64,000 nt of DNA from Bolinopsis microptera (lineage: Eukaryota; Ctenophora; Tentaculata; Lobata; Bolinopsidae): NCBI RefSeq assembly GCF_026151205.1, contig NC_087084.1, positions 7,241,394 through 7,305,393 of the forward strand, in the 5' to 3' direction. The notes beneath the pieces were generated by a model. That model did not search any database, was not told the DNA's origin, and saw only the letters and a program-made list of their open reading frames with translations. Numbering within the stretch: position 1 is the stretch's first letter; every line of letters starts with the position of its first letter. The translations under genes were made by a program, and so were the position numbers. This document shows, piece by piece, positions 1 to 64,000 of this stretch.

Positions 1-350
1 AGTTGTGATTCAAGAGGGGAGAAGGAGGGAGAGAGAGCGAGAGTGAGAGAGGACACACACACACATATACATTTCAGTATCACACTTGGGTCAAGAAATG
101 ATGAATTAAACCGCTTACCACCTACCACCTTGATCATCGGGCTTGGTCAGAGTTTTATTGGCGCTGTACCAAAAAAAACCAGACCCTGACTGTTTTCTTG
201 ATTAAGCCGCTCGGAAATTGCACGCGAACGAACAGACAAGCACACACCTTGAGATAATTGGTATTCATTATTATTGTGAAATTATGACAGAATTCGATGT
301 AGCGCTAGATTTTCACACTACGGTACGAATCTGCGAAAACATGGGCAGTA
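1..350. repeat. Dispersed direct repeat, copy 1 (partner at 35701-36060)
   Basis: The first 350 bases recur almost unchanged 35.7 kb downstream, from the purine-rich GAGAG/CACACA opening to the motif around GCGAAAACATGGGCAG. The copies differ by a few substitutions and a short CA-tract indel. A more diverged relative of its last 60 bases occurs near 43565-43625. I see no long ORF and no terminal inverted repeats, so the class of element is unknown. The window begins inside or at the edge of this copy. Confidence 0.75.
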
Positions 351-699
351 GAATTACAATTTTAGTTTCGTTTTTAAATGTTTTCGATCCATATTTATAT
401 CAAATATATTTAAATTAGTATTTGTCATGATATAAGATGTACAAAATACAAAAAATATTTTTATAAAATTGCACTTTTTTTCCTTCGAAACAATAAATTC
501 AAACAATAAATACACATAATATAACAACATATAAAAATTCAATATAAAAAGTTAATAAAAATCTTAGACAATTTTATAAAAACCTTTTGTAGAAGTAGTA
601 ATATTAGCCAATCCAATTAGTAGGCTCTAAATTAATAGCTAAATCTGTTATCTGATATTTTGACTATATTACCACATTTTTATTCCTCTTTCTTCTTTA
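351..699. other. AT-rich sequence, nothing recognised
   Basis: About 350 bases of very AT-rich sequence with A and T runs. I see no credible ORF, RNA gene or repeat structure. Confidence 0.5.
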
Positions 700-1310
700 A
701 AAGCAATAATTATCGTTATTGGAGGACTTTGCCGCTTCGACGCGCCGCGCGAACTAGCATTCTTGCTTCGCATCGTCGATCGTTGCTCTGCTTCGCAGAG
801 CAACTTGTAGCTCGATGCGCTACTGTGCCGCGCCGAGCTGGGATGAATTTTGTCATACGTTGTATGACCCGCCGCGCACGGGTGCGCGGCTCCCCTGTAT
901 CGTCGAAACTCTACAGTTTCGACCGTGTGGTCACCACGTGATACAAAATGAATTGACATCGTCAATTAACAGAGCAACGATCTCGATGGGTCGACATCGT
1001 CAATCAATTGTCGTTCTTAATGAGTTTGACGGATGTTACTCGTCTAAATTTCTTCGAAGTAGCGCGCGCCGCTTTCTTCTCAAAATGTTAGCCCGATGGC
1101 AAGTGCTACGAAGTAGCGCGCGTCGGGCCAGATCATTAAAAATGCAATGGTCAATTAATGAGTCAAATCTTATTCTTTTCCTAATAAGAGTAATTGCTTC
1201 GCTGTATCTTTAACCTGATTTTCTAAATATAGTTGATCAACTAACTTTTTGAAAAAATTGCACTTTTTTGGATTTTTACAAAAAATATTTTTGGAGGACT
1301 TCCCCGCCTC
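700..1310. repeat. GC-rich interspersed repeat (GCGCCGCGC family)
   Basis: A GC-rich island in AT-rich surroundings. It starts with GGAGGACTTTGCCGC and carries GCGCTACTGTGCCGCGCCGAG, short hairpins such as TTGCTCTGCTTCGCAGAGCAA, and repeated ACATCGTCAAT motifs. The same modules recur, in part as reverse complement, at 2040-2180 and across 44270-45425. The ORFs here are open in several frames at once, as GC-rich repeats often are, so I do not call a gene. Confidence 0.55.
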
Positions 1311-1984
1311 GAAAAGTGGCATGCAACGTATGTCAACTTAATCATGCGCCATAGAGCAAGTTTTCAGATACTGCCAATTTTAGGGGGTGCACGATAAAAA
1401 TAAACTTGCTCGGATTTTTAAAATTTTTGTACCATGATTGTTTTCTAGAGACTGTAAGAATTTTCACAGTACCAAATTTGTTTTACCTTTTTGGAAAGAT
1501 CAGTGAATTTCGCCTATCGTTGATTTTTGTCGTTTTATTCTGTCATATCTTAATTTGGTTCATTGAATGAGATCATTCTGAAAATTGGCGAAGACCTTCC
1601 AATAGGGCTTTCACAACTGTCCGAAAAATATGTTGGATATTGGAGCTGGAGTTCTAGTTGATATAGTAATGAAAATAGGGCAAAATGGGGCAAAATACGC
1701 TGTTTTAAGCTGTAACATAATGTTTAATGGTTAGATATGCTTTAAATTTTTCGGACACTTTCCTTGTAAGTTTATATATAAGCTCTAGCTTACCAATTTT
1801 TGTTTAAATCGGATCGAGGAAAGGTTACTCAATACGCATTTGTTTCAAGAATTTTGTGCTGGCCGAAATTAGCGCTAAAAAACCATGCTACAGTCGGCAC
1901 GCGAGGCTCACTGTCGATGGCGCACTACATACCAATATAAGTATTAAATAGTCTAAACACAATCATCAGAGTATTATTTCGCCC
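1311..1984. other. Intergenic sequence, nothing recognised
   Basis: AT-rich sequence upstream of the receptor gene. I see no ORF of note, tandem repeat or RNA gene. Confidence 0.4.
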
Positions 1985-2325
1985 TTAGGGGTCGTTCACT
2001 TTTAAATATTACGTAATCAGTCGAGGGGGAGGGGGTTAAGTTAATTGACCATTGATAATTGACGATATGATGTCAATTCATCGCAGCTCGGTGCGGCACA
2101 GTAGCGCATCTCGCCGATCTTTGTCGTTGCGAGAAGCATAATTGAGTGCGCGGCGCGGCACAGTAACGCATCGCGCTACAAGGGAGGGGGGTTCCCAAAT
2201 AAAATGATTACGCTAGTGTTATTTTAACACAGTAGCATTAGTTTTGTGTAAAACTGATTACGGAGGGGGGAGGGAGGGTTTAAAATTGTCCAAAAAGTGA
2301 TCACGCAATTGTGAACGACCCCTTA
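1985..2325. mobile_element. MITE with 12-bp terminal inverted repeats and TTA target duplication
   Basis: The ends are GGGGTCGTTCAC (1988-1999) and its exact reverse complement GTGAACGACCCC (2311-2322). Both are flanked by TTA (1985-1987 and 2323-2325). G-rich subterminal tracts lie just inside each end. The interior holds a piece of the GCGCCGCGC repeat (about 2040-2180), so one element is probably nested in the other. A TTA target duplication suits PIF/Harbinger-type transposition. There is no transposase, so it is non-autonomous. Confidence 0.75.
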
Positions 2326-2498
2326 TAAGCAGAAAAAGGTATTTAAGATAAGTGGAGAGAATTCAGAGTACTGTACGTCCTATAGGCCAGGAAACATAGA
2401 AAAAGTTTGTCCCGCTATAATGTTAACAAATGAGTTAGGCCTATTTATATTATTTTGTAGGTTCGAGGTTGGACTCTAATATTTGAAACAAATATTTT

Positions 2499-2836
2499 AC
2501 GAGTATCACCCGTTAATATATTGTTCTGAGATCTCACACGAGTGTTCTCCTTTACTAAGTGACATGGTAGGTGTCTCACTACACACTTTTATATCCAGCC
2601 CTTGATAACCGATCTGAAGGATTAGTCTGAAGGATTAGTCTGAAGTTGTAGTCTGAAGTTGTAGTCTGAAGTTGTAGGTTTATAACCTACCAAAACGCGC
2701 CAAGTTGGACTCGTCGACGGTCTTGAAGTCTGAAGGCGAAGAGATAGGGGTTAACTTAACGGGTGATACTCGTTAAATATTTGTCAACCGTCCACGAGTC
2801 CAACTTGGCGCGCGTCTTGGTAGGTTATAAACCTAC
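2499..2836. repeat. Foldback element with nested inverted repeats
   Basis: Bases 2674-2720 are almost perfectly reverse-complementary to 2788-2836, around cores such as CCAAGTTGGACTCGT. A second pair, ACGAGTATCACCCGTTAA at 2499-2516 and its complement near 2757-2774, lies outside and between. A run of imperfect TCTGAAGGATTAG / TCTGAAGTTGTAG repeats (2615-2675) sits in the left half. A diverged relative occurs near 44140-44225. It is probably a foldback MITE, and no coding is visible. Confidence 0.6.
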
Positions 2837-3056
2837 AAGGGTTAACCACCGGACCGATGTAGGTTAGCCACCATGATATTATGTGAATGTCGTATTATAC
2901 TTATAGAGTGGGGAGGTAACAGTTGTGTTCTTCGTAGAACTAGAAGTGGGAGGACTGGGTCTGGTTCAGAATGATGAATATCATGTAGTAGGGGATCCAA
3001 CTGTTTGGGTGAAGAGGGTGTTAGGAATGTGTTTACTTTTAGTATATTAATACGTA

Positions 3057-3255
3057 CGTACCTGGAATTTTAACTGTAAAATATTGTGAACATGTAAAAT
3101 ATAGTGTAAATGCAGGAAATAGCGTAAGCGAGCGACCGATTTCATTCTCTGTACCCAATATTGGGTTTCGGTGAAAATATTTCAATACTAACGTAGGTAA
3201 TTACTCAAACTCAAAGTTGGAAATTTGAATACAATAAACAATAAAACATGAGATG
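3057..3255. repeat. 190-bp direct repeat just upstream of receptor exon 1
   Basis: This block begins GTACCTGGAATTT and includes the CCGATTTCATTCTCTGTACC section. It recurs at about 4427-4620, inside intron 1. The first copy ends about 100 bp before the start codon of the pentraxin receptor, so it overlaps the likely promoter or 5' UTR. Either the promoter region was duplicated, or this is a small dispersed element that happens to sit there twice. Confidence 0.7.
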
Positions 3256-3353
3256 AGTTTTTTTAACTAAACGAAGAGAGACGAGAGTCATTATCGTCAA
3301 ACGTTTTTAGAGCAGCTGTTTTTGCAAAAGCTGATCATCTCTAGAGTTAGAAA

Positions 3354-6300
3354 ATGTTCCTGCTTTTCCTCTTCTTGACAAGTTCCATTAGTGGTAAGTT
3401 ATTAAGTTATATTAATAGGTCAAACTATCTAATTGATTCATTTCTTATCCAATTAATTTTATGTTTCTTCAAATTGGCTGAATATGACTGGTTGGAAGCT
3501 AAAAAGGATTCAATGAGTAAAAACTATTTTAGAAGTCATAGGAATTTTAAGCGAGAAATTGTTCATTTTTCGTCTATCTAATATGGGTTGGTCTGATACT
3601 AATTGCGGGAGAATCCGAGAACGGAAAGCCCAATTAAGTGTCCGGGAATTCCACGGAAATATATTCAGTGAAATTCCTTATTTCACGGAATCTCCCGTAA
3701 TTACTATTAGCGGTTAGCCTCATCAGACGCAAGTTGAAAGGTTGACTAATTATCGTCTTAGTACAGACAGATCCGTCTGAAAAAAATCGATCTACCGACA
3801 CAAGAAGCTTTTTAAGGATTTTTGACGTTTTTGAGTCTCATTAGGTGCCCTTTATGGCTGACAAAATTTTCCAAACCTTTCCACTTTTACCAATTAACTG
3901 ATTGTCTGACGTAAACATTACTTTTACAAAAGTAACTTTTCCTCCTGATAAATGAACACCCTCGATTAATCCGCAAGCTTTTACGATGTTCAAAACTAAA
4001 GATATTCGACAAAAAATTGAACTGTAATGTCTTTTCATCTCATCATTGTTCAATCATTGTACAGATATCTGTACAATGATCGACCTGAGACGAAGAGACA
4101 TTACAGTTCAATTTCATCGCTACATGTTTCTGTGGAATTCCACCGTAAGTTTCGCCGTAATTCCAGGAATTACGGAGAAGTTTGGCTTCTCGGTTGCTGC
4201 CTACTTCCTTATCTTTTCGATTGAAAGGTTATAAAATCTAGCTTAAGCATTAAGATGACTAACCTTACAATAAAAACTGTGACCACTACAATTGTTGTAG
4301 ATAGGGCTCTGATATAAACTGGAGTGAAACTCTTGTTGGCTACACCGTCACCGTTACCATGGTTACGTGCTACAGTCTCTTGCTGTCTATTCATGTTAGC
4401 CACGTGATATCTTATCACAAACAACACGTACCTGGAATTTGAACTGTAAAATATTGTGAAAATGTAAAATATAGTGTAAATGCAGGAAATAGTGTGAGCG
4501 AGCGACCGATTTCATTCTCTGTACCCAATATTGGGTTTCGGTCAAAATAATTTAATACAGTAATACTACTCAAACTCAAAGTTGGAAATTTGAATACATT
4601 CCATAAAACATGCGATGGTTTGAAGTATACTTAGTCGAAATATTGTGATAAAATTTGAAGTCGAAATTCGAAGTCGAAATTCGAAGTCGAAATTCGAAGT
4701 CGAAATTCGAAGTCGAAATTCGAAGTCGAAATTCGAAATCGAAATTCGAAGTCGAAATTTTGCAGTCGAAATTTGGAGTCGAAATTTGAAGTCGAAATTT
4801 TGCAGTCATAAGCTGTAGAATAAGTAAACGATGGCAGTCATTATTGTCATTACGATGGTAGTCATTATCGTCGTAGTCACGATACAGGTGAAACGACAAT
4901 GGTGGTCAAGACAATGGGGTCACAACGTGATACAAAAAATTCCAAAAATAATCGATTTAAATCCCATTTAATTAAAATTAAATTGCGAATCCTAGTCCTT
5001 TCTGTTTCCATAGGGATTGCCTGGTCATGGTGATTCTGAAACTTAGCCGGAAGGCACTGCTCATCCTACCTATCATGACCCTGTGGAATTGCTCTAGCTC
5101 AATTGTTTTAGCTTCAGATGATGCACATTTTAAATTAGATAATACATTTTTTGTATATGCCCCATTTTATTCGCAAAAAATACTACAATATTGATATTAT
5201 TTTACTTACACAGCACTCAGAGAAGGATTCATTATAAATAGACATTTCAGGATGATGATTAATCAATCTACACTGGCATGGACTGTCACGTGACCTTTTC
5301 AACCCGTTCTCTAGCTGGCCCTGAACGACTATTCGAAACCCTATATTATAAGCCTCTAACCCTAACCCTAACCCAATTCCTAGTGCCTAAGTGCATAGGC
5401 CTAACAAAAGCATATGCAACCCTAACGAGAAATTATACCAATTTCCTTATACGGTTATATCACGTAATCATGAGGGTGATTCGGATTCAGTGTCCGAAAA
5501 TACATCGATTTAAGTTGGTTTTAGAAAAATCTCGAATCTCGAGTGTAGAGTGATTTAGCACGCTCGGCCGGACATTTCACAGATAAGAGACTAGTTTAGC
5601 ACGCTCGGCCGGACATTTCACAGATAAGAGACTAGTTTAGCACGCTCGGCCGGACATTTCACAGATAAGAGACTAGTTTAGCACGCTCGGCCGGATATTT
5701 CACAGATAAGAGACTAGTTTAGCACGCTCGGCCGGACATTTCACAGATAAGAGACTAGTTTAGCACGCTCGGCCGGACATTTCACAGATAAGAGGCTAGT
5801 TTAGCACGCTCGGCCGGATATTTCACAGATAAGAGGCTAGTTTAGCACGCTCGGCCGGACATTTCACAGATAAAAGACTAGTTTAGCACGCTCGGCCGGA
5901 CATTTCACAGATAAGAGACTAGTTTAGCACGCTCGGCCGGACATTTCACAGATAAGAGGCTAGTTTAGCACGCTCGGCCGGATATTTCACAGATAAGAGA
6001 CTAGTTTAGCACGCTCGGCCGGACATTTCACAGATAAGAGGCTAGTTTAGCACGCTCGGCCGGATATTTCACAGATAAGAGACTAGTTTAGCACGCTCGG
6101 CCGGACATTTCACAGATAAGAGACTAGTTTAGCACGCTCGGCCGGACATTTCACAGATAAGAGAATAGTTTAGCACGCTCGGCCGGACATTTCACAGATA
6201 AGAGACTAGTTTAGCACGCTCGGCCGGACATTTCACAGATAAGAGACTAGTTTAGCACGCTCGGCCGGACATTTCACAGATAAGAGACTAGTTTAGCACG

Positions 6301-9300
6301 CTCGGCCGGACATTTCACAGATAAGAGACTAGTTTAGCACGCTCGGCCGGATATTTCACAGATAAGAGACTAGTTTAGCACGCTCGGCCGGACATTTCAC
6401 AGATAAGAGACTAGTTTAGCACGCTCGGCCGGACATTTCACAGATAAGAGACTAGTTTAGCACGCTCGGCCGGATATTTCACAGATAAGAGACTAGTTTA
6501 GCTCTCCCAAAAAGGACCCCTCATCGGAATGTAATATTTACTGAAAAAGAAGGTCCCTTGAACCTGCAATATTGGGATGCAATATTCAACAAATTTATCA
6601 TATTGGACTGAAGTAATATCATTTTGCGTGAGGTTCCTCTCACTAAATTTTAAAATCGACTTTTCGATTCCATTTTAGAATTCCCAGTCGTCTCCTTGTA
6701 AATAGAGCTCTGCAACTTCTTATCGCAACGTTTCCAATCGTTAAAAATCGAAATCGTAAAAATGGTTATGTTTTTGATGTTTAGTAGTAAACCCGCGATG
6801 GGGTGGCATGTGCCTCAATAAAAATATTACAATCATTTATTATTATATCAATTTATCATTAAATATTTCAAGAATATCAATAACTAAACGTATGGTTGAT
6901 CCTTCACACTTGGTAAAATATATAAAAATAAAGTTAATCTACACTAGATTGTAACTGTTTGCGTCTCAGGTTTTCAAGACAAGCTACTCCGCTTCCCAAA
7001 CGACCTTTCCAAAGATAACTATGTGATTATGAAGCCTGATTTCAGCGCTGTACAACGGGAAATCTCCATCTGCTCCTGGCTCAAGATAGGCTTTGATTAC
7101 ACACCCTTTTCAAGTAGATTTGCTGTACCATGGTTCAGCTACGCTGTTCATGAAGCCGACAACACAATACTTTTGGGGGTTGAGTATTTCTTTATGGTTA
7201 ACTCCGCGGGAAATTCGTACCTAATGCAATTGCCAATAACTATCATACGAGATGAGTGGTACCACTTTTGTTTCACCTGGAAATCTGGAAGTGCAGATGT
7301 GTATGTTAATGGAGTTTCAGTGCTCTTTGATGAACAACGTGACGTAAGAGGACACATACCTTTAGGTGGAACTCTTGTTTTGGGACAAGACCAGGATGGC
7401 ATAGGCTGGTTTGGGGATTATGAACAGGGCGGATCGTTTGCCGGTAATTAAAGAACATATTTTTAGCGAGGAGGCTGCTTCTGTTCTTTTTATAAGTGTC
7501 CATCCAAAGTTTTATTGACATGGTAAAATTTTTCTGAGACCTAACATTATATTGCAGGTGACATGTACCAATTGAATGTCTTCAAGAAAAAACTGACTGA
7601 GAAAGAGGTGATAGAGATGTATGATAACTGTTGGTGGTGGACAGATAGGAGCCGCAAACTTAACTCTGACGTTGTTTTTAGCTGGAACGAAATATTGAGG
7701 AAAGGAGCGATTAAAGGGAACATTACAATGGAGGAAAGTAAGTGTTAAACTTACTAGGTAGGGAGGTATGGAGGTAGGGAGGTAGGGAGGTAGGGAGGTA
7801 GGGAGGTAGGGAGGTAGGGAGGTAGGGAGGTAGGGAGGTAGGGAGGTAGGGAGGTAGGGAGGTAGGGAGGTAGGGAGGTAGGGAGGTAGGGAGGTAGGGA
7901 GGTAGGGAGGTAGGGAGGTAGGGAGGTAGGGAGGTAGGGAGGTAGGGCGGTAGGGAGGTAGGGAGGTAGGGAGGTAGGGAGGTAGGGAGGTAGGGAGGTA
8001 GGGAGGTAGGGAGGTAGGGAGGTAGGGAGGTAGGGAGGTAGGGAGGTAGGGAGGTAGGGAGGTAGGGAGGTAGGGAGGTAGGGAGGTAGGGAGGTAGGGA
8101 GGTAGGGAGGTAGGGAGGTAGGGAGGTAGGGAGGTAGGGAGGTAGGGAGGTAGGGAGGTAGGGAGGTAGGGAGGTAGGGAGGTAGGGAGGTAGGGAGGTA
8201 GGGAGGTAGGGAGGTAGGGAGGTAGGGAGGTAGGGAGGTAGGGAGGTAGGGAGGTAGGGAGGTAGGGAGGTAGGGAGGTAGGGAGGTAGGGAGGTAGGGA
8301 GGTAGGGAGGTAGGGAGGTAGGGAGGTAGGGAGGTAGGGAGGTAGGGAGGTAGGGAGGTAGGGAGGTAGGGAGGTAGGGAGGTAGGGAGGTAGGGAGGTA
8401 GGGAGGTAGGGAGGTAGGGAGGTAGGGAGGTAGGGAGGTAGGGAGGTAGGGAGGTAGGGAGGTAGGGAGGTAGGGAGGTAGGGAGGTAGGGAGGTAGGGA
8501 GGTAGGGAGGTAGGGAGGTAGGGAGGTAGGGAGGTAGGGAGGTAGGGAGGTAGGGAGGTAGGGAGGTAGGGAGGTAGGGAGGTAGGGAGGTAGGGAGGTA
8601 GGGAGGTAGGGAGGTAGGGAGGTAGGGAGGTAGGGAGGTAGGGAGGTAGGGAGGTAGGGAGGTAGGGAGGTAGGGAGGTAGGGAGGTAGGGAGGTAGGGA
8701 GGTAGGGAGTAACCGTACATCGTAGTACATTCTAGTAAGAATTTGATAATCGGACTATTCTTTTAGAGGAGTGCCTCAGCAAGACTTGTGAGAGTATAGA
8801 TCCAGAATGGAAACAACGTGAGATACCCATATGCAAATTTAATACAACTTATGGCCGGTAAGCACATCTTTACAGTTTACATCATGCAAGTTGGTTCTTT
8901 TTTCATCCTCAAGTTGATGTGACTGCCCCGAGATATAATTAATAACGTTAACTCCAACCTTCACAAACTTTAATTATTGGTTTTTTGAATATCTCCTTTC
9001 TCAGAGAGATGGTGCAAAAGACAAGAGTTGACAGCTTTTTTGTTTTGGAGTCCCTTAGGCTCAGATCAAAGTATGGAATGAAAGATTATGCTGAACGATT
9101 AATACTGATATCCTGGAGTTTAACCGTTCTTCTAACGTCTTTGATAGGAGACAGTGTCATTCTCATAGCGACTATAAAATATAACGCCATCAAACATCAC
9201 AAAGTCATAGTAGCCGTAATGCAGAACATGGCTGTTTGTGATCTCCTACAAAGTGTATTCATCGTGTTACCCCGTACTTTGGTATTGATGACAGATCGTT

Positions 9301-9941
9301 TGGTAATATGTGCATTTCTCTGCCACATAGAGGCGAACTTCAGATGGATAAGTTTTGCATTGAACGTACTCCTAACATGCAATTTAACTTCACTGAAGCT
9401 TCTTACCGTGAAGTACCCCTTGAAAACCGGTCCCTGGTCCTCCAGGTTAGGTTACAAAATTTGTGCTGTTCTAGTATGGCTTCTGGCTGTGGGAGTCTAT
9501 GGCCCGATACTATTGTATAACATACTTTATTTAAGACATACTATCCACTTTAGTTACCATGACTATCAGTGTAACTATGATTACAACACAATAAATTTGG
9601 TGTGGTACTGGTGGTATTTGTTTGCCGGTGTAGGTTCCCTTTGTATAATTTGCGCAATCATTATCGTCTTCTCGTCAATACTTCTGCTTGTGGAGGCAAA
9701 AAGAGTAGCTGCTCGCTTTGGAGACACATTGCGGTGGGAGGGTGTAACCACGGTGTTGCTCACTGTTGAAGTAGTGACAATATCGTATCTCCCAAGTTTT
9801 GGGATAGCAGCTGCGGTGCAAATTTTGAATATGAACTTCAGAAACACAACCGTACGCCCCATAGTTTACCTGCAGTACTTCAGTATCATGTCTAACTTCT
9901 TTGTCTATTCGCTAACAGTACGAAGTTTTAGAGCGTTTTGA
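3354..9941 (+). CDS. Pentraxin-domain class A-type seven-transmembrane receptor (five exons)
   Basis: I assembled exons 3354-3393, 6970-7443, 7558-7737, 8767-8857 and 9005-9941. All junctions are GT-AG, phases match, and the total of 1722 nt is exactly 574 codons with TGA. Residues 1-13 form a signal peptide. Residues 15-199 are a pentraxin domain with the family signature HFCFTWKS and the paired conserved cysteines. About 95 unassigned residues follow, with no GAIN/GPS motif visible. Residues 294-573 are a rhodopsin-like 7TM: D341 (helix 2), C364-C451 disulfide pair, KYP in place of DRY (395-399), W420, YLP in helix 6, and N559xxVY563 in place of NPxxY. Likely role: cell-surface receptor whose ectodomain binds a ligand, possibly a calcium-dependent lectin-like one; the ligand and G protein are unknown. 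The exon 1 start is chosen for its signal peptide and perfect donor GTAAGT. Confidence 0.85.
4014..4114. mobile_element. Short foldback MITE in intron 1
   Basis: AAATTGAACTGTAATGTC at the left end pairs with GACATTACAGTTCAATTT at the right end. The centre is a perfect 28-bp palindrome (4053-4080) around CAGATATCTG. The whole 101-bp unit can fold into one stem. It has no coding capacity. Confidence 0.65.
4427..4620. repeat. Second copy of the 190-bp upstream repeat, in intron 1
   Basis: This is the partner of 3057-3255, about 1.37 kb downstream and in the same orientation, with few substitutions. It lies inside intron 1. An alternative first exon driven from this copy is possible, but I see no second start codon followed by a donor here. 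Confidence 0.65.
4648..4803. repeat. 13-bp tandem array (GAAGTCGAAATTC)n
   Basis: About eleven copies of GAAGTCGAAATTC, which degrade towards the right end. It lies in intron 1. The minus-strand reading frame through it is only the translated repeat. Confidence 0.85.
5553..6500. repeat. 41-bp satellite array in intron 1
   Basis: About 23 head-to-tail copies of a 41-bp unit that contains AGCACGCTCGGCCGGACATT and TTCACAGATAAGAGACTAG. Variation is mostly one C/T site (GGACATT or GGATATT), one A/G site and a few singletons. This uniformity suggests recent expansion. Every unit has the GGCCG palindromic core. There are no unique spacers, so it is a satellite and not an interspersed array. Confidence 0.95.
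7755..8709. repeat. 8-bp G-rich satellite (GGGAGGTA)n filling intron 3
   Basis: About 119 near-perfect copies of GGGAGGTA, with only an early T variant and one GGGCGGTA. It occupies almost all of the 1029-bp intron 3 of the pentraxin receptor. The GGG/GG runs on the transcribed-sense strand could form G-quadruplexes in DNA and pre-mRNA. The long minus-strand frames that read LPPYLPTS are translation of the repeat and not genes. Confidence 0.95.
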
Positions 9942-10066
9942 GAATGAATACACTCCAGTTTTTCTCCTTTCTCAGATCACCAATACAACAAAGACAAAGA
10001 ACCAATCGGAGACCGATATGCAATCCAACAACACGATCCATTCCAAGAGGTCCCTCACAAATAGAT

Positions 10067-11772
10067 CTGCAAGGTGAAATGTCCCTTACTCCAGCGATAG
10101 AACTACAAGCTGACTCTTACCTTACTCCAGCGATAGAACTTCAAGGTGAAATGTCCCTTACTCCAGCGATAGAACTACAAGCTGACACTTCCCTTACTCC
10201 AGCGATAGAACTACAAGCTGACACTTCCCTTACTCCAGCGATAGAACTACAAGCTGATACATCCCTTACTCCAGCGATAGAACTACAAGGTAAAACGTCC
10301 CTTACTCCAGCGATAGAGCTGAAAGGTAAAACGTCCCTTGCTCCAGCGATAGAGCTGAAAGGTAAAACGTACCTTACTCCAGCGATAGAGCTGAAAGGTA
10401 AAACGTACCTTACTCCAGCGATAGAGCTGAAAGGTAAAACGTACCTTACTCCAGCGATAGAGCTGAAAGGTAAAACGTACCTTACTCCAGCGATAGAGCT
10501 GAAAGGTAAAACGTACCTTACTCCAGCGATAGAGCTGAAAGGTAAAACGTACCTTACTCCAGCGATAGAACTGAAAGGTAAAACGTACCTTACTCCAGCG
10601 ATAGAGCTGAAAGGTAAAACGTACCTTACTCCAGCGATAGAACTGAAAGGTAAAACGTACCTTACTCCAGCGATAGAGCTGAAAGGTAAAACGTACCTTA
10701 CTCCAGCGATAGAACTGAAAGGTAAAACGTACCTTACTCCAGCGATAGAGCTGAAAGGTAAAACGTACCTTACTCCAGCGATAGAGCTGAAAGGTAAAAC
10801 GTACCTTACTCCAGCGATAGAGCTGAAAGGTAAAACGTACCTTACTCCAGCGATAGAGCTGAAAGGTAAAACGTACCTTACTCCAGCGATAGAACTGAAA
10901 GGTAAAACGTACCTTACTCCAGCGATAGAGCTGAAAGGTAAAACGTACCTTACTCCAGCGATAGAGCTGAAAGGTAAAACGTACCTTACTCCAGCGATAG
11001 AACTGAAAGGTAAAACGTACCTTACTCCAGCGATAGAGCTGAAAGGTAAAACGTACCTTACTCCAGCGATAGAACTGAAAGGTAAAACGTACCTTACTCC
11101 AGCGATAGAGCTGAAAGGTAAAACGTACCTTACTCCAGCGATAGAGCTGAAAGGTAAAACGTACCTTACTCCAGCGATAGAACTGAAAGGTAAAACGTAC
11201 CTTACTCCAGCGATAGAGCTGAAAGGTAAAACGTACCTTACTCCAGCGATAGAACTGAAAGGTAAAACGTACCTTACTCCAGCGATAGAGCTGAAAGGTA
11301 AAACGTACCTTACTCCAGCGATAGAACTGAAAGGTAAAACGTACCTTACTCCAGCGATAGAGCTGAAAGGTAAAACGTACCTTACTCCAGCGATAGAACT
11401 GAAAGGTAAAACGTACCTTACTCCAGCGATAGAGCTGAAAGGTAAAACGTACCTTACTCCAGCGATAGAGCTGAAAGGTAAAACGTCCCTTACTCCAGCG
11501 ATAGAACTGCAAGGTGAAATGTCCCTTACTCCAGCGATAGAACTACAAGCTGACACTTCCCTTACTCCAGCGATAGAACTTCGAGGTGAAATATCCCTTA
11601 CTCCAGCGATAGAACTACAAGCTGACACGTCCCTTACTCCAGCGATAGAACTACACGGTGAAACGTTCCTTAGTCCAGCGATAGAACTGAAAGGTAAAAC
11701 TAAAACGTCCCTTGCTTCAGCGATAGAGCTGCACGGTGAAACGTCCCATACTCCACTGATAGAACTGCACGG
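10067..11772 (+). repeat. 36-bp minisatellite downstream of the receptor stop
   Basis: About 47 copies of a 36-bp unit containing CTTACTCCAGCGATAGA. The middle is homogenised to one type whose plus frame would read GKTYLTPAIELK, with the flanks more mixed. Because 36 is divisible by three, the array is open in several frames on both strands. The plus frame starts at an ATG (9944) just after the receptor stop and ends at 11836. Its position before AATAAA makes transcription in the receptor 3' UTR likely. Translation is unproven, and a separate repeat protein is possible but not supported. Confidence 0.9.
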
Positions 11773-11888
11773 ATTACAGTCTGCAGTCACCGCAACAAAT
11801 TCCAAAAAATTTGGTCACTTTGATTTGATGCGATAGCCCATGTAAAGTGTTTTCCATTTTTCAATTGAACATTTTGTTTACTTTATTC

Positions 11889-11894
11889 AATAAA
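11889..11894 (+). terminator. Poly(A) signal AATAAA for the receptor transcript
   Basis: A perfect AATAAA about 120 bp after the minisatellite, followed by T- and GT-rich sequence. It is conserved in the downstream duplicate at 23361. It is the likely cleavage signal of the pentraxin receptor mRNA, which would place the minisatellite in its last exon. Confidence 0.6.
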
Positions 11895-11899
11895 GTTAT

Positions 11900-13480
11900 A
11901 TTTATTTGTTCCATTGTTTTGTAAAACAAATAAATTTGATACGGTATAGTTATTTTATTTGTTTTTGTATCTATGATTGAGTAATTTCATGTACAATTAA
12001 TATCGTTAAACGTAATTGGATTTATTAATTGGACAAGTATTAGTAATTGAAATTCTTTCCCACTATTAAATGTTTTAATTGTATTTCCGTTTCGAATACT
12101 TAAAAGATGATCATCGCATCAAACCCATTTTGCTTGTTTCAACTTTAAATCAAGGATCTGAGAATATTCCCGTAGATTTTAGCCCCACTTTTCATTGGCT
12201 AAAATCTTGAAGTTTCATATCACAAAAAAAAGTAAAATCCTAATTTTTGCACCAAAATATACGTGGTACTAGTCGTACTTTTCAATTTACGTATTTAATA
12301 TATACTTTAAGGGTCCATACTTCTCATCTAAGGATCGCAGTATCGTTCGTACTCATTGATCAACAAAACGAGGGCATTGCAGACGAATGGCCTAACTTTA
12401 TGTTATACAATATAACGGGACTAAGGAAATCAGAGCGCAACATCAACCGTAATGCTAATAATAACTCTGTCCCATAAGCACGCCATCACAGAATCAATTT
12501 CACTGCATACCATCTCAGTTACACTGCCATCAATTCGCCAGCAAAAACGGCATGACGCTATGCGACTGATAACAGTCGTTAAATTTTAAAAACTTTGGAA
12601 TAGCTAGCTAGCAGTAGCTATGCGCCTGTTTCCACTCTAACAACTCTAAAAGCATATTAATATGATAATTTCAACTAAAGGCAACTTTATATGTGCTCAG
12701 CTATGTTTTGTTCGACAAGCTCTATTATATACATTTTAATCGTTTTAATGAGATCTAATCTTGTATGAGTTTTGAGTTTTGAGTTTGAATTGATAACACT
12801 TATTATATATATTATTTTTTGAGTAAACATTGGCTGGTACTTCGGGCCGGTCCCCAACAAAACAAAAAAAATAGCTCAGATAGCAAGTATATTGCATGAT
12901 TGTTATAATGGTGGATATGACTGAATGATTTATGATTATTCAGAATTATAATATGAATAATAAATATAAAATAAACAAACGATAGATTTTGAAAGATAAG
13001 CGGAAACTGATAGATATGATGGTTAAGAAATAGTAATAAAAAGCGGGAACTCTTCGTACGTTTTGTAATGGTTTGACCAATACGAGGTCGCGTCTTCAGT
13101 CACGTGGTCTCTCCACTAATATATAATAGGGAGCTCTATGTGGTGTGATTGGGCAATACGCTGACGAATAAACTCTCCGGAGTCCGGACAGAGTGTTTCC
13201 TGATATGATCCGTGTGCTCAGTTCTTCTTTATCAGTTTAGTTGACCGTTACTACATTACTACAGTAATGATCTCATAATTTTGTCGGAGAGTCTACGGTT
13301 ATAACTATTAGCTCATATTTTCTGATTCTGCCTATTTCCTAGTATAGGCCTTTACCGACTCTATAAAATGTCCAGAAAATTCACGGGCTACTTATTATAT
13401 TTATTATCATGTCGAATTAATATCTATTTTTGTTGTATTTAGCATTACAATTATTAAATTAATTTGGCAGTTGCGTGTCG
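11900..13480. other. 3' flank of receptor, no gene seen
   Basis: AT-rich sequence, mostly shared with 23370-24335. The section near 12335-12957 is present only here. A 76-codon frame at 12247-12477 has no recognisable features and crosses the boundary of the copy-specific segment, so I do not call it. Confidence 0.5.
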
Positions 13481-13767
13481 TTATTCGTTATTTTCTTTAT
13501 TAGTCATTTATATTATGTAAAGGTAAGATTTCTGTTTTTCTACCACAACCTAGACATTATGCTAAGTCAACCGTTGATTATATGAAAAATTTTCGATTTA
13601 AAAGACTTTTATTTCACTGAAAGATAGATAAAATGAATGATAACACATTCTACAGTAATTTCATTTTATAACATTACAATAACGAACAGTTAACTTTAGT
13701 TAAGTGGGTGAAACTATTTGCAAATTAACGCTCAATCTCTAGCTTAATATATTTGTATTGTTATCAG

Positions 13768-13848
13768 CACAGTGGCGCAATCGGTTAGACATTAGCCTTA
13801 TTTCACTGTCTAACCCGGAGGTAGCGAGGTCGAGTCCCGACTGGGTCT
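13768..13848 (+). ncRNA. tRNA-like sequence with Pol III A- and B-box motifs (tRNA pseudogene or SINE head)
   Basis: TGGCGCAATCGGTTAG resembles a D-arm/A box and GGTCGAGTCCCGA a T-arm/B box. Between them GTTAGACA and TGTCTAAC form an eight-pair stem over a long loop. The acceptor ends do not pair well, so this is more likely a degenerate tRNA or tRNA-derived SINE than a working tRNA. Confidence 0.4.
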
Positions 13849-14001
13849 AAATCTCAAAGTTTGCAAAAATCAGTTATATCGTAAACGTTCACTCATCACT
13901 GAGCTGTGCAGTCACACATAAAAGGCTTGTGTATACGTGTTTCATAACAATAGAACTAGTCACCCACTAACGTTATTCCAGTTTCCACCGTAATATAAAA
14001 T

Positions 14002-16227
14002 CTAATACCGTATAATACGAGCAATGTTCCTCAGTTTATCTAACAAAGGTAGCATGTAAGGTGTATCGTCTAATGTTTTACCCATACCTGGGCACATAAA
14101 AACAGAGCAGTGTACACGTGCTCTTGATAACATTAAGTAAAGTCTACTCAGGTCATTCTCCTCATTGTGCTTCCCCAATCCGCACACGATTATCACAGCA
14201 GGCCACTCAGCTGAGTAACTATAATAAATTTTACACACTGAAATCTTACTACCGGTGTTATCATGTCTCATAGTAATATTGTTCTTAGCTAATGATACTG
14301 CATCACTACTAGTGACATTACTAGTTACTATACCTATAATATCAGAATAATTTAATTCATGTGTAGCACACAATCTATCTAACTCAATATTAAATACACG
14401 TACAATACTATCAACATTGTGATAATTAAAAACATGCATTACAGGTAATGGACCGTGTATGAAGTGTCCTGGTGATTGTGTGGGTAAAACTAAATCTAAA
14501 ATATCTGACGAGGAGAAAAATAATTTAACAAATTGATCTCTGATTTCAGATAAAATATTCGATAAATCTAACGTATTTCTTAAGTTCATAGATAAAGTAG
14601 CCCTTTGATAAGGTTTTAATATATCAATGATTGAATTAGCTAAGTTCAAAATGGTTGATTGAATGTCAGAAATATACCAAACCTGAGTAAAATCACAAGC
14701 TATCCACACATTCTTATCTGCTGATAATTCTAATAACTTGTGAATCAGTACAATAAACTTTTCAGCTGTGGTACTAGATTTAATTATTCCCTGTATATCA
14801 TCAACAAACAAATGATAACCCCTCAGTAGACTGAGTTTATCTGTTAACTGTTTGGTATCTGGATAACATGTTATCTCCACAATAACAACACTACACAAAC
14901 TCTTTGTTATTAGATCAGCTAATTGTACGGGAGTGGGATTATGTTTTTTACTAGTACTTATCAGTTTGTATTTTATACTAGCGTTATCTAACGCACTTTG
15001 ATAATGCTGCGAATTGTTTTCGTCTCCAGTAAACTTAAATACCACAACTTTATTGTCTTTATCAGATTGTATTAGCTGTATTATCTTACCACACAATATG
15101 ACAGTCTTTCCGGTCCCTGCGGGTCCGTTGATCCACAACATATTCTCACTTGAATTAAACACACTATTTTGCTGTGTGGTTAAATTTAGAACCCCAACAT
15201 AGTTGCTTATGACATCGGGAGCTTTAACAACCCCGGGATTTTGATCACGTCTGTTACTTTTTTTAGGCTCGAAAGTGATGCGACCTTCCTTAAGTTGTTT
15301 GTTGACATCCATAATACATCGTCCTAAACTGCACTTGGATTTATCACACGTGTTTCTTTCCGTGGCCCATATGGCTAACAAAATGTTCCGTGCTTTTTCA
15401 TGAGAATCTTGATCTAATCCAGCTATTGGTATTCCTGTACTCGATACTGTTTTGTTAGAAACTCTTCTAATGGATGATATGCCCTGAGTTACATTGGTTA
15501 CCCACCAAGCACGAAAATCATATACATCTTCTTCAAATATGATAGTCGACAGTTCATTATCACTTAACCGGAGTTCCGTCATCTCACTAAATTGAAACTC
15601 ACTTTTAAACCGATTACTGAAATTAGGGTACGCTGTGAACTGAAGAATATTTGCGTCCTGGTCAATACATCTGATCAACTCCACTACCTTGTTTCTCTGT
15701 TTAATTGACTTCTGGAACGTACCATTCAATGCTCTCAACTGCTGTTCTCTGTTACACTCAGGTTGCCAGTCCTCGCCAATTGAACACAGGTGGGAGTCTG
15801 GTTCACATTCCACGATCTCTCCAACATTTTCCATGTTCTTTACCTCGATAACAATGAAACTGTCCACACAAATAATGAGAAAGTCACATTCCCCGTCCTG
15901 ATCCCATGCCTTTTTGCATTTAGGACATCCTTTTCGAATATGACTTTTACCTGCACACAAACGAAATTGATGGTGAGTGTATTTGAAGCTGTGGAGAACA
16001 ATAAAGTTTCCATCTACCTCTTCCAAAGCCCTATACACCTTAACTTCAGTCTCGTAGTCCGACTGATGTCGTTTTTCAAGTCTAAAGCTGGGACCAGGCT
16101 GATCTTCATCTGGGTATATATCTATGTAGGTCTGCTCTGGTGCTCTTGGAAGCATTGTGGGCTTGTAATCAGCCGTTGAGCAGTATTCTTCGTATATTTG
16201 TTTGCCATTTTCTAAATATTTATCCAT
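14002..16227 (-). CDS. NERD-type nuclease fused to superfamily-1 helicase, uninterrupted ORF
   Basis: A 741-codon frame without introns. The N-terminal part resembles a NERD (PD-(D/E)xK) nuclease: a helix with YETEVKVYRAL (58-68), the acidic GECDFL (112-117, D115) and IEVKN (127-131, E128/K130). A cysteine cluster (C91, C101, C104) may bind metal. The C-terminal half is a UvrD-like/schlafen-like SF1 helicase: Walker A GPAGTGKT (368-375), Walker B FVDDIQ (474-479), ACDFTQ (510-515), NLRNT (548-552), the AEWPAVIIV segment (673-681) and LSRAR (700-704). Expected activity is ATP-dependent nucleic-acid unwinding or translocation coupled to cleavage, possibly genome or RNA defence. All core residues are present, so it looks functional. 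Codon choice is AT-rich like its surroundings. Gene identity beyond the domain level is not recognised. Confidence 0.8.
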   Translation of the reverse strand: MDKYLENGKQIYEEYCSTADYKPTMLPRAPEQTYIDIYPDEDQPGPSFRLEKRHQSDYETEVKVYRALEEVDGNFIVLHSFKYTHHQFRLCAGKSHIRKGCPKCKKAWDQDGECDFLIICVDSFIVIEVKNMENVGEIVECEPDSHLCSIGEDWQPECNREQQLRALNGTFQKSIKQRNKVVELIRCIDQDANILQFTAYPNFSNRFKSEFQFSEMTELRLSDNELSTIIFEEDVYDFRAWWVTNVTQGISSIRRVSNKTVSSTGIPIAGLDQDSHEKARNILLAIWATERNTCDKSKCSLGRCIMDVNKQLKEGRITFEPKKSNRRDQNPGVVKAPDVISNYVGVLNLTTQQNSVFNSSENMLWINGPAGTGKTVILCGKIIQLIQSDKDNKVVVFKFTGDENNSQHYQSALDNASIKYKLISTSKKHNPTPVQLADLITKSLCSVVIVEITCYPDTKQLTDKLSLLRGYHLFVDDIQGIIKSSTTAEKFIVLIHKLLELSADKNVWIACDFTQVWYISDIQSTILNLANSIIDILKPYQRATLSMNLRNTLDLSNILSEIRDQFVKLFFSSSDILDLVLPTQSPGHFIHGPLPVMHVFNYHNVDSIVRVFNIELDRLCATHELNYSDIIGIVTSNVTSSDAVSLAKNNITMRHDNTGSKISVCKIYYSYSAEWPAVIIVCGLGKHNEENDLSRLYLMLSRARVHCSVFMCPGMGKTLDDTPYMLPLLDKLRNIARIIRY

Positions 16228-16409
16228 TGTTGATCACTCGATATATCTGAAATGAAATCATCTATGAGAGGGATCGATGCAGATTGAAAAATAGAATATT
16301 CCAGGATATATATAGGTTCTTATAATATTACACAGCTCTTATAGTACATATTTATCAAACTTAATTTTTCAAAATTACTCACTCGTTCAGTGGTCGTTCA
16401 GTGGTCGTT

Positions 16410-17575
16410 TAGTGCCTTGAAAAAGTTCAATGTACAAAGTTTCTTGGGGTGATAATAGACGAACAGCTAAGCTGGGAACCACATCTTAATCATTTATCTT
16501 TAAAGCTGAACTCCAGTATTGTATCAATTAAGAGAATTTGCAAATTCATTCCCAAATCTGAATATTTGAAACTATACAATGCTCTTTTTATGTCACATCT
16601 TAGCTATTGTATAAGTTGCTGGGGTGGTATCCCTAAACATAAGCTGAATAAAATCTTTGCAATTCAAAAACGATGTATAAGACTGCTATTTGGTAACATT
16701 CCCAATTTTGATCATAAAGAATACTATTTAACCTGTGCACGTTCAAGAACTTATAACGAACATATGGCTAGCAAGAACTACTGTCTTGAACACACTAAAC
16801 CGCTATTCACTGAGCAGAAAATTATGAACCTGGAGAATCTGCACATGTACCATACATTTATGGAACTATTCAAAATTCTTAAATTTGATGTCCCCCAGTC
16901 GATTAAAGATCTTTTCAAGTTCTGTCCTAGAAATGAAAAACTTCGTCTGATTGTCCCATTACTGAGGTTAGATATCTCCCAACAGAACTTTTTGTACACC
17001 TCTACGAAAATTTGGAATGACCTCAGCCCCTATGTATTCGAAATTTGTGATGCTAATAAGATGGGATAATAATCCCGGGTTCTTCCAAGAATTCAGACTT
17101 GTCAGCCTCGTCAGGTATTATTAAATCTAACCTTAAAAAGCACTTGCTATCCCTCCAAAATCGAGATGACCCTAATACATGGTAACTACTTTATATTATA
17201 TCTCAAATTCTAAATCCGGTACGGCTCTGCACACATGATATCTCTCTCTGCCATGAAACATGGCTAACCTTTTAAACTATAATTTAAAACCTAAACCTAA
17301 ACTAAAACTCAACTGGGCTCTCCTATGTCACCAAACTAAACCAATAAGTAATTTTATATTATTATATTCTTCTATATTTGTATAACAAGTATATTGACGT
17401 AGTGGATGGTTGAGGGGGTTTCAAGCACAGGTCACTCTCAAATCCTAAAGATAAGCAGTGGCCTTCGGCACTTGAAACCTCTTCAAACCTCCCCTGATTT
17501 ATTTATTATTGATATTGTTTGATTGTGCCGTAAAAATAAATATTTGTTTTATTAAAATATTTGTTTTATTAATTC
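16410..17575 (+). mobile_element. 5'-truncated LINE (reverse transcriptase C-terminus)
   Basis: An open stretch at 16449-17069, extended upstream by the frame reading SFLGVIIDEQLSW, matches the end of CR1/Jockey-group reverse transcriptases: the FLGV..D..LSW motif, the SYCISCWGG region, and IQKRCIRLLF followed by the C-terminal helical domain. It stops after KMG in a frame-broken end; downstream sequence (SGIIKSNLKKHLL) continues the family pattern in another frame. The palm and endonuclease are missing, so it is a dead 5'-truncated insertion. The 3' limit near 17575 is my estimate from AT-rich tail sequence. Confidence 0.7.
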
Positions 17576-19260
17576 AATAGAGGGTCCGAGGTTTGTTTCA
17601 GTGGTTCGTTTCCTTATTGTCCTAACAGTATAGTTATAATAGTTGCGTCAAAAGCCAAATATTTTCGAATTATAATTAGGACTAGGAGTAGGAGCAACGT
17701 CTGAGCATCAAATAATAAGAGCTGATAAAATGTTTATTACTTTCTTGAAAAGAGACGATTTTTGTTTCTATAAAGCAGTGTGTTGATTCCAAAAATTAAT
17801 AATATTATTTATTATGCTCCAAGGCAATTAAGTAATTTCATTGTTTTATTATTTGTAACTTTGTAACCCTTTTTCTCCAAAAATTGTGGCGCTTCTAGTT
17901 CTACAATAACTATTATACATATAGAATGTAAATGCACATTTCATCTCTATATATATTGCAATAAGTACATAAAATTTATTATATATATATGAGTCTCAGT
18001 CAAGTTACTAGCTGGTCGGATTGTCCCCAATTGTGAAATTGCCGTGTTGATTTTAGATTAAATGCTTCCCGGTTATAGAGTTTTCAGATATGAAATTTCT
18101 TAGTCCAGATCATTTTTGCTCAGACTAGTGTACTTTCATCATTAATTTAGCATTGGTTCAATGATATTTATTTTCCACCTGAACAATCATTAAAATTATA
18201 CAAATGAATCATTCTATTTTGGTACCTGCTGTTCAGATCTATAGGATTTAGAGACTGTCAAGATGGAATATGAGTTGGTTGTATCCGCTATTAACTATTT
18301 CTTTGAACCGATACCTGAAATATACTCTCATGTTACTTTCAAATGCTTTTACTTTTTAAGCGGCGTATTCATGGCAGCTGTAGTTTGTACAAATATAACA
18401 TTAGCCATGCCGTAATTGAATCGCAATTAGATAACTGAAATTTAGTATGAAATTGCTAATCAATAATGATTCACAGAAGGAAGATTATTTCGTCTAGATT
18501 CTATAAAACGTTTACAAACCTGATAACCTGGGTAGGAGAGTGTCTTCACAAGATAGACTACAGTTAGGAAGTAGTTGCTCGAGTAAGTTGGTTTGATCCT
18601 GTACTTCTTATCACTGAAATTTGATAAACTCTGCGTGAGTTTCTTTATCTTACAGCTTTAAAATAGCACGGGGCAGTTATATTCTAAAATGGTACTCATT
18701 TAGATGTCCCTCACATAAATCGAGGAATTAATTAATTGATATTAAGTAGGTAATTAAATAATCAAGAACAGCCCCGTAGTCAAGATTATCTGCCAAGGCA
18801 GGCGAGTCCCAACAGACAGCTAAGGAACAGACTACGCGGAGCCTCAGGAAACATTTTGAGAAAATTTAAGAATTTTGCCACATTATCTTGCATTCTTTCA
18901 CGTACCTGCCAAGAAGTTATATAAATGTCTCGTCAACAAAGATGCGTCGATTAGAACAAGCTATCAAATCAGGCCAGGTTTTATAGTGTAAGCTTATAGT
19001 GTAAGCTTACAAAGGCACGAGATCGAGAATAAGAAAGGAGTCACAACGTGCTAACGAATTAATGCGCCACGTGCACTTCACGTAACCCGTCCGAGAGAGC
19101 TCAGAATACCGAGTTTATATCAGCAGGTAAAGTAACTTGATGAGTAGGGTGGCATTTCATTATATCACTGTGGTGTTATATTACATAATACATACCTACG
19201 AATGAGCTCAATACACATACTAGTAGACGGGCCAAGACGTCGAGTGCTATAAAAAGGAAT
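17576..19260. other. AT-rich intergenic region, nothing recognised
   Basis: About 1.7 kb with no frame longer than 60 codons and no clear tandem repeat or RNA gene. It separates the truncated LINE from the second receptor copy. Confidence 0.4.
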
Positions 19261-19267
19261 TATTTGA

Positions 19268-20545
19268 ACGATCAATACTAATATCGTGGAGTTTAACCGT
19301 TCTTCTAACGTCTTTGATAGGAGACAGTGTCATTCTCATAGCGACTATAAAATATAACGCCATCAAACATCACTAAGTCATAGTAGACGTGATGCAGAAC
19401 ATGGCTGTTTGTGATCTCCTACAGAGTGTATTCATCGTGTTACCCCGCACTTTGGTATTGATAACAGATCGTTTGGTAATATGTGCATTTCTCTGCCACA
19501 TAGAGGCGAACTTCAGATGGATAAGTTTTGCATTGAACGTGTTCCTAACATGCAATTTAACTTCACTGAAGCTTCTTACCGTGAAGTACCCTTTGAAAAC
19601 AGGTGCCTGGTCCTCCAGGTTAGGTTAAAAAATTTGTGCTGTTCTAGTATGGCTTCTGGCTGTGGGAGTCTACGGCCCGATACTATTGTATAACATACTT
19701 TATTTAAGACATACTATCCACTTTAGTTACCATGACTATCAGTGTAACTATGATTACAACACAATAAATTTGGTGTGGTACTGGTGGTATTTGTTTGCCG
19801 GTGTAGGTTCCATGTGTATCATTTGCGCAATCATTATCGTCGTCTCATCAATACTTCTGCTTGTGGAGGCAAAAAGAGTAGCTGCTCGCTTTGGAGAAAC
19901 ATTGCGGTGGGAGGGTGTAACCACGGTGTTGCTCACTGTTGTACTACTACTACTACTATGTCGGAGCTAAGTCCGATCTACGCCAGAAAACCCCCTCCAT
20001 ATATCCTTGTCCCGCATCAGGGTTCGCAGTTCCTCTTTAGAGTTTGTCCCAACTTCCTTCAGTAAAATAGACAAGTAGCTTTGTCTTGGTCAGCCTTGCT
20101 GTGCTCTACCGTGCGTAGGTTCCCATAAGACTAAATCACTGGCAAGTAGCTCAGGATGTCGGATGCAGTGTCCCGCCATTTAGTAGTACTAAAGCGAACA
20201 ACCATCCCCCTGTTCGCTAGGGCCGTTACTGCAGAAAGCCTCACGTCTAGAACAATTGATCATTTGTCGCTCCTGATCCTAGAGCATCCTTGTCTCGTTA
20301 CTTGTCACATGCACTTTTTCTAAAGAGGAACTGTATAATGATATACAGAAAGAAAATCTGGATTAGATGTTGTAGTAGTGACAATTTCGTATCTCTTAAG
20401 TTTTGGGATAGCAGCTGCGACGCAAATTTTGAATATGAACTTCAGAAACACAACCGTACGCCCCATAGTTTACTTGCAGTACTTCAGTATCATGTCTAAC
20501 TTCTTTGTCTATTCGCTAACAGTACGAAGTTTTAGAGCGTTTTAA
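19268..20545 (+). pseudogene. 7TM receptor pseudogene (duplicate of receptor exon 5)
   Basis: This is highly similar to receptor exon 5 from helix 1 onward. It has lost the pentraxin exons and the first 30 or so residues of the exon. AAA has become TAA at 19374-19376 and TAC has become TAA at 19626-19628. A 425-bp LINE tail interrupts helix 6 between about 19942 and 20371. The end of helix 7 and the stop (now TAA) remain at 20545. With two nonsense changes and an insertion it cannot encode a receptor. Confidence 0.9.
19945..20370 (-). mobile_element. RTE-type LINE 3' end with (TAG)n tail, inserted in the receptor pseudogene
   Basis: On the minus strand the insert reads the typical end of an RTE-like reverse transcriptase: GHCIRHPELLASDLVLWEP, then a single stop, then SYLSILLKEVG and ELRTLMRDKDIWRGF, followed by TAG and a run of TAG repeats. 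TGTTGTA flanks both sides (about 19938 and 20369), consistent with a target-site duplication. It is 5'-truncated and cannot move by itself. Confidence 0.75.
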
Positions 20546-20659
20546 AGAATGAATACAACCAATACAACACCAATACAACAAAGACAAAGAACCAATCAGA
20601 GACCGATATTCAATCCAACAACACGATCCATTCCAAGAAGTCCATCACAAATAGATCTG

Positions 20660-23242
20660 CAAGGTGAAATGTCCCTTACTCCAGCGATAGAACTACAAGC
20701 TGACACTTCCCTTACTCCAGCGATAGAACTTCAAGGTAAAATGTCCCTTACTCCAGCGATAGAACTTCAAGGTAAAATGTCCCTTACTCCAGCGATAGAA
20801 CTACAAGCTGACACTTCCCTTACTCCAGCGATAGAACTGCAAGGTGAAATTTCCCTTACTCCAGCGATAGAACTTCAAGGTGAAATGTCCCTTACTCCAG
20901 CGATAGAACTGCAAGGTGAAATTTCCCTTACTCCAGCGATAGAACTGCAAGGTGAAATGTCCCTTACTCCAGCGATAGAACTACAAGCTGACACTTCCCT
21001 TACTCCAGCGATAGAACTTCAAGGTGAAATGTCCCTTACTCCAGCGATAGAACTACAAGCTGACACTTCCCTTACTCCAGCGATAGAACTTCAAGGTGAA
21101 ATGTCCCTTACTCCAGCGATAGAACTACAAGCTGACACTTCCCTTACTCCAGCGATAGAACTTCAAGGTGAAATGTCCCTTACTCCAGCGATAGAACTAC
21201 AAGCTGACACTTCCCTTACTCCAGCGATAGAACTTCAAGGTGAAATGTCCCTTACTCCAGCGATAGAACTACAAGCTGACACTTCCCTTACTCCAGCGAT
21301 AGAACTTCAAGGTGAAATGTCCCTTACTCCAGCGATAGAACTACAAGCTGACACTTCCCTTACTCCAGCGATAGAACTACAAGCTGACACTTCCCTTACT
21401 CCAGCGATAGAACTACAAGGTAAAACGTCCCTTACTCCAGCGATAGAACTTCAAGGTGAAATGTCCCTTACTCCAGCGATAGAACTTCAAGGTGATGCAC
21501 TTCCCTTACTCCAGCGATAGAACTGCAAGGTGAAATGTCCCTTACTCCAGCGATAGAACTACAAGCTGACACTTCCCTTACTCCAGCGATAGAACTTCAA
21601 GGTGAAATGTCCCTTACTCCAGCGATAGAACTACAAGCTGACACTTCCCTTACTCCAGCGATAGAACTTCAAGGTGAAATGTCCCTTACTCCAGCGATAG
21701 AACTTCAAGGTGATGCACTTCCCTTACTCCAGCGATAGAACTGCATGGTGAAATTTCCCTTACTCCAGCGATAGAACTTCAAGGTGAAATTTCCCTTACT
21801 CCAGCGATAGAACTGCAAGGTGAAATGTCCCTTACTCCAGCGATAGAACTACAAGCTGACACTTCCCTTACTCCAGCGATAGAACTTCAAGGTGAAATGT
21901 CCCTTACTCCAGCGATAGAACTACAAGCTGACACTTCCCTTACTCCAGCGATAGAACTTCAAGGTGAAATGTCCCTTACTCCAGCGATAGAACTACAAGC
22001 TGACACTTCCCTTACCCCAGCGATAGAACTGCGAGGTGAAAAGTGCCTTACTCCAGCGATAGAACTACAAGCTGATACTTCCCTTACTCCAGCGATAGAA
22101 CTTCAAGGTGAAATGTCCCTTACTCCAGCGATAGAACTACAAGCTGACATTTCCCTTACTCCAGCGATAGAACTTCAAGGTAAAATGTCCCTTACTCCAG
22201 CGATAGAACTACAAGCTGACACTTCCCTTACTCCAGCGATAGAACTTCAAGGTGAAATGTCCCTTACTCCAGCGATAGAACTACAAGCTGATACTTCCCT
22301 TACTCCAGCGATAGAACTGCTAGGTAAAATGTCCCTTACTCCAGCGATAGAACTACAAGGTAAAACATCCCTTACTCCAGCGATAGAACTTCAAGGTAAA
22401 ATGTCCCTTACTCCAGCGATAGAACTGCAAGGTGCATGGTGAAATTTCCCTTACTCCAGCGATAGAACTACAAGCTGACTCTTACCTTACTCCAGCGATA
22501 AAACTTCAAGGTGAAATTTCCCTTACTCCAGCGATAGAACTGATAGGTGAAATGTCCCTTACTCCAGCGATAGAACTACAAGCTGACACTTCCCTTACCC
22601 CAGCGATAGAACTGCGAGGTGAAAAGTCCCTTACTCCAGCGATAGAACTACAAGCTGACACTTCCCTTACTGATCCAGCGATAGAACTTCAAGGTAAAAT
22701 GTCCCTTACTCCAGCGATAGAACTACAAGCTGACACTTCCCTTACTCCAGCGATAGAGCTGCAAGGTGAAATTTCCCTTACTCCAGCGATAGAACTTCAA
22801 GGTGAAATGTCCCTTACTCCAGCGATAGAACTACAAGCTGACATTTCCCTTACTCCAGCGATAGAACTTCAAGGTGAAATGTCCCTTACTCCAGCGATAG
22901 AACTACAAGCTGACACTTCCCTTACCCCAGCGATAGAACTGCAAGGTGAAAAGTCCCTTACTCCAGCGATAGAACTTCGAGGTGAAATATCCCTTACTCT
23001 AGCGATAGAACTACAAGGTAAAACATCCCTTACTCCAGCGATAGAACTACAAGGTAAAACGTCCCTAATCCAGCGATAGAACTGAAAGGTAAAACTAAAA
23101 CGTCCCTTGCTCCAGCGATAGAACTACACGGTGAAACGTTCCTTAGTCCAGCGATAGAACTGAAAGGTAAAACTAAAATGTCCCTTGCTTCAGCGATAGA
23201 GCTGCACGGTGAAACGTCCCTTACTCCACTGATAGAACTGCA
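20660..23242 (+). repeat. 36-bp minisatellite, second copy with 72-bp higher-order pattern
   Basis: About 71 units of the same 36-bp motif as 10067-11772. Here two unit types alternate (frames LQADTSLTPAIE and LQGEMSLTPAIE), which gives a 72-bp higher-order period over much of the array. Small indels near 21495, 21713, 22430, 22670 and 23065 shift the frame, so no single ORF spans it. This argues against selection for a protein. Confidence 0.9.
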
Positions 23243-23360
23243 CGGATTACAGTCTGCAGTCACCGCAACAAATTCCAAAAAATTGGTCACTTTGATTTGA
23301 TGCGATAGCCCATGTTAAGTGTTTTCCATTTTTCAATTGAACATTTTGTTTACTTTATTC

Positions 23361-23366
23361 AATAAA
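23361..23366 (+). terminator. Duplicate AATAAA poly(A) signal of the pseudogene copy
   Basis: The same AATAAA context as at 11889, carried along with the segmental duplication. It is probably a relic, because the upstream receptor is dead. Confidence 0.45.
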
Positions 23367-24335
23367 GTTATATTTATTTGTTCCATTGTTTTGTAAAACA
23401 AATAAATTTGATACAGTATAGTTATTTTATTTGTTTTTGTATCTATGATCGAGTAATTTCATCTACAATTAATATCGTTAAACGTAATTGGATTTATTAA
23501 TTGGACAAGTATTAGTAATTGAAATTCTTTCCCACTATTAAATGTTTTAATTGTATTTCCGTTTCGAATACTTAAAAGATGATCATCGCATCAAACCCAT
23601 TTTGCTTGTTTCAACTTTAAATCAAGGATCTGAGAATATTCCCGTAGATTTTAGCCCCACTTTTCATTGGCTAAAATCTTGAAGTTTCATATCACAAAAA
23701 AAAGTAAAATCCTAATTTTTGCACCAAAATATACGTGGTACTAGTCGTACTTTTCAATTTACGTATTTAATATATACTTTAAGGGTCCATACTTCTCATT
23801 TAAGAACAATAAATATAAAATAAACAAATGATAAATTTTGAAAGATAAGCGGAAACTGATAGATATGATGGTTAAGAAATAGTAATAAAAATCGGGAACT
23901 CTTCGTACGTTTTGTAATGGTTTGACCAATACGAGGTCGCGTCTTCAGTCACGTGGTCTCTCCACTAATATATAATAGGGAGCTCTATGTGGTGTGATTG
24001 GGCAATACGCTGACGAATAAACTCTCCGGAGTCCGGACAGAGTGTTTCCTGATATGGTCCGTGTGCTTAGTTCTTCTTTATCAGTTTAGTTGACCGTTAC
24101 TACATTACTACAGTAATGATCTCATAATTTTGTCGGAGAGTCTACGGTTATAACTATTAGCTCATATTTTCTGATTCTGCCTATTTCCTAGTATAGGCCT
24201 TTACCGACTCTCAAATTTGCAGAAAATTGACGGGCTGCTTATTATATTTATTATCATGTCGAATTAATATCTAATTTTTTGTTGTATTTTGCATATTAAA
24301 ATTATCAAATTAATTTGACAGTTGCGTCTCGTTAT

Positions 24336-24585
24336 TACCGTCGTGTTTTTGAAGACAATAAAACACATTTTAAATCAGAACAGTCACAGATTATAAATTT
24401 TAAATTGATGGTACACTCGCAAGACTTTCACAATAACGGCGTTGAAATCGAATATATTAGTTATTCAGACTCAGTAGATCGGTCATAAAATTATAAACTT
24501 GAGAATTTCCTTAAATCAGGCCTGCCGTCAATACGTAATCTTGATCTTTCCGTGATTCTTTAGAAATCGTTAGCAGGTCTTTAGC
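24336..24585. other. Unique AT-rich sequence after the duplication
   Basis: Beyond the duplicated block I see no gene or repeat until the CCGGT-rich repeat begins near 24590. Confidence 0.35.
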
Positions 24586-24589
24586 CGGG

Positions 24590-24795
24590 ATTTGGAATTT
24601 GAGCTATCCCGGTCCGGTCCCGGGTCCGGTAAACCGGTCAAGTCACATTTTTAATCCCGGTCGCGGTCCGCGGTCCGGTCAAATGCTGATTTATGTCCGG
24701 TCCGGGTCCGGTCCGGTTAATTCAGGAATTCTGTCCCCGGGGTCCCGGTCCTGTCCCGGTCAATCACTCAATTTGCCGGGATTTGACGGGATCTT
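24590..24795. repeat. CCGGT/CCCGG-rich irregular repeat, first block
   Basis: Irregular runs of GGTCCGG and GGTCCCGG, interrupted by short AT pieces, in otherwise AT-rich sequence. A related block lies at 25230-25520. The frame across it is a translated low-complexity repeat, so no gene is called. Confidence 0.7.
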
Positions 24796-25229
24796 TTACT
24801 AATTTCATTCACTGTGATTTAAGTTTTTTCTTTCATTCCTTTGTGAATTTCATCTTTAAACAACTCTGAGCCAAAATAAAAACAATGTGTTAAATTGCTA
24901 AACAATGTTTAGGTAACTAATATCGTTACATAACTCATAAGTGCAAACTAACATTCAAGTTTTTCAACTCGGGCTACGCCCAATTGTCATCAATTGGAAT
25001 TGGAGAATGAAAAACTGTTGAATAATTTGAGGGATCAGATTGAGGAATGAGAATTGATGGTGAATTGAGTAAATCAGTACATGAAACATTATTGGTGTAG
25101 TACATAGGCCCATGCACATATGACGGGTTTTTTTTTATTTTTTTCAATTTAATATTCTTAGTTATTATTATTCAAATTGTTCAATTATTACTGTAAATGA
25201 AAGTTGCAGATTCCTATATGAGAATACCT
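24796..25229. other. AT-rich spacer between CCGGT blocks
   Basis: AT-rich, with a T run near 25130. No ORF or other element is recognised. Confidence 0.35.
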
Positions 25230-25520
25230 GTTTGGTCCCGGTCATCCCGGTCATCCGGTCAAATCCCGGTCATCCAGGTCATCCGGTCACATACGTCAAT
25301 CCCGCGTCATCCCGGTCATCCGGTATCCGGTAAAGTGGATTGTTGGTCCCGGTCCCGGTCCGGTCCCGGTAAGATAGACAAATACCAGAAAATTTATTGG
25401 GTCCCGGTCCCGGTCCCGGTCACGGTAATTGATAATCTTAGTCCGGTCCCGGTCACGGTCCGGTCAAGTCAATTTGTATCCCGGTCCCGGTCCGGTCGGC
25501 CTAAATTCATGTACCGGTCA
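25230..25520. repeat. CCGGT/CCCGG-rich irregular repeat, second block
   Basis: Clusters of GGTCATCC, GGTCCCGGTCC and GGTCACGG units. The motifs are shared with 24590-24795. The two blocks and the AT-rich core between them may be one interspersed element about 950 bp long, but I could not define its ends. Confidence 0.7.
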
Positions 25521-25894
25521 CCTCATGAATATGGAAAATTCTATGAATGCCGGTTGGGATAATATAATGTAATAATGACAAACTGCATATAATAATTAAT
25601 TAAATCAAGTACGTATTGTTATAATCGTAGTTTACCTAGAATTACTAAGTTTATTGAATAAAAAACATTTGATAGGACCTCTCGATCAATCAAGTTTTTT
25701 ATTACTGCTACAAATCTACCAAATTTCACTCGTATTTATTATTCAATTCATTTTCTGCTCTACGTTGTCAGTTTGGTGTTCATATTTTGTTATATATAGA
25801 TATCTTTCCATATTATGCGAACATGGAAAATTAAAACAGCAGCAATAAAACAACTATCAAATTTTCAAACAATAATCGAAACCCGCCCCAACGA

Positions 25895-26487
25895 TGTGTA
25901 GTCTCCACAATGTACAGTCTCCACAATGTGCAGTCTCACAATGTGCAGTCTCCACAATGTGCAGTCTCCACAATGTGAGTCTCCACAATGTGCAGTCTCC
26001 ACAATGTGCAGTTCTCACATGTGCAGTCTCCAACAATGTGCAGTATCCACATTGTGCAGTCTCCACAATGTGCAGTCTCCACCCTGTGCAGGTCTCCACA
26101 ATGTGCAGTCTCCACAATGGTGTGCAGTCTTCCACAATGTGCAAGTCTCCACAATGGGCAGTCTCCACAATGTTGCAGTCTCCACTTTGGTGCAGTTCAG
26201 CAATGTGCAGTCTCCCAATGTGCATTCTCCACAATGTGCAGTCTCAGCAATGTGCAGTCTCCACAATGTGCAGTCTTCACATTGTTGCAGTCTCACAATG
26301 TGCAGTCTCCACAATGTGCAGTCTCCACAATGTTGCAGTCTCCAACATTGTGCAGTTAGCAGTGTGCAGTCTGACAATGTGCTGGACTCACAATGTGCAG
26401 TCTCCACAATGTGCTGATCTCCACATGTGAGTCTCCACAATGTGCAGTTACACAATGTGCAGTCTCCACAATGTGTAGTTCTCACAA
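25895..26487. repeat. 16-bp tandem array (CAGTCTCCACAATGTG)n with many indels
   Basis: About 36 copies of a 16-bp unit. Unusually, most variants are 1-2 base insertions or deletions (CAATGTTGCAG, CACATGTGCAG, TCAGCAATG) and not substitutions. The overlapping frames on both strands are repeat translations. The indel pattern may reflect slippage or uncorrected long-read error. Confidence 0.9.
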
Positions 26488-26489
26488 AC

Positions 26490-28000
26490 AGTTCACTTTT
26501 AAAACTCAGGATAGGAGGATCTGTAGGGGAAGAGGAGGGAACTTTTTGGTTGTCTGTATTCTGAGTTGGGTGATACTGTACGTACCCACTGTTCTGACAG
26601 TGAAATATGTTCTTTGTCTTCAGCGGCTCCGCCTATACAGTAGCGGAGACAGGGTTCTTGATCTGGGTAACCTGAAGTGAAATGGTTCTGAGCTTTCTGG
26701 GGGGACATTGGCTATGATGGATTCGGTTTATATAAAGTTAATGAATTCAGTTAAATTGTATAAAATTTACAGTTTTTCAGTTTAAAGACTTTCAATTCAG
26801 CAAGAATTGAAGTTTTCTGCACGTTATAACAATTATTAACATACTAAAAAATGTTATTGTTACAGCAAACAAATCTCACCTTGCCACCACAGAGCGTATG
26901 AGGTCAATAAGGTCTGTCTGAGGAGGTGCAGTTTCTTATCACAAAGATCAGACCCAGTCTGCAAAACAGCAGATGGCAGCATTCCTTCTCAGCTCTCCTT
27001 TCATATGAGTTTTTCGATATGTCCAGATATGTCAACATTTTAATAAATATAATTTTAGTAATGATGGAAAATAAACATTAAACTTTTAAACATTGATGTC
27101 GTTGTTTAATATTATTAGAATCTTACCTTCATTATGGGGAAAATCAGAGGTGAGTTGATATTTGGATTCTTTTGCCAACTGGCTTTAGAGGTATAGAGTC
27201 AGTAACTAAACGATACCAGAATTAGGTTTGTATATTGTTTACTCTACCATTATTATTACATGTAATACCATGGTTATGAAATGGATGCCATAATAGAACT
27301 TAGAAGCTTATAAAAATTATATAAAAATTTCAACGGTGTTGATGTTTGGACGACTCGAGTTCCATAATTGAAACTTAATTTATAACTCACCCAATTTAGA
27401 GAAAGTACGTATGCCTCCGTTAATGATAGCCTATAACTAAGTTAATTGTTCTCTTGGGGGTACCATGATAAACATGTGAATGTGTTCTTTATCTACAGAT
27501 CTAGATACGGCAGCGGAGATAAAACTTGCAGTGGTCCGGACCTCGCCTGGTCGTCTCGGTGGCAGATGGCGGAAGATAACTTTCAGTGAGGATAGTGGAA
27601 TGATAACAATCTTATATTTTAACATTTAAATTCTATCAAAAAGTTCTTATATGACTATGATGAACTGATAAGTTTGAGCCAGAAGCGATGGTTAAACTAG
27701 TTAGGACTTTCACATGATGGGTATTGTTATTAGTCGGCAAGCTTATTTTTTTTCAAAAATTTGCACTCATATTTTAGCAATTAATTTCATTTTAGCAATT
27801 TATTTATTTTAGCAATTAATTTATCAAAAGTGGACTTGGGGCCTTGGGTGGAGATATAAAATTTACAAGGTTAATTATCTTACATTCTCGAGAAAACAGC
27901 CATGTTCTTGTTTCTCTTGCTAATACTAATATAATGCTCCTTTTCCCTCCTTGCTTTTCTCCTCTTGGAAGGTTTAAACTCTTAAAAAACCATGATTTGT
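26490..28000. other. Low-information region, no gene called
   Basis: Only short frames are visible. On the minus strand a stretch near 26962-26880 has an acceptor-like TGTTTTGCAG, an open frame of about 26 codons and a donor-like CAAG/GTGAGA. It resembles an internal exon, but I found no partner exons and recognise no domain. Confidence 0.3.
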
Positions 28001-30860
28001 TGGCTGTTCTCTGTCTCTGTATTGTTCGGGATGATTTGGGCCTGTAGTTTCGGTCGCAAGTGACAGTTTCTTTAGAGTTGTACTCACTACTGACCGGTCG
28101 ATGAACTGAGCAAAAGCAGTGTTTTCCTCACCAACGATTGGTCGTGAGATGAGGTGGAGGTCAGTTTGATTAGGATTTAAGTAAGATGGGAACTACGTTT
28201 TTGTCGGGCACTGCCATCGAATAACTATTGTCTGTTTATCAGGATGGTTGGTCTACAATTGGAACATCAAACGAAAGAAGTTGGCTCCAAATTTTTACAG
28301 AGATGGAGAAATTTGAAAGGTATCTGGATTTTTTCTACTAATTCTCGTTTTAAGTGTTATCCCATAATTGCATCTTCTAGAGGTGTGTTTGGAGATGGTG
28401 GGAGGGGGGGAAAATAGGTAGAGGCATGAGCAGGTAAAATATTGTTTTTGAACATGGTAATTTATAATTTGCCAGTCGCATGTGCAGTTAGAAAAACACT
28501 ATAATGCAATGCAAATCATATTACTTTTCAATCGTTGTTTTTGGCAGGGATCTAAGAACGGTTGTGTTACTGATGCCACCGACATAATAATTGATTTATC
28601 TTGTTTGTACATGCTCAAAGAAGGTGTATACAAATATTGCTCGGTACAGAAAAAATATCAGTAACTATACTAATAGCAATTAGCATCAGGAGGAATGATT
28701 ATAAAAATAATTGATTTTTTAAAGAATTGGGTATAGTTACAAGAATTGGGAATGTATGTTCTTGAGTTGCTTTGTTTAAACTTCGGGATATTATGCAGTG
28801 AATGGCATTGAGTCATGGGTTGGTAATGAATACTTTTTATAAGTCCTCGTTTGGACCGATTTTTATTATGTTTATCTTAATATTATTATGGAACAAAGTT
28901 AAAAAGAAACAAAAAGAAAGGGAAGTTTTGCCTGATTCATTCGATGGAGTTGCATTACTATCTGATCTTCTTTTCGTTACTATAGAAACATCATGACAGC
29001 TGTATTGCCTTCTTAGTATTCTTTATCTTGTTGAGGGCTCTTGTTGAGAACCTGTTTAGCTGGAGTCTTCTGTATCTGTAGTCGTCGGAACAACGGTGCA
29101 TTTTTTTCGCCTTGTCAATGGTTTCTTCACATCAGGAGTTTCTGTAGTGCTGTACTCACTCACCGAACATGGTCGGGGCTGTGGGAAGCGTTTTCTTTAT
29201 CAGATTGTTCGTGCAACAGTGATGTCTCAGCAGTGGTAACATTGGGATTTTGTGCTAGGCTTTTTTGTTGGCTGGTGCATTACAGAACGTATTTAGGGTT
29301 AGTCCTTTTCATTCTACAGATTTTCTTGTATCATTGACGCTGTTATCAGATGTTTTAGTGGTCAAAAACACTTTTTGCAGACCTTTTGTGGTGCATAATA
29401 TATCGCCGTCAGAACATCAACCAGATTGCTATGGCCGACCTCCATCTGATAGGTTGGTCTAAGAGGGGATAAATCGATTACTTGACATACTCATAGGGAT
29501 TGTGGGGTTTGTTTTAGTGGAATCAGAAGTATTCGAAAGGTATTTAGGATTTGACTTCTAACGTCGACAGATCTCCTTGTACTATTAACACTATCCTCCG
29601 AACTTTCTCATGGTAGACCACCCGTTCGCGTTCTGGGAGACCTTCTATTGAGTTGTCATCAACTATATGTCGTCGAATAACTACTGGTGCCGGTACATCT
29701 AGATCTTATCTCTTCTGTCTCATTCAGGGGCTTGGTACTTCACATGTTTTTGTGATTTCTCCTGCACGGGAATGGGTATGATATGAATTCAGGATTTGGA
29801 TCTCAGCCTAGATGAAGAGTGCCTGAGCGTTTGCTCAGTCTTTTGCTGGTTCGGAAGTAGACGTAATTTAGGGGCTTGCACAACATTTGAACTTGTTTAC
29901 TTGTCCTTAGGCTGACTATTAGCAACTGGGAGGTGACTCACATTTTCATCTTTAATCGGTTCCTCATCATCATTTTAGGTGCTGATCTAGTTTCACATTT
30001 CACATACGTTGTTAGCTGGAGGAGAGATTTCAGTGAGTCGAACATTTTCGCAATGTTGTTTTAGTTTTTATGTGCAGCTGATTTTTTTGATTCTGCTACA
30101 ATTTTTTCAGCTTAAAGCTTTTACTTGTTTCAGATTTCCGCTGTTTTCTGTCTCTCTGTTCGACTAGGTGGGAGATTTATGAGTTTCAGAGCTGTTTATC
30201 TCGTCATTATCATTTCTTGTGTCCTGGGCTCTAGAATACAGGGACATTATCGCTATTGTCAGTATAGTTGGGAGTTAAAACGTCAGCATTTTTGTTGGTG
30301 GAGTTCATCACACTGACATGAGCAGATTCTTGCAATCTCTTCGTGTCAGTTTATATTAGCTATCGTTTTTTAAATTCTGCCCACTTTACAAACCTCCATG
30401 GGTCTGCAGCTTTTACGCTTTCTTGGCTTTTTTCATTTCTCAACTCTCTGGCCACCTCATCATATTCAAAAGTCATGTCCAGAACATTTTTCTGTGTGTT
30501 TGTCAATTGGCAAGTTCTTCTACTGGGATTATTCATATTATTCATCTTCTGAATCACTATTAATGATCAGTTAAACCACCGCAGGAACTTTTTCATAGTT
30601 GCAATCTATTTGGTTGATGATGTTTGTCCACTGAATAATCAGTTCTTTCAAATGCTGAGTGCATATAAGAGGATAACTGACTGTCCTCCTTGGAATCACT
30701 TTCTTGCTTCTTGGAGACATTTTTAGAGATAACAAAGAGTGAGGTGGACTAGGAGCATGATTGAATTTGTCCGTCTTGAGAATTGCTTATTGAGCTGATC
30801 AAAAACAGCCAGACCTCGTCAGCTGGAGCCTCCCTGAGATACGGTTTGGGATTACAGACT
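28000..30860 (-). pseudogene. Decayed minus-strand coding-like region, identity unknown
   Basis: The reverse strand shows many short, polar, protein-like open stretches in changing frames. Examples are KSSRTIQRQRTANKSWFFK near 28000, VGHSNLVDVLTAIYYAPQ near 29420, MSPRSKKVIPRRTVSYPL near 30690, and a 65-codon frame at 30360-30557. Stops and frame changes separate them. This suggests an old, broken gene or transposon of a lysine- and serine-rich protein. I recognise no family, and a chance AT-rich pattern cannot be excluded. Confidence 0.3.
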
Positions 30861-30988
30861 TGTTAAAATCATAATATTAGCAATATTAGGTACATAACCA
30901 TCAATAAATGAAACTGCTTCTAGGTGCCAATATCATGTAAATATTTCAATTTGTAGGTGTTTTAAAAATTATTTAATGCTTCATTCAT

Positions 30989-31239
30989 TTAATTTTTCAC
31001 CTTTTTTTTATCGACTTTCTTATATCTTTCACCAATTTCTCGGGGTGGGCAAGCTAAAATTGTTTTGAATTTTTCAATAATAAAAATATATGGCTTATTG
31101 GTTTTAAAAACTTGGACAAATAATGGACCTGAGGTGGGTGTGTAAAATTCAAAGTGACAATTTAATTTCAATCCATCCTTTGTTATCTCACCTAATTCAT
31201 GCTTCACTGCAATCATCAGATGGTCTGGAGGCCCATGAG
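30989..31239 (-). CDS. Candidate terminal exon of an unknown minus-strand gene
   Basis: An acceptor-like TTCTATAATTTCAG precedes an open frame of about 83 codons. It begins HGPPDHLMIAVKHELGE and ends in a lysine-rich tail with a stop, and an ATTAAA lies about 20 bp downstream. The residue mix (buried aromatic and hydrophobic runs, CPPREIGERYKKV end) looks like real protein, but I recognise no family. The phase requires an upstream exon ending in phase 1, which I did not find. It could share a gene with the exon at 32232-32333. Confidence 0.35.
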
Positions 31240-31261
31240 CTGAAATTATAGAACATGTCAT

Positions 31262-32231
31262 ATGTATGTTGTCTATTTTAAAAAGGTAACAATTTTATTG
31301 TGGGTAGAGAATTGCGGAATTTTCCTTATTCGGTACCTCCGGCCGGGGCCTTACAGATCGAAACATATCTATTCATTCCTATAGCTCATCGTATATAACT
31401 CATATTCACGCTGTTATCAATCTACCTTTTTGTTCGTATTGATTCGTGATCAAAGGGGCAGTTTCAATATTGCGTATTATTACAACCTGTTCCTGACCAT
31501 ACATTTTTCTTGCACGATTTTAAAGCTTTTTCCGAGTATGGGTGTTGTGCCTTATAATATGGTAAACACTAAGTTATCTGCTTACTTAGCTCATAGGCTT
31601 TCTCAAACCTGTACATCCGCTAGCTGAAGGCTTTATTCAAGGAAATTGAATATCAGTTATGTTATAGTTTTATAGTTTCTTGCCATCATCTATCTATCTA
31701 TGATCTAGCTCCGTAATATAAATTGTATGGATTTTTATTTGCCGACAACGATAAGGTTTTATCTAAGTATTCCCTAATCGATACTTTTTACCGCATCAAA
31801 AAACATCAATCACAACCAAAGTTATGGATAGTCATAGCGTAAATTGTAATGTGAGCTAGTTATGACGTATCATAGAGCATGGCAACACGTGCACGCGTTG
31901 CTAATCTGTTCTTGCTTGCGCACGTGCAATCTCTTGATGTAGCTATAATCAGCAACGGCGCAGGTAACCTTTGATGAAATTACGACTTTATTCTAACCTT
32001 TATTTTACCTCACTTCCGAGGTTAATTATACAAAATCTAAAGACTTTATAAAAATTCTAAGAATGCTATAGACTATTCTTATCTTTTTTTACAAAACTGC
32101 TAAAAATGGCGAGGTTTCAACTCCATTAGCGAGCTTAAATTGGTGACACCAGAGGGTCATTTTTAGGTCGTTGCCGGGGGGATTTCGTCAAGTTTAAAAT
32201 ATAGTATAGATAGGTGAAAACTGTTACCCAC
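31262..32231. other. Intron-like or intergenic sequence
   Basis: No further exon, repeat or RNA gene is recognised between the two candidate minus-strand exons. Confidence 0.3.
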
Positions 32232-32333
32232 CTTGATAGCCTCCAGCTCGGCATCCTCCACTGAATCGTTCATCAAGTCATTAGTGTCGTTAAGTGTGTC
32301 GTTTGAAGCATCGTACTGCTCTGTGTCAGACAT
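32232..32333 (-). CDS. Candidate first coding exon, N-terminus like nuclear poly(A)-binding protein
   Basis: An ATG opens 34 codons of strongly acidic sequence (starting MSDTEQYDASNDTLND and ending SVEDAELEAIK), followed directly by the donor GTGGGTAA in phase 0. An acidic N-terminus that leads into ELEAIK is typical of PABPN1/Pabp2, which binds poly(A) in the nucleus. There the ELEAIK segment precedes a coiled coil and an RRM. I could not find the coiled-coil or RRM exons downstream, so this may be an isolated or pseudogenic exon, or the intron may be long. The match is from memory of the family. Confidence 0.4.
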
Positions 32334-32699
32334 AATGTGGCAGCTATAAAATGGTTATAGGTTAAAATTGTGCATGTTCAACAGAAGTGATCTTAATGTA
32401 AACGACTAAATAGAATTTAATGAATACAGTTAAAAACCTCTCAAATATACCCTTTATTTTCCCTATTAGCCCGTGTATTGATATTTCGCAGAGGTGAGGT
32501 GCTTACATTTGGTGGTAATGACAGTACATTTTGAGCTGTATTCCATTGCTAAGATTAAGGAGGAAAATTGGTTAGTGGAATGATGAAGATTTAAGAAACA
32601 CCAATTGGATAAAACACAGAGATAAAGAGCTATTACGCAGCATGAAAATAGGCATAAGGTCTCTCTGATTTGATTCAGTTCCTCAAGCACAATAAGAAT

Positions 32700-34387
32700 G
32701 TTGATGCATGTTGCCAAATTATTGCCACGGTCCTCTTGAAGATAAGCAGGGCCACTCATCATCCTCCCAAGGATTGACCTCTGTCCCAATTGGGATTCCA
32801 CCCCTTGAGATATCCTACAAGATGGTCACTATAAAATTGAAAATGAAATCACTTACAAGTGACCCATTTAAGGAAGGGCTCATCTTGCAGCTAGAAGAGG
32901 CAAATGCCCACCGGCACTATATTAACGAGATTCGTAAGTTTCTAACGTGAACATTGGACAACTAGGTCCAATGATGATGTATCGAAAGGATTTTCCCTTT
33001 TTTACCACCTTACCATTTTGATTGATTTTGCACATGACTGACATGTTTTAACTGGAGAAAGGGTTCGCACAGTGGTAGTTTTATAAACCACTTTTAATTT
33101 ATTGACCTATTATACCTAGTGGTAGTTTTATAGACCACATTTAATTTATTTACTTATTATACTTAGTATTTATTTTTGGTGACTGTATCACCCAGTTTTA
33201 ACATTTGATAATTGTACAGTTTATTGACGACACATTGACTGAATGTTATTTTATATTAATTCATATTCTAGATATTTTATTTATTTTTCAACAGACGACA
33301 ACTTCCTGTTTTTTCTTCTATATTAGTTACTCATATCTCTTGTACAGACTTTTTTACAAGGACATTGACAGATGATACTCACATTAGTCATTCATTATTG
33401 CATCTAAATTATTTCACTTGCATTAGGTTTAGAAATTCATTCTCTGGTTAACAGATTTCAAATGTTTAATTAATTTGTAGTATGACAGTAAGGTATCCTG
33501 TTTTTTCTTCTATATTAGTTACTCATATCTCTTGTACAGACTTTTTTACAAGGACATTGACAAATGATACTCACATTAGGCATTCATTATTGCATCTAAA
33601 TTATTTCACTTGCATTAGGCTTAGAAATTTATTCTCTGGTCAACAGATTTCAAATGTTTAATTAATTTGTAGTATGACAGTAAGGTATATAAGAAGTTAT
33701 TTAATTTTGCTTGGGCTATTATATTGACTAGGTATTGAGGTTTAATGATGATATGGAATTTGAATTCTATATAAATTTACACTATGTGGTTGGGGCATTT
33801 TGCATAGTAAATATGGTTACTACTCATATATATCATATTATTTGATTGGTATTCGATTTCTGATTATTTCTCTAGGAATATGATTATTATATCTCAATTT
33901 GGCTTTAGGTAGGGTGCCCCGCTAAAAGAACTGGATTCTTCCAGGAAGCATCCCGTGCACAGAGCTTGGTCTACATATATATTAAATTATTAACCATTCA
34001 TTCTGTATGTGCACGAAAATTTATTTCAATCAATCAATATAAGAAGTTATTTAATTTTGCTTGGGCTATTATATTGACTATTGAGGTTTAATGATGATAT
34101 GGAATTTGAATTCTATATAAATTTACACTATGTGGTTGGGGCATTTTGCATAGTAAATATGGTTACTACTCCTATATATCATATTATTTGATTGGTATTC
34201 GATTTCTGATTATTTCTCTAGGAATATGATTATTATATCTCAATTTGGCTTTAGGTAGGGTGCCCCACTAAAAGAACTGGATTCTTTCAGGAAGCATCCC
34301 GTGCACAGACCTTGGTCTACATATATATTAAATTATTAACCATTCATTCTGTATGTGCACGAAAATTTATTTCAATCAATGAACTGA
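32700..34387 (+). mobile_element. LINE 3' untranslated region with two tandem duplications
   Basis: The end (TGTGCACGAAAATTTATTTCAATCAAT, split here as TGTGCACGAAAATT and TATTTCAATCAAT) and the CTGGATTC...AGGAAGCATCCCGTG module look like a CR1/L2-type LINE 3' UTR. A 191-bp unit is duplicated at 33305-33495 and 33496-33688, and a 351-bp unit at 33688-34038 and 34039-34387. A short frame at 32708-32950 might be the last part of an ORF, but I cannot place it. No reverse transcriptase core is present. Confidence 0.5.
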
Positions 34388-34394
34388 ACTAGAG

Positions 34395-35184
34395 CAAAAT
34401 ATACCTTCTGACAAATGTCCAGGAGCAAGGATGGCCAGCAACTGCGACCCTCAGTGGAGTCCAGTTGCGGCTCATGGAAGTTGGGGGATCATCTTGGAGC
34501 TGGAGAGAGTCCAGAGGCGGTTTACCCGTCTGATTGACGAGGTGGGTACTCTTCCATACAGTCGTCGACTGGAAATCCTCAATTTGACAACGCTGGCAGA
34601 GCGGCGAATACGTGGGGACCTCATTGAATCTTTTAAAATGATAAGTGGTTTGGCCAATTACGGAGCTGGTTTGTTCAGAATGAGCAGATCTGGTCTTAAT
34701 GTGGTATCAAACAGTAGATGCAGTAAAAGTAGCAGTAAAATGAAGAAAGTCCACAGTTCTTTTCTTCCGGAGAGGGTGAGACCATATTGGAACAAACTCC
34801 CCTCGGATGTCAAGAATTGTGGGACTGTGTTAAGTTTTAAAATAAGATTAGAGGCTTTCAAAAAAGAGACTATTTTAAACGGATCCGTAAATGATATTCA
34901 TTTTTGGTATGTTTCGGACGAAGTATTAGGAAAGATTGAGGGATTAAATTATGCTACTAATAAAGAGAAGCACAATGAATATCTTGTGTGTCATCCTCAT
35001 GTTGCTAAGAAACGCTTTATTAACTTATATAGTAGTGGAAAGTATGTAAATTAGATTCATTTTATCTTGGTTGTTTAGGCCAATAGATTTAAGATATTTT
35101 TAAAACTTTAGTAGATATATTTTTGATGATGTGTGATGATGTTTGTGTCATTATATTTTGATTTGATTTGATTTGATTTTTCAG
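34395..35184 (+). mobile_element. 5'-truncated LINE with reverse transcriptase C-terminus and (TGATT)n tail
   Basis: The 207-codon frame at 34431-35054 reads the C-terminal part of a CR1/L2-group reverse transcriptase: LERVQRRFTRLIDEVG, YSRRLEILNLTTLAERR, RGDLIESFKMISG, and the FLPERVRPYWNKLP motif. The insertion ends in four TTTGA-type repeats (about 35155-35183), typical of the microsatellite tail of these elements. The endonuclease and palm are absent, so it is a dead copy. Confidence 0.75.
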
Positions 35185-35700
35185 TGTCCAAATTGTCAGG
35201 TATTAGACATCAACTACCACATAATCTTCTCCTGTCCACTGTACAGTTGTTCCTAGATAGAAAGCCTACAAGAGCATTCCTCTAGTAACCAACCATGTTA
35301 AGAGATGATAGTGATGACAGCATCACTACCTTCCGCTCTCAACCACAAATTGCAATTGATGAACTATCACAAAGATGATTATTATAGTGCTCTCCCTACC
35401 CATCTCCTTGTGACATTACTTCCCCTTCAGTACTGCCTCATCTTCTGGACGTCACTATCCTTAGCTAAGCTAAGTTCTTAACACCCACTTTCAAGTCGAG
35501 TACTCTCGACCCCCTTCGTCCACATGCCTTGCAAACTTACAGAACGGTATTTGTGATAGTCCTAAGTTCCTAAGTTTGCCAAAGATGGTTCCACTATAGT
35601 CAATCGTAGGAGAAGAGAAAGCTTAGCAGTTAGCAACAAACTGTGTGGCTGCATTTTCTTTTGATTTTAGTAGGTCCTAGTATCAATGTAGTAACGTTAT
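35185..35700 (+). pseudogene. Possible LINE remnant with zinc-knuckle-like CPNC...H...C
   Basis: Right after the TTTGA tail a frame reads CPNCQVLDINYHIIFSCPLY, which resembles the cysteine/histidine knuckle near the end of many LINE reverse transcriptases. It is broken by stops within 40 codons. The rest of the interval shows no clear signal. Confidence 0.35.
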
Positions 35701-36060
35701 AGTTGTGATTCAAGAGGGGAGAGGGAGGGAGAGAGAGCGAGAGTGAGAGAGGACACACACGTCACACACACATATACATTTCAGTATCACACTTGGGTCA
35801 AGAAATGATGAATTAAACCGCTTACCACCTACCACCTTGATCATCGGGCTTGGTCAGAGTTTTATTGGCGCTGTACCAAAAAAAACCAGACCCTGACTGT
35901 TTTCTTGATTAAGCCGCTCGGAAATTGCACGCGAACGAACAGACAAGCACACACCTTGAGATTATTGGTATTCATTATTATTGTGAAATTATGACAGAAT
36001 TCGATGTAGCGCTAGATTTTCACACTACGGTACGAATTTGCGAAAACATGGGCAGTAGTA
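35701..36060. repeat. Dispersed direct repeat, copy 2
   Basis: Partner of bases 1-350 in the same orientation. At its right end the sequence diverges abruptly into the GGCCGAGGAGG repeat, so the shared unit ends at GGGCAGTA. Confidence 0.75.
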
Positions 36061-36062
36061 TG

Positions 36063-36722
36063 GTGGCCGAGGAGGGTCATTTTTAAAAATAAAATAAAAA
36101 CCATACTCACGTGGCCGAGGAGGGTCATTCGGCCGAGGAGGGTCATTTTTTAAAAATGGCCCTGCTCGGCCATGGCCGAGCAGGGCCAAACAATATGACG
36201 AAGAAATGGCCCTCCTCGGCCATGGCCGAGCAGGGCCAAACAATATGAAAAAAATGGCCCTCCTCGGCCATGGCCGAGCAGGGCCAAACAAGAAATGGCC
36301 CTCCTCGGCCATGGCCGAGCAGGGCCAAACAATACGAAAAAAAAATGGCCCTCCTCGGCCATGGCCGAGCAGGGCCAAACAATATGACAAAAATGGCCCT
36401 CCTCGGCCATGGCCGAGCAGGGCCAAACAAGAAATGGCCCTCCTCGGCCATGGCCGAGCAGGGCCAAAGAATATGAAAAAAATGGCCCTCCTCGGCCATG
36501 GCCGAGCAGGGCCAAACAAGAAATGGCCCTCCTCGGCCATGGCCGAGCAGGGCCAAACAATATGACAAAAATGGCCCTCCTCGGCCATGGCCGAGCAGGG
36601 CCAAACAAGAAATGGCCCTCCTCGGCCATGGCCGAGGAGGGTCATTTTTAAAAATAAAATAAAAACCATACTCACGTGGCCGAGGAGGGTCATTCGGCCG
36701 AGGAGGGTCATTTTATTTAAAT
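36063..36722. repeat. Array of GC-rich palindromes flanked by direct repeats
   Basis: About eleven palindromic modules centred on GCTCGGCCATGGCCGAGC, each followed by AAACAATATGA or AAACAAGA, at 39-52 bp spacing. The first module (about 36157-36186) is a perfect 30-bp palindrome, and the others carry a single CCTCC/GCAGG mismatch. An 85-bp block with two GGCCGAGGAGGGTCATT motifs flanks the array on both sides (36066-36153 and 36634-36720). Each module could extrude a cruciform. The many overlapping ORFs are artefacts of symmetry. Confidence 0.9.
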
Positions 36723-37406
36723 GACCAAAACATCGCGCGCGCAATGCGCGTCTTTTACTTCTTAACAATGTCACGCACAGCGGCTTACGTAAACAACAAG
36801 ACAGCGTGGACATTTGCTAGAACACCTCCTCGGACTAAGTTTGCATAATCAATATTTCGGTTCGAATTATAGAACGGACATGTCATTGTCATCATCTTTA
36901 TACTTGAAATCTTTTTTACAAAATGAAACACAGATGTAAAATAATGAATTTATAAGAGCATTATCCGAGAACCCTTAAACACTGCAATGAAACTCCGCTG
37001 AAAAATCTGTTAAGTAGGTGAGAATTTACCTACCATCGGAAAGTTCCAAAATCTGTAGCTAAATCCAAAACGTTTACAATCATACACTCCTTGCACCTTG
37101 AGATACGGAGATTGAACAGCGAGACGGAAAATAAACGATGAGACAGATATTGAACACTAGGAGTTGGACGGACATTAAATACAGAGAGAACTATTTAACA
37201 CGAGATAGAGATTGAAAACTGAAAGACAGATATTAAACACTGCACAGTGAGACGGACAGTCAATACGCAAGGATACGGAGGGAAACACTGGGTCGGTCAT
37301 CAAACATTGAGGGAGACGGAGAATCGAGAGAGTAAACACTGAGTGACATAAACACTGATGTGCATGATTGTTGAACTACTCAAACTCTTTCCCCATTCAA
37401 AACATC
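36723..37406. other. Sequence left of the defined inverted-repeat arm
   Basis: No gene is recognised. A diffuse set of GAGACGGA / AACACTGAG motifs (37090-37350) is present. The inverted repeat may extend into this interval, because its partner lies beyond the right edge of the window. Confidence 0.4.
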
Positions 37407-38137
37407 AAATAACAAATGCTGTCAGTAGCAGATTGAAAAATAACATTGCATTACTTTAAGATTAAAATTATAACCATTCTGAGCTGCGAAAGTAGCATTT
37501 GATGATTTGAAAGTGAATTTCAATCCTCCAACAAACTTTAGTAAAATACACGACGTCATATGTTTCAAAAGATTGTTATATTTTAAGCTACCCTTGCTTA
37601 TTTAATTAACCTCGTGCTATTTGCTAAAGAGAGAATAGCATTAGCAGATCTAGTTCACGTCTTCATATTTTCATCAAGTCTGCGTGATCTGATGTAATTC
37701 GATGAAGCCACAAATCTCACAGAGCTACAGAATTCAGTGATCGTCTACAACACCAATAAAACCTGAAAAAAATGGAAGTTATGATATACATTTTAGAAAC
37801 TCCATTGCAACATATTGTAATAGATCATCTAATCCGGGGTATAGTATGATGTGAAATTTGAAAAGTATTTAATATAAAAGCAAATTGTTTATCTCGTTAG
37901 GAAAATTTATCAAATAACCATGCGAATTGTGATAGCGTGCTACGACACCGTGATTAATGAATATAGTGTTCATCGTTTACTCACAAATCTGGATCCTAAT
38001 TCTACCAGCTTCACGGAATTTAGAAAAGAACTTTCCTCTGCCACTACACGAAGGCCAACGCAGTAAATTTTAATGCTAAAGATATCTTTCTTCAAGAAGC
38101 ACTTTAAAATTTGGATCAGAATAATAAACAATGAACC

Positions 38138-38358
38138 TTATGCCAAATTATTAGACGGAGATCGTCTACTGATATTTCTCCGGAGTTTGCAGTTCCACGA
38201 CCGGAGACCATCTACGGTAATTTTGTTGATACTGTATGAATTAATCTCCGAGAAATTCCGGAGAGCTTCATCTCCGTCTAATACAGTAGACGGAGCCGGA
38301 GAATCATCTCCGGAGATGATCTACGGGAAATGGACCTCCGTCTAATAATTTGGCATAA
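38138..38358. mobile_element. MITE with perfect 23-bp terminal inverted repeats (left arm copy)
   Basis: The ends are TTATGCCAAATTATTAGACG and its exact complement, which extend three bases further inward. Internal CTCCGGAG and AGACGGAG motifs repeat in both orientations and give a strong secondary structure. No transposase is present. A 90-codon frame that crosses it is not a gene. Confidence 0.8.
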
Positions 38359-39449
38359 TATCCGGCCATGGAACTGGGGGGTAAACTGTTTTGGAAATAT
38401 CTGTAAATTTTGAAAATGTTTTTTATAAATGATGGCAACGTCTCGACTAAGACGTTGCCCACCTCGACAGTCTGTCTATTGTGTAATCAATTTTACCTAA
38501 GTTAAGTCAGAATTCACACACCATCTGTACCTCAAATAGTCCACTGGCAAAATCATTTTCTACAGAACCCATATACTGTTGAATGGACTCTTTAAATTAC
38601 AGGTAAGACAGATTGTGTCTGAATTATTATCTTTTATTCAGAGAACGTGTAGACTATATAATATATATTAAGTAACTGCACTTATACAAATTTCTGGAAT
38701 CATTGCAGTTGTGTGATAAGTTCATGTTTTAACTCTTAAGTAGTGTTCATGGTGATCATATTTTTGGATCCCAAAACTTGGGAGGCACTCAACACACCAG
38801 GCTGAAGCAAAACTTTCCCCATTTCACCGTACGAGGTAAGATGATCTAAAAGTATGTACTCAGCTTACAACTTTACTCGTGGGACGAGACGTCCTGACTT
38901 GAGCCCCGAAAATTATTGAAATTATATACAGTTAGTAATAAGTATGCACTATGCATACATAAATATAATACCAAACAATGTACAATGTGGTTTGGCCATT
39001 GCTATATATTTAAAATAAAATAAATCTGCCATATAATTATAAAAAATTTAAAAAATAAACCTGAAGAAAGGAGATGGAGAGTACTGAGTAGTTTCAAAAA
39101 ACATACATAGAATTAATTAAATGTTAGACAGAATAAATGCAAGCTTGTATCATTTTATTTTATTTCTCTAGCTCCCAAGACCCGTATTTTAGCCGTTCAA
39201 TCTACTTTTAGTCATCATAACTGCCATTTATTTAAATTTCTTTTACTTTTACAACTTTACTCACTCCCGCATATTGTCATTCATCAGATCACTGTATAAT
39301 AATGTGAACGTCTTTAACTAGAATTTCTCCTTCAAAAAATCAGAACTTGAGGTGCTGAAAAGATAAAGAAAACAAGGAAATCAAAGTCGGGGCCAAACAC
39401 AATGAACAGTACAGCATTGTAGAGTAAAAAATAAACTCTTTAAAATTGT

Positions 39450-40045
39450 GCCCTACAGATCAGTACAATTAGTTGCACTGAACAGGTGGTATACAGTCCA
39501 CTACCTCTTCAATCTCCATATCAAGAAGTATAAACAGGTGGCACTCAGTGATAAAGGAAAAACCCCACTAACATTTTTCCTCAACAAAAACAGGTAAAAG
39601 AAAATTAACATCACAGGTACTCACATCAGATGGCTAACATGGCTACTATCAGGACACCATCCCACTAGCATACTTCCAGACGGTAGCAAAACAACTCCAA
39701 TTTCGAAACCACAAGACTGTGAACACTGCCCAGGGGAAGCAGAAACATCACAACACTTCCTATGTGAATGCATCCAGCTGATGACAACTAGAATGAGGAT
39801 ATTTGGTAAACCCATCCTAACAATTGAGGAACTCATCAATAGTAAACTCGACCACATTATCAAATTCGTGGAACAGTCAACAAGGTTTGAGACGATCTAT
39901 TTGGATAGCATCTAGGACATACACAAGGTTCATTAATAATCATACACTAGACCCACACAGGACTATCTCAGATAGTGACACATATTCAGGTGTGGACCAT
40001 GCTCGGAAGTCCCTCGCCTGCCCGCCAAAGAAGAACATCTGAAGT
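39450..40045 (+). pseudogene. LINE reverse transcriptase C-terminal remnant (left arm copy, frame-broken)
   Basis: This is the same sequence as 61367-61960 in the other arm, but with TAC changed to TAA and three single-base expansions (CACC, AAAA and ACC tracts) that break the frame. Readable pieces include HIRWLTWLLSGH-like and HCPGEAETSQHF-like segments in shifting frames. Confidence 0.6.
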
Positions 40046-41689
40046 GGGGTTTGCTCTGAGCAAGGTAGTAACAGCTTCGAGACTCCAGAGGTCTGTTGCG
40101 TTGATATCTATTATTCTATGTTTTTGTATATACTTAGGGAGTCCTGGAGTGTGGCTAGCAGGAGTCACACTCTGTGGGCACGGCGAGAAGGCCTTCCTCT
40201 TTACTAGGTGGCCAGAAACCGTTGACCAAAACAGAGAGAGAGAGAGACAGTCCACTACAATTTAATAAAATGTCCACTGAAATCAGGAGCACAATAGCAC
40301 CAGCTCAAGCTTGTTGACAACTTCTATACAATCATCATTGCTAAAAGTCGCCTAGGAATTCATAAAGCTGCAACATGCAGCCAACAATACAGCATGGACC
40401 TCAAGTGATTATGACACCGCTGTTGATTAAAAATAACCTCCATCAACAAAAATGAGTAACCAGAGTAAGTATCGCAAAACATTCAGAAATTGCCATTAAA
40501 CTTTAGAACTACCAACAACTATTTACAGAATAAATGTTAGAAAAAAGGATAAAAAGTTATTCAAAAAGTACAACTTGTATGGTGACCTTTATTAAGAGGG
40601 AACTGCATTGTTATTAATATTAGATATAAATCCACGATCTACATAAGCACTATTACACTCAGGTACTAGCTCATAAATTAATGATTTTCTTAGTGAATAA
40701 ATAGATACATTTACAGTATACGTAAGTATACGTTAAATTTCGGTTATTCACAAATCACAGGCCGTTAGATTCATTGTCTCCTAGAGTCCTAGTGTAATGT
40801 GTAGTGTTTAGCGTGTAAGGCGTAGTGTTTTGTGTCAAATGTGGATGTGTAGTGTTTTGTGTCTCACAGCAACAAATACAAGCGATCATTAATTGTTGGA
40901 TTAATACGATTATGATCTCAACTTTAATAATCTTAATCATTTAATCAAAACTTGTTCAGTCTGCTCAGTAATATAAAATACTAGCAATAAATCAGTGTTT
41001 GGAGGAAAGCTTGAAGGTATACGATTAAAAATAACTATTATAACTAACCAGGTTACAAGTAAGACAGTCAGTATGTTGCAGACTGCAGAGGTTGAGAGGT
41101 ACATTAATCAGTCACAGTGTGAACTAAAGCATCTGGCTTTGGTCTGACTTCGTTTTCACCGCACTTAGATCGTTGCACTGCTTCAAATCATCTCCTAAAC
41201 AGTTAAAAACTAAAGCAGTTTACTGTTTAAACGAATAGTAACGCAAAATATTTTTATTAAGAATGGACCACATTAAAATCAATAAATCTTCGGCTGCAAC
41301 TTCAAATTGCTACATCAATCAAATGGATACTTGAAGAGCCATAAAATGATGACATTATACAATAGACATTTTACAATATTATTTCCCATTATACCTTGAA
41401 AAAACTACACAGGGAATTTAAACATAAATTTCGAGATACAATTCGAAAGGTTCGAATATCCAGACAAGATATAATAATAATAATACTGTTAGGTATCTGT
41501 GTGTGCACACAAAAATTCTTACGACCTACTGACATTAAGCTAGTTTTTTATTGAAGAGTGAAAAATGTTAAACAGTATATATAATATATATACAATAAAT
41601 TAAATCAAGTGATGCAATTGGCAGAGCACAAACGTTAATCCTGAGCAATAGATATCGTCTATCCTTCGTAGCTCTTCTCCTCAGGTATC

Positions 41690-43103
41690 AGGTTGAAGGA
41701 GACATTGGATATAGGGGCGGTCCATGCCTTCTTTGGCTTTCCATGTACACCTCTAACTGCTACTAGCACACTCCTCTTTAGTCTTTATTATATCCATGCT
41801 CAGGCGTGTCCTGATGTTACACATCACCTGGCTGTAGTCCTCCTTGGTCTTGGTGGCTATCAACACAGCAAGTCTCCTTATAAAACACTTGGCCTCAAGC
41901 TCAGGTGCCATTCCTCCTGTAGTGGTAAATACAGGGAGGACAAAAATGACCCTTTCTTCAATTATTGTAGCACACTGTTCATGCATACTGGTTCTATTTC
42001 TCATTCTCGTGCAGAGTGTAGAGCTGTGGCATGGTCTTTCCTTGATATGTAGGCGATTTAGGATTGAAAATACGCATGTCAAAGAAAGTCCTCTCAAATG
42101 TGCTCCATACTCCTCTTGCTGATATATCGAGCCTAGCCTTATATCAGCATTGTTGCCCTTTTGTTGGAAGTTGGCTGATTCTATAGGTGTTAACAGGGGC
42201 TAAATCCTCAGCTCACATCCTTGGTCACCAGCCTAAGGTATTCAGCAACAGAGTCTCTCATGTTGTTATGACGGTAGTTCTTACAGTTGAGGATATGATT
42301 GTGATCATTCTTGGCTCCATAATCACAGATTCTTGGGGTGTTAGGGATGTCCCAACCACACCAGAGATGAACAGCATCTCTGAAGTCTTGCTCGCTATAA
42401 GCATACCCTAGCTGTTGAATGGGGAGACATGTTAGCCAAGCTCCTGACCCATGTTCTTGTACCAGTTGCAGTGACTCCCTAGTATTCTCATCCACTTCAC
42501 TCATTATCTCAGCAAGCTCCTTCTTCAAGCGTAATTCTTTAACTAACTTGAGGCTGTTAACTCTGCCCTTTATCTTAATTTTAACCAACTTCATCAGGGA
42601 TGCTTCCTGGTCATAGATGAGGTCAACCAGCTCCTATGTTATCTTGAGTGACGTCTGGTATTCCTTTTCCGCGATCTCTACTGGCTCAACGCTACCAACC
42701 ACCCCTCATCTTACAGGTAGCGCAGACATTCTCCTGTGCAGGTCAGTCACATTCCTACCAATAATTGCCGGAATGAACTTTTCTCTTGTACACTTCTCCA
42801 ATGGGATGAAGAGGTATTAATAGTGTTCTGGATGGTGCGCATCACAAAGGTCCACCGATGACAGAGGGCTTTGGTATACAATGATAGGGCTGCCTGAGGT
42901 TCATCAAGAGCAATTTCTGACAACTCTTCTACAGCCTCCTCTCCACCTATCACTGTTCCCAGATGATGCTCCCCATCGCATGTGATATCTATACCAGTAT
43001 CTCCAAATAAAAACATGGCTGCTGGTAGTAGCCATTTTGGGCCCTTTAGGATAAGAATAGTCTTCACTTTTTTGGGGAAGTAGCCTAACTTAGGACCGTT
43101 CAA
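41690..43103 (-). pseudogene. Broken reverse transcriptase/nuclease remnant (left arm copy)
   Basis: In order on the minus strand: a thumb-like RT segment (PKLGYFPKKVKTILILKGPKW, then ITCDGEHHLGTVIGG and LDEPQAALSLYTKALCHRW); a segment with GAWLTCLPIQQLGYAYSEQ, FRDAVHLWCGWDIPNTP and a C..C...H..NC zinc motif; then ARLDISARGVWSTFERTFF and MRIFNPKSPTYQ, which suggest a PD-(D/E)xK-like nuclease; then VFTTTGGMAPE and a RLAVLIATKTKEDYS tail. From memory this is a multi-domain retroelement protein common in marine invertebrate genomes. Stops and frameshifts are shared with the other arm, so it was dead before the arms formed. Confidence 0.6.
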
Positions 43104-43796
43104 ACTGAGTAAATCCTACAACAGCCCGAGTTTCTTCAGAGAACCTGCTGCTGCAGAGTCATCCACACACCACGCTTGCATCAATTGTAAGCTAGTAGCC
43201 GGCTGTTACAGGCCAGTAGTTATCGGGTATAATCCACGATTCTGTATTACATTACCGATTATCAAAGTTTGGTGTGGGTAACTTCTCTGCAGTGGCTCCT
43301 AAGATGTACAAAGGACTTCCTGTTACCAGGCAACATATCATTTGCATTGGCTCAATCTTTGGAATCTTTTAAGACTCTTCTAAAATCTTTCCTATTTAGA
43401 CTGTCCCTTATTCTTTCATCAATGTGTACTCAATATCAATGACAATACGAGAAAACATAGATAGTAATCAAATTAATCGTCGAAAAGATAACCTAATAAA
43501 GTGAATAAAGGAGGTTTGAAATGCAACGATAACACTAAAAAATTACTAAAGTATTCTTGTGAAAATATGGCAGTATTTGCTTTAGCGCTCGATTTTCATA
43601 CTACGGTGTAAATTTTCGAAAATATGCGCGGCGCACCTAAAATTTGGTTCCATTAAGAATTAATTATTTTGCCAGAATTATACTTGATGCATTTAAATTA
43701 TTTGTTATTAGTAGACATAGAGAGATGAATTTCGAAAATATTGTTATAGGTTATATAAATATAATATATAAATCATTATATGTTATAATTTAATAA

Positions 43797-44101
43797 TCTC
43801 TACTATAATTCAAAGAATTTTTTCTGTCTGTATGTCTGTACGACCGCCCACGTGCAAATTCGGCAAAAAGCAAAAGGTTGAAAAGTAACCATGGTAACGG
43901 TTTCGTTACACGCACGTGCACGTGCAAAGATTGTTAAAACGGCATTTTTATCGGTTTTGTTGATATTACGTTGTATTTAGTGCGAGCAACATTTTAATCG
44001 GCTGTATCTTCAGTTGTGTAGGATATTTTGACGCGATTTAAACTCATTATGATTAACAAAAAATACTATTAGTTTCCTCCCTGTGACCACGGGTTTTCTA
44101 G
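43797..44101 (+). mobile_element. Non-autonomous Helitron-like element
   Basis: The left end is TCTCTACTATAATTC after an A, which matches the Helitron 5' consensus TC(T/C)CTACTA, followed by the usual TTTCTGTCTGTATGTCTG tract. The right end GACCACGGGTTTTCTAG resembles the CTAG terminus with a short GC-rich stem, though the last base is G and not the usual T. There is no terminal inverted repeat or Rep/helicase gene. Confidence 0.5.
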
Positions 44102-44269
44102 GTATTATAATAATTTAATAACAATTTAATATAATGTATTAATAACCTACCAAAATTAAAATGCGCGCCGAGTTGAACTCATTGACGGTAAAATTTTTGG
44201 TTTTACTAGTATCACATGTTAAAATAGCACTTAAGGACTTAATACAAGGTCTTACGGCCAGGAAATCGT

Positions 44270-44760
44270 ACTGGCAGCTGGCAGGGGCCTAAGGCATTGT
44301 AGCGCGATGTGTTACTGTGCTGCGCCGCGCACTAAATTATGCTTCTCACTAGTGTCTAGATCGCGGCAAGATGCGCTACTCATGTGCCTCGCCGAGCTGC
44401 GATGAATTTAAATCGTCAATTAAGCACGTACACAGTACAGCTGTTGTAGCGCGATTTGTAGCGCGATGCACTACTGGGTCGCGCCGCGCATCAAATAATT
44501 CTTCTCGCAACCTTACCTGAGGACCCCAGGCTTTAATGTTGGTAAACAACGAATAGAGATTAGGCGGAATGACAGGCTGAGCGCGGCCCAGTAACTCACA
44601 ACCGTATGCAGATTGGCGAGATGCGAAGGATTGACATCGTGAATCAATAGCTCGCGATGCACTACTGGGTCGCGCGCGCATCGAATAATGCTTCTCGCAA
44701 CCGTATGCAGATTGGCGAGATGCGAAGGATTGACATCGTGAATCAACATTGGTTACCAAA
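44270..44760. repeat. GC-rich GCGCCGCGC repeat, several partial copies
   Basis: Modules such as GCGCTACTGTG/GCACTACTGGGTCGCGC, ATTGACATCGTGAATCAAT and CAACCGTATGCAGATTGGCG occur two or three times here. They are shared with 700-1310 and 2040-2180. The ORFs on the minus strand come from the repeated modules. Confidence 0.6.
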
Positions 44761-44784
44761 AGTTTAAGGTTTACCCAGTGATGC

Positions 44785-45632
44785 TCTTAAAATTCTTGCT
44801 TCAAATATTAAGTCTGTAATAAGAACGTCGACAAGACAGCAGTGAGCAGCAATTATTAGCTAGCTAGCAGTAATATATTTAATATTAGCTTCATATAACC
44901 ATGTTGCATGTGCTAACTGTGAATTTCACGCAATGCAAATAAAAGGCTTTGGATAAAGCAATTGATCAGCAGTTAGCAGCACTTTCTTTGCTTGGAGGGC
45001 TTGGACGCGCCGCGCAAATTATCATTTTCACTTTGTATCGACAAGCGTTTGTTGCTTTGTGCTTTGTAGCGCGATGCGTTACTGTGCAGCGCCTCGCACT
45101 CAATGAGGCTTCTCACAGCGACTGGCTAGATCGGCGAGATGCGCTACTGTGCCGCGCCGAGCTGCCATGAATTGACATCGTTAATTAACTTTGTGCTTTG
45201 TTTGTTGTTCATAATTCGCAGAGTACCGATATGGAAAGTTTGACGTCGTAATTGTGAATTGACTGACGGACGATGTCAACCCATTGAGATCGTTGCTCTA
45301 AGAAGCAGAGCAACGATCAACGATGCAAGAATGCTCAATCGATGATGCAAGAATCAAGAATGCTAAGTCGACGATGCAAGAATGCTAGTTCGCGTGGCGC
45401 ATCCAAGCGGCGAAGTCCCCCAAACAAAGAAAGTGCTGCTAACTGCTGATCAATTTCTTTATCCAAAGCCTTTTATTTGCATTGCGCGAAATTTGCAGTT
45501 AGCACATGCAACATGACATGGTTATGTGAAGCTGATATCAAATATATTACTGCTAGCTGATAACTGCTGCTCACTACTGTCTTGTCGACGTTCTTGTTAT
45601 ACACTTAATATTTGAAGCAAGTATTTTAAGAG
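44785..45632. mobile_element. Foldback element with about 220-bp inverted ends at the centre of the palindrome
   Basis: Bases 44785-45010 (from TAAAATTCTTGCTTCAAATA to AAGTGCTGC-like sequence) are reverse-complementary to 45415-45632 with about 10% divergence. The interior is GC-rich and carries GCGCCGCGC modules and repeated ATGCAAGAATGCT motifs. Its right end abuts the right arm of the giant inverted repeat, so this foldback may have nucleated the larger palindrome. Confidence 0.65.
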
Positions 45633-46051
45633 GTTATCTTTTCGACGATTAATTTGATTACTATCTATGTTTTCTCGTATTGTCATTGATATTGAGTACA
45701 CATTGATGAAAGAATAAGGGACAGTCTAAATAGGAAAGATTTTAGAAGAGTCTTAAAAGATTCCAAAGATTGAGCCAATGCAAATGATATGTTGCCTGGT
45801 AACAGGAAGTCCTTTGTACATCTTAGGAGCCACTGCAGAGAAGTTACCCACACCAAACTTTGATAATCGGTAATGTAATACAGAATCGTGGATTATACCC
45901 GATAACTACTGGCCTGTAACAGCCGGCTACTAGCTTACAATTGATGCAAGCGTGGTGTGTGGATGACTCTGCAGCAGCAGGTTCTCTGAAGAAACTCGGG
46001 CTGTTGTAGGATTTACTCAGTTTGAACGGTCCTAAGTTAGGCTACTTCCCC

Positions 46052-46130
46052 TACTATATTATTGCCCACGTTAAGGGGCCTGTTAATAATTTATTAAATT
46101 ATTAGCTATTTTAGATTTAATAATAATACT
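46052..46130. mobile_element. Small AT-rich insert with 9-bp flanking duplication
   Basis: The right arm reads TACTTCCCC, then about 76 AT-rich bases, then TACTTCCCC again. The left arm has the uninterrupted site. The repeat looks like a target-site duplication. The ends are only loosely inverted, so the class is unknown. Confidence 0.55.
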
Positions 46131-46614
46131 TCCCCAAAAAAGTGAAGACTATTCTTATCCTAAAGGGCCCAAAATGGCTACTACCAGCAGCCATTTTTTT
46201 TTTAATTTGAAAATTCAATTAATCATTATATATATAAATCAAGCGTTACATTTCAGCCATGCAAAATTACAATGACATATTTTGATATACTAAATGATAA
46301 ATGGTACTGCAATATAAGTTGCTTAATGTTTGGCCGGATGACAACTAACGAGAAAAATAAACTTGATTATATAATAATTAATTCGGCTGAACCAACACAT
46401 AGCAAGAGCCACATTAACGTTGGGGCCGTCTACCAAATTTGAATGACAAACATTAACAAGAAATCAAACATATCATAAATAATTATAAGGATTTTGTTCA
46501 TTACAATTCCGTCACAGCTGATAAAGAAAAAGAAAAGGACAAGCAGATAGGAAATTGGACGGACAGAATTGTAACCAACAAAAACAAATTTCTGAGCCTC
46601 ATAAGACTGATGAG

Positions 46615-49600
46615 CTAATCTGGCCAGACTGTATCGGCAGCCCAGAGGTACTTGATCAGTTTGGCCTTAAAAGTAGAAATCCGCTCTGACTGCCGGATAC
46701 ATACTGGTAGACTATTCCATTTCAGCATAGATCTATGAAAAAAGCTATTTCGGAAGGCATCCGAGCAGGGCACAGTGGTACTCATGTAAGTTGAAGTATC
46801 CGACATATCAATTATTTGAGCATTGTGCCTAGTGTATCGGGTGCCCTCTGGACGGCATAGGACTATATATGTAGGGAGCGAAACTGGAATTATGCTATTC
46901 ACTATTTTATAGAAGGTCATAAGATCGTTATAAATAAACTTCTGTTTAACAGGGAGAATATTTAGTTTCTTTTGCTCTGTAGCAAGTTTATCGTCATTAT
47001 AACTGGAGTAAGGTTCACCATTGATCCATTTAATAGCCCTCTTTTGGATAGCAACAAACTGTTGAAGATGAGTTGCAGATTGAGGGGACCATATGACAGA
47101 ACAATGTTCAAATATAGACCTAATTAACGCTAAATAGAACGATCTTTTCTGCCTTTTATCAGTAGTGAAATGACATGTTCTCTTAAGTAGTCCAAGTCTA
47201 GAGGTAGCTTTGGAAACAAGCGCTTTACATTGTGCACCCCAATTAAACCTGGAGTTTATTGCGACTCCTAAATCTGACTGAGAGGGCACAAAGTCAATAT
47301 CACTTCCAGAAAGTTTATAAAAGAAGGTATTGAATGGCAAGTTATCCAGCACGTTTCTTTGCAGGGACACAGAGAGGGCTTTGCACTTTTGTGGGTGGAA
47401 CTTCATTCGATTTCTCACTGACCAATCATAAAGTCTGTTGATGTCATTTTGGATTATGTGATGGTCAGGGTAACCAAGGATCTCCCTCCAAATTTTAGTG
47501 TCATCTGCATAAAGGGCGATATTGGTGCCTTCAGAGACACAGGAGAACATGTCATTTATAAATATTACAAACAATAAAGGGCCAATTCCAAGTATAGAAC
47601 CTTGAGGGACACCAGACCGAACTGGTAGAGAAGAAGACGTTTGGCCTCCTATCACTACTTGTTGTTGTCGCCCCTCAAGATAGGACTTAATAAATTTAAG
47701 CATTAGTCCATCGACATTAAAAATATTCTTTAATTTACTTAAAATGAGGTCATGCGAAACGCTATCAAAAGCTTTCGCAAAATCAAAATATATTATATCA
47801 GTCCTGGACCTGTTATTCAATGCAAGTGCAAGATTGTCTGTGAAAGGTATCATTTGGGTTGTGCATGAACGTTCATTAACAAAACCGTGTTGTCGGTCAT
47901 CCAACAGATCAGAACATGCAGCGTATAATGCAGTCTTTATGCACCTTTCAAAGACTTTCATTACAAGAGATGTTAACGAGATAGGCCTGTAGTTCTCAAC
48001 CGAAGACTTATCGCCCTTTTTGTGCACTGGTACTACAAGTGCCAGCTTCCAATCAGGGGGTATGCATCCGCTCGAGAAAGACAGGTTAAATAAAACACTA
48101 AGTGGGTATGCAAGGCTTTGGGCACAGTTTTTGAGGACTCTCCCATGAATCCCATCAGGGCCAGGGGCCTTGTTAGGATTTAACTTTTTAAGAATCAACA
48201 GAACATCTTCTCTACTAAACACAAGACTTGAAAAACAATCATCACGAAAATCTATGTCAATGCCATAATCGCTCTCTTGAGAAAACTGCTCATAAAAATA
48301 TTCGTTAAAAAGGGCAGCTTGATCAGATGGATTGTTTCGAAAGCGATTATGATATTTGACAGTTTCAGGGATCCTGGTTGACTTTGATTTAGATTTAACG
48401 TAGGTCCAGAATTTCTTGGAGATAAGAGCATCATCGGAGTCATCCTCAACACTGAGTCTCATTCTTTCGTCCATCAAATTTTTAAATTTTGTGCGAAATG
48501 CCCGAAACTTTTGTTTATGAGACTCAGAGTTGCTCCCCTTATGCCTTATTCTCCATTTCTCCTTATTTCGTAGGAGACGATCACATTCGGAGTCATACCA
48601 TGGGGGCTGGAACTGAGACTTAATGGTCTTTTTAGGGATCCATCGGTCACAGGCTGCACCGAGAACTCCTCTGAATCGACTCCAGGCAAGATAAGGATCA
48701 TTACACTCAAATATACTATCCCAATCGATGCTAAATAACTCAGAATTCATGCCCCTAAAATTACCTTTACTATAATTAAAGATCTTTCTTTTAGGCTGCT
48801 TAATATACTTGGTCTTAATATCAATGTCAAATGTGATACAAAAGTGGTCGGACATACACATTTCGTTTTGATCTAAAACTTTAACATTCTTAATAAGGTT
48901 TTGAATGTTAGTGAACACAAGATCTAAGGTGTTGCCTGACTTGTGAGTAGGGGAGCTAATAAGTTGTGTATGTCCGAGGTCATCAGTGAGAAAATTCACA
49001 AAGCTAGAATGTAGCTGGCAAGATGACTGACCATCTGGCCAGGAAATCGAAGCTAAATTAAAGTCACCTACCAGAATGTGCCTTTGCAATTTTCTGGCAG
49101 ATGCTAAAGTAACAAAATGTTTCTTGAAAGATTCAAAATTATCTAAGCCAAGCGTTCCTACTCTATAAAATGTTGATATACAAAAGTTTCTTCCACACTG
49201 AGTCTTAATTATGATGGATAATAATTCAGCTTGAACACTAACTTTAGAGAACTTTAGACTCGAGATATCAATGTCTGTTCTATGGGCAATCAGAACACCA
49301 CCACCGTTTTTTCTGAATTTCTTGGGCTGGGTTGCATCCACTGGATGCGATCTTTAGGATCGGTCAAGCCTAAATACTTTGTATTTGTCAGGGAGCACCT
49401 CATTACTGAGAATGGAATTTTTCAGCCATGTCTCGTTTAGAATAATGATGTGAGGCTTATGTTTGTAGATATAACCATGGAATTCATGTATCTTGGTCAT
49501 ATTTAGTGGTGGTGTTCCTGATGCTAAATCGCGTGTATTTAGGAAACCATGGACATTATTGTAAACAACGGATAAATTTGGTCCAGGGTTCAGTAAGGAA

Positions 49601-50127
49601 CAATTACAAATTACTATCAGGGAAATATTAAGGAGAGATAGAAAAACCAGACCACACCTAGACATGACCCCAAGCCAGCTGCTGGTTATACTGAAAAGTA
49701 ACTTAACAGTCTGTTTCGGTGACATGGTAGGTGACAGTTCGGTTTTTGTGGTAGATAGCAATTTTACAGAAATTGCAGCTAAGGCTGTCCCAATGCCCGC
49801 CTCCCCCCTATACACAAGTTTAAAGTGTCTGAGAAAAATGGTACAAAATATTACCATAAAGTAAAGATTTATGGATGACCTCAAACATGGTACAGAGTGT
49901 ATTTTAGGTTGTAGGGGAGCACCAGGGAGTATATTAGCATCGATAGTCAAAGAAAATATATACAAAATAACATAAAAATAAAATATACCCAATAGAGCAC
50001 ATAACATATGACGAGACAGAAGACAGGACAACAAATTTTCCCCGTTACCTCTATTACTTTTACTGATGATAACATACCTAGAAAACATACCAGTTGCAAC
50101 ACGGTGTTGTTGAGCCGATATTCCCAT
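46615..50127 (-). CDS. LINE A ORF2: hydrophobic N-terminus, NPGP motif, AP-type endonuclease, reverse transcriptase; one in-frame stop
   Basis: About 1170 codons in one frame, interrupted by a single TAA at 49354-49356, right after VFRLDRS. Residues 36-60, 85-100 and 158-175 are hydrophobic and probably membrane-spanning. SLLNPGP follows (residues 177-183; nt 49579-49590 for NPGP), then the endonuclease: NNVHGF, NETWL, GGGVLIA, GDFNL, SDHF. The reverse transcriptase follows with NKAPGPDGIHG, FDFAKAFDS (about 47770-47793), SGVPQGSILG and LYADDTK (about 47503-47520). The C-terminal domain has IQKRAIKWI. The protein would nick target DNA and reverse-transcribe its own RNA. Element B has CAA/leucine-like sequence where the stop lies, so this is probably a recent nonsense mutation. 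Confidence 0.85.
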
Positions 50128-50321
50128 GGAACTTTAAAGTATATTATTAACAGAATTGTGTCTCGCCGTTGTGTTTTGTTAGGTATTGTGCTATAATATG
50201 AAGTAACATACATTATGCTATTACTTCGTTTGAATACATATAAATAACATCCAAATGATCAGATCCAATAGGATACTGATGCAGACAATGAAAAATTTAA
50301 ATATTGAATTGAATTACCACA

Positions 50322-51833
50322 TCAGTATCCCAATGGATTAAACCACTTTGAGTGTATGATTCTGAGATAGAACTTTGCCAACACTGGCATCCCAGCTTTG
50401 GGGCTGGGATGAATATCATAAAAGCCCCTGTTGTCACATTTAGGAAATAATCTCTCGTTTCTGTTTCCATAGCGGTCTAAGAAAGCCCAAAAAACATCAA
50501 GGTAAAACAGTTTATGCCTAGAGCAGCGATCAAAGATCAAATTATTCATAGCACAAACATTACCAGGGATTTTATCTTGTCCGTTGGGGTGGACTGGTGG
50601 AATAGCTTGTACAAAAACACGTGCATTTGGATAAAGTTTTTTTGCTGTCTTCATTAGGTCACTCACAGGGGTCTTGAGATGATTGACACCCTGGGTACAG
50701 TACCGGATGTCGTTGGCACCGAAGCTTAAGAACAGTTTCTTTACCTGCACAAGAGGGTTCTTTGTATGAAAGGCCTCAATAGATTTCTGTATAGCTGAGA
50801 TCTTAAGCCCACCCTTAGCTATGTTGGTGACAGTTTCTTTACCTCTACTGAGGCGATCAGTGTCCAATCGAGCAGCAAAGGAGTCACCAGCAATGAGAAT
50901 GATAGACTTCTGGTGTTTATGAGAGTCTGTGATGGGGGCTTTTGGGGATACTTTATTAGGACTGTCGGATGTAGGAGAGGGAAGAATAGGAGATGAAGGG
51001 GAAGAGGACGGTGTGGTTAACTTTCTGAAGGAGAGACTATACCTCCAACAAATTTCATTGTCAGAAGGTGCAACTCCTGGGGCAATCCTGTGCCTCATGA
51101 CTTGCTGTGCACCAGGCTTCATGATGTTCAGTGTGCCATTGGTGGCAGGAAGGGTGAAGTCTGCGTTAATCAACTCTTGGGCTGGCCTTGACCTAGAGGC
51201 CCTAGTTGTGCGTTGTTCTACTTGGGTTGTATCGAGCACAAACTCAAGTGACCGTGGAGCCCCTATTGAGTAAGTGCAAATGGAGCTGGACTGTGATATT
51301 ATTAGGTCTTCATCGTCTTTATGGAGGCTTAACTTAGCTTGCTGAGTGTCGTACCTAGTAACAAGGCAAGCATCCATGTTGTTGGTGGTGGAGGGGAGGT
51401 CATTAATAAGTCCCATCAACTTAAAGATGCTAGGGAAGTTGTTGATGGGATGTGGCTTGTTAACTATGTTACCAAAGCAGTAGTCTTCTGATGAAGGGCT
51501 TAGCCATAGGGTGTGGACTTTTTTAGATTTGCCTTCAAGATTCATTGAATCTAATTCTTCTGTGATTTTTTTGAATAGATTTTCATCCATTCCAGGGAGG
51601 ACTGGAACGTGCTCTACGAGCGTATGTGGGCTATACGAGACATTTTGAACAGTAGTTTCCTTCTTCGTTTTCTTTTCCTTCTTCTTTTCATCTATACGTT
51701 CTATTTTAGAGGCAAGCTTTTTCTCTTTCAGACTGTCCAGGATACTCTGAGTAAGGAGGGTATGCATGTGTTGCTTTACTTCAAGAGATAAGTTTTGCAG
51801 TAAGGCGAGGAAGTTGGCGGGCAGTGTTAACAT
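50322..51833 (-). CDS. LINE A ORF1: AlkB-like 2OG/Fe(II) dioxygenase fused to SGNH esterase
   Basis: An intact 503-residue frame. Residues 33-60 are lysine-rich, which suits RNA binding. Residues about 105-272 match the AlkB fold in order: ACLVTRYD (155-162), LHKDDE with iron ligands H171 and D173, SIGAPRSLEF, MKPGAQQVMRHRI with H248, and RYSLSFR with R264 and R270 of the RxxxxxR 2-oxoglutarate site. A serine/proline linker (272-305) follows. Residues 310-503 are an SGNH hydrolase: GDS (S318), GG (341-342), GAND (N374) and the YDIHPS block (D473, H475). All catalytic residues are present. Esterase domains are known in ORF1 of CR1/L2-type LINEs. An added AlkB domain could demethylate RNA or DNA of the element; that role is inference. 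Confidence 0.85.
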   Translation of the reverse strand: MLTLPANFLALLQNLSLEVKQHMHTLLTQSILDSLKEKKLASKIERIDEKKKEKKTKKETTVQNVSYSPHTLVEHVPVLPGMDENLFKKITEELDSMNLEGKSKKVHTLWLSPSSEDYCFGNIVNKPHPINNFPSIFKLMGLINDLPSTTNNMDACLVTRYDTQQAKLSLHKDDEDLIISQSSSICTYSIGAPRSLEFVLDTTQVEQRTTRASRSRPAQELINADFTLPATNGTLNIMKPGAQQVMRHRIAPGVAPSDNEICWRYSLSFRKLTTPSSSPSSPILPSPTSDSPNKVSPKAPITDSHKHQKSIILIAGDSFAARLDTDRLSRGKETVTNIAKGGLKISAIQKSIEAFHTKNPLVQVKKLFLSFGANDIRYCTQGVNHLKTPVSDLMKTAKKLYPNARVFVQAIPPVHPNGQDKIPGNVCAMNNLIFDRCSRHKLFYLDVFWAFLDRYGNRNERLFPKCDNRGFYDIHPSPKAGMPVLAKFYLRIIHSKWFNPLGY

Positions 51834-52309
51834 CTTGTTGTGAAGTGTGGGAGGATCGGGAGGAGACTGGGTGATCCGGATAAGAGATCAACAGCAGGAT
51901 GTTTCAGTGGCACCGTTGTAAACCCTAGCAATCTGGATCTGAAACAGTTAATAGGCCAGAGATTTATAGTTCAGAGTGAGAAAAATTTGAATTATAATGA
52001 ACAGAGGTGTTGTAAAGAACTGTATAGCAAAAAAAAGAATGCAATACTTATCTAAAGGAGAAGTAGCTAAAAGGAGTTAATAAATTTCAAACATCACTAG
52101 ATCTCTAACAATAAAACTAACCTCGTACCAGACCGCAGGAGCCCTGGTAGTACAAGACTACCAGGGCAATAGGAAAAAACGATTACCACCTCCACAACCT
52201 GCCATCTAGCTCAGATCCATCACACCCAGGACACCGGCAGACTTTACTCCAACGGATTACTCATCGGTAGCCATGCCTAAATTATTTGTTATATAGTAGT
52301 GTTGAAAGT

Positions 52310-53645
52310 ATTAAAACCTCAGTATCTTTTATTTGGAGATACTGGTATAGAGATCACATGCGATGGGGAGCATCATCTGGGAACAGTGATAGGTGGAGAG
52401 GAGGCTGTAGAAGAGTTGTCAGAAATTGCTCTTGATGAACCTCAGGCAGCCCTATCATTGTATACCAAAGCCCTCTGTCATCGGTGGACCTTTGTGATGC
52501 GCACCATCCAGAACACTATTAATACCTCTTCATCCCATTGGAGAAGTGTCAAGAGAAAAGTTCATTCCGGCAATTATTGGTAGGAATGTGACTGACCTGC
52601 ACAGGAGAATGTCTGCGCTACCTGTAAGATGAGGGGTGGTTGGTAGCGTTGAGCCAGTAGAGATCGCGGAAAAGGAATACCAGACGTCACTCAAGATAAC
52701 ATAGGAGCTGGTTGACCTCATCTATGACCAGGAAGCATCCCTGATGAAGTTGGTTAAAATTAAGATAAAGGGCAGAGTTAACAGCCTCAAGTTAGTTAAA
52801 GAATTACGCTTGAAGAAGGAGCTTGCTGAGATAATGAGTGAAGTGGATGAGAATACTAGGGAGTCACTGCAACTGGTACAAGAACATGGGTCAGGAGCTT
52901 GGCTAACATGTCTCCCCATTCAACAGCTAGGGTATGCTTATAGCGAGCAAGACTTCAGAGATGCTGTTCATCTCTGGTGTGGTTGGGACATCCCTAACAC
53001 CCCAAGAATCTGTGATTATGGAGCCAAGAATGATCACAATCATATCCTCAACTGTAAGAACTACCGTCATAACAACATGAGAGACTCTGTTGCTGAATAC
53101 CTTAGGCTGGTGACCAAGGATGTGAGCTGAGGATTTAGCCCCTGTTAACACCTATAGAATCAGGCAACTTCCAACAAAAGGGCAACAATGCTGATATAAG
53201 GCTAGGCTCGATATATCAGCAAGAGGAGTATGGAGCACATTTGAGAGGACTTTCTTTGACATGCGTATTTTCAATCCTAAATCGCCTACATATCAAGGAA
53301 AGACCATGCCACAGCTCTACACTCTGCACGAGAATGAGAAATAGAACCAGTATGCATGAACAGTGTGCTACAATAATTGAAGAAAGGGTCATTTTTGTCC
53401 TCCCTGTATTTACCACTACAGGAGGAATGGCACCTGAGCTTGAGGCCAAGTGTTTTATAAGGAGACTTGCTGTGTTGATAGCCACCAAGACCAAGGAGGA
53501 CTACAGCCAGGTGATGTGTAACATCAGGACACGCCTGAGCATGGATATAATAAAGACTAAAGAGGAGTGTGCTAGTAGCAGTTAGAGGTGTACATGGAAA
53601 GCCAAAGAAGGCATGGACCGCCCCTATATCCAATGTCTCCTTCAA
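52310..53645 (+). pseudogene. Broken reverse transcriptase/nuclease remnant (right arm copy)
   Basis: The plus-strand twin of 41690-43103. It includes LLFGDTGIEITCDGEHHLG, a 128-codon frame at 52744-53130 (GAWLTCLPIQQLGY to LVTKDVS), the ARLDISARGVW segment near 53199 and the TTTGGM segment within 53241-53585. LINE A inserted into its upstream part at about 52326 and separated it from KLGYFPKKVK-coding sequence now near 46140. The internal stops match the left arm. Confidence 0.6.
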
Positions 53646-54963
53646 CCTGATACCTGAGGAGAAGAGCTACGAAGGATAGACGATATCTATTGCTCAGGAT
53701 TAACGTTTGTGCTCTGCCAATTGCATCACTTGATTTAATTTATTGTATATATATTATATATACTGTTTAACATTTTTCACTCTTCAATAAAAAACTAGCT
53801 TAATGTCAGTAGGTCGTTAAGAATTTTTGTGTGCACACACAGATACCTAACAGTATTATTATTATTATATCTTGTCTGGATATTCGAACCTTTCGAATTG
53901 TATCTCGAAATTTATGTTTAAATTCCCTGTGTAGTTTTTTCAAGGTATAATGGGAATAATATTGTAAAATGTCTATTGTATAATGTCATCATTTTATGGC
54001 TCTTCAAGTATCCATTTTGATTGATGTAGCAATTTGAAGTTGCAGCCGAAGATTTATTGATTTTAATGTGGTCCATTCTTAATAAAAATATTTTGCGTTA
54101 CTATTCGTTTAAACAGTAAACTGCTTTAGTTTTTAACTGTTTAGGAGATGATTTGAAGCAGTGCAACGATCTAAGTGCGGTGAAAACGAAGTCAGACCAA
54201 AGCCAGATGCTTTAGTTCACACTGTGACTGATTAATGTACCTCTCAACCTCTGCAGTCTGCAACATACTGACTGTCTTACTTGTAACCTGGTTAGTTATA
54301 ATAGTTATTTTTAATCGTATACCTTCAAGCTTTCCTCCAAACACTGATTTATTGCTAGTATTTTATATTACTGAGCAGACTGAACCAAGTTTTGATTAAA
54401 TGATTAAGATTATTAAAGTTGAGATCATAATCGTATTAATCCAACAATTAATGATCGCTTGTATTTGTTGCTGTGAGACACAAAACACTTTTTTTTATTG
54501 AAATCTTTCAATTATTATCATCAGAATTTATTACAATATCAATGTTGTATAGAATTTCTAAAAATGGACTAGAGAAACCAAAAAATGCCTTGACAAGTGT
54601 ACAGCGATGATAACAATCAGGGGACACCAATACACCCAAATAACCAAACAAAAGGCCTCGAGAGACCTGATGAAAAGTCGAGCAATTACATTGGGCCCCA
54701 AGTGCAGAAGGAGAAAAATGGGCAAATAATATGAGCTGTGAACTTAGGAGGCATTTCTAGGTTTTTAAGAATAATTGCCACAACCCAAAAATTCTCAATT
54801 ACAATTGGCTGATTTGTAATATTTCCAATGGAATGAAGTTTTAACGATAAAATTTAAATAATTGAATATAAAAGACTAAATCAAAATTGTATCCGAATAA
54901 AGCAAAAATGCGTGATGAGTACCTCAAAAAAAAAATTTAAAACAAAAATAATAGAGAAATACA

Positions 54964-57900
54964 CTACCCGTAGTCTGGAGAAAAAGAATTGTCAGGATCT
55001 GAACTAGGGTCAATATCTACAGATGCAGTACAAACATGTTCCTTCCAGATGTGTTTAATAAGTTCTGTTTTAAACACACCTGGTCTGATAATCTCTCGAA
55101 GGGAAAGAGGAAGTCGGTTCCAAGTGAGATGAGCTCGATAAAAGTAAGATTTAGATATAGCTGAGCCAGGTGGAATTGAAGATATTACTGATAAGTGATC
55201 AAGATGTGAGCTTCTCAGTCGGCTTGACCCGGAGAAGAAAGTAAGGTACTGAGGCAGAGTGGTGCATGGGTGGTATTGATGCACTAGGGAATGAAAGAAC
55301 TTGAGATCATGGTAATCAAACCTGTACTTTAGGGGCAGAATATTTAACTGTTTACAATGGGCATTATAGATTTCCTCTACACTATAGCTTACACCGTAAT
55401 CATTACGAATCCATTTGAGGGCCCTTTTCTGCAATCCTTCAAGCCTATTGATAGTGCTACTGGACGCTGGTCGCCAAATGATGGGACAGTGTTCGAATAT
55501 TGAGCGTACAAGAGTAAGATACAAGACTCTTCTCTTGTTCAGATCATTAATAAAATGACAATTTCTCTTAAGCATGCCAAATTTTTGGTTAGCTTTACCA
55601 TATAGAGCATCGGCCTGGCTATTAAAATTTAGATTAGACGTCATGATTATGCCTAAATCTTTTTCAGAATCTGTATAATCAAGAAGAGTTTGGCCCATAG
55701 AGTAAGTGTAACGTGTAAATGGTAAAATGCCATCTAAGGGAGACCACCTCTTAAGTATAGCTAAGACCTTACATTTATCAGGATGAAACTTCATCTTATT
55801 AGTTCTTGCCCATGTCATGAGATAATTAATATCGCTTTGAAGTATATGGTGGTCTTCCTCTTGGGATATCTCTCTCTCCACATTTTAGTATCATCAGCGT
55901 ATAAAAGGATATTAGTGCCCTGAGAAAGTCCAGAATATATATCATTTATGAAAAGAACAAAAAGTGTTGGTCCGATTATTGACCCTTGAGGAACACCTGA
56001 CAACACCGGTAGGGTTGCAGAGATAGCCCCATTAACAACTACACATTGCTGACGTCCGGAGAGGTAACTTTTCATAAATTGGAGAAGCATTCCATCGATG
56101 CTATAATAAAATTTTAGCTTGTATAGTATTAAGTCGTGGTTAACGGAATCGAATGCTTTGGCGAAATCGAAGTAAACAATATCAGATCTAATGTTCTTGT
56201 TAAGAGAGAGGGATAGGCTATCGCAGAATTCAACCATCTGAGTTGCACAAGATTTGTGAGGCAGGAAACCATGTTGACGAGGATCAATTTTATCATAACA
56301 TCTACTCAAAAGTTCATCTCGAATAATTCTTTCCATGACTTTCATAACTAAGCTAGTCAAAGATATTGGCCTATAATTCTTAATGTCATTCTTGGAGCCT
56401 TTCTTGTGTACTGGAACAACAATTGCATATTTCCAATTTGAAGGTAGGAAGCCGGATACATAGCACTTTGTGAAAAGAATCTCCAGTGCTGGGGCTAAGG
56501 TAAAGGCACATTTTTTAAGAACTTCACCATGGATTTTATCCGGTCCCATAGCTTTTCTAGTATTCAAATTCTTGAGAATATCTACTATCCTAGACGAACT
56601 GAAAAGGGTAGATACATAATCAATATCATCCTGTGTGAGTGTGTTATCAACATGTACATCATAATCACTAGGCGATGAGAACTGTTGATGAAAAAAGGTA
56701 TTAAATAGGTTTGCTTGGTCAGAATGATCACTTTTGTGTACATCTTCTAGGTGAATTTGTTCAGGTATGCGAGTATTCTTAGATGTTGCCTTTACATAGG
56801 ACCAGAATTTCTTTGTAATTAGATTCGAATCATCCTCGTCCTCAAAGCTAGATGCCATCTTGTTGGAGGCAATTTTCTTAAAATCGCTTCTGCTTTTAGA
56901 GAACTTAAAGTACTTCTCAGCCTTGCAGGAAGGGTCCGTGGTTTCTTTATAACTTTTGTGTAGCCTTTCTTTTTCTAGGCAGGCCTGATGAGACTCAGCG
57001 TCAAACCAAGGAGGTTGAGCCCTGCCTCCAATTTTAATCTTTGGAATATGTTCATTGGTTCTTTGCTCTAAAACATCCTTAAACTTGTTCCATGATGTTT
57101 CCATATTACCAGTGAACTCTGCCTGCCAGTCAATATCTGCAAGGTCTGCATTAAGTGCATCCCAATTTGCTCTTTTAAAATTTAAAGATTCCCTCTTTTG
57201 CGATTTGATGCGCTTCACCTTTGATTTCAAAGTAAAGGAGACTGCAAAATGGTCGGACTTACATGGAATATTATGTTCTGAAATTTTTATATCGGAGATA
57301 AGATGGGGTTTATCGGTTAAGACTAGATCAAGAATGTTTCCTCCAGTATGTGTTGGACTGGTAATAAGTTGCTCTAAACCAAAGTTACTAAAAGTATCTA
57401 GAAAGAGCTGTTCAACCGGATTGCTGCTACAGTAATTCTGCCAATCAATACCAGGTAGATTAAGATCCCCTGCAATTACAATACCTCTAACACCTCTACG
57501 TTGCCTTGCCTTCCTAACATAATCTTGGAAGGCGTTATGATTGTTGGCCCCTAAAGTACCTACCCTATAGAAGCTGCAAAGAATTAGTTTACTACCGTCC
57601 CTAAATTTGAGTGTTATACCAAGAAGCTCTGCCGGGCACTTGTACTCTAACTTAGTAGATACAATATCAATGTCCCTACGTATAGCAACTAAAACGCCAC
57701 CCCCATGCTTCCTAAATCTTCTTGGATTCTGTGGATCTGGTGGATGGGTTTGTAAGGAACGATCAAGTCTAAAAACTTTGTACGATTCAGGTATGACTTC
57801 AGAGTCAATGATAGACTTTTTAAGCCAAGATTCATTGATCAGGAGGATGTCCGGTTCATGGCAGTGAATATAGTGATGGAGTTCAAATATTTTAGTGTTG

Positions 57901-58520
57901 TCAAAAGAAGGATTGTCGGACTGTAGCTGTGAGAAGGGAATCAGGCCATGCGTATTAAAAGAAACAACCTTGAGGTATGTAGTAGGCCCAGGGTTAAGTA
58001 AGCTTGGGTTGACAATAATTAAAAGGACAGCGTTCAAGGTATGTATCCAAAGCATGCAGCTAACAGTAATAATATTGAGGCAGTGCATAATTAGCTGAAT
58101 GTATCCGTAACTGTCTGGTTTGTTTTCAAGACCAGTGAAGTTCAGCTTGCCAAGTAAGCCAGGAGAAGCCCCTAATATTTTATAAAGCCACCAGTCTTTT
58201 TTGAAGAGAAAAAACAATAATACCGCAGCATAGCTTTTGCTATGACTGTGGAAGAGATGAATAAATTCATTGTCTGAGATGCTGTGGAAGGCTGTGACAG
58301 TAAAAGGTCTAAAATGACACTCCAAAGCCATCCCAATCGTCACACTCATCACACATAATGCAAAATAGAGATACAAATAAATCAAAACAAAAAGTCTTAA
58401 AGCATCAAGAACCCCGATGTCGGGCACAAAGTTACCTGTTATACTAACCTGCTTAGATCTGCGGTTCTTACTGTTGTTATAAATACCAACTCTTAATCTA
58501 TATTGACTTAGATCTATCAT
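54964..58520 (-). CDS. LINE B ORF2: hydrophobic N-terminus, NPGP motif, endonuclease, reverse transcriptase; 2-bp frameshift
   Basis: The first frame (58520-55815) carries hydrophobic segments at residues 40-66, 98-108 and 141-172, then SLLNPGP (173-179; NPGP at nt 57984-57995). The endonuclease shows SFNTHGL, NESWL, GGGVLVA, GDLNLPGIDW and SDHF. The reverse transcriptase shows RKAMGPDKIHGE, FDFAKAFDS (about 56150-56175), SGVPQGSIIG and LYADDTK (about 55890-55910). Just after YADD the frame breaks in a GA run (55867-55880) and continues in the frame of 55881-54964 (ISQEEDHHILQSDINYL to the C-terminus, including LQKRALKWI). An extra GA dinucleotide relative to element A explains the shift, so the product would be truncated. 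Confidence 0.85.
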
Positions 58521-58642
58521 CTAGTAGCATTAAGGGAACCCTGTTAACCGACATCCAGCTCCAAAAACTTTTAAAATCAGTCTAATATATCTTAAAATTC
58601 GAATTATGAAAACTAGCTTGACCCCTAAAGCCCTAATAGTAA

Positions 58643-60037
58643 TTACTGAAAAGTGAATGGGTCAAAAAAGTTACTATGAACCGCTCTCAGATAAAGTTTA
58701 GCTAGGACACCCATGCCCCTAGCCTCACTGGGATGGATGTCTCCAGCCTTGAAAAATCTATCATCTCTGATATGAGGTACTCGTGGATCAAAGTATCGTA
58801 GAGAAAATGGACGAAAAGCGTCTAACATATGGAATCTTCGATATATACATTCATTCTTGATGACACTATTCATTTTCATAACAAAAGAGTTAGTTCTCCA
58901 GTCATGCCTGCTTTTGCAAGGCAGAGGTAAAAGGGACTGAAAATAAACTTTTGAAGAAGTATAAAGTTCTTTGATTAAAGCACATAGACTCTTAAATTTA
59001 AGCTTAATCTTATCTAAAGAGTCCGCATATCTAATGTCGTTCGTTCCGACACTAATACATATCTTATCTACAATGACAGACTCATTCTTAGACTTAAAAT
59101 CTCTAATCTGCTCCATCACTTGATGTATTCTTGCTCCTCCACTGGCAACAGACACAACATCAACACATTTTCTACCAAGTTTTACAGTGTCCAGCCTGGC
59201 AGCATAGCTATCACCGGCGATTAGGCACACATGTCTGAATGCTGGAGCTGTGAGGCTACCGTTATCAATATCACTCTTGACGTGACCTGACGGTTGTTCA
59301 GCTCCCTTCGTTTGTGCTACATCCGGTAGAGGTGGATGAGGACGCTTTGCCATAGCCCGGAAGGATAATGAATATCTCAGCGAAGGTGTCCCAGGCGCGC
59401 CTGATTCACCAGGAACGCGATGCTTCATAACCTCCTGGGTACCAGGTTTCATAAGCACCAGGCTTCTGTTCTCCATTCTGAAGGATCGGACAACCTTTTT
59501 GTCAGCATTGGAGAGAAAGTCAATCGTCCGGGGTTCACCAATTGATAGATTACAAATGGGCTGATTTGTGTCCATGGTTGTTTCGTCGTCTGCATGCAGA
59601 CTCGTACCTGCACTTGTTGAAGTGTACTTGAGTACTAAACAAGAGTCCATTTTGCAATTAAACCTCTCATTAAATGTCTCCATAACTTTACTGAAAGTAG
59701 GAAGTGTGGTGATGTCCTTAGCATGATGTACTGGCTTACTATCGACATATATGTAAGGCCTGTCGGTTACACTGAGCCATTGTGACTCAGGTCTTCTGGA
59801 TGAAGCCGACAAGTTGAGGGAATCACACTCAGCCAACAAGTCGGAACAAACTGTACTGTCAATTATATCTGGAATAAATTCCAAGTGTCCAACCAGGTGC
59901 CTAAAATCCATAATCTTCTGAGCAGTTTTAATGAGGGCTGCTAGGTCCTGTGTTGAAGCGGATGAAAGCGATTCAATAGTATCTTTGAGGTTAAACATTG
60001 TATTGTACCAAGATGAGGGAGCTGGATTCAGGTTCAC
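58643..60037 (-). CDS. LINE B ORF1: AlkB-like 2OG/Fe(II) dioxygenase fused to SGNH esterase
   Basis: An intact 464-residue frame with the same architecture as LINE A ORF1. The AlkB region (about 85-230) has SCLVLKYTS, LHADDE (H148, D150), LSIGEPRTIDF, LMKPGTQEVMKHRV (H206) and RYSLSFR (R221, R227). A linker follows, then the SGNH region (268-464): GDS (S277), GG (300-301), GTND (N333) and GDIHPS (D433, H435). Both active sites are complete in two diverged subfamilies, which points to purifying selection on both activities. The lysine-rich N-terminal stretch of element A is absent. The start is the first ATG after the 5' UTR. Confidence 0.85.
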   Translation of the reverse strand: MNLNPAPSSWYNTMFNLKDTIESLSSASTQDLAALIKTAQKIMDFRHLVGHLEFIPDIIDSTVCSDLLAECDSLNLSASSRRPESQWLSVTDRPYIYVDSKPVHHAKDITTLPTFSKVMETFNERFNCKMDSCLVLKYTSTSAGTSLHADDETTMDTNQPICNLSIGEPRTIDFLSNADKKVVRSFRMENRSLVLMKPGTQEVMKHRVPGESGAPGTPSLRYSLSFRAMAKRPHPPLPDVAQTKGAEQPSGHVKSDIDNGSLTAPAFRHVCLIAGDSYAARLDTVKLGRKCVDVVSVASGGARIHQVMEQIRDFKSKNESVIVDKICISVGTNDIRYADSLDKIKLKFKSLCALIKELYTSSKVYFQSLLPLPCKSRHDWRTNSFVMKMNSVIKNECIYRRFHMLDAFRPFSLRYFDPRVPHIRDDRFFKAGDIHPSEARGMGVLAKLYLRAVHSNFFDPFTFQ

Positions 60038-61366
60038 TGGATTGCCGTCAAGGTATCAAGAGCAGTCACCACCAGTTGTCAGCGATTAAGTGTAGCTGAG
60101 GAAAGAAAGTGAGTTGAATGGTGAAATAACAAAATTGAAGACAAGAATTAATGAGAACAGTGTTAGCAGCGACCAGTGGTCATTATGCTAGCAAGATCAT
60201 CAAAAAACCATCCTCTCAACAAGAAACTTGCTGAGGATGCAGCAACTGTTATCCTGGACTCATAAAAGAAGAGAGTATTATGGAGGTTGAATAATCGAAA
60301 CTGATTGAGAAGAAAGTGGTAAAAATAGGTATAACTAAATTTTTATTTAGTCAATATACAACCTGGTAGTGAAGTTAGGAGCCACCCAGCTTTATGCTGG
60401 GTGGAAGAGAAGGAGAAACTGGCAGTGAACAACTCAAGACACCCATCTGGCTCCCCAGATCCCCATCATACCCGCCGATTCAGCTGCACTTTGCCGCCAT
60501 GCTAGCGTACATGCCTAATAAATGTAATAGATTTGTAGTGTTGTAATTAGTTTAAAACTACACATCCACATTTGACACAAAACACTACGCCTTACACGCT
60601 AAACACTACACATTACACTAGGACTCTAGGAGACAATGAATCTAACGGCCTGTGATTTGTGAATAACCGAAATTTAACGTATACTTACGTATACTGTAAA
60701 TGTATCTATTTATTCACTAAGAAAATCATTAATTTATGAGCTAGTACCTGAGTGTAATAGTGCTTATGTAGATCGTGGATTTATATCTAATATTAATAAC
60801 AATGCAGTTCCCTCTTAATAAAGGTCACCATACAAGTTGTACTTTTTGAATAACTTTTTATCCTTTTTTCTAACATTTATTCTGTAAATAGTTGTTGGTA
60901 GTTCTAAAGTTTAATGGCAATTTCTGAATGTTTTGCGATACTTACTCTGGTTACTCATTTTTGTTGATGGAGGTTATTTTTAATCAACAGCGGTGTCATA
61001 ATCACTTGAGGTCCATGCTGTATTGTTGGCTGCATGTTGCAGCTTTATGAATTCCTAGGCGACTTTTAGCAATGATGATTGTATAGAAGTTGTCAACAAG
61101 CTTGAGCTGGTGCTATTGTGCTCCTGATTTCAGTGGACATTTTATTAAATTGTAGTGGACTGTCTCTCTCTCTCTCTGTTTTGGTCAACGGTTTCTGGCC
61201 ACCTAGTGAAGAGGAAGGCCTTCTCGCCGTGCCCACAGAGTGTGACTCCTGCTAGCCACACTCCAGGACTCCCTAAGTATATACAAAAACATAGAATAAT
61301 AGATATCAACGCAACAGACCTCTGGAGTCTCGAAGCTGTTACTACCTTGCTCAGAGCAAACCCACT

Positions 61367-61960
61367 TCAGATGTTCTTCTTTGGCGGGCAGGCGAGGGAC
61401 TTCCGAGCATGGTCCACACCTGAATATGTGTCACTATCTGAGATAGTCCTGTGTGGGTCTAGTGTATGATTATTAATGAACCTTGGTGTATGTCCTAGAT
61501 GCTTATCCAAATAGATCGTCTCAAACCTTGTTGACTGTTCCACGAATTTGATAATGTGGTCGAGTTTACTATTGATGAGTTCCTCAATTGTTAGGATGGG
61601 TTTACCAAATATCCTCATTCTAGTTGTCATCAGCTGGATGCATTCACATAGGAAGTGTTGTGATGTTTCTGCTTCCCCTGGGCAGTGTTCACAGTCTTGT
61701 GTTTCGAAATTGGAGTTGTTTGCTACCGTCTGGAAGTATGCTAGTGGGATGTGTCCTGATAGTAGCCATGTTAGCCATCTGATGTGAGTACCTGTGATGT
61801 TAATTTTCTTGTACCTGTTTTTGTTGAGGAAAAATGTTAGTGGGGTTTTTCCTTTATCACTGAGTGCCACCTGTTTATACTTCTTGATATGGAGATTGAA
61901 GAGGTAGTGGACTGTATACCACCTGTTCAGTGCAACTAATTGTACTGATCTGTAGGGCAC
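61367..61960 (-). pseudogene. LINE reverse transcriptase C-terminal fragment (right arm copy, open frame)
   Basis: A 197-codon open frame with HIRWLTWLLSGHIPLAYF, a cysteine/histidine knuckle (C..C...ETSQHFLCEC) and MRIFGKPILTIEEL, typical of the tail of a LINE polyprotein. There is no catalytic palm or endonuclease upstream, so it is a fragment although its frame is intact. The left arm twin (39450-40045) is broken by a nonsense change and three 1-bp expansions. Confidence 0.6.
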
Positions 61961-63048
61961 AATTTTAAAAGAGTTTATTTTTTACTCTACAATGCTGTAC
62001 TGTTCATTGTGTTTGGCCCCGACTTTGATTTCCTTGTTTTCTTTATCTTTTCAGCACCTCAAGTTCTGATTTTTTGAAGGAGAAATTCTAGTTAAAGACG
62101 TTCACATTATTATACAGTGATCTGATGAATGACAATATGCGGGAGTGAGTAAAGTTGTAAAAGTAAAAGAAATTTAAATAAATGGCAGTTATGATGACTA
62201 AAAGTAGATTGAACGGCTAAAATACGGGTCTTGGGAGCTAGAGAAATAAAATAAAATGATACAAGCTTGCATTTATTCTGTCTAACATTTAATTAATTCT
62301 ATGTATGTTTTTGAAACTACTCAGTACTCTCCATCTCCTTTCTTCAGGTTTATTTTTTAAATTTTTTATAATTATATGGCAGATTTATTTTATTTTAAAT
62401 ATATAGCAATGGCCAAACCACATTGTACATTGTTTGGTATTATATTTATGTATGCATAGTGCATACTTATTACTAACTGTATATAATTTCAATAATTTTC
62501 GGGGCTCAAGTCAGGACGTCTCGTCCCACGAGTAAAGTTGTAAGCTGAGTACATACTTTTAGATCATCTTACCTCGTACGGTGAAATGGGGAAAGTTTTG
62601 CTTCAGCCTGGTGTGTTGAGTGCCTCCCAAGTTTTGGGATCCAAAAATATGATCACCATGAACACTACTTAAGAGTTAAAACATGAACTTATCACACAAC
62701 TGCAATGATTCCAGAAATTTGTATAAGTGCAGTTACTTAATATATATTATATAGTCTACACGGTCTCTGAATAAAAGATAATAATTCAGACACAATCTGT
62801 CTTACCTGTAATTTAAAGAGTCCATTCAACAGTATATGGGTTCTGTAGAAAATGATTTTGCCAGTGGACTATTTGAGGTACAGATGGTGTGTGAATTCTG
62901 ACTTAACTTAGGTAAAATTGATTACACAATAGACAGACTGTCGAGGTGGCAACGTCTTAGTCGAGACGTTGCCATCATTTATAAAAAACATTTTCAAAAT
63001 TTACAGATATTTCCAAAACAGTTTACCCCCCAGTTCCATGGCCGGATA

Positions 63049-63270
63049 TTATGCCAAATTATTAGACGGAGGTCCATTTCCCGTAGATCATCTCCGGAGA
63101 TGATTCTCCGGCTCCGTCTACTGTATTAGACGGAGATGAAGCTCTCCGGGAATTTCTCGGAGATTAATTCATACAGTATCAACAAAATTACCGTAGATGG
63201 TCTCCGGTCGTGGAACTGCAAACTCCGGAGAAATATCAGTAGACGATCTCCGTCTAATAATTTGGCATAA
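63049..63270. mobile_element. MITE with perfect terminal inverted repeats (right arm copy)
   Basis: The reverse-complement twin of 38138-38358 with the same TTATGCC...GGCATAA ends. One extra C (CCCGG against CCGG) distinguishes it from the left arm copy. Confidence 0.8.
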
Positions 63271-64000
63271 GGTTCATTGTTTATTATTCTGATCCAAATT
63301 TTAAAGTGCTTCTTGAAGAAAGATATCTTTAGCATTTAAATTTACTGCGTTGGCCTTCGTGTAGTGGCAGAGGAAAGTTCTTTTCTAAATTCCGTGAAGC
63401 TGGTAGAATTAGGATCCAGATTTGTGAGTAAACGATGAACACTATATTCATTAATCACGGTGTCGTAGCACGCTATCACAATTCGCATGGTTATTTGATA
63501 AATTTTCCTAACGAGATAAACAATTTGCTTTTATATTAAATACTTTTCAAATTTCACATCATACTATACCCCGGATTAGATGATCTATTACAATATGTTG
63601 CAATGGAGTTTCTAAAATGTATATCATAACTTCCATTTTTTCAGGTTTTATTGGTGTTGTAGACGATCACTGAATTCTGTAGCTCTGTGAGATTTGTGGC
63701 TTCATCGAATTACATCAGATCACGCAGACTTGATGAAAATATGAAGACGTGAACTAGATCTGCTAATGCTATTCTCTCTTTAGCAAATAGCACGAGGTTA
63801 ATTAAATAAGCAAGGGTAGCTTAAAATATAACAATCTTTTGAAACATATGACGTCGTGTATTTTACTAAAGTTTGTTGGAGGATTGAAATTCACTTTCAA
63901 ATCATCAAATGCTACTTTCGCAGCTCAGAATGGTTATAATTTTAATCTTAAAGTAATGCAATGTTATTTTTCAATCTGCTACTGACAGCATTTGTTATTT

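Follow-up and report, generated by a model that had tools for sequence, protein, structure and literature searches.

An AlkB-type dioxygenase paired with an SGNH esterase in ORF1 of several LINE families and in a Helitron protein

The type IV ORF1 of CR1/L2 LINEs, represented by ZfL2-1 ORF1p, resembles the ORF1 described here in having an SGNH esterase domain and a helical N-terminus and in lying upstream of an endonuclease and reverse transcriptase (PMC3905857, PMC4120745). It differs from the ORF1s of elements A and B, below, in having no AlkB domain, and the words "oxygenase" and "dioxygenase" are absent from the text of a survey of 448 ORF1s of the Jockey superfamily (PMC4120745). A retrotransposon-encoded AlkB demethylase with its catalytic residues kept has been described in the orchid Phalaenopsis, where it is an ALKBH5-like ORF of Ty3/gypsy elements; these are LTR elements with a separate ORF of the ALKBH5 lineage, which the title of that paper calls a recent acquisition (PMC9289625). 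In plant RNA viruses (flexi-like viruses and closteroviruses), AlkB is found within the polyprotein of a selfish element and a function in RNA repair has been suggested (PMC544882), but it is fused to the replicase and not to an esterase. ALKBH2 and ALKBH3 (ABH2, ABH3) have their fold and catalytic residues in common with the mobile AlkBs reported here. These two enzymes repair m1A and m3C, while ALKBH5 is an eraser of m6A. Finally, Helitron Rep-helicase proteins share Helitron_like_N and a downstream in-frame PIF1 with the AlkB-bearing Helitron protein found in this genome, which differs from them by its N-terminal SGNH and AlkB parts.

The nearest precedent for an AlkB in LINEs and Helitrons is the ALKBH5-like ORF of the orchid elements, from which the present elements differ in class (LINEs and a Helitron), in the fusion to SGNH, in AlkB lineage and in comprising many diverged families. 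Among the matches listed from the open-licence literature, titles and abstracts pointed to a single AlkB-encoding transposon, the orchid gypsy element (PMC9289625), and an earlier description elsewhere is possible; no AlkB-bearing Helitron appeared among the matches listed, judged in the same way. The earlier note had known of no described LINE ORF1 with AlkB, and likewise no catalogued AlkB-SGNH ORF1 was found among the matches listed from titles and abstracts of the open-licence literature.

The window (the whole stretch of DNA that was analysed, 64 kb) contains two elements, A and B, on the same strand. ORF1 of element A (50322..51833, minus strand; an intact ORF of 503 aa) had been described from its sequence as a complete AlkB dioxygenase joined to an SGNH esterase upstream of an endonuclease and reverse transcriptase, and this description was borne out: the ORF holds a 2OG-Fe(II) dioxygenase of AlkB type and, after it, an SGNH esterase. 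Its N-terminus is basic and helical, with a long helix predicted at residues 17-55 (in a model of the single chain), and precedes the AlkB domain (residues 66-274 approximately; 51012..51638, minus strand), an S/P-rich linker and the SGNH esterase domain (residues 310-503 approximately; 50325..50906, minus strand). The residues previously named, H171xD173, H248, R264 and R270 of AlkB and GDS, GAND and DxH (here DIHP) of the esterase, were found at their positions. The SGNH part, the esterase domain that characterizes a type IV ORF1, matches PF13472 (1.9e-9), and the AlkB part matches PHROGs family 21963 (alkylated DNA repair, 7.1e-10) over residues 80-272 and NCBIfam weakly (0.002), with no Pfam match at E<=1. 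A single-sequence PDB search with ORF1 gave no significant match, and the direct sequence match of element A to the ZfL2-1 esterase 4c1b was not significant (E 0.7). The element extends approximately over 46194..52332 (minus strand), its 3′ end being a run of ten A at 46194-46203 and its 5′ end being placed solely by weak similarity of the 5′ UTR to that of element B (blastn E 0.004); despite the A run, a search for a target-site duplication found none.

Element B (54490..60573, minus strand; full length approximately 6084 bp) is a complete insertion that ends in a run of A and is flanked by a perfect target-site duplication of 13 bp, the 5′ copy at 60574..60586 and the 3′ copy at 54477..54489 immediately after the A run. 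Its ORF1 (58643..60037, minus strand) encodes 464 aa from a GTG, the first ATG being at 59998, and has AlkB at approximately residues 45-231 (PF13532, 4.7e-15) and SGNH at approximately 268-456 (PF13472, 1.2e-10). It shares 34% identity, the architecture and the catalytic residues with ORF1 of element A. ORF2 of element A (46615..50127, minus strand) encodes N-terminal hydrophobic stretches, NPGP, an endonuclease and a reverse transcriptase, with one in-frame stop (49354-49356) and PDB matches to R2 and LINE-1 ORF2p; ORF2 of element B (54964..58520, minus strand) encodes an endonuclease and a reverse transcriptase in two overlapping frames with a break near 55815-55881. The two ORF2s are 39-48% identical, stretch by stretch, and both match RVT_1 (E 1.1e-27 for A, 1.9e-24 for B) and, N-terminal to it, the APE-type endonuclease family Exo_endo_phos_2 (4.6e-11 and 2.5e-11). 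By reverse transcriptase and endonuclease, elements A and B are LINEs, i.e. APE-type non-LTR retrotransposons of the Jockey superfamily; B has both the target-site duplication and the A-rich 3′ end of such an element, and A has the A run only. They may be akin to LINEs of the CR1 or L2 clade.

ORF2 of both A (49354-50127) and B (55815-58520), on the minus strand, opens with hydrophobic stretches and then has SLLNPGP immediately ahead of the endonuclease. We take this motif to resemble the 2A-like ends of other LINE ORF2s, without the usual Asp/Glu; NPGP was absent from all 11 further ORF2 frames that were inspected, as fetched, from seven families. The 5′ UTRs each contain a strong GC-rich hairpin and then TCCT (minus strand; A, 52141-52167, perfect stem of 11 bp; B, 60382-60404, 9 bp), the two hairpins having no obvious sequence identity to each other, and in both elements a short TTGAA..TTCAA inverted repeat lies just 5′ of the terminal A run. 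Elsewhere in the window are a fragment of a third, distant reverse transcriptase (16416-16946, plus strand) and a 741-aa ORF (14002-16227, minus strand) with NERD-like and helicase or STAND-like ATPase matches, perhaps a host defence or repair gene; Rfam found nothing at gathering scores in the 64-kb window. The genome comprises 264.65 Mb in 232 contigs, about 13 of them chromosome-sized among the contigs seen.

The HxD...H triad for Fe(II) and the RxxxxxR of AlkB/ALKBH are present in the AlkB domain, and the structure prediction that the earlier note had called for favours its assignment: the models of A and B match AlkB-family structures and contain the double-stranded beta-helix. The top structural match of the predicted model of element A is ALKBH2; the nearest solved structures to the mobile AlkBs are ALKBH2 and ALKBH3, not ALKBH5, with FTO also scoring well, and the best BFVD matches to element B include viral AlkBs.

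The arrangement, previously noted for one element, belongs to a genome-wide set of LINE families. A PF13532 search of the genome gave at least 151 AlkB matches, every listed one above the cut-off (150 scored of 587 first-look candidates). Twenty of these places, picked for different ORF sizes, were fetched in stretches of up to 9.9 kb, and ORF scanning with Pfam divided them into three probable host ALKBH genes (L026, L027, L028), five Helitron-group loci and 12 LINE-type loci. Within the fetched stretch, a downstream reverse transcriptase ORF on the same strand accompanies ten of the 12 LINE-type loci; L039 has none and L042 has one on the opposite strand only. Later samples added four ORF2 stretches and six further ORF1 size classes, two of which proved to belong to F3 and F6; with these, the LINE groups with AlkB in an ORF1 linked to a reverse transcriptase number nine by our own grouping of sampled loci (A, B, F3, F5, F6, F7, F8, F9 and F10), mostly with an SGNH-like part. 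The sampled copy of F9 has its ORF2 in two open frames. F4 has the AlkB-SGNH pair, with no reverse transcriptase within 3.7 kb beyond ORF1. Outside A and B, SGNH exceeds the Pfam cut-off in L033 and L035 only, falls below it in L030, L031, L036, L037, L044 and L046-L050, and has no Pfam match at E<=0.01 in L034, L040, L041, L045 and L051; the SGNH motifs of L045 and L051 are nevertheless visible by alignment. The ORF1s of L044, L045, L049, L050 and L051 were observed to have a PHD-like zinc finger before AlkB, below the Pfam cut-off, and in the four that were aligned (L044, L045, L049, L051) SGNH motifs follow AlkB.

When ORF1 of element B was the query, at least 92 genome matches were obtained (91 scored of 780 candidates), 85 of them without stops, including three full-length copies at 99-100%, 18 with frames of 521 or 523 aa (among them element A itself), as well as other families that share 30-40% identity with B. 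Ten places were fetched for comparison; L057 and L058, which have the 521/523-aa frames, and the shorter L059 and L060 are 93-98% identical to A. Across A, B and these ten, H171, D173, H248, R270, S318, N374 and H475 are kept in all 12, R264 in 11 (the twelfth, L060, being an alignment gap), an Asp at D174 in nine and D317 in ten. The column of D473 has a gap or Trp in five rows including B, and must be partly misaligned because B possesses DIHP. ORF1 of B, the alignment of A with B and the alignment of PHD-type ORF1s found no relative in a viral contig collection, nor did the alignment of A with B in a genome contig collection; AlkB-only alignments matched eight viral and five bacterial AlkB loci, and matches to phages (10 records) and plasmids (2 and 4 records) covered part of the query only.

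In L030 and L037, one frame encodes SGNH, AlkB, DUF6570 and Helitron_like_N, and for L037 only, an in-frame continuation (L056) encodes PIF1 (E 2.6e-22); the open frame reported for L037 is 3388 aa long. Rep and PIF1 in one frame identify a Helitron, known here from its protein domains, and the order SGNH-AlkB-Rep-PIF1 reverses the pair relative to LINE ORF1. L033, L035 and L041 were assigned to the Helitron group because their AlkBs are near-identical. The Helitron SGNH matches the LINE SGNHs weakly (best E 6e-4), so that a common origin of the SGNH parts is no more than possible.

A tree of AlkB was computed from 37 sequences: 18 mobile (14 LINE, 4 Helitron-group; picked representatives with near-duplicate loci left out), 14 phage or bacterial, three host and two human. 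A branch supported at 99/97 (midpoint root) parts 12 LINE and four Helitron-group AlkBs from the host genes, of which L026 groups with human ALKBH2 (100/97) and L027 and L028 with human ALKBH3 (98/95). The 16 main-group mobile AlkBs thus stand apart from the host and human ALKBH2/3, without orthology to either in the tree, and have RxSx[TS][FLY]R in place of RxNLTFR. This tree lends no support to a recent acquisition of AlkB from the ALKBH2/3 genes of the host. The AlkB of F10 lies outside the main mobile group on a branch of 1.89 and may, judging by its position, be a separate capture. The AlkBs of A and B group with those of the Helitrons at 83/82 only; LINEs and Helitrons may have exchanged AlkB in either direction or captured it independently. 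That a host gene was captured by chance, or that the fusion is an assembly artefact, is scarcely credible and was rejected, given two window elements only 34% identical with the same fusion, the perfect 13-bp duplication around element B, the many families and copies genome-wide, and the distance of the mobile AlkBs from their host ALKBH2/3 relatives.

The labelling of L028 as a host gene rests on the grouping of its AlkB with human ALKBH3. Its ALKBH3-like AlkB ORF (4355-5242, plus strand) was observed to be followed about 0.7 kb downstream by an SGNH-like ORF (5954-6811; PF13472 0.00044, below the cut-off), and with this neighbour on the same strand L028 may be something other than a host gene, perhaps another AlkB-SGNH arrangement in separate frames.

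The iron ligands and both Arg are kept in all 18 mobile AlkBs of the tree, the other consensus positions being kept at 18-26% only, and RxSx[TS][FLY]R is found in all 18 and in 13 of the 14 phage or bacterial sequences, with Asn in the five cellular ones. This selective conservation argues against a dead enzyme retained as a nucleic-acid-binding fold, which we consider very unlikely even though the ORF1s scanned have no RRM or CCHC in Pfam, so that something else must bind RNA, and two positions that we take to be Asn of the 2OG site are changed in elements A and B. Nei-Gojobori dN/dS of the AlkB part, for pairs with dS of 0.04-2, ranges over 0.04-0.42 (F10, 0.04-0.05; F3, 0.12-0.23; F6, 0.22; Helitron group, 0.16-0.19; copies of A, 0.22-0.42; the B-type sisters L061/L062, 0.16); therefore purifying selection has acted on AlkB in LINEs and Helitrons alike. 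Where dS was at most 0.02, the ratio came to 0 (L031/L025 and L044/L043) or 0.80 (L064/L066, 8 changes), and the pairs of element A with element B and L065, and of element B with L061 and L062, are saturated. By its predicted structure and sequence conservation, the AlkB of ORF1 is a catalytically complete-looking fold that is kept by selection.

Two F3 copies, L031 (C5) and L038 (C32), have a dS of 0.04 in ORF2 over 542 codons and of 1.67 in AlkB; near-identical ORF2s beside far-diverged ORF1s are read as a probable exchange of ORF1 between LINEs, in line with the reticulate evolution of ORF1 that has been described (PMC4120745). In a tree of reverse transcriptases, used within the PHD group only on account of a long-branch warning, the PHD-bearing families form one group (98/97) with one other reverse transcriptase inside, and their pairings are as in the AlkB tree with moderate support. 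We read the AlkB as an old capture that would have been partly inherited with the reverse transcriptase and partly moved by recombination.

AlkB enzymes rid cellular DNA and RNA of methyl damage and remove m1A and m3C, which block reverse transcription; Helitrons pass through single-stranded DNA. The explanation towards which we lean, as somewhat probable on the predicted structures and alignments, is that ORF1 encodes an enzyme-bearing RNP protein of which AlkB would be an active Fe(II)/2OG demethylase on the element's own single strands. ORF1p, with its basic helical N-terminus (and a PHD-like finger in one subgroup), ALKBH2/3-like AlkB and SGNH esterase, would coat the element RNA and so tether AlkB to the single-stranded nucleic acid of the element; AlkB might then strip m1A, m3C and similar methyl adducts, which stall reverse transcription of the RNA or make it mutagenic and which likewise interfere with synthesis of the second cDNA strand. 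A rolling-circle Helitron would share this need for exposed single strands, which would account for its AlkB-SGNH pair. For the esterase, a membrane or lipid role is most likely, as proposed for that of ZfL2-1 ORF1p (PMC3905857).

The earlier note had inferred an evasion of control by RNA modification, which is possible: AlkB might erase m6A on element RNA or on host mRNAs and so escape readers or sequestration in granules. We consider this unlikely, since in structure ALKBH2 and ALKBH3 come closer than ALKBH5 and the AlkB-SGNH pair also occurs in a Helitron, which to our knowledge has no RNA genome. The published cases point both ways, for the ALKBH5-like ORF of the orchid Ty3/gypsy elements demethylates RNA in vitro, and the Discussion of the same paper relates that the m6A eraser ALKBH9B releases the plant element ONSEN (PMC9289625), whereas m6A helps human L1, METTL3 aiding and ALKBH5 suppressing it in human cells (PMC7873242). 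Less probable still is an eraser of chromatin or DNA marks: the substrate of AlkB would be DNA methylation such as 6mA, either at insertion sites or in copies of the element itself, and the PHD-like finger of one subgroup would recruit it to chromatin. PHD or PHD-like matches with a conserved Cys/His set lie upstream of AlkB in F6-F9, all below the Pfam cut-off, the top structural match is the DNA-acting ALKBH2, and loss of Alkbh1 in the mouse raised 6mA at young L1s, with repressive marks, according to a review (PMC4982230); however, the scanned ORF1s of A, B, F3, F4, F5 and F10 have no PHD in Pfam.

A broader reading, quite possible though rather less likely than not, is that the AlkB-SGNH pair serves selfish DNA as a shared accessory kit. 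Carried by at least nine LINE groups linked to reverse transcriptases and by a rolling-circle Helitron in one genome, it would have moved between elements of class I and class II, and it would repair or demethylate exposed single-stranded RNA and DNA during transposition. The role of the LINE ORF1 protein is an old open question, and two conserved enzyme domains make it biochemically testable, the AlkB-SGNH ORF1 being found in several families in which ORF1 and ORF2 are both open. With these elements, AlkB is represented in retroelements by two lineages, the other being that of the orchid gypsy case. The presence of the pair in a Helitron as well suggests that RNA elements that copy and paste and DNA elements that move by rolling circle have a need in common, perhaps the protection of single strands; some jumping genes may encode a means of cleaning up the nucleic acid being copied.
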